DNA of 24,350 nucleotides, taken from IMG/VR virus record IMGVR_UViG_3300035670_001206, positions 1 through 24,350 of that record. The stretch is one strand, 5' to 3'. Of the stretch, positions 1 to 24,350 are shown one piece after another. Source of the stretch: a virus. Each line of letters begins with the position of its first letter. The stretch's first letter is position 1. The notes beneath the pieces were generated by a model. That model did no database searches. It was not told the origin of the DNA and was given only the letters and a program-made list of their open reading frames with translations. Position numbers and translations under genes: made by a program.

Positions 1-285
1 ATCATCTGCTGATGCGTTGATTCCAAGAGCCCTTCTTTTTACATCATCGAAGGTGGGACCTGCTTTACTTATTTCATCATCTAAGGATATACCCTTTAAC
101 GATGCCATAAATTTTCTCTGGTTGTGAGCTTTTTCATGCATTGATTTCAATGTCTGAATAAGCTCTGGCATTGATAAGTTTTCTTCTAACTGCTCGTAAT
201 TCTTCCAATGTCCTAAAAGAAATACTTCTCCTTCTAAAGCGGCAAGATCTAGTTCTGACCAGCCAGAACCGCTGCCGCTATTAGG
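1..285 (-). CDS. Tail assembly chaperone, -1 frameshift extension (T part), partial
   Basis: This open frame starts at the slippery site of the upstream chaperone gene and stays open to the left edge of the window (95 codons, frame ending exactly at base 1), so its 3' end is missing. It has no start of its own; it is read after a -1 slip. The peptide begins with a Gly/Ser linker (PNSGSGSGWSELDLAALEGE) and continues into a charged helical segment (EVFLLGHWKNYEQLEENL, then SMPELIQTLKSM). In siphoviruses the gpG/gpGT pair of chaperones is made this way: the short form binds tape measure and the long form recruits tail-tube subunits. The linker followed by an acidic/aromatic helix fits that family. 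The tape-measure gene is expected just beyond the left edge. An alternative is an independent downstream gene, but no start codon with a ribosome site lies near its beginning. Confidence 0.8.
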
Positions 286-581
286 TTTGGGTCGTCCATC
301 TTAATTCCTCCACATACTTCTAGGATTCTATTAATTGTTGGGACGTCCAACGCCTCTTCTAGTAAATCTCTATCTGATACCAAATCTGGTAACTGTGTTT
401 CTAGTGCAACCGCACATGCATCAATTAGAATGCTTAATGTTGCATTCTCATCTGTTGATTCTTGAGTCTTTTGAACTGCAGTCATGAATTTACGTAACTG
501 CTTAATTGATAATGGCTTTAGTTTTACCTTTGCACCATTCTGTAATTCAATCTCTTCTACATCGTATACTGTTGTAGCCAA
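249..581 (-). CDS. Tail assembly chaperone, short form (G-like)
   Basis: A 110-residue protein in the position typical of the lambda gpG-type tail assembly chaperone: just after the major tail protein and before the expected tape measure. It starts with TTG at 581, chosen because AAGGAGG lies five bases upstream and no better ATG exists. The protein is acidic and mostly helical (VKLKPLSIKQLRKFMTAVQK, later DLLEEALDVPTINRILEVC), as in this family. Codon 99 (AAC) is the last codon of a CCCAAAC heptamer at 291-285. Ribosomes that do not slip end at TAG (249-251), only eleven codons later. The gene has its own promoter (610-638) and follows a terminator, so it is expressed separately from the tail-tube gene. 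The family call rests on position, size and the frameshift, not on a recognised motif. Confidence 0.8.
   Translation of the reverse strand: MATTVYDVEEIELQNGAKVKLKPLSIKQLRKFMTAVQKTQESTDENATLSILIDACAVALETQLPDLVSDRDLLEEALDVPTINRILEVCGGIKMDDPNLIAAAVLAGQN
285..291 (-). promoter_or_regulatory. Programmed -1 ribosomal frameshift site (CCCAAAC)
   Basis: In the zero frame the bases read GAC CCA AAC, so the last C of GAC plus the next two codons form C CCA AAC, a canonical X XXY YYZ slippery heptamer. A 6-bp hairpin (GTTCTG / CAGAAC, loop of 6, bases 252-269) begins 15 bases downstream, and the zero-frame stop TAG follows it at once. The -1 frame is open from here to the edge of the window. The hairpin spacing is longer than the usual 5-9 bases, so its contribution is uncertain. 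Confidence 0.85.
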
Positions 582-609
582 TTTATCCTCCTTATGGATA
601 GTCTAAATT

Positions 610-638
610 ATTATAACATAATGATGATATGGATACAA
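610..638 (-). promoter_or_regulatory. Promoter for the tail assembly chaperone gene
   Basis: On the minus strand TTGTAT (638-633) is separated by 17 bases from TATAAT (615-610), and TGT directly before the -10 box gives an extended -10 (TGnTATAAT). The predicted start near 603 leaves a leader of about 20 bases holding AAGGAGG. The promoter sits just beyond the terminator at 643-666. Confidence 0.65.
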
Positions 639-642
639 ATGA

Positions 643-666
643 AAAGCCCCCATTTCTGGGGGCTTT
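643..666 (-). terminator. Terminator after the major tail protein gene
   Basis: A perfect 9-bp stem (AAAGCCCCC / GGGGGCTTT, loop of 6) lies 22 bases after the stop of the major tail protein gene. On the minus strand the 3' arm runs into CTTTTCATTTG. The near-symmetrical A and T flanks mean it could work in both directions. It isolates the connector/tail-tube module from the chaperone module. Confidence 0.75.
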
Positions 667-688
667 ATTTAATAATTAAAATTAATTA

Positions 689-1366
689 TTATACTGTCAA
701 AACACGGTCAATAATCTTGCCGTATTCTTCGTTTGGTTTATTAACATCTGGAAGAAGACGGAAAGTTACTGGGAATGTTGTTGGAGTGGTACGTGCAAGT
801 GAGAACTGAGACTGTTGTACTGAAAGTACACGACGAGCATAATAAATACGCTCAGTAGCTGTTGCCTCTGAAGTAGGCGCTTGACCTACTGCAATTAGCT
901 GACGCTCTGTTGGAGCCTCGCCAAGAGCACCTGCATCTAGACCCAATGTGTCTGTTGCAGTCTGTCCTGAACCTGCTGATACCAATGTTGAACTTTGCTG
1001 TCCAAATACAACTAGAACGTTTTCTAGAGTACCTTCGGACATTTCTGTTGCAATCATAACCTCCATCGCAGACTTGAACAGTTTAGCTGTATCAAGAAGC
1101 TGATCTACGGTTACTGAATCATAAGTTGGGTTGTAAGTGATCTGAAGACCATTGTTTGTAAAACCAACGTTTCTATAATAGAAATCTCCACTATCAATTC
1201 CATTAAGAGTTGTAGTGTAAGATGTACCAGATACATAAGCGCCTGCATCTACTGAACCTGGTTCAGCATTTTCGACGTAATTAGTATCTGTAATATCTAC
1301 GTTGGACAAGAATAGTGGTGACGCACCTACAAGAATGTTTTTAGCATTACCCTGATTTTGTGCCAT
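689..1366 (-). CDS. Major tail protein (tail tube)
   Basis: A 225-residue protein that is probably the tail-tube subunit. It sits between the tail terminator-like gene and the tail assembly chaperone, where siphoviruses keep the tube gene. It is rich in Thr, Ser, Gly and Val with beta-type alternation (SGTSYTTTLNGIDSGDFYYR; NGLQITYNPTYDSVTVDQ), as expected for a tube fold, and has a helical stretch near residues 90-110. The ATG at 1366 is preceded by AGGAGGT with eight bases of spacing, one of the strongest ribosome sites in the window, in keeping with a highly expressed structural gene. A terminator follows directly. There is no sheath-sized gene nearby, which favours a non-contractile tail. 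I identify it by position and composition, not by a signature motif. Confidence 0.75.
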   Translation of the reverse strand: MAQNQGNAKNILVGASPLFLSNVDITDTNYVENAEPGSVDAGAYVSGTSYTTTLNGIDSGDFYYRNVGFTNNGLQITYNPTYDSVTVDQLLDTAKLFKSAMEVMIATEMSEGTLENVLVVFGQQSSTLVSAGSGQTATDTLGLDAGALGEAPTERQLIAVGQAPTSEATATERIYYARRVLSVQQSQFSLARTTPTTFPVTFRLLPDVNKPNEEYGKIIDRVLTV

Positions 1367-1381
1367 GAAGTTTGACCTCCT

Positions 1382-1407
1382 ATTTCATGAAATGTAATAT
1401 ATATATA
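1382..1407. other. Paired palindromes upstream of the tail-tube gene
   Basis: ATTTCATGAAAT (1382-1393) is a perfect 12-bp palindrome just upstream of the tail-tube ribosome site, and AATATATATATT (1396-1407) is a second AT-only palindrome beside it. I cannot assign a -35 box at a proper distance, so I do not call a promoter. The pair could be a protein-binding site or an mRNA structure in the leader. Confidence 0.3.
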
Positions 1408-1470
1408 TTGTGGCTGGCTAGGCCCTTTCCTCTATGTCTAATTCTACAAGATCTAGTCGCCTAAAGCAAA

Positions 1471-1980
1471 CTAGGCAAATCTTCCTACATTATCTGTGAT
1501 TCTTGAATATTTAACCTCTAATATTACATCTGCCGCCATAAAACCTTGCAATTCTTCAGATGGGGCTATTGGGGATATATCTGCAATAAATATGCTATGG
1601 AATTTGAACTTGTCTGATAACCCGTCCCAATTGTTCATATCCCTAGCAGAATCATCCATCCTTCTAAACTCATCAGTAAGGAAGTTTCTGATTTCTACTA
1701 TATCCAATATGTCTGTTGAATACAGTGTAAATAATATCTGCTCACAACATATTAGCCAGTTATTCTCATATGACATACCTATTTTGTCATAAACTATATG
1801 TTTCTTCCCGCTCAAAAATTGATTCATTTCTGGGGCCTGCTGTACTGGTAAAATTGGGACAATAGTTTCATTTAAATTATCACTATAATACTCATTTGGA
1901 TCAAATATATCTGTAGCTACAAGCTTACTCCATAGATACTTTCTAAGTTCAAACATTGCATCTGACTTGTAGTTTGCCAT
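1471..1980 (-). CDS. Probable tail terminator / tail completion protein
   Basis: A 169-residue protein of mixed alpha/beta character with no motif I recognise. It begins MANYKSDAMFELRKYLWSKL and has strands ending in a segment VILEVKYSRI typical of small tail-completion proteins. Its position directly before the major tail protein and after the neck protein is where the tail terminator (lambda gpU / SPP1 gp17 role) is normally encoded. That protein caps the tube and joins it to the head-closure complex. The ATG at 1980 lies one base from the upstream stop and is preceded by GGGGGTATAAG, a G-rich ribosome site. About 100 bases separate its stop from the next start. The role is inferred from order and size. 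Confidence 0.6.
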   Translation of the reverse strand: MANYKSDAMFELRKYLWSKLVATDIFDPNEYYSDNLNETIVPILPVQQAPEMNQFLSGKKHIVYDKIGMSYENNWLICCEQILFTLYSTDILDIVEIRNFLTDEFRRMDDSARDMNNWDGLSDKFKFHSIFIADISPIAPSEELQGFMAADVILEVKYSRITDNVGRFA

Positions 1981-1981
1981 C

Positions 1982-2764
1982 TTATACCCCCATGAATGCT
2001 GTATTTAGTGCTGCCTCCGCCTGTTGTGCAACGGAATTAGGCGAGAACTTATATTGTACCCGTTTTATATTCACAGGTAGTCGCATAGCCTTTGTTAAAG
2101 ATGAATTAAATAAGTTTTGAAACCCAGAAGCTTTTATTGAATTGCTTACAAGGCTGCTAGTGAAGAAGTGTTTGTAAGAAGAGATAAAACTATTTTTAGT
2201 AGCTGCTCCACCTGGCTTTGTAACAGTAACGGAAGCTCCTTTAGGCATAAAAACAGTATATCCATTTACGTCAAAAACTAATCTTTCTGCTGATCTTGGG
2301 CTGATAACCACAGGCTTGCCTTGCTCCATTATTGTAGCCTTATTGGCAAACACATGTCTGTGTTTTCCCTTTTGAGTTGGCACTAATGATTGTGAAGGTA
2401 GAAAATCATAATTAATATTAAAGGACATTATTCCTTCAGAAATTTTATTTAATTTAAATAGCCTAGCTTCTTTACTTCCAACTTTTCCCCATTCATAAAC
2501 ATGGTGATATGACTTTGGGGAAGTTCTTGCTTTTGCATCTATATACGCCCCAAAATCTTTTTCTATTTGAGTATAAAGAGTTTTTGAAAAAGCTCTATTA
2601 AAAGAAGGGCTTGATAGTAATTTTGCCATTACATTAGATTGATAGAATATTGCTGCAGATACTTGTGCTACAGTGCTATCTTTTATAGCCCCATCTACTT
2701 TCCCGCCCTGCATTAATCTAGATAATCCGCTGGCAGCCTGCAGTAATAATATTTCAGAAGCCAA
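1982..2764 (-). CDS. Neck protein of unknown fold (HK97 gp10-like position)
   Basis: A 260-residue basic protein. It starts with TTG at 2764, which overlaps the preceding gene by 11 bases; the next Met is only at residue 18, so translational coupling through the TTG is the simplest reading. The N-terminal half is helical (ILLLQAASGLSRLMQ; SNVMAKLLSS). The middle has a basic/aromatic segment (PTQKGKHRHVFANKATIM) and a strand-rich part (FDVNGYTVFMPKGASVTVTK). It lies between the head-closure protein and the tail terminator, the slot of HK97 gp10-type neck proteins. I see no decisive motif, so the role is inferred only from gene order, and a minor virion protein is possible. Confidence 0.5.
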   Translation of the reverse strand: MASEILLLQAASGLSRLMQGGKVDGAIKDSTVAQVSAAIFYQSNVMAKLLSSPSFNRAFSKTLYTQIEKDFGAYIDAKARTSPKSYHHVYEWGKVGSKEARLFKLNKISEGIMSFNINYDFLPSQSLVPTQKGKHRHVFANKATIMEQGKPVVISPRSAERLVFDVNGYTVFMPKGASVTVTKPGGAATKNSFISSYKHFFTSSLVSNSIKASGFQNLFNSSLTKAMRLPVNIKRVQYKFSPNSVAQQAEAALNTAFMGV

Positions 2765-3182
2765 TGTTTTGGTTCTCTGATCTTCTTACTGAAGTGTTGT
2801 ATCCAAGAACTCCGCCAAATGGATCTGTAATTGGAGTGCTGCCTATGACTTCAAATACAGTTGGGGTATTATTTGGATAATTTATTTCTGTCCACAAACA
2901 GCTTCCCATAGAGTCGCATATATTAGAAAGCTTTTCTCTTAGTGTTAGTCTTTCTGATGTACGAATTTGTAATATCTGATCATTATAATATCTATTATCA
3001 AATACTTGCTTGTCGCTTGTTCTTGTTGTAGCTGAATTACTTATCACACCTTTGGCATGACAATTTAAAGTTTTATAGTACCCCCACGTTTTTTTTATAA
3101 CGCCAGTATCTGGATCCTGTTCATCAAACTGTTTATAAACATCTACAGTCATTGATAAAACTGCTTCCGTGGGTGAAAACAT
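2754..3182 (-). CDS. Head-closure protein (stopper) candidate
   Basis: A 142-residue, mostly beta protein. The opening (MTVDVYKQFDEQDPDTGVIK) followed by a W-G-Y-Y segment and a later IGSTPITDPFGG segment resembles small head-closure proteins of the SPP1 gp16 / HK97 gp7-like class, which plug the connector once DNA is packaged and receive the tail. The start ATG at 3182 overlaps the stop of the connector gene as TAATG, so the two are translationally coupled. Its downstream neighbour overlaps it by 11 bases. Gene order portal, protease, capsid, connector, closure, neck, terminator, tube supports the call. The assignment is from size and order and is not motif-proven. Confidence 0.6.
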   Translation of the reverse strand: MFSPTEAVLSMTVDVYKQFDEQDPDTGVIKKTWGYYKTLNCHAKGVISNSATTRTSDKQVFDNRYYNDQILQIRTSERLTLREKLSNICDSMGSCLWTEINYPNNTPTVFEVIGSTPITDPFGGVLGYNTSVRRSENQNIGF

Positions 3183-4168
3183 TAAACAATCACCATCTGA
3201 TTTACTACATAATCTGATAACAATTTATCTGCATATGCACAACCAGTTCCTGAAAAGACTTCTGCGCCGTATTCAAAGTCCCAATCAAATGTCGAAACTT
3301 TTTTAATGTACCTATCTGCCCAGGCCTTATCCTTAGAAAAATAGTGTCCCATTATTTGAATTGCTGCTTGCTCTACCTCATCTGGAATTGATTCCCAGCC
3401 AAACCTTCCTTTTACAACATACCTATAGTTTTTCTTGAATGCTTGTCCTGAAAAGATATCATTAACTGTCGGAGGGACAAGTCCGTTTGCTATATATACT
3501 GTATTATCTAAAAGATCTGTTCTGTCTAATCTTATTCCAAACCCGCCTTCTGTTACTCGTGGAGTATACCCCCATTCATTTACATCATTAATATTGTCTA
3601 CTAATAAAATGTCATTAGATGTCAGTTTATGAATAGAATTTATTTTTTGAGGAAGAGGCAATATGTCTGAATCTGTTCCATATACAACAATCTCATCATC
3701 ATACAAATAGAATCTTTGCCCAGTAAAATTTTCAATCATTTTTCTGGCATATTTTTCAGCCATTTGAATATCATGATAATTTTTAAACACAGGGTCACTT
3801 GGGTCAGATCCTAAATTTAAATCATCAATTGCTTCAGATATGCTTACATACGGAGTAACGATATCGCAATATGTTGTTAAAAACTCTACATTGCCATCAA
3901 CAAATATTTGCCATACCAATTTTAACTTTTTATTTCTAGAGGTTAGCGACAGAGGGAGATGCACCTTGTATGTTCCAGGATTTACCTCATCTTCTTCTGC
4001 TACTAAAATTGTAATTGCTTGAGTAGGACTAACTGCAGGAGATATAGTTTCATCTTCTGTTATATCATAAACAACAACATTAACCGCAGTTCCCGATTGT
4101 ACAATTTCACCCTTCCAGAATATTTTTGTTTTTATCGGGTCATTGCTATTTTTATATATCTCTGCCAT
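3182..4168 (-). CDS. Head-tail connector with N-terminal beta domain
   Basis: A 328-residue protein. Residues 1 to about 110 look like an Ig-like beta sandwich (DPIKTKIFWKGEIVQSGTAV; GTYKVHLPLSLTSRNKKLKL). The C-terminal half looks like a gp6-type head-tail adaptor: a helix with ARKMIENFTGQRFYLYDDEI, a loop with Leu/Pro, and a terminal helix DEVEQAAIQIMGHYFSKDKA. Adaptors of this family form the ring under the portal. The family is usually about 100-200 residues, so the extra N-terminal beta domain makes this a longer fusion that could decorate the neck. The start at 4168 has no clear ribosome site and follows the upstream stop by nine bases, suggesting coupling. The C-terminal call is moderately firm; the N-terminal domain role is unknown. 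Confidence 0.65.
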   Translation of the reverse strand: MAEIYKNSNDPIKTKIFWKGEIVQSGTAVNVVVYDITEDETISPAVSPTQAITILVAEEDEVNPGTYKVHLPLSLTSRNKKLKLVWQIFVDGNVEFLTTYCDIVTPYVSISEAIDDLNLGSDPSDPVFKNYHDIQMAEKYARKMIENFTGQRFYLYDDEIVVYGTDSDILPLPQKINSIHKLTSNDILLVDNINDVNEWGYTPRVTEGGFGIRLDRTDLLDNTVYIANGLVPPTVNDIFSGQAFKKNYRYVVKGRFGWESIPDEVEQAAIQIMGHYFSKDKAWADRYIKKVSTFDWDFEYGAEVFSGTGCAYADKLLSDYVVNQMVIV

Positions 4169-4177
4169 TTAGCAGGT

Positions 4178-4576
4178 TTAGTTATAGTACTCTTGTACCT
4201 CTCTTGGCGTAGCCAACCTAAACCCTTCCTCCTTGTCAAAAATTTTTTGAGCTGTTTCTGGGTTCATTGCTACAAATGGATGTTCCTTTGTAAACGTATG
4301 TCCAGCAGCATCATATCTTACATTTGCTCTAGTCATTCTAACCAATACCATGTTCTCATCTAACTCTTGATTAGGATCAAACTTTGGAAGAACTTCTGGG
4401 GCATCTTCTTTGGAATCTTCTATATTTTTAATTGTGTTTTGATAGACAGACCATGTTACGCCTTCTTCTGCCATTGCGGCAATAATATCTGCTTTATTCT
4501 TTAGTCCATCTGTATCTACGGCAAAGTCTTCGGCAATTTGCTTTAAATCCTTTACCTTTAAAGTGTCAAATGACAT
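4178..4576 (-). CDS. SAP/HeH-like small head-associated protein
   Basis: A 132-residue protein. Residues 5-40 (LKVKDLKQIAEDFAV, then LKNKADIIAAMAEEG) form a two-helix pattern like SAP or HeH/LEM domains, which in other proteins bind DNA or protein partners. The second half carries a conserved-looking block (VLVRMTRANVRYDAAGHTF, EEGFRLATPREVQEYY) that I associate with small proteins lying between capsid and connector genes in many phages. A role in head decoration or head-tail joining is likely but not shown. ATG at 4576 has AAAGGAG five bases upstream. It is the first gene after the capsid terminator and has its own extended -10 promoter (4601-4609), so it opens the connector and tail-tube operon. 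Confidence 0.65.
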   Translation of the reverse strand: MSFDTLKVKDLKQIAEDFAVDTDGLKNKADIIAAMAEEGVTWSVYQNTIKNIEDSKEDAPEVLPKFDPNQELDENMVLVRMTRANVRYDAAGHTFTKEHPFVAMNPETAQKIFDKEEGFRLATPREVQEYYN

Positions 4577-4600
4577 ATTTACTCCTTTGATATGTAAATA

Positions 4601-4609
4601 ATTATAGCA
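4601..4609 (-). promoter_or_regulatory. Extended -10 promoter for the connector/tail operon
   Basis: TGCTATAAT on the minus strand (4609-4601) is a perfect extended -10 element. The expected -35 region holds only T-rich sequence, as is common for TGn promoters. The leader of about 18 bases holds AAAGGAG. It lies between the capsid terminator and the next gene. Confidence 0.6.
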
Positions 4610-4625
4610 TTAGTAAGTTAAAAGT

Positions 4626-4655
4626 AAAAGCCCCCAAAATTAATTGGGGGCTTTT
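4626..4655 (-). terminator. Bidirectional terminator after the major capsid gene
   Basis: A 12-bp perfect stem (4626-4637 with 4644-4655) with five G-C pairs and A/T flanks, 22 bases after the capsid stop codon. On the minus strand it runs into CTTTTACTTTTAAC. On the plus strand it also ends in a T run, so it could stop transcription both ways. Capsid genes often end in such a strong terminator. Confidence 0.85.
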
Positions 4656-4676
4656 TTGCAGTTTAATTCCTATAAA

Positions 4677-5711
4677 TTAGGAAGCAACTTTAACGTTCTT
4701 AACGACTACCCATGCATCTGCTTGCTCAATTTGGGTACCTACACGAGTATACATTGTATATTCGATAGAGTCCTTCTTTGGCCAGAAGAATCGATACACG
4801 GTAACATCACGCTTGATACCAATAACTACGTTATTTGGGAATGTCAAGTGGATATCACCCTGATCTGAGTTATCGCCTTGAGTTTCCTTCAATAAAGGAA
4901 CCTCAACGATTGGAATACCAAACGCAAACGGTGCGACGAATCCAGCTGGGCCGCCAAGGCCTGCCTGATCGCCACGGATAATGCTTGAAGCAATATCTTG
5001 TGGGTTTACATTTTGGATATTCTGAGATGTCGAATATAGATAATCTTGAATCAGGTTTGATCCTGACAAGAATCTAAGATCTGGACGACGTTGCTTGTAC
5101 TTGCGAGGAAGAGCCTTAAGGGCATTGTTGAAAACTTCACGGGATACAACTGCATCCGCTGCGTCAACAACATGTCCATTGGCCTTCGCAATCTTTACGA
5201 TACCATCAAATGCTTTGTAGAGAGCATCACCTGTAAGCGAGGTGTCTCCATTGAGGACTACGTCTTCAATGTCGTTACCTGCCTGTGTTGCCATCAAACG
5301 TGCAATGTGGTCTTCGAGATCGGCACCTTCGATATTGTCTTCAAGAGATTCTGTCGAAAGCTCCCAATCAAGGCGAAGCTTCTTCGTTGTAAGAGAGATC
5401 TTTGAGAAAGTAACAGCGGCATTGCTACCAGTGTTATCTGCTTCTGCAGCGAGCTTCATCAACTTCTCACCTACGCCAATGCGATCAATCTCAGTAGTGT
5501 CAGCCCGCATGCGGACTGTACGTGCTACCTTACCGATTACTGTTGCATCGAACATGTAATCTAGGAATCGAGCAGACTGCTCTGGGTTTAACAAACCACC
5601 CTTGCCCTCAGATCCTACGTGGATGCCTGAATCGGCACCACCAGAACCTGTCATGGCTGTGGTCAATGTTGTATCAGAAGCAACTGCTTTAGCTAATAGT
5701 TCATTACTCAT
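4677..5711 (-). CDS. Major capsid protein, HK97 fold
   Basis: A 344-residue protein that builds the icosahedral shell. It lies directly after the protease/scaffold gene and is followed by a strong terminator. The sequence fits HK97-fold capsids: a flexible N-terminal arm (residues 1-40, Gly/Ala/Ser-rich), an E-loop-like stretch with Lys/Leu alternation (SKISLTTKKLRLDWELSTES), a long helix (LEDHIARLMATQAGNDIEDV) and a P-domain/A-domain region with beta strands towards the end (VVIGIKRDVTVYRFF; YTRVGTQIEQADAWVV). There is no large N-terminal delta/scaffold domain, in line with a scaffold supplied by the neighbouring gene. ATG at 5711 is preceded by AGGTGA with ten bases of spacing. It is separated from the protease stop by 19 bases, and both are probably on one mRNA. 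Confidence 0.9.
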   Translation of the reverse strand: MSNELLAKAVASDTTLTTAMTGSGGADSGIHVGSEGKGGLLNPEQSARFLDYMFDATVIGKVARTVRMRADTTEIDRIGVGEKLMKLAAEADNTGSNAAVTFSKISLTTKKLRLDWELSTESLEDNIEGADLEDHIARLMATQAGNDIEDVVLNGDTSLTGDALYKAFDGIVKIAKANGHVVDAADAVVSREVFNNALKALPRKYKQRRPDLRFLSGSNLIQDYLYSTSQNIQNVNPQDIASSIIRGDQAGLGGPAGFVAPFAFGIPIVEVPLLKETQGDNSDQGDIHLTFPNNVVIGIKRDVTVYRFFWPKKDSIEYTMYTRVGTQIEQADAWVVVKNVKVAS

Positions 5712-5730
5712 TAGTTTTATTTCACCTACC

Positions 5731-7131
5731 TTATTTAATCAATTCACTAACGGAACCGAGGAAAGTGCCGTTCCATTTTGATTTTTTCATTGTTGTAATC
5801 TCCTGAGACCCGCCAAGGTCTGAGGACTTCTTAATTGCAGTCTCTGATTCGACTGCGTCCACTCTCTTCTCAACACCATCAATGGTATTGCGAATCGCTT
5901 CCACTGCGGATGAGAGTGCTGTGTGCTTTTCTGCTAATTCTGAAATTCTAGCATCTACGCCCTTAGTAAATGTTTCAACTGTTTCTTTAATAGCTGAAAC
6001 TTGGGCTGCGTTTGCTTCAGAGGCTTTTTCCAAAGTCTCTGAGAAGAAACCTTTAAGGTCGCCTAGCATCTTTTCAAAGTCAGGCTCATTAACCTCTTCT
6101 TCTGATACATCGGCTGCTTTTTCCAGAACTTCAGCAGAAGTGTCTTCTGTTTTTTCTTCTACGGCAACCACTGCGTCTTCAGACTTTTCTAAATCTAAAG
6201 CTGGTGCAGCTGGTGCATCTGGTGCAGCTGGTGCTACAACTTCTGCTTTCGGAGCTGGGGCTTCTGCCTTTGGAGCTTCTGCCTTGTTGCCGACATTAAG
6301 TTTCTCTACGTTTTCTACGTTATCTACGTTTTCTACGTTATCCACTTCATTACCTCCTTCTGCTATTGCCTGTTTTGCTAAATGTGTATCAGGCAACGTT
6401 TGCAATCTTGATTTATAAGAATCAAGAATCTTATCTATTTCTTTTGACTTGTTAGTGTCATTTGATTCCACCCAACCAATAAGTTCTGTTTTCTTGCCAG
6501 TAACTGGTGAAATATACTCAGACTCTGTTGACATAAATACAGAATCACTTTCTGCACAATAGAAAATGTTCTCCATTTTCACATCTGCAGCAATGCCCTT
6601 GAATATCATTTGACCATTGACTTTTTCAATAGACAATATGTTGCAGAGTTCATTTGCTGGAGAGTCAACTATTGACAATTCAACAAGTGAGTAATCCTTA
6701 ATGAATCGGACGCTTTGTCCTGTAGACTTATTTACTTCTGTATCTGAGTCTATAATTTTTCCGCCAATTGAAAATCCTGCTAGCGTACCATCAAGAACTT
6801 TTTCCCAAGTATCTTGTGCGCCCTTTGAAATGTATGCATCAACATACACTCCATTATAAAATTCTTTTGTCTTTGGATCATAATATGTTTCTGGTCTAAA
6901 TGAAACAACTTTTCCTACCGCCGTTGGCTGATGCATTTCTCTAAGATTTCCACGGAAGCTCTCAAACGCTTTCATGCTTGCTTCTTGGGTAACGACATCG
7001 CCAGTCTGATCTAGGTTGTCTAGTGTTGCAAAACCTGAGACTGTTCTTTTTTCTCTGTTGACCTTCGTAAACGGAACTGATAAATTGATAACATTTCCGT
7101 TAGAAGACCAATGGGATTTTTCAATGGTCAT
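5731..7131 (-). CDS. Prohead protease fused to a scaffold-like region
   Basis: A 466-residue protein in two parts. Residues 1-170 are a phage prohead protease of the HK97 gp4 / XkdF type. A candidate catalytic triad is visible as His67 (NLREMHQPT), Ser121 (LAGFSIGGK) and Glu151 (SLVELSIVDSPAN), with spacing close to the HK97 enzyme. Residues about 265-345 are an acidic, Ala/Pro/Glu-rich low-complexity linker that begins with NVE/NVD triplets. Residues 350-445 are a long helical, probably coiled-coil segment. The last residues (MKKSKWNGTFLGSVSELIK) resemble a capsid-binding tail. Such proteins act as internal scaffold and then digest themselves during maturation. It appears to be leaderless: ATG at 7131 is two bases from the predicted transcript start and lacks a Shine-Dalgarno. 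Confidence 0.85.
   Translation of the reverse strand: MTIEKSHWSSNGNVINLSVPFTKVNREKRTVSGFATLDNLDQTGDVVTQEASMKAFESFRGNLREMHQPTAVGKVVSFRPETYYDPKTKEFYNGVYVDAYISKGAQDTWEKVLDGTLAGFSIGGKIIDSDTEVNKSTGQSVRFIKDYSLVELSIVDSPANELCNILSIEKVNGQMIFKGIAADVKMENIFYCAESDSVFMSTESEYISPVTGKKTELIGWVESNDTNKSKEIDKILDSYKSRLQTLPDTHLAKQAIAEGGNEVDNVENVDNVENVEKLNVGNKAEAPKAEAPAPKAEVVAPAAPDAPAAPALDLEKSEDAVVAVEEKTEDTSAEVLEKAADVSEEEVNEPDFEKMLGDLKGFFSETLEKASEANAAQVSAIKETVETFTKGVDARISELAEKHTALSSAVEAIRNTIDGVEKRVDAVESETAIKKSSDLGGSQEITTMKKSKWNGTFLGSVSELIK
6302..6346 (-). repeat. Nine-base tandem repeat in the protease linker
   Basis: Four consecutive near-identical 9-base units of TCTACGTT(A/T) on the plus strand, followed by a diverged fifth. 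They encode Asn-Val-Glu and Asn-Val-Asp triplets at the start of the low-complexity linker between protease and scaffold parts. The repeat keeps the frame and probably changes linker length without harm. Confidence 0.7.
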
Positions 7132-7139
7132 ATGAGTAT

Positions 7140-7168
7140 ATTATAGGCTTTTATATATCTAAAGGCAA
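7140..7168 (-). promoter_or_regulatory. Promoter giving a near-leaderless protease mRNA
   Basis: TTGCCT (7168-7163), 17-base spacer, TATAAT (7145-7140) on the minus strand. Only eight bases (ATACTCAT) lie between the -10 box and the ATG at 7131, so the transcript starts at or within about two bases of the start codon. No Shine-Dalgarno is present, which fits. Confidence 0.65.
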
Positions 7169-7186
7169 ATAACCAGTTGAGTAGGA

Positions 7187-8767
7187 CTACTCAACTTGTC
7201 TGCCGTCGCCTTTTGCATTTCTACCTTCCCCTGAATTATCTGGAGAATTAGCAGACCTTTCTTGATCTCTGGTTCTGCTCTGCATGGCTTGGGCTTTAAT
7301 TTCTGCAGCTTTTGCTGCCAAATCTACTACCTCGTCTCCTCCATCTAGAGGAACCATACCCTTTCTAATTCTAATTTCATTAGGGGTAATTACCTGCATT
7401 CTCAAATATCTTTCATCAATTTTAGACTGAGTATCTTCATCAGTTAATGCTAATTCATTAAATTTAATTTCTAAAGCATCAGTCATTTCTGAGATTACTT
7501 TATTTAATTTCTTTTCTAAATTTTCTTGTGCTGGACGACATACCTGCTCTTTAAATGTTTTATCAGCATCTCTTGCTGCCGCCAAATTAATTCCCGCAGG
7601 AGTTCCTATTTTATTTATAGGCACCCTATGGGCCATTAGTATTTCATCTCTATTTGATGATCTATATACATTAAATGAGGACTCTTGTGTTCCAGCCTCA
7701 ATTGGCTCCATCTTAAATTCAGTTTTAGAATCTGGTGAGTCTGGTGGCAATGGTATATATAAAGACCTATGATTTTTGCCACGAAGACCTACCTGGAAAA
7801 ATTCTAATAATTTACGCTCAGACTCAGTAGAAAGCTTAGCCCCTTTAACCGTGATAATATATCTTGGGACCGCCTTATTTTCAAAATAGTCTAAATTGTA
7901 TTTACCAGCAAATTCATTTCCAGCCATAGCGTTTTGTGCCGCAACAATATCTGGAAGTCCATAGTAATTATTTTTAGGAGTATATTTCTTTAAATGAATA
8001 ATTTCATTAGGTCTGTCTGTTGAACCTGCAATCGGATTCTCAGTCTTTGTGTCACCAAAGTTTCTAAAGAAAACTGCCTTTCCATAAAGTAACTGCACGA
8101 AGCCGTCTCTTAATCTTCTAACTCTCATTGTCTTAGAAGGGACATGGCCAATATAACCAATTCTTCCTGCAGTGGTTCTACCAACCTCAAGGTATCCGTT
8201 TCCAGTGGCTTCTAAGTCTGTGTATGCTTTTATTAAAGTTTCTTTGAAAGTTTCCTCTTCATTGCAATCCTCAAGCCACTGATGTAAATCTTGTCTTATC
8301 CTATTTAATTTTCTGCGGGCTCTTTGTAATTGCTTCTCATCTTCAATATCATCTAAAACATCAGTTGTTTTTTTAGTTTCAATAAAATCAAAACCTAGTC
8401 CAACAATGTTTGCCACTTTGGCATTAATAGCTGCATAGTTGTATGGAGATATTTCGTATATAGATGAAAGGTAATCTAAGTTATATTCAGGCTGAACTAA
8501 ATCAAATAGTGCATATCCGCTTACTGCCTGCTGAATAAGTATCTGTTGAGTTTTTGTCTTATCTTTACCTACAAATCCCTTTTGTATCTCTCTGCTAACT
8601 TTTCTTCTAAGTGCTGGACTTAATCCGTTAACCTTTAAAACTTCTTCTCCATCAATTTCAAATGGGTCATAACTTTTTTGTGCATTTGCAGAATTAAATC
8701 TCATCCAATCTGCAACGTTAGATATTTCTATGTTGTCGCTAACTGAATCCTCTTCATACTCAATCAT
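7187..8767 (-). CDS. Portal protein
   Basis: A 526-residue portal, the dodecameric ring at the capsid vertex through which DNA is packaged. The sequence follows the PBSX-type/Phage_portal family: an N-terminal helical part, a wing with KAYTDLEATGNGYLEVGR (about 185-202), the KTMRVRRLRDGF region, the conserved NEIIHLKKYTP...YYGLPDIVAA block (about 255-280), a helix with NLDYFENKAVPRYIITVKG, and IGTPAGINLAAARDAD before the long stem/clip helix. The C-terminus is hydrophilic, basic and Asn/Gly/Ser-rich. Length is usual for the family. ATG at 8767 abuts the stop of the preceding gene as TAAATG, with AAAGGGTGGG upstream. The protease gene follows after 55 bases with its own promoter. Confidence 0.9.
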   Translation of the reverse strand: MIEYEEDSVSDNIEISNVADWMRFNSANAQKSYDPFEIDGEEVLKVNGLSPALRRKVSREIQKGFVGKDKTKTQQILIQQAVSGYALFDLVQPEYNLDYLSSIYEISPYNYAAINAKVANIVGLGFDFIETKKTTDVLDDIEDEKQLQRARRKLNRIRQDLHQWLEDCNEEETFKETLIKAYTDLEATGNGYLEVGRTTAGRIGYIGHVPSKTMRVRRLRDGFVQLLYGKAVFFRNFGDTKTENPIAGSTDRPNEIIHLKKYTPKNNYYGLPDIVAAQNAMAGNEFAGKYNLDYFENKAVPRYIITVKGAKLSTESERKLLEFFQVGLRGKNHRSLYIPLPPDSPDSKTEFKMEPIEAGTQESSFNVYRSSNRDEILMAHRVPINKIGTPAGINLAAARDADKTFKEQVCRPAQENLEKKLNKVISEMTDALEIKFNELALTDEDTQSKIDERYLRMQVITPNEIRIRKGMVPLDGGDEVVDLAAKAAEIKAQAMQSRTRDQERSANSPDNSGEGRNAKGDGRQVE

Positions 8768-9109
8768 TTATTTCCCACCCTTTAATTTTTTCATCTCATC
8801 TTTATATACGCCAATATCTAGCGGATCTGGAGTTAAACCCCATTTCAATCTCTGCTTCTGATATTCAAATTCTTCATCATCAATCTTTCGGCTTCCTTCG
8901 AGAAACTTTGGCTTGCCCTCTTCTATTCCATAATGTCTTACTGCTTTGGCCAATAAATCTATCCTGCCTCTATCGCCAATCTTTGAGGTTACGGACAAGA
9001 AGTTTCCATCGTCATCGCCAATCCATCTTCCATCTGGCATCTCCCAGACGTATACGCCCAGAGTTGTTTCTCCAGTTTTTACCTTGCCGCCCATTTTTTT
9101 GATATTCAT
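8768..9109 (-). CDS. Small conserved-looking protein upstream of portal
   Basis: A 113-residue basic protein of unknown function. It contains a short beta-type module (GVYVWEMPDGRWIGDDDGNFL) followed by helices (DRGRIDLLAKAVRHYGIEEG) and ends in GVYKDEMKKLKGGK. It directly abuts the portal gene (stop and start adjacent), so the two are co-expressed and coupled, suggesting a role in packaging or head assembly. I do not recognise a family. The start at 9109 is chosen because a promoter with an extended -10 ends eight bases upstream; there is no Shine-Dalgarno before this ATG or before the alternative Met at residue 6. The gene appears to be leaderless or nearly so. Confidence 0.7.
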   Translation of the reverse strand: MNIKKMGGKVKTGETTLGVYVWEMPDGRWIGDDDGNFLSVTSKIGDRGRIDLLAKAVRHYGIEEGKPKFLEGSRKIDDEEFEYQKQRLKWGLTPDPLDIGVYKDEMKKLKGGK

Positions 9110-9117
9110 ATGCTTTT

Positions 9118-9146
9118 ATTTTACCACTTTAATGACCACAAGTCCA
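9118..9146 (-). promoter_or_regulatory. Extended -10 promoter for the portal operon
   Basis: TGGACT (9146-9141), 17 bases, TAAAAT (9123-9118), with TGG before the -10 box on the minus strand. Eight bases separate the -10 from the ATG at 9109, giving a leader of about two bases. The -35 box lies three bases from the inverted repeat at 9150-9172. Confidence 0.55.
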
Positions 9147-9149
9147 GCT

Positions 9150-9172
9150 TTTTGTCAATGAATCTGACAAAA
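9150..9172. repeat. Inverted repeat between LamG gene and portal promoter
   Basis: TTTTGTCA (9150-9157) and TGACAAAA (9165-9172) form a perfect 8-bp dyad with a 7-base centre. It starts right after the stop of the LamG gene and ends next to the -35 box of the portal-operon promoter. It has no T-run on the minus-strand side, so it is a poor intrinsic terminator. An operator or an mRNA 3'-end stabiliser is more likely. Confidence 0.5.
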
Positions 9173-10894
9173 CTAGGACCTAGAGATACTAATCCAGTCA
9201 GGAGAATATGTTGAAACCTCTATTTCTGAAATGGCTAGGTCAGAATCCTCTACTTGAATTGAATTATTGCCTAAATATAATTGATAATTACCTTGTGCGT
9301 TAGCATCGTTATTATTATAAATAGTTATATTTTTATATATATTATTAGGCAGGATTTCTGAGGACACTCCGCCAGAATGTTTCACGTTAAACCAAATATC
9401 ACCTGAAGCTGCTCCAGATAATTTAATAAAGATATGATTAGGCTCATCTATATTAAGGTGGCTAGAAATGTTTGCAGAGGCTGAGACGTCTTCTCCGTTT
9501 ATGTATAGTGAAGATATCCCAAGCTTTGAGATCGCCCCTCCAGAGGCCCAGGAAAGGCTGTATTCGGTGCCTTCTGTGACATTGTAAAGCATATAGCCAG
9601 CTCCAAGCTGTACTGGCGTGAAAAGAAATTCTAAATCTAAAATATCTTCAAGTATGTTTACTCTAAACCCAGAAGATTTACAAATTATTCCATCATTTTT
9701 TGCTCTTGATAAAACAGAATATTCTTTATTTGATATATCAATATCCCCATCTGGGGCAGCCTCAATATATCCTAATCCGTTATGAGAATATAATTTCTTT
9801 TCTGGATAAAAGAATATGTTTAAATAATATAATTCTGGAACATAAATTTCTGCATTAGTAGAAGAAAATTCAACTTTTATATAAATTATTTTTTTATTAT
9901 TAAGACTTGGTAGGGATGATCCATTTTCACATTGAGTCCAATTTGATTCATCTGTAGAGACAAATACATCCACCCCTTCTCCCGCCATCCATTCTATTTT
10001 AGAAGACACATAGTTTTTACGTATTGATAATCCAATTACCTCTGTAAAAGATCCAGAGGTTTTATTTGGCGCAAGGTAGATGCTGTTGTTTACTTCATCA
10101 TACAGAAGATCTTCGCCTAACATATACTCCCAGCTTTTTGAAGATGGATAAATAAATTTCTCTGTTTCCGATTGATGTTTTTCTGTTGCTCTAAATATAT
10201 ACCCACCATTTAATGAAGCTATTTGAGTATCAGAGACTGCGGTAGCCTTTAAGTAGTGTGACCGTATCTGTAAATCATTTAAAGAATATCTATATATTGC
10301 TGGGGCATCTATTATAAAACTTTCTCCAGATGCACACGGACCAGAAGATAATAATAACTCAGTATTTGAAAATTTAAAATTACTTAGTTTTTTAGATCTA
10401 ACCAAAACTCCATCGACATATAAAGAGATATAGTTCTTTTTATAAATTCCGACAACATGTATAGTTTTATTGGGATTGGGAAGTGTATATTCAATAGATT
10501 GTGTAGATAGTGAAAATATTATATTTCCATTGTCTAAAAATAAACCTATTCCTGTTTGCCCGCCCAATATTGGCGTTAATGAATTAATGTTTTTTGGATA
10601 AACCCAGGCCTCTAAAGAAAAATCATTATCGGATGTATATAGTGTTCCAAACGATTCCGTTGCGCTGTTTCCATAATAATCTTTAGTTATTGGAAACTCA
10701 ATATAAGAAGAATCTGTAATTGTTGTACCAGAAACACCTTGTGAGACTAATGGGAATATATTTTCGGAAACAAAACCTGTATAGTTTGCGTCGTTATTAC
10801 ATCCAGAATAGTCATAAGCAGTCGGACCAGAAACCTCATCCAACTTCCAAAACCCTAGTGGGTTATCCTTTACTACTGAAACATAATAAGACAT
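9173..10894 (-). CDS. LamG/concanavalin A-like virion protein
   Basis: A 573-residue, strongly beta protein. Residues 1-215 match the LamG / Laminin_G_3 jelly-roll pattern: an opening NPLGFWKLDEVSGPTAYDYS (family consensus: NP-x-x-x-W-x-L-D-E-S-G), FSLEAWVYPKNINSLTPIL, and YISLYVDGVLVRSKKL followed by YRYSLNDLQIRSHY. A second jelly-roll-like half appears at about 430-573 (YMLYNVTEGTEYSLSWASGG; INIDEP-type loop). In phages such proteins are tail-tip, fibre or head-surface proteins that bind glycans. No signal peptide or catalytic motif is visible. It is expressed alone from a leaderless promoter (10901-10909), sits between the oxygenase cassette and the head genes, and is divergent from the plus-strand oxygenase. 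The domain call is firm; the location in the virion is inferred. Confidence 0.75.
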   Translation of the reverse strand: MSYYVSVVKDNPLGFWKLDEVSGPTAYDYSGCNNDANYTGFVSENIFPLVSQGVSGTTITDSSYIEFPITKDYYGNSATESFGTLYTSDNDFSLEAWVYPKNINSLTPILGGQTGIGLFLDNGNIIFSLSTQSIEYTLPNPNKTIHVVGIYKKNYISLYVDGVLVRSKKLSNFKFSNTELLLSSGPCASGESFIIDAPAIYRYSLNDLQIRSHYLKATAVSDTQIASLNGGYIFRATEKHQSETEKFIYPSSKSWEYMLGEDLLYDEVNNSIYLAPNKTSGSFTEVIGLSIRKNYVSSKIEWMAGEGVDVFVSTDESNWTQCENGSSLPSLNNKKIIYIKVEFSSTNAEIYVPELYYLNIFFYPEKKLYSHNGLGYIEAAPDGDIDISNKEYSVLSRAKNDGIICKSSGFRVNILEDILDLEFLFTPVQLGAGYMLYNVTEGTEYSLSWASGGAISKLGISSLYINGEDVSASANISSHLNIDEPNHIFIKLSGAASGDIWFNVKHSGGVSSEILPNNIYKNITIYNNNDANAQGNYQLYLGNNSIQVEDSDLAISEIEVSTYSPDWISISRS

Positions 10895-10895
10895 C

Positions 10896-10924
10896 TTGTT
10901 ATTATAGCAGATTTTTGATATACT
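10896..10924 (+). promoter_or_regulatory. Promoter giving a leaderless plus-strand oxygenase mRNA
   Basis: TTGTTA (10896-10901), 17-base spacer, TATACT (10919-10924). Six bases (GAAAGT) separate the -10 from the ATG at 10931, so transcription is expected to start at the A of the ATG. No Shine-Dalgarno. It overlaps the minus-strand LamG promoter. Confidence 0.65.
10901..10909 (-). promoter_or_regulatory. Extended -10 promoter, leaderless LamG mRNA
   Basis: TGCTATAAT on the minus strand (10909-10901). Six bases (AACAAG) lie between the -10 box and the ATG at 10894, so the expected +1 is the A of the ATG. No Shine-Dalgarno. No good -35 box, as is acceptable for a TGn promoter. Confidence 0.65.
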
Positions 10925-10930
10925 GAAAGT

Positions 10931-11515
10931 ATGGGTCCCAAAATATTAGCACCAGGAATAGTTCAATTTGATTTTTCTGAAAAAGTTTACACTGAGCTTA
11001 TTGAAAAAATTAAAGATTATGACTCTAGCTTATGGGAAAAGTCTGGGTTTTATATGGAAGCAGAGCCTACTGATAGTAAGCCTAGAAGAAAGAGCCAAAG
11101 CGTTTCTCTAGCAAAAATAGATTCTGAACTTAATGATAAAATTGTTAAATCGGTAAAATTTAATAGCAATATTTATAAGTCTATGTATGGAATATCATTT
11201 GACAATTGCGAAGGATTAGATGTTTTGAAATATACTTCAGGAGACTATTTTTTGCCACACTATGATGGAAGTGCTAGTAAGTATAGGACCGTATCATTTT
11301 TAATATATTTAAATGTAAAAGAATATATTGGTGGAGAAACAATTTTTCACAATTTTAATTTAAAAGTTTCACCAGAAAACCCATGTATGTTATTTTTTCC
11401 AAGCAACTACCCGTACTCTCATTCATCATCCGTTATTCAAAGTGGTACTAAATATATTATAGTAAGCTGGTGTAATGATTTACCACATGGCAAGAATCAA
11501 AATCTTTTAGACTAA
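10931..11515 (+). CDS. 2OG-Fe(II) oxygenase, prolyl hydroxylase-like (plus strand)
   Basis: A 194-residue protein with the double-stranded beta-helix pattern of 2-oxoglutarate/Fe(II) dioxygenases of the prolyl 4-hydroxylase type. The iron triad is His110-x-Asp112 (PHYDGS) and His164 (PYSHSS), and Lys174 (SGTKYIIV) is the likely 2OG carboxylate binder. The core strand reads FLIYLNVKEYIGGETIF, related to the YLNDDYEGG motif of its paralogues. Such enzymes use O2 and 2OG to hydroxylate a C-H bond, releasing CO2 and succinate. It is the only plus-strand gene in the window. It faces the seven-paralogue operon and its stop overlaps that operon's last stop (CTAA). It appears leaderless. The substrate is unknown. 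Its orientation suggests inversion or separate acquisition. Confidence 0.85.
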   Translation: MGPKILAPGIVQFDFSEKVYTELIEKIKDYDSSLWEKSGFYMEAEPTDSKPRRKSQSVSLAKIDSELNDKIVKSVKFNSNIYKSMYGISFDNCEGLDVLKYTSGDYFLPHYDGSASKYRTVSFLIYLNVKEYIGGETIFHNFNLKVSPENPCMLFFPSNYPYSHSSSVIQSGTKYIIVSWCNDLPHGKNQNLLD

Positions 11516-12087
11516 TACCAGCTTCCAGTAGCGACATATCTAAGTCCATTAAATGTTGGGCTAGAAGTTAAAGTTATATCAGAAGGTAGTATAATAATAC
11601 TTCCTTTTTCTGGCTTAAGAAAAACTTTTGTGTTTTCTATGCTTATTGTTCCACCTTCGTAATTGTCATTAATAAACATCATTGCAAAGTATTTATTCTC
11701 TCCCATGGTGTGATGTAAATGTTTTTCATTATATTTTCTTAATGTCAAATCTTCATACAACCTAAACTGTTCATTTATATTATTAAACTTTTTATATTCT
11801 GAAAAAGCAAAATTTATTGTATGCTTTATACTGTTAACCAAATACAATTCTTTGTTGCTTGGATTTAAATCTCCATCTAGCAGATTAGCGTTTATAGTTT
11901 TTTGGAATCCATAATCTAAATTTTTTGAATTAGAATTGAGCTTTTCCCATTTTGATATTATTTTTTTATTGGAATTTTCGTCTATATCATTTTCTTCAAT
12001 ATAGGAAATGTACTTATCTGTTTCTTGCATGCAATACGTAAAATAAAATATTTTAGGAGCTAGCTCCTGAAAAACAAACATTGCCAT
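11512..12087 (-). CDS. Degenerate 2OG oxygenase-fold protein, iron ligands lost
   Basis: A 191-residue paralogue of the oxygenase array, the last gene of the operon. The core strand MMFINDNYEGGTISI and the 2OG-type Arg183 (GLRYVATGSW) are kept. The HxD motif is replaced by KHLHHTMGE (residues 122-130, no Asp), and the distal His position reads LTSSPTFNG (about 173-180, no His). It is full length with no frameshift or stop, so this looks like a retained pseudoenzyme rather than a decayed gene. It might serve as a partner or substrate-binding subunit of the active paralogues. The ATG at 12087 lies next to the stop of the preceding gene, and an AAGGTAGT-type site is upstream. An internal in-frame Met (residue 3) is an alternative start. 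Confidence 0.75.
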   Translation of the reverse strand: MAMFVFQELAPKIFYFTYCMQETDKYISYIEENDIDENSNKKIISKWEKLNSNSKNLDYGFQKTINANLLDGDLNPSNKELYLVNSIKHTINFAFSEYKKFNNINEQFRLYEDLTLRKYNEKHLHHTMGENKYFAMMFINDNYEGGTISIENTKVFLKPEKGSIIILPSDITLTSSPTFNGLRYVATGSWY

Positions 12088-12705
12088 TTATAAACTACCT
12101 TTCTCATTATTCATCCAAAAAGCTGGACACATTATTTTATTTCCAGATATCAGTATATCTGAAGCATGTAAAAATGGTTCTGAAGATGGGAATATAACTA
12201 AGCTGCCTGCTTCTGTCTTTATAGTTATATCATGATTTTTAAATCTTAGCTCTCCGCCTTCGTAATCGTCGTTAAGATATAAAACCATAGAGTATCTTAA
12301 TCGGTAATTACCATCATATTGATCTGCATGATCTCCAAGTCGCTGTCCGACAAAATATTTTTTTATTCCAAATTCTTTGTCTATAAGAACATCATAAGGT
12401 AAATTGTAAAACTCTTTATATTTTTCAGCACAATTAAAAAAGGCATTTTTAATTTGAGTGATTATATATTTTGGTCTTTCTGGAATTTCGTTTTCTATTG
12501 CGGTAAAACGACTATGCATATTTTCTCCATATATATCTTCTGGAGAATTGCTTGCATACCATGGCGTCCATTTTGTCAAAACATTTTCTCTGTCTATATC
12601 AATATCACTGTTTGATGCTTCAATTTCTTGTACTAATTTTTTAGGATTTTCTAGACAGTTGGTAAAATATAGGATCTGCGTGTCTAATTCTTTAAGATCA
12701 TACAT
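12088..12705 (-). CDS. 2OG-Fe(II) oxygenase, prolyl hydroxylase-like
   Basis: A 205-residue 2OG-Fe(II) dioxygenase. Counting from the ATG at 12705, the iron ligands are His126-x-Asp128 (LGDHADQY) and His180 (EPFLHASD), with Lys190 (SGNKIMCP) as the likely 2OG binder. The core strand is SMVLYLNDDYEGGELRF. The start at 12705 is preferred over an in-frame ATG at 12732 because AGGGAG lies six bases upstream and it overlaps the preceding stop by only 8 bases. The 12732 start would give nine extra residues, no ribosome site and a 35-base overlap. It shares a 31-base identical stretch with the next upstream paralogue, which suggests recent duplication or gene conversion. Substrate unknown. Confidence 0.85.
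   Translation of the reverse strand: MYDLKELDTQILYFTNCLENPKKLVQEIEASNSDIDIDRENVLTKWTPWYASNSPEDIYGENMHSRFTAIENEIPERPKYIITQIKNAFFNCAEKYKEFYNLPYDVLIDKEFGIKKYFVGQRLGDHADQYDGNYRLRYSMVLYLNDDYEGGELRFKNHDITIKTEAGSLVIFPSSEPFLHASDILISGNKIMCPAFWMNNEKGSL
12251..12281. repeat. 31-base identity shared with 13080-13110 (copy 1)
   Basis: This stretch codes for the YLNDDYEGGE core of one oxygenase and is identical over 31 bases to 13080-13110 in the neighbouring paralogue, although the flanks are diverged. It is a possible gene-conversion or recombination tract. Confidence 0.8.
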
Positions 12706-13561
12706 CGAAATCTCCCTTTTTGTACCACTCATCTACTTTATCTTGAATTTCTTCAGAAACCTCCCATTGTTTTTGCTTTACCCTAACGCTATCATAGCCT
12801 TCTGGATTTATCCAGAATCCTGGAATTAAATATTTCCATCCGCTTTTTACTAGGTGAGCGGTATGGCTAAACGGAGCTTGTGATGGGAATATTACACAGC
12901 TTCCAGCCTCTGGCTTTATGTAAAAATCTATTTTATCCTCATTGTATTCATCTAACACATCTTCAACAGCAGCATTAGGGTTTGTATCTCCATAATGTGC
13001 CACTAAATGATTCCATGGATTATCTTTAAATTCTTTGTCAATATTACTCAATACTCCATCTTTTACAGTAAAAGATATTTCTCCGCCTTCGTAATCGTCG
13101 TTAAGATATAGCACAAGAGAGTGCTTTAATCTTGTATCGCCTTCTTGAGAATCGTAGTGTGTACCCATCCAAGTTCCAGCCTTATATTTATGAACTCCAA
13201 ATTGCCAAAGTAAATCTATTTCTTCGTTTATATTATTTCTTTTGGCATAATCTTCACATACTGATTTGAATGCATTAAATATTACATCAAAAACTTCTTT
13301 TGAAATTTCATAGTTTTCTTTATTTAGGCTCCATGGCTCTTCATCTATATCCCTAACATCATTTAGTGTAATAATTTTTTTAAGACCATAAACGTATCTT
13401 TGCCCTCTATCTACATCAACTCCCCATTCTTCCCATTTTGGAAATATATTGGTTATACTATCATTAGTTTCAGTAGCTTCTATCATCTCTATAAGTTTTT
13501 TGGGGTCTTCTATAACATTTCTGTAATAAAAAATTCCATTTTTTTCTTTATCTAAATACAT
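12698..13561 (-). CDS. 2OG-Fe(II) oxygenase with internal insertion
   Basis: A 287-residue dioxygenase, the longest of the array. Ligands: His135-x-Asp137 (MGTHYDSQ), His233 (PFSHTAH) and Lys243 (SGWKYLIP). The core strand is LVLYLNDDYEGGEISF. Compared with its neighbours it has an insertion of about 45 residues (roughly 167-212, acidic and Asn/Asp-rich) between the core strand and the IKPEAGSCVIFPS strand. That places it beside the active-site mouth, where substrate specificity is usually set. The C-terminus extends about 37 residues past the last core strand (INPEGYDSVRVKQKQW onward), ending in a charged helix. The ATG overlaps the preceding stop as TAATG, with AGGAG upstream. Substrate unknown. 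Confidence 0.85.
   Translation of the reverse strand: MYLDKEKNGIFYYRNVIEDPKKLIEMIEATETNDSITNIFPKWEEWGVDVDRGQRYVYGLKKIITLNDVRDIDEEPWSLNKENYEISKEVFDVIFNAFKSVCEDYAKRNNINEEIDLLWQFGVHKYKAGTWMGTHYDSQEGDTRLKHSLVLYLNDDYEGGEISFTVKDGVLSNIDKEFKDNPWNHLVAHYGDTNPNAAVEDVLDEYNEDKIDFYIKPEAGSCVIFPSQAPFSHTAHLVKSGWKYLIPGFWINPEGYDSVRVKQKQWEVSEEIQDKVDEWYKKGDFDV
13080..13110. repeat. 31-base identity shared with 12251-12281 (copy 2)
   Basis: Second copy of the identical core-strand stretch, in the 12698-13561 oxygenase. Related but changed versions lie in the other paralogues. Confidence 0.8.
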
Positions 13562-14313
13562 TATTTTACTCCTAAGGCAACATCTTTTTTAGCAGTTTGA
13601 TCTGGACCTGGTTTCATTCGCTCTCCACGCTCTTTCATTTTTGCCCAAAGCTCTGCGTCGTCTGCTTGTTGCTTTCTTTGCTCGGCAATATCTTTTTCCC
13701 AAAAATCTTGTTTTTCTTTACTGTAAACAACTTCAGCGTTATCCCAAAATGATCCTATGGTCAATCTTAATCCTTTAGTTATCATTTGTACCTCATGAAT
13801 ATTATGATGACCTCCAGCAAAAGCTACGAGCATGCCAACTTTAGGTGTAATAGAAATTTCATGATCTCTAAAGTTTAAAACTCCTCCTTCAAAATCATCA
13901 TTAAGATATAGAAATGCTGCCCATTTGCTTCTTTCAAAAGAATTAAATTCTGGTGAATCTATTGGCGTATTGTCTGAATGATATCCTGCATAGGCACCTT
14001 CAACCCACTTTTGACAATGATAGCTTACTTCTCTGACTTTGTCTCCCCTGCAAATTTCAACTGCGTCTTTTATTTTATTTTTTAATTCTATAAAAAAATC
14101 TGTATGAAGTCCAAAGTCTTCTTTTTCTGCCGTGTCTGGAACATTTGATGCAAATGAATCATAGAACGATATTGGATCCCATATTAAGTATCCTTTTTCT
14201 ACTGCAACATCCCAATATTTTATAATAGAATTGCATTGCTCTGCAGTTATAAAGTTTTCAAAAATCATTATATCTTCTTTAGTACGTATTTGATTTTCTA
14301 AGTTAAATGTCAT
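13561..14313 (-). CDS. 2OG-Fe(II) oxygenase, prolyl hydroxylase-like
   Basis: A 250-residue dioxygenase. The N-terminus (MIFENFITAEQCNSIIKYW, from residue 16) is the typical opening helix of prolyl 4-hydroxylase-like proteins. Ligands: His112-x-Asp114 (GYHSDNTP), His173 (HHNIHEVQ), and Arg183 (KGLRLTIG) in the 2OG-binding position. The core strand is FLYLNDDFEGGVLNF. A charged C-terminal tail of about 60 residues (EKQDFWEKDIAEQRKQQADD and on) is probably helical and is absent from most paralogues. The ATG at 14313 overlaps the upstream stop (ATGA) with AGGAG ten bases before it; Met16 is a less likely start. Substrate unknown. Confidence 0.85.
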   Translation of the reverse strand: MTFNLENQIRTKEDIMIFENFITAEQCNSIIKYWDVAVEKGYLIWDPISFYDSFASNVPDTAEKEDFGLHTDFFIELKNKIKDAVEICRGDKVREVSYHCQKWVEGAYAGYHSDNTPIDSPEFNSFERSKWAAFLYLNDDFEGGVLNFRDHEISITPKVGMLVAFAGGHHNIHEVQMITKGLRLTIGSFWDNAEVVYSKEKQDFWEKDIAEQRKQQADDAELWAKMKERGERMKPGPDQTAKKDVALGVK

Positions 14314-15149
14314 CGTATTCTTTCTCCTAATGATATCTGATCTTCTGATACATGGGTATACTCTCCCTTTTCTATGCCTTCCTTAATTCTAGCATTTTCC
14401 ATCTCTGCCCAAATCTCTTTGCCATATAAGTCTTCATTAATTTTCCAGTCAGAATCTCCATCATAGAACCAAGTCCAGTGGTTTCTTATAAAATATTTTG
14501 GAGATTTTGTAACTTTCTTAACTCCATGATAATAAAGTTCGTTGTTTTCAGATAAATATTTAGGGTCTCCTGCTGGAAACACCAAAATGTCTCCAGCCTT
14601 AGGCTTATAATAAAAAAGCTTATTGTCTACAAAAAAATCTACACCTCCGCCATCATAGTCGTCGTTCAAGTACATGGTACAGGTAATTGCAAATTTATAT
14701 CCACGCATACCCTCTCTTTCTTTTTGATAGTCAGTATGATAATGCATGGTGAGGTCTGATTCTTCTATGCCTCCTCCAGGCTCGTATTTACAAATAGAAG
14801 GGCCCATTCTTCTCCACAACTCTGTATCAGAATTTGTCTTTGAATCAAAAACGGTGGCTTCCCTATCTATTGGTACATTAAAATATTTTGAGTAGTGGTC
14901 TGTAGTTTTATAAAAAACTTCTATAACTTCTTCCCATACGTCTATTTCTTTTTTATTTTGTTCTGTATCACATTTAGAAACATCCAACATGTCTGTTTCT
15001 TTGCCAAATGTATACCATGAATGCCACCCACCAAGAGCTGAATTTTCTGGATTTTTTTCAGAATTTGTTATAACTTTTAGTGTTTCTTCAACATCTTTAA
15101 AAACATTTTTATAAACAAATATCTTAGAATATATCTCTTCAAATTCCAT
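14310..15149 (-). CDS. 2OG-Fe(II) oxygenase, prolyl hydroxylase-like
   Basis: A 279-residue dioxygenase. Ligands: His138-x-Asp140 (MHYHTDYQ), His208 (LYYHGVKK) and Lys218 (SPKYFIRNHW). The core strand is CTMYLNDDYDGGGVDFF, and the KPKAGDILVFPAGDP strand is typical of the family. The distal His-Gly (YHGV) is shared with the 15152 paralogue, while other members have His-Ala or His-Thr, so at least two subgroups exist in the array. A C-terminal extension of about 50 residues carries WKINEDLYGKEIWAEMENAR. The start lies two bases after the upstream stop and has only a weak ribosome site (GAAAG), so coupling is likely. Substrate unknown. Confidence 0.85.
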   Translation of the reverse strand: MEFEEIYSKIFVYKNVFKDVEETLKVITNSEKNPENSALGGWHSWYTFGKETDMLDVSKCDTEQNKKEIDVWEEVIEVFYKTTDHYSKYFNVPIDREATVFDSKTNSDTELWRRMGPSICKYEPGGGIEESDLTMHYHTDYQKEREGMRGYKFAITCTMYLNDDYDGGGVDFFVDNKLFYYKPKAGDILVFPAGDPKYLSENNELYYHGVKKVTKSPKYFIRNHWTWFYDGDSDWKINEDLYGKEIWAEMENARIKEGIEKGEYTHVSEDQISLGERIR

Positions 15150-15151
15150 AT

Positions 15152-15841
15152 CTACGGCTTTCTGTCTCCAGTATGCTTCAGTATCCTCCAGAAAAATGGG
15201 GACGTAAATCTATTTCCAGAAATTATTGGGCGAACTCCATGTATATAAAATCTATCTCCTGGGAAAAAATATGCTGCTCCAGCTTTTGGCTTTATCTCTA
15301 CGCCCTGAACTGGAAAATATAATTCTCCACCTTCATAATCATCATTAAAATAGAATATTGATGCTATATCATAATGAGGAAAATCATTAGGAGTTCCAGC
15401 ATCTGGACCCTCATGTAACTCTTTATCTGCATGTGGATCTTGTCTTGTTCCAACTGGCCATCTAACTATTGCTGGTCCAGTAGCTTGTACATCTACATTA
15501 AAAAATTTATCTACTTCAACTTTTAATCTTGTTATTAGTCCTTCTACTACATCAATAATAGTTGGATCGTGAGAAATTTCCATGGATCTTCTAGTGCAAA
15601 CTCTATTGGCCCAGGCGTTTGCATCATATATTACTGTGCCGTTGTCATTAACATGTGAATCTGTTATGTCCCAAGTTTTGTTATTAAAAGCAAACTCTGT
15701 TAATCTGACTTTTTCTTCTTCGGTCAAAAAGTTTTCTAGCTCTACTATATTTTCTGCTCCATCTCCAAAAAATCCTGATGGCGTGATAGACACTAATTTT
15801 TTATAATTATGATCTTCATTTGTATTTATCTGATTTTGCAT
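15152..15841 (-). CDS. 2OG-Fe(II) oxygenase, prolyl hydroxylase-like
   Basis: A 229-residue dioxygenase. The N-terminal part has the P4H-like opening VELENFLTEEEKVRLTEFAF. Ligands: His137-x-Asp139 (QDPHADKE), His201 (FYIHGVRP) and Arg211 (SGNRFTSPFFW). The core strand is SIFYFNDDYEGGELYFP, followed by EIKPKAGAAYFFPGD. With Arg as the 2OG binder and a loop HEGPDAGTPNDFP between HxD and the core strand, it differs from the Lys-type members. The start overlaps the upstream stop as TAATG, and AGGAG lies 12 bases before it. It follows directly after the DUF6065-like trio, so it is the first of the six-gene block. Substrate unknown. Confidence 0.87.
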   Translation of the reverse strand: MQNQINTNEDHNYKKLVSITPSGFFGDGAENIVELENFLTEEEKVRLTEFAFNNKTWDITDSHVNDNGTVIYDANAWANRVCTRRSMEISHDPTIIDVVEGLITRLKVEVDKFFNVDVQATGPAIVRWPVGTRQDPHADKELHEGPDAGTPNDFPHYDIASIFYFNDDYEGGELYFPVQGVEIKPKAGAAYFFPGDRFYIHGVRPIISGNRFTSPFFWRILKHTGDRKP

Positions 15842-16563
15842 TATTTATACTTTCTCCTAGACCAAAAATTCTTTTTGTATACTCCGCCTTCTGGTGTCCT
15901 AAATGTTTCTGAGGTTTCTTGAGTTTTCTTTATAATCTCATGTAGTGTATGAAATTCAATACTCATTTCCCAATCCTCTCTTTTAAAAGGAATTACTTGC
16001 AGGTATGGAGTACCAGCTGGCACTGTCCCAATAAATCCACTTTTTAAAAAAAATGGTATTAGCCCAGAAGTCGTAACCTTGTCACTATCTATTATACCAC
16101 CGACAGTAATCCATGGTAAATCAAAATGATTTATTGGCTGAACGTAGAGACAACTATATCCTTCTGGAACTTGTGGCGCCCAGTTTGCATACCAATGAAA
16201 ATGTTTTTTATCGTAACCATTTGGAACGGCAAATCCATCCATTGCTGGTCTCTCGCCACAAAAATCCTCAAATTCTATTGGAACCCTTACTTTAGTCCTA
16301 CCATTTTTTTCATAAAATTCTAAATCACAGGGGGTTAATAAAACATACCCAGTTGTAAAGGTATCTAAAATTGCAGGGCATGCTTTAAAGCTTGGCATTC
16401 TGCCCTCTCCATTCCAATTAGCTACGGGATTACCATTAGAATCTTTTACATACACTTCAGAATCGTGCCACCATTTTGGAAGATGTTTTGCAATGGGCTC
16501 TGGTGCATTTTTACCTTCCTTATTGTTGTATATTTTATTTGAATGAAAAATTATTTTATTCAT
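15841..16563 (-). CDS. DUF6065-like protein, third of three relatives
   Basis: A 240-residue protein of unknown function, a close paralogue of the next upstream gene. Shared blocks include a start IIFHSNKIYNN, PAILDTFTTGYVLLTPCDLE, PPGY/PNGYDKKHFHWYANWAPQVPEGY, NHFDLPWITVGGIIDSD, PFFLKSGFIGTVPAGTPYLQ and VIPFKREDW, ending in a basic FWSRRKYK. The PAGTPYLQVIPF block is also seen, more loosely, in the DUF6065-like gene 17269-17985, so all three may share one fold. No metal-binding or nucleotide-binding motif stands out. The many Trp, Phe and Pro residues suggest a beta-rich binding protein. It overlaps the upstream gene by 8 bases and is followed by an oxygenase (TAATG overlap), so it is tightly co-expressed with the oxygenases. 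Confidence 0.7.
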   Translation of the reverse strand: MNKIIFHSNKIYNNKEGKNAPEPIAKHLPKWWHDSEVYVKDSNGNPVANWNGEGRMPSFKACPAILDTFTTGYVLLTPCDLEFYEKNGRTKVRVPIEFEDFCGERPAMDGFAVPNGYDKKHFHWYANWAPQVPEGYSCLYVQPINHFDLPWITVGGIIDSDKVTTSGLIPFFLKSGFIGTVPAGTPYLQVIPFKREDWEMSIEFHTLHEIIKKTQETSETFRTPEGGVYKKNFWSRRKYK

Positions 16564-17272
16564 ACTTTTTCCTTATCCAAAATTTTTCTTTATAATTAGT
16601 TTTTGTTTTAGATATAAAATTACCCTTTTGCTCTTTAAATATTTTTAACAATTGTTCCTCATCATAATAATTAACTTCAGACTTCCATTCTTCTTGATGA
16701 AATGGAATTATTTGCATGTACGGGGTTCCTGCTGGAATAAAACCCTCAAAACCCTTTTTAATAAAAAATGGAGCCTTGCCAGCATAACCAAACTCATCGC
16801 AATCAATAAATCCAGATATAGTTAAAAATGGAAGATCAAATCTATTTAATGGGTGAGTAGCTAAAACGGTATAACCTTTGGGGACTTGGGGCATCCAATT
16901 AATCTGCCAAAAAAAATGAATTGATTCATATCCTGGAGGAGTTGGGAATCCTGATTCCTCTCCTCTTATGCCTCCAAATAATTCAAATCCTTTTTCAAAT
17001 ACTATCCCAAAATTATCGTTTTGACGCACTATAAGAATATCACATGGAGTACGTAATAAGTATCCGCTCAATAATGAATCTAGTATAGCTGGACAAGTTT
17101 TCCAACTTCCTATTTCTTCATTTTGGCAAGAGGCTCTGTTGCCTTCCTTATCTTTTTTATATCTATCTCCCTTTTTAAACCATCTTGGTAATAATAATTG
17201 TCCAGGTATAGGCTCATATTCTTTTGTATTATTATTAAATAAAGCTCTAGAGTTAAAATAAATTTTTTTCAT
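16556..17272 (-). CDS. DUF6065-like protein, second of three relatives
   Basis: A 238-residue protein of unknown function. It aligns along its whole length with the 15841-16563 product: IYFNSRALFNNNTKEYEPIP, a CPAILDSLLSGYLLRTPCDI block, PTPPGYESIHFFWQINWMPQ, VPKGYTVLATHPLNRFDLPF, PFFIKKGFEGFIPAGTPYMQ, IIPFHQEEW, and a basic FWIRKKYE end. The pair is an obvious tandem duplication that has since diverged strongly. Codon use and AT content match the surrounding array. The ATG at 17272 overlaps the upstream stop as ATGA. The role is unknown. Linkage to the oxygenases suggests an accessory or substrate-binding function, but this is inference. Confidence 0.7.
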   Translation of the reverse strand: MKKIYFNSRALFNNNTKEYEPIPGQLLLPRWFKKGDRYKKDKEGNRASCQNEEIGSWKTCPAILDSLLSGYLLRTPCDILIVRQNDNFGIVFEKGFELFGGIRGEESGFPTPPGYESIHFFWQINWMPQVPKGYTVLATHPLNRFDLPFLTISGFIDCDEFGYAGKAPFFIKKGFEGFIPAGTPYMQIIPFHQEEWKSEVNYYDEEQLLKIFKEQKGNFISKTKTNYKEKFWIRKKYE

Positions 17273-17985
17273 TTTAAGCTACATATTTCTGGACCATTTA
17301 TAACCTTTAGGCGCAAAGATTTAACTTCGTGTTCTCCAATTTTATTTCCATTGTGATCTGTGGCATTTCTATAAAAATCTGTCCATTTTCCAGACTTGTT
17401 TATATCGCTTACTATTTTCCCATAATCTACACCTGGGAAAAAATTAATAGGTAGCTCAGATCTATCTTTTATAATTGCTTCTGAATTATTCAAATCTTTT
17501 AAGCATATTGGCATTATAGAAATTATTGGAGTGTTAGGTGGTATTGTTATAATAGTATTAGGCCTAGTTATTTTCCATGCTACAGGAAATGTCCCTTTAA
17601 AAAAAGATGTGCTTATTAAAGTAGTAAATGGCCAAACTCCATCTATGGGCCAGTTTGGAACTGGCATTGCCATCATACTTAGCGTTTCGTCAGTTCTTAT
17701 TACTAGGTTTGTATTAAAGCTAATAGTAGCATTTGCTCTAGCGGTAGAAACAAACTCTTCCCCAGATAAAACCTTTACATGTTCGTGATTTGAGTCTGAT
17801 ATTCCGTCCCAAATAAATGATATTTCTTTAGGAAAAGATAGACCCCATCCTAGCCCATTTGATAGACTTACTGGAAAACAATGATAAGCATGCTTATCTG
17901 AAGTCTGTTCCATCCATTCTCTTTTTATTCCCAAAGCGTTTATTTCAGCAGAAATACTGGCTACTTTATAAACTTCAAATTGCAT
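17269..17985 (-). CDS. DUF6065 family protein
   Basis: A 238-residue protein that I associate, with moderate confidence, with the uncharacterised DUF6065 family. The diagnostic N-terminal part reads KREWMEQTSDKHAYHCFPVS, then LSNGLGWGLSFPKEISFIWD. The C-terminal part has PNWPIDGVWPFTTLISTSFF and TIPPNTPIISIMPICLKD. The last block lines up with PAGTPYLQVIPF of the two following genes, and LGWGLSFPKEISFIWDG with their SGYxLxTPCD segment, so the three are probably distant homologues. No catalytic motif is apparent. The gene starts directly after the stop of the first oxygenase (TAAATG), so the oxygenase and this protein are made from the same mRNA in linked amounts. Confidence 0.7.
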   Translation of the reverse strand: MQFEVYKVASISAEINALGIKREWMEQTSDKHAYHCFPVSLSNGLGWGLSFPKEISFIWDGISDSNHEHVKVLSGEEFVSTARANATISFNTNLVIRTDETLSMMAMPVPNWPIDGVWPFTTLISTSFFKGTFPVAWKITRPNTIITIPPNTPIISIMPICLKDLNNSEAIIKDRSELPINFFPGVDYGKIVSDINKSGKWTDFYRNATDHNGNKIGEHEVKSLRLKVINGPEICSLK

Positions 17986-18654
17986 TTAGTATGGATCTTT
18001 CATTGATTTATCAGACATGAATTGTCTATAAAATTGTTCATTGTGTGTCGCATCATTATAATCTGTCATTGTTACAATTGAATATTTGGTTCCAGATTTT
18101 ACTGGCAATGCAGCATGAGAAAATAAATAATTAGATGGGAATATATATAGGTCTCCAGCCTTAGGCTTTATTGTTTTATCTATTTTGTCAAATCTTATTC
18201 CACCATCTTCATAGTCATCATTTATATAGGCAACCATTGATACCGTAGCAATATATGACCATCCATGGTCTGAATGATAAGAAAAGTGTTGTCCTGGTCC
18301 ATACTTTACAAAGTTCATGGCTTCCCAGTATTTCATTTCTATATTATAGTATGCACAATAGTCATCTAAAGCTTTTTTTTGTGCATCGTAAACATCTTTC
18401 CATATTCCATCAAATTCTTTTTGATACCTATCTTTGCCTGGATAATCAAAATATTTTAATTTAAAGTCTACACAGTCTCTATATTCTGGAACCTTTTCTC
18501 TGTATCCTACAGTAGCATCTTTCCAGTTATACAAGCCGCCGCTGTCTTTCATGGTATCTTCTATTCTATTTATAATATCCATTTTTGGATTAATTATATT
18601 TCTATATACCCAAAGACCAGGAAACAGCTCTTCTTTTTCTAGATCAATTATCAA
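17986..18654 (-). CDS. 2OG-Fe(II) oxygenase, prolyl hydroxylase-like (first in operon)
   Basis: A 222-residue dioxygenase. Ligands: His127-x-Asp129 (SYHSDHGW), His180 (LFSHAALP) and Lys190 (SGTKYSIV). The core strand is SMVAYINDDYEDGGIRF followed by TIKPKAGDLYIFPSN. The N-terminus has the family's ELFPGLWVYRNIINPK opening. It starts with TTG at 18654, overlapping the upstream Cys-rich gene by 11 bases, with GGGGA eight bases upstream; no nearby ATG would keep the opening strand. It is closest in motif style (FSHAA, SGTK) to the plus-strand member. It precedes the DUF6065-like trio rather than the six-gene block, so the array is not a simple run of duplicates. Substrate unknown. Confidence 0.87.
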   Translation of the reverse strand: MIIDLEKEELFPGLWVYRNIINPKMDIINRIEDTMKDSGGLYNWKDATVGYREKVPEYRDCVDFKLKYFDYPGKDRYQKEFDGIWKDVYDAQKKALDDYCAYYNIEMKYWEAMNFVKYGPGQHFSYHSDHGWSYIATVSMVAYINDDYEDGGIRFDKIDKTIKPKAGDLYIFPSNYLFSHAALPVKSGTKYSIVTMTDYNDATHNEQFYRQFMSDKSMKDPY

Positions 18655-18889
18655 TGTTTTTTCCCCATCTACCTAATGGACAACTAAAACTATTTAGTTT
18701 AGCTTTTTCTTCTATAAAACAATTACACTGTTTGCACTGTTTTGATGTTTTAATAAATTCTGGGCAAAGGCTGCAAAGAGCCAATCTTTCTTTTTGTGAA
18801 TTTTCAGAAGCATATTTGTTTTTGTTTATTAAATCCCATGAGTTTGATATTTTTTTATATTTTTCCCAATTAGAAAAATTATTTTCCAT
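18644..18889 (-). CDS. Small Cys-rich probable zinc-binding protein
   Basis: An 81-residue protein. Residues 39-75 carry six Cys: C39-x2-C42, C52-x2-C55-x-C57 and C70 in SCPLGRWG. The order CxxC, CxxCxC, a Lys-rich loop and a CPLGxW end resembles a small phage protein type I have seen next to 2OG-Fe(II) oxygenase genes in marine phages; I cannot name the family with certainty. Four or more of the Cys could hold zinc or iron. A role in metal handling or as a partner of the oxygenases is possible, but unproved. The start codon lies two bases after the preceding stop with no clear ribosome site, so it depends on coupling. The N-terminal 35 residues are charged and probably helical. Confidence 0.7.
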   Translation of the reverse strand: MENNFSNWEKYKKISNSWDLINKNKYASENSQKERLALCSLCPEFIKTSKQCKQCNCFIEEKAKLNSFSCPLGRWGKNIDN

Positions 18890-18891
18890 TT

Positions 18892-19299
18892 TTAATTACT
18901 GGATATAAAAGAATTTCCGTCCCACTTATCTCCCACTAAAACAAGGTCGTCTTCTGGAATTACTATAAATTTAGGATTTGATGAAAGTCCAGCTTCCCAT
19001 CTTTTTCCTATTTCAGTATTATTTGTCCAAAAAATATCAAAAACAATTCCATCAAGAATCATAGCAAATCCTTTTTCGACATCTTCTGGTTTCTCATACT
19101 GTATTTCAGTATCTGGAGCAGTAAATGAATTATTTGAATATCCCCATCCAGGTGTGATATTAGAATTATTTTCTAATTCTACAACAGAAGGAGAAGAGGC
19201 CCATTTGTCCCATTGATTTTCGTTCTTTAGCGTATTAAAGCTAACTACGCCAAAGACATCCTCTCCTGATACTGCTGCTATGCTTCTAATTATTTTCAT
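18892..19299 (-). CDS. Small tail-fibre-assembly-like protein
   Basis: A 135-residue protein, the first gene of the oxygenase operon. The segment NITPGWGYSNNSFTAPD and the ending VGDKWDGNSFISSN resemble the motif of a short Gly-Trp-x-Tyr stretch before an F-x-x-P that is common in tail-fibre assembly and DUF4376-type proteins. The resemblance is short, so I call it only 'like'. The rest is a mixed alpha/beta domain (EKGFAMILDGIVFDIFW). The ATG at 19299 is preceded by AAAGGAG with seven bases of spacing, and a TTGAAA-17-TATACT promoter lies just upstream, so this is the operon leader. Its place between the fibre genes and the oxygenases fits a chaperone or attachment role. Confidence 0.6.
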   Translation of the reverse strand: MKIIRSIAAVSGEDVFGVVSFNTLKNENQWDKWASSPSVVELENNSNITPGWGYSNNSFTAPDTEIQYEKPEDVEKGFAMILDGIVFDIFWTNNTEIGKRWEAGLSSNPKFIVIPEDDLVLVGDKWDGNSFISSN

Positions 19300-19318
19300 T
19301 TACTGCTCCTTTTTATAA

Positions 19319-19347
19319 AGTATATCATTTTATTTATAGCTTTTCAA
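19319..19347 (-). promoter_or_regulatory. Promoter of the 12-gene oxygenase operon
   Basis: TTGAAA (19347-19342), exactly 17 bases, TATACT (19324-19319), with TGA before the -10 box (extended -10), on the minus strand. The leader is about 12 bases and holds AAAGGAG. The promoter begins four bases after the stop of the PPxF-repeat gene. It is the best-formed promoter in the window and serves genes down to 11512. Confidence 0.75.
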
Positions 19348-19350
19348 TAG

Positions 19351-20406
19351 CTAGAAAGTACATCTGCTGCTAAGCCACCAGCCTCCATTACACGCACACC
19401 CTGCGGAAGTTCCAATTGGCAAACAACCGAAGAATGGTGGGAAGAATGGTGGGAAGTGAGGTGGGAAGAATGGTGGGAAGTGAGGTGGGAAGTGTGGTGG
19501 GAAGAATGGTGGGAAGTGAGGTGGGAAGAATGGTGGGAAGTGAGGTGGGAAGTGTGGTGGGAAGAATGGTGGGAAGTGAGGTGGGAAGAATGGTGGGAAG
19601 TGAGGTGGGAAGTGTGGTGGGAAGAATGGTGGGAAGTATGGTGGGAAGAATGGTGGGAAGAATGGTGGAAAGTGAGGTGGGAAGAATGGCGGGAAGAATG
19701 GTGGGAAGTGCGGTGGGGTAAATGTTTGAATTGGTGAGGTTGTGCCACCCAATGATTCTCCATTTGCGTTTGATGCATAAACTGTATAAGATTCATCAGC
19801 ACTTGAATCTGGCAGAGTTGGATCTAAGGTGTCATATGGAGATGAAGCACTTGAAGATAGGGTTCCTCTTACGCTGGATGCAACTCTATATGAAGATATG
19901 GCCTTACCGCCATTTACGCCAGCGGACCATGTAATTCTGTCATATCCAGACGAAGGAGTTGGGCTTGGACCTGCGGCTCCAGTAGAAACAGAAACTGATT
20001 GTGGTGCCTGAGGAACTGTAGTTGCAGTAACGCTATCAGATACCGTATTTGGAGATTTTGCTGTCCCAGCATTATTTTTTGGGATTACGGTAAAGTTGTA
20101 TGATACATTAGATTCTAGTCCTTCAAATGTAAATGATGTCCCTGCTCCAGCATAGTTTACCGTTACTGTTTGGTTATCAGATATTCTAGTGGCAGTTATA
20201 TCATAATTTGTAGCAGGTGGAGAAGCTTCTGGTAATGTCCAAGAAAGAGATGCGGCTCCACCTTGACCAGATGTTCCGTTAAATGTTGTAGAATAAGGCC
20301 TACTAGTTCCTACATCAGTGGCACTTAGGCCTGTCACATTTAATGGTTCTAAAAAGTTATCCTGTGCAGAACCTTTCGTACCTATTCTTTTCTTAGATAA
20401 TGCCAT
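19351..20406 (-). CDS. FN3-domain protein with PPxF tandem repeat and Cys-rich tip
   Basis: A 351-residue probable virion surface protein. Residues about 22-130 and 133-230 are two fibronectin type III-like domains ([74 protein letters not shown]). Residues 231-326 are 24 perfect tetrapeptides Pro-Pro-x-Phe with x = His, Phe or Tyr (48 prolines). The last 25 residues are Cys/Trp/Gly-rich ([20 protein letters not shown]). AAGGAG lies seven bases before the ATG at 20406. The repeat must be extended or polyproline-like and could span between FN3 domains and the Cys-rich tip. Since prolyl hydroxylase-like genes begin 50 bases downstream, this is the obvious candidate substrate. Its exact place in the virion is unknown. 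Confidence 0.85.
19429..19716 (-). repeat. 24 x 12-bp tandem repeat coding for PPxF
   Basis: Twenty-four in-frame 12-base units, each of the form GAAG(A/T)(A/G)TGGTGG or close on the plus strand. Within them a 60-base, five-unit block is repeated three times without a single difference (19441-19500, 19501-19560, 19561-19620). Since 12 is a multiple of three, all six frames are open here; only the frame joined to the FN3 domains has a proper start. Perfect higher-order repetition points to recent expansion by slippage or unequal recombination. Confidence 0.95.
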
Positions 20407-20427
20407 TTTATATCTCCTTAATTTTTA

Positions 20428-23100
20428 TTATGCGGACAAATCTCCGATTAATAACCATGAATCTGTTCCACGCTTAAATAATGTTGCTGATGAATATTGA
20501 GCTCTTAAATTTAATCCTGGGGTTGCATTAATTGTAACTCCAGATCCTGCTGCGACAACCACTGCTCCAGCGCCCATTCTTACAATATCCCATGAAGCTC
20601 CAATTGGGAAGGCTGCTGTTGAATTTGGCGGAACTGTTAGTGTTACTGAGCTAGCGCTATTTACCTCTATCAAAGAGTCTCTATATGCTAAATCACTTAA
20701 TGTTGCAGAAGATGTAATTGCATTGCTGTTTGCAGCGCCATAAATTACTGTTCTTGAAGGAACTGCTTCTTTCGTCTGAGTACCGTCTGTAAAGACAACT
20801 CCAGATGCTGAAGCTGTTATTGCTCCAGTTGCGGTTATTGCCACTGCATCTAAATTATTTAACTCAAGATCGTCTAATGATCCTTCTGTGAAATCAACGG
20901 TTGTTGATGGCTCTGTAGTAACGCCTTTGAAAAGCTTCCACTTATCTGCAGAAACGTCTCTGACAACACCAGAATGCTTAGCTGAACCATCATTATAAGC
21001 TACAACCAAACCAAGGTCTACAGTATTTGCAGCGTTTTGATGTGCAAGCTGAACCATATTATCTTCAATAACAATTGATGTTGAGCTAGCATTAAACGTT
21101 GTACCGTTTACAGTTAAGTTTCCATCTACCGTAAGGTTTTGATCAATTTCTACTGAACCCGTAAATGTCTGGCTGGCAGCATTTAAGTATGCTAGCTGTG
21201 CTGTGTCGGAAATTCCGTGTACTGAAGTAGTATCAGAATTGTGTGTAGAAACTGCGGAATCTGCATATCCTTGAGCAGCTGTCTGTGCTGTGCTTACATC
21301 ATTGCTTGTTGCAAGTGCGGATGTATCTGCTATTCCGTGTACTGAAGTGGTTGCTCCTGTATGTGAATTTAGGTCTGCATCTAGTGCTTTGGCTGCTAGA
21401 TCTGTTGTTAAATTAGCAATCTTAGATTGAGCAATTTCTGCAGAGGCTGATATATCTGCATTAACTATAGTGCCGTCTGCGATTTTAGCAGATGTAATTG
21501 CAGAATCTGCTATATCGCCTGTATCTATTGTTCCATCTAAAATCATTGCTGATGTTATTGTGCCATCTGGCAATGTAACTGTTCCAGTAAAAGTTGGGCT
21601 AGCTAATGGTGAATAAGTAGAAGAAGCTACTGTCGAATCTAGCTTTTCATCTATTTGTGATTGCAATCCACCAGTTACGCCGCTTAAATATCCAATCTCT
21701 GTTGAAGTAACACTTCCAACGCTTGTTGTACTTGGCAATGTTACTGTACCAGTAAAGGTTGGGTCAGCACTTGGCGACTTCGCATCGATCTGGAATTGGA
21801 TTCCGCTAGTGACTCCGTCTAAGTAGCTAATCTCTGTTGCGCTTACATCTCCAATGTCAGTGGTAGAAGGCAACACGACTGTACCAGTAAAGGTTGGATT
21901 AGCGCTTGGCGACTTCGCATCAATCTGGAATTGGATTCCGCTAGTGACTCCGTTTAAGTAACCAATCTCTGTTGCGCTTACATCTCCAATGTGAGTGGTA
22001 GAAGGCAATACGACTGTACCAGTAAAGGTTGGGTCAGCACTTGGCGACTTCGCATCAATCTGGAATTGGATTCCGCTAGTGACTCCGTTTAAGTAACCAA
22101 TCTCTGTTGCGCTTACATCTCCAATGTGAGTGGTAGAAGGCAATACGACTGTACCAGTAAAGGTTGGGTCAGCACTTGGCGACTTCGCATCAATCTGGAA
22201 TTGGATTCCGCTAGTGACTCCGTCTAAGTAGCTAATCTCTGTTGCGCTTACATCTCCAATGTCAGTGGTAGAAGGAAGATTAACTGTGCCACTAAATACT
22301 GGATCTGCTTTAGGAGCTTTTAGGCTATCTAAATTATTTAAAGATGAAGTTACTGCTGAAGCAAAATTTGCGTCATCACCAAGAGCGTCAGCTAGTTCTC
22401 CAAGAGTATTTAAAAGTGAAGGTGCAGTTCCTATTAAATCTGTTATTTGTCCGTCTGTATAAGTGTTAGCTGCTGATTCTGCTGCGTTGGCCTTGCTTGT
22501 TGCATCTGCTGCTGCAGTTGCTTCTGCTGCTGCTTGAGCTGCGTTGGCCTTGCTTGTTGCATCTGCTGCTGCAGTTGCTTCTGCTGCTGCTTGAGCTGCG
22601 TTGGCTTTAGAAGTTGCATCTGCTGCTGCAGTTGTTATAGCATCTGCTTCTGCCTGGTCAGCATAAGCCTGTGTTGCAATGGTTGTGGTATCAACTGAAA
22701 CTGTTAGGGTATTTGCAGCATCATCGTAAGATTTTGTTATACCAGTACCTGCTGTTAATGCATCATTAATTGAATCTTGTGCAACTTCTGCTAATTCTGC
22801 TTTTGTGGCAATAACAGAAGTATCTACAGATACAGTAATTGTATTTGCATTATCATCATATGATTTTGTAATACCTGTTCCCGCAACAAGTGCATCATTA
22901 ATGGCATCCTGTGCAATCTCGCTTATTTCTGGTGAATCTGCAGCCACATAATCTAAAGATGTCCATGCAGTGGTGCCGTCACCAACTTTTACTTTTCTAG
23001 TGTCTGTTTCAACACCCATTTCTCCCGCTACTAAAGTAGGATTTGCTGAGGTCCACTGCGCTGCAGTTCCTCTTCTAAGCTGAATTCTTACTGTTGCCAT
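20428..23100 (-). CDS. Long tail fibre protein with Mtd-like N-terminus and 45-residue repeats
   Basis: An 890-residue fibre. Residues 1-52 match the Mtd / phage fibre N-terminal domain (QLRRGTAAQWTSANPTLVAG; GVETDTRKVKVGDGTTAW). Two duplicated blocks of about 44 residues follow (AQDAINDALVAGTGITKSYD and AQDSINDALTAGTGITKSYD). Next come three 19-residue Ala-rich helical repeats, then five copies of a 45-residue beta repeat (PTFTGTVVLPSTTHIGDVSA, then TEIGYLNGVTSGIQFQIDAK). The C-terminus (residues about 780-890) is beta-rich (NSITSSA-type, then LTVPPNSTAAFPIGASWDIV) and is probably a fibre tip rather than a chaperone domain. ATG at 23100 has AGGGG 11 bases upstream and an extended -10 promoter (23124-23132). 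It lies 21 bases before the FN3 gene. Fibres bind host receptors. Confidence 0.85.
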   Translation of the reverse strand: MATVRIQLRRGTAAQWTSANPTLVAGEMGVETDTRKVKVGDGTTAWTSLDYVAADSPEISEIAQDAINDALVAGTGITKSYDDNANTITVSVDTSVIATKAELAEVAQDSINDALTAGTGITKSYDDAANTLTVSVDTTTIATQAYADQAEADAITTAAADATSKANAAQAAAEATAAADATSKANAAQAAAEATAAADATSKANAAESAANTYTDGQITDLIGTAPSLLNTLGELADALGDDANFASAVTSSLNNLDSLKAPKADPVFSGTVNLPSTTDIGDVSATEISYLDGVTSGIQFQIDAKSPSADPTFTGTVVLPSTTHIGDVSATEIGYLNGVTSGIQFQIDAKSPSADPTFTGTVVLPSTTHIGDVSATEIGYLNGVTSGIQFQIDAKSPSANPTFTGTVVLPSTTDIGDVSATEISYLDGVTSGIQFQIDAKSPSADPTFTGTVTLPSTTSVGSVTSTEIGYLSGVTGGLQSQIDEKLDSTVASSTYSPLASPTFTGTVTLPDGTITSAMILDGTIDTGDIADSAITSAKIADGTIVNADISASAEIAQSKIANLTTDLAAKALDADLNSHTGATTSVHGIADTSALATSNDVSTAQTAAQGYADSAVSTHNSDTTSVHGISDTAQLAYLNAASQTFTGSVEIDQNLTVDGNLTVNGTTFNASSTSIVIEDNMVQLAHQNAANTVDLGLVVAYNDGSAKHSGVVRDVSADKWKLFKGVTTEPSTTVDFTEGSLDDLELNNLDAVAITATGAITASASGVVFTDGTQTKEAVPSRTVIYGAANSNAITSSATLSDLAYRDSLIEVNSASSVTLTVPPNSTAAFPIGASWDIVRMGAGAVVVAAGSGVTINATPGLNLRAQYSSATLFKRGTDSWLLIGDLSA
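21641..22315 (-). repeat. Five 135-bp tandem repeats in the fibre gene
   Basis: Units of exactly 135 bases begin at 21776, 21911, 22046 and 22181, with a diverged fifth at 21641. The middle units differ by very few bases, among them the Asp/His change before IGDVSA and the Ser-Tyr-Leu-Asp / Gly-Tyr-Leu-Asn change. The DNA, and not only the protein, is nearly identical, so the array was amplified recently. Copy number would change fibre length. Confidence 0.95.
22501..22671 (-). repeat. Three 57-bp tandem repeats in the fibre gene
   Basis: Repeat units start at 22501, 22558 and 22615 and code for a 19-residue Ala-rich helix (EATAAADATSKANAAQ). The first two copies are identical over nearly their whole length and the third has a few changes. 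They likely form a coiled-coil spacer in the fibre stalk. Confidence 0.85.
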
Positions 23101-23123
23101 TTTATTTATACCCCTATATTAGA

Positions 23124-23132
23124 ATTATACCA
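23124..23132 (-). promoter_or_regulatory. Extended -10 promoter for the long fibre gene
   Basis: TGGTATAAT on the minus strand (23132-23124). The -35 position holds only TTCCTA, a weak match. A leader of about 17 bases carries AGGGG before the ATG at 23100. Confidence 0.55.
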
Positions 23133-23145
23133 CTTGCTTATTTTA

Positions 23146-23466
23146 CTAGGAAATGACTCCTGAATCAAATGTTAAGGCAAATGATGAACTGCTTGGGGAG
23201 CCGCCATCGGCATATTTTGTAGCCTCAGTAACTACCCCATCTCCACCAACAGAATATATTGGTGCTCCATTATAATCAATAGCCAAGTCAATATCATTGA
23301 ATCCCATATCATTTGAGTCTGATATGTCAATCCATTGTCCATTGACTTGAATTCTTAATTTATTATTGTCTGAATTAAATGCTAGGGGTACTGAGCCCAA
23401 GGTAACCTGTCCTGATTGGACCACTAGGTTATTCTTAACTTTAAAATCTCTATTTAATGTTGCCAC
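23146..23466 (-). CDS. Short fibre/virion protein
   Basis: A 106-residue protein. The start is GTG at 23466, preceded by GGGGG with 11 bases of spacing; no ATG occurs upstream in frame after the previous stop. The N-terminus MATLNRDFKVKNNLVVQSG is a motif found at the beginning of many phage fibre and attachment proteins, and the rest (LRIQVNGQWIDISDSNDMGF, then a Gly/Ser-rich tail) is beta-rich. It may be a small fibre-base or adaptor subunit, or a diverged remnant of a longer fibre. It lies between two fibre genes, beyond a hairpin at 23491-23512. Function is inferred from context. Confidence 0.65.
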   Translation of the reverse strand: MATLNRDFKVKNNLVVQSGQVTLGSVPLAFNSDNNKLRIQVNGQWIDISDSNDMGFNDIDLAIDYNGAPIYSVGGDGVVTEATKYADGGSPSSSSFALTFDSGVIS

Positions 23467-23490
23467 GAGTTCAATATCCCCCGAATTTTA

Positions 23491-23512
23491 GGTGGGGGCT
23501 TTTGCCCCCACC
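23491..23512 (-). terminator. Hairpin after the upstream fibre gene, terminator candidate
   Basis: A perfect 9-bp stem (GGTGGGGGC / GCCCCCACC) with a 4-base loop, 16 bases after the fibre stop at 23529. On the minus strand it is followed by TAAAATTC, a weak T-tract, so termination may be partial. Its 3' CCCCC can also pair with the GGGGG ribosome site of the next gene (23478-23482). Confidence 0.55.
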
Positions 23513-23528
23513 AATTAATATTTAGTTG

Positions 23529-24350
23529 TTATACAAGAAGTGTGGCGTGAGCCATTACTTCTGTGTTATTATTTGCTGGAGTTACACGGAGTCTGACATT
23601 TCCGCCATCAATATCTGCATCAATTGTCATAAGTGATCCATTTGTTGTTGTAATTCCATATTCGTTAAGAGCAATATTATCTGAAGTATCTAGTGATACT
23701 ATAACCTCAGAAACATGGGTATGAGAACCATTTTTTGCTTTAACAAGAATTTTAGCTGTTCTGTAGCTTGCTGATGCCCAGCTTAATGCTGTGGTAGCTG
23801 CTGCAGTTACAATATTGCCAGTTGTAGAGGCTATCTGACGAGAAACTGAATTTACATCAAGAGCGGTAAAGTCGGTTGTTCCGTCTAGAACATCATCTAA
23901 TGCTGCTTGTGCGGTTGACTCAGCGGCTGATTGAGCTGCTGATTCTGCTGCATCAACATATTGCTTAGTTGCTGCATGTAGGTTGCTTGAAGGATCTGCA
24001 TGGAGTGTTAAAGCTCCAGTCATTGTATCCCCAGCCTTTGCTACCTTTTCTGCAAGTCCATTTGTTACTGTTGTAGCAAAGTTTGCATCATCGCCAAGTG
24101 CTGCTGCAATTTCATTTAATGTATTTAATAGATCTGGTGCAGAGTCAACTAAGTTTGATACAGCTGTATCAACATAATTTCTATTAGCAATTACTGATGT
24201 ATCAACAGATATTGCTCCTGTTGCATCATCATATGAAAGTCCAGATCCTAGGTTGTTACCAATAGCATCTTGAGCTCTTTCATCTGTGTAATAAAGATTT
24301 GCACCCTCTTCAATATCTGAAGTTGTTAGTGCATTTATAGCATTATCTGT
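23529..24350 (-). CDS. Tail fibre protein, C-terminal part (5' end outside window)
   Basis: The frame is open from the right edge (24350, in frame) to the stop at 23529, 273 codons, so only the C-terminal part is present; a Met at 24023 is internal, not the start. The sequence shows fibre modules: EEGANLYYTDERAQDAIG, an SYDDATGAISVDTSVIANRN block, LLNTLNEIAAALGDDANFAT, AGDTMTGALTLHADPSSNLH and AATKQYVDAAESAAQSAAES. The LLNTL...ALGDDANFA block is shared with the 890-residue fibre next to it, so the two fibres exchanged or duplicated modules. The last 80 residues (IVTAAATTALSWASASYRTA; HTHVSEVIVSLDTSDNIALN) form a beta-rich domain. It ends in a Val-rich tail. It belongs to the host-binding apparatus. 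Confidence 0.85.
   Translation of the reverse strand, partial: TDNAINALTTSDIEEGANLYYTDERAQDAIGNNLGSGLSYDDATGAISVDTSVIANRNYVDTAVSNLVDSAPDLLNTLNEIAAALGDDANFATTVTNGLAEKVAKAGDTMTGALTLHADPSSNLHAATKQYVDAAESAAQSAAESTAQAALDDVLDGTTDFTALDVNSVSRQIASTTGNIVTAAATTALSWASASYRTAKILVKAKNGSHTHVSEVIVSLDTSDNIALNEYGITTTNGSLMTIDADIDGGNVRLRVTPANNNTEVMAHATLLV

Follow-up and report, generated by a model that had tools for sequence, protein, structure and literature searches.

The window analyzed here, a stretch of viral DNA 24,350 nucleotides long (IMG/VR record IMGVR_UViG_3300035670_001206, positions 1 to 24,350), carries minus-strand genes for a major capsid protein (4677..5711; phrog_1623), a portal (7187..8767; phrog_12), a laminin-G-like protein (9173..10894; PF13385, E 3.4e-13) and a fibre-like protein with a major tropism determinant N-terminal domain (20428..23100; PF18454, E 2.4e-18). 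A preliminary description of this DNA had claimed a cassette of eight oxygenase-fold genes at 10931-18654, and we found all eight 2OG-oxygenase-like ORFs where it had placed them. Gene A (10931..11515, family f12; PF13640, E 4.9e-10) lies on the plus strand, opposite to the rest of the cassette. On the minus strand are B (11512..12087, f07), C (12088..12732, f02; E 1.7e-11), D (12698..13561, f02; E 3.1e-10), E (13561..14313, f01; E 3e-8), F (14310..15149, f04; E 3e-8), G (15152..15841, f03; E 4.8e-8) and H (17986..18654, f00, core clade H1; E 4.5e-13). Seven of the eight proteins (A and C to H; E 4.8e-8 to 4.5e-13) exceeded the curated PF13640 cutoff of 27 bits. B matched PHROG models only, with zero Pfam families at E≤1, and it aligned to C by BLAST (E 3.5e-16). 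The PHROG family of the cassette oxygenases is phrog_61 (E down to 8e-27).

Reading the sequences, we confirmed that A and C to H (7/8) keep HxD, the distal His and a Lys or Arg at His+10, the last being Lys in A, C, D, F and H and Arg in E and G. B is the pseudo-oxygenase without iron ligands: it lacks the Asp and the distal His, and its relatives show the same loss. The YLNDDYEGG core, described earlier as shared by all eight, is exact in C and D only; E, F, G, H and B are one to three positions off, and the version in A (YLNVKEYIGGE) is more divergent than that of any other member.

We modelled one member, H (pLDDT 91.8). The model has the double-stranded beta-helix core on which the preliminary description had staked its assignment, so the expected fold was found in one of the eight. 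Its nearest solved relatives are of the P4H type: 49 of the best 50 listed structural matches were titled prolyl hydroxylases, the top match being an algal P4H with a (Ser-Pro)5 peptide (3gze; Z 19.6, rmsd 2.4, 173 aligned). A profile of H searched against PDB sequences gave a bacterial P4H as its best match (E 2e-6). Known prolyl hydroxylases (algal P4H 3gze and 2jig, PHD2/EGLN1, Pseudomonas EF-Tu P4H 4iw3, bacterial P4H 3itq and 5hv0) share with H the fold, the HxD...H motif and the Lys at His+10. The cassette differs from them in sequence (14-19% identity), in being phage-encoded with many motif-matched paralogues per genome and in having a substrate that is a candidate only. One relative is itself viral: vCPH of Paramecium bursaria Chlorella virus-1 (5c5t) has the same fold as H (Z 17.4, rmsd 2.7, 161 aligned), but it belongs to an algal virus and, going by its name, acts on a collagen-type substrate.

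Between G and H lie three genes, all on the minus strand, that had been described as DUF6065-like. U3 (17269..17985) is a true Pfam DUF6065 match (PF19541, E 3.9e-30; 105.5 bits against a 26.6-bit cutoff), whereas U1 (15841..16563) and U2 (16556..17272), which are 41% identical, belong to phrog_7084 and gave zero Pfam matches at E 0.1. After two rounds of searching, the DUF6065 and phrog_7084 profiles had 378 matches in common (of 381 and 378). A structure model of U2 predicts a dUTPase-like fold: the best 50 listed matches were all dUTPases, and the alignment to 2y8c (Z 10.2, rmsd 2.7, 118 aligned) is of moderate Z and covers half the model. That other families are missing from the listed matches of H and U2 carries no weight. 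U1 to U3 matched nothing in the Pfam dUTPase family at E 0.1, and the DUF6065-like profile found nothing below E 0.46 among PDB sequences. Against 50,697 phage records, U2 matched haloarchaeal tailed viruses (25-34% identity); in HSTV-2 the U2-like gene adjoins thymidylate synthase, which is of interest given the dUTPase-like fold.

Could the cassette then consist of AlkB- or TET/JBP-like enzymes that modify or repair DNA or nucleotides? The dUTPase-like fold of U2 would suit that idea, DNA repair has been proposed for cyanophage 2OG genes in the portion of PMC3037559 consulted, and C gave the best score to PF12851 (Tet_JBP). That score, 14.6 bits, is far short of the 34.9-bit cutoff, and the cassette sits within a virion-gene module and tracks a protein repeat motif, as shown below. 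We consider a DNA or nucleotide target very improbable.

Upstream of H on the same strand, a small Cys-rich gene (18644..18889) had been noted beside the cassette. It is present there, but its match to DUF6171 is below the cutoff (23.6 against 27 bits) and its presence varies among relatives. Another small gene (18892..19299; phrog_14370, E 3.4e-7) separates it from a minus-strand gene for a fibronectin-III (fn3) protein (19351..20406; PF00041, E 2.2e-9) with an HFPPFFPP-type repeat tail and a Cys-rich C terminus, which we propose as the substrate. A DNA tandem array at 19429..19717, with periods of 24, 36 and 60, encodes the tail, and the protein has 351 residues in the window and 371 in the near-identical contig L092. 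This gene lies outside the interval first described, and the likely target had thus been missed. The protein had zero matches among the 50,697 phage records. Its profile gave 16 pattern matches and zero relatives in a genome collection; as all 16 are unrelated, that scan found no host or cellular copy.

Had the oxygenase genes been scattered in related phages, the preliminary description would have fallen; we found them linked, at the same place in 26 of 26 regions examined. These are the window, L092 (which is cut at this point) and 24 further regions that include mutual near-copies. In 22 regions the cassette has the fn3/PP gene upstream of it, and the remaining four (L089, L094, L099 and L105) begin in or near the cassette. 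For a wider comparison we collected 237 fn3 ORFs, dropped 58 whose downstream sequence was too short, and grouped the 179 kept into 173 loci and 67 clusters with one representative each. Tails with at least two PP had a mean of 6.1 downstream oxygenases (range 1-9, n=51 clusters), compared with 0.6 (range 0-2, n=16 clusters) for tails with fewer (Mann-Whitney p 2e-9, uncorrected for kinship). Family f00 was found with 51/51 PP clusters and 0/16 others, and a U3-like gene with 49/51 and 0/16; family f06 occurred with non-PP tails only (7/16). VPVP tails (L289 and L295) had no oxygenase downstream. Outliers among the PP tails were L263, with nine PP yet one oxygenase at a locus whose end is open, and L281 and L232, whose tails consist near-exclusively of single-Pro repeats and are followed by two f00 genes each and no other oxygenase, which also fits enzymes matched to motifs.

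The linkage also held in the reverse direction. Searching from H, we found that 66 of 71 testable loci encode a repeat protein no more than 6 kb upstream, 11 further loci being too short to test; of the five misses, three carry such repeats on reading, one is cut and one is true (L415). Over whole contigs, 24 of which were chosen, PF13640 matches numbered 6-15 in 12 PP contigs and 0-3 in 12 non-PP contigs. These genomes also carry further 2OG genes elsewhere, away from the cassette.

Different paralogues match different repeat motifs. The clearest case is H2, an oxygenase clade within f00 that has no representative in the window: it was present in 33/33 clusters whose tails contain the single-proline motif FP[FY]F and in 0/34 clusters without it (67 clusters). 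FP[FY]F had been picked after the first data set had been seen. The held-out set comprised 106 loci. Of the 75 with an fn3 gene, L092 was dropped, 24 near used loci were counted apart, and 50 were new, their fn3 N terminus being <85% identical to that of any used locus. Among the new loci, H2 was found in 14/14 with FP[FY]F and 0/36 without, or, taken as 36 clusters, in 13/13 and 0/23; two of the negatives (L383 and L386) are without any scored f00. Loci close to used ones behaved alike (9/9 and 0/15). A rule predicting a second f00 copy from FPFF was weaker (32/33 with the motif, 3/18 without) and was replaced by the H2 clade rule after the tree was made. The extra f00 copies without FPFF in L244, L261 and L274 fall outside H2, with unsure placement because they sit on long branches, and held-out L376, L408, L418 and L419 have additional H1-like copies without FPFF. 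B (f07) was present in six of eight HFPP clusters and zero elsewhere among the 67. Exploratory pairs link f07 and doubled f02 with HFPP, and further, equally exploratory family-motif pairs concern f04, f05 and f10.

Might these associations reflect linked inheritance only, with the block and the repeat gene swapped jointly between phages while the enzymes act elsewhere? Adjacent genes do recombine as a unit, and on a tree of s9 plus portal (25 rows, from 79 loci with s9, 38 with enough portal and 25 after near-copy removal) the non-PP state falls mostly in one clade, with four changes for PP and two for the cassette; starred branches there gave one concordant pair and one pair without difference, so that this tree provides a weak test. 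In the fn3 tree 17 of 64 inner branches were starred, and the starred-branch pair test offered three pairs for PP and cassette and two for FPFF and the second f00, too few for p 0.05. Against joint inheritance alone stands the H2 rule, which was free of exceptions in the 67 clusters and the 36 held-out ones; across the 51 PP rows of the fn3 tree, H2 and FP[FY]F changed 10 times each, and all 10 changes were joint. In addition, the fn3 N-terminal and portal trees place L190 differently, and its tail and cassette match in both. Hence we regard linked inheritance only as distinctly unlikely.

We conclude, with a probability of about 0.8, that the cassette encodes protein prolyl hydroxylases acting on the proline-aromatic repeats in the neighbouring fn3 protein, probably a tail-region protein, with paralogues matched to motifs. 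The fold of H and the linkage in relatives support the dedicated modification system proposed earlier, whose catalytic activity is a prediction. H1, G, E, usually C/D and often F would be the enzymes for PP repeats such as FFPPFF; H2 would be a separate paralogue for the single prolines in FP[FY]F; and HFPP repeats would be matched by B with the doubled C/D family. As for the DUF6065-like proteins, they may hold or chaperone the substrate. If present in the virion, the modified fibre might be more soluble, stickier or glycan-bearing.

The repeat protein, or also its fibre or laminin-G neighbour, might instead be modified on Phe, Tyr or His. The target residue is invisible in sequence, Phe and Tyr are in the motif too, and B and the doubled C/D accompany His-containing repeats. 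Such a target is nonetheless unlikely: Pro-free, Phe/Tyr-rich tails (YNFYNF; L190 and L286) have no oxygenase downstream, and the structures nearest H are prolyl hydroxylases. The same loss of oxygenases with proline-free tails, like the paralogue-motif matching, is not predicted by a metabolic role in which 2-oxoglutarate drawdown steers host nitrogen signalling. Such a role, through modulation of 2OG, was suggested for cyanophages in PMC3037559; for the cassette we find it extremely improbable.

Some relatives carry genes that could decorate new hydroxyls. PF11397, PF03567 and PF05118 genes adjoin the substrate gene in L168 and L129, the PF11397 gene of L168 being a GlcNAc-transferase gene; PF11397-like genes were found at only 9 of the loci searched, and sulfotransferase and AspH genes also lie beside a non-PP tail (L280). 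A GlcNAc-transferase or sulfotransferase so placed could act on the hydroxylated repeats. We take an enzyme of the Dictyostelium Skp1 pathway to be a PF11397 member. In that pathway, as given in the part of PMC3515798 consulted, a prolyl 4-hydroxylase is followed by glycosylation of the hydroxyproline, comparable to the arrangement in L168, but a single site on an oxygen-sensing protein is concerned rather than a long repeat array. A broader idea, which we hold tentatively and at somewhat less than even odds, is a hydroxylation code: paralogues would read a repeat grammar (FFPP, FPFF, HFPP, APPGFF), with the conserved pseudo-oxygenase and dUTPase-fold proteins as helpers, and the hydroxyls would be variably glycosylated, sulfated or methylated. 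If so, it is fibre surface chemistry, beyond fibre sequence, that evolves against hosts. Analogues of such a repeat fibre would be extensins, mussel foot proteins and collagens.

Among known phages, the Stanwilliamsviridae of Streptomyces (Faust) share the portal-protease-capsid-adaptor-tail order and a capsid protein 58% identical to that of the window. Faust differs in having an endolysin, a ribonucleotide reductase and two glycosyltransferases upstream of the portal, and its 31-kb stretch gave zero oxygenase matches. The 2OG oxygenases of T4-like cyanophages fall in phrog_61, as do those of the cassette, and in cyanophage S-H9-1 genes for short tail fibres are followed by two 2OG genes; we read four 2OG-carrying stretches from cyanophage and Erwinia-phage genomes, and each lacked a PP-repeat protein nearby. 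The earlier remark that phages often carry one or two such genes understates the number, as rows of a table in PMC3037559 list as many as five in a T4-like cyanophage genome.

2OG oxygenases are among the commonest unexplained genes of aquatic phages. In the sections of PMC9301287 consulted, a Baltic Sea paper, the viral use of prolyl 4-hydroxylase is called cryptic, and its reference list includes a title on evidence for 4-hydroxyproline in viral proteins. Among the papers that our searches of open-licence PMC text listed, none describes the cassette or an oxygenase-repeat link, and DUF6065 occurs in zero papers. A phage-encoded candidate substrate, a motif rule free of exceptions in the 67 and the 36 held-out clusters, and a specific enzyme to go with each test make the role of these oxygenases directly testable. 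If our reading is true, phages use several enzymes to modify their own particles after translation, following a substrate grammar that can be read in the sequence, DUF6065 acquires a fold and a context, and the cassettes are a source of new peptide-modifying enzymes.

Finally, searching the genome collection with the H profile yielded 80 loci. The first two (L440 and L441) are close and sit in MAGs labelled Chitinophagaceae and Verrucomicrobiales; these may be binned phage contigs.

The genes under study lie in a window of 24,350 bases that is about 99.8% identical to a 44.6-kb IMG/VR contig (regions L008, L088 and L092) and carries a tailed-phage virion module on its minus strand: portal, head protease, capsid, adaptor and tail genes. 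The capsid protein shares 58% identity with that of Streptomyces phage Faust. Between laminin-G-like and fibre-like genes, we directly observed eight 2OG-oxygenase-like genes (A to H, 10931-18654), three DUF6065-like genes (U1 to U3) and two small genes. The preliminary description held that seven of the eight proteins keep the iron triad and a Lys/Arg and that one does not; our reading of the sequences agreed, finding HxD, the distal His and a Lys/Arg ten residues later in seven. The PF13640 cutoff was likewise passed by seven of the eight, the exception being B (11512-12087). The oxygenase fold proposed for these genes was upheld for H (17986-18654) by its predicted structure (pLDDT 91.8): 49 of the 50 matches listed among solved structures were titled prolyl hydroxylases. 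The best of them (Z 19.6, rmsd 2.4, 173 aligned) was an algal P4H with a (Ser-Pro)5 peptide. The sequence profile of H also found bacterial prolyl 4-hydroxylases as its best matches in the PDB. These genomes carry further 2OG genes outside the cassette. Far from it, at L116:3741-6890 (contig G013) and in L125/L127 (G027), three 2OG oxygenases of greater length (about 337-363 aa) form a second cluster. An AFLAG pentapeptide repeat occurs in a minus-strand ORF at L117:9757-10017.

What might such enzymes modify? The next gene past the cassette, just outside the stretch first described, encodes a fibronectin-III (fn3) domain with a C-terminal HFPPFFPP repeat tail (19351-20406). This linkage is seen directly: among 26 regions (24 relatives, including some near-copies, besides the window and its sister contig), 22 have the fn3 gene ahead of the oxygenases, and the other four start in or near the cassette. 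The repeats vary among relatives, as does their number, the protein having 351 aa in the window versus 371 aa in the sister contig. Twelve contigs stop partway through the array of repeats, as though assembly had failed at that point (L143, L145, L148, L155, L158, L164, L181, L183, L308, L330, L340 and L341). Some tails end in a domain that resembles a Hint/intein domain (L095, L096, L100, L202 and others).

We collected fn3 relatives with three seeds, obtaining 237 ORFs, of which 179 had enough downstream sequence (173 loci, 67 clusters). Tails with at least two proline pairs (PP) were followed by 1-9 oxygenases, with a mean of 6.1 (51 clusters); tails with fewer than two were followed by 0-2, with a mean of 0.6 (16 clusters). 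Across whole contigs, PF13640 matches numbered 6-15 in 12 chosen PP contigs versus 0-3 in 12 chosen non-PP contigs. U3-like genes occurred in 49 of the 51 PP clusters and none of the 16 others, and U1/U2-like genes in 46 and 6, respectively. The exceptions in tail chemistry were telling. No oxygenase followed the fn3 gene where the tail was a VPVP repeat (L289, L295) or a proline-free YNFYNF repeat (L190, L286). FGFSPF-type tails had at most one, usually from f06, a family apart from the others. The YNFYNFYNY tails (L190:7923-9607 and L286) have Asn in place of the Pro of others. The small f06 family, confined to 7 clusters whose non-PP tails are of types like FGFSPFGVF, is perhaps suited to that repeat.

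The match extended to individual paralogues. Family f00, to which H belongs, was present in 51/51 PP clusters and 0/16 others. It divides into a core clade, H1, which includes the window's copy, and a clade H2, set on the tree by gene position, independently of the tail. H2 was found in all 33 clusters with a single-proline FP[FY]F tail and in none of the 34 without. Because FP[FY]F was picked after the first data set had been seen, we tried it on loci from other queries. Among 50 held-out loci less than 85% identical to any used, H2 accompanied the motif in 14/14 and was present in 0/36 lacking it (13/13 and 0/23 as 36 clusters). Extra f00 copies without FPFF in L244, L261 and L274 were H1-like and on long branches; the held-out L376, L408, L418 and L419 also had extra H1-like copies without FPFF. 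In L281 and L232, where nearly all repeats of the tail are of the single-proline type, there were two f00 genes each, and the G, E and C/D families were missing. Family f07, that of the pseudo-oxygenase B, occurred only with HFPP tails (6/8 of these), and iron ligands were absent from all of its members seen (six, besides the window copy in L128).

Could kinship account for this directly observed match? When the 51 PP clusters were placed on an fn3 N-terminal tree, motif and H2 each changed 10 times, jointly in 10. Support for the fn3 tree is weak, with stars on 17 of 64 inner branches. Pair tests on starred branches were limited to 3 pairs and 2 pairs; our own pairing on the whole fn3 tree gave 4-5/5 and 7-8/10 concordant, with none opposed. 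On the portal tree, the non-PP state fell mostly in one clade.

Searching with the H profile, we found a repeat protein at most 6 kb upstream in 66 of 71 testable loci. When the five misses were read by sequence, three carried such repeats, one was cut and L415 was a true miss. Four stretches from cyanophages and an Erwinia phage had 2OG genes and no repeat protein nearby; hence, the rule is not general to all phage 2OG genes. The cyanophage enzymes may target other tail proteins. In Synechococcus phage S-H9-1 (L357:10329-12645), two 2OG genes come right after short tail fibre genes, with no PP repeats near.

We propose that prolines of the repeat tail would be hydroxylated during or after synthesis. 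PP units would be the targets of H1, G and E, among others, and single prolines those of H2. The DUF6065-like proteins (15841-17985) may hold the substrate. They are predicted to have a dUTPase-like fold: the matches listed for the U2 model (pLDDT 92) were dUTPases (best Z 10.2, rmsd 2.7, 118 aligned). A U2 homologue in halovirus HSTV-2 adjoins a thymidylate synthase gene. The modified fn3 protein would then join the tail region, becoming part of the virion to the phage's presumed benefit. Searches of open-licence PMC text, which turned up PMC9301287, PMC3037559, PMC10436341 and PMC3515798 among others, found no description of this cassette.

Hydroxylation might be followed by other chemistry. 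Skp1 of Dictyostelium undergoes prolyl hydroxylation and then glycosylation (PMC3515798). Beside fn3 genes, we found a PF11397 GlcNAc-transferase (L168:11818-12813, E 8e-21), a PF03567 sulfotransferase with a PF05118 Asp/Asn hydroxylase (L129:3973-7639) and a TylF-type methyltransferase (L175:11481-12101). Such genes are sporadic: PF11397-like genes occurred in 9 of the loci searched, 3 of them lying downstream of the fn3 gene by at most 1 kb, and the sulfotransferase/Asp/Asn hydroxylase pair also lies beside one non-PP tail (L280). Within the L168, L129 and L175 set, the genes beside the repeat protein also include a luciferase-like monooxygenase gene.
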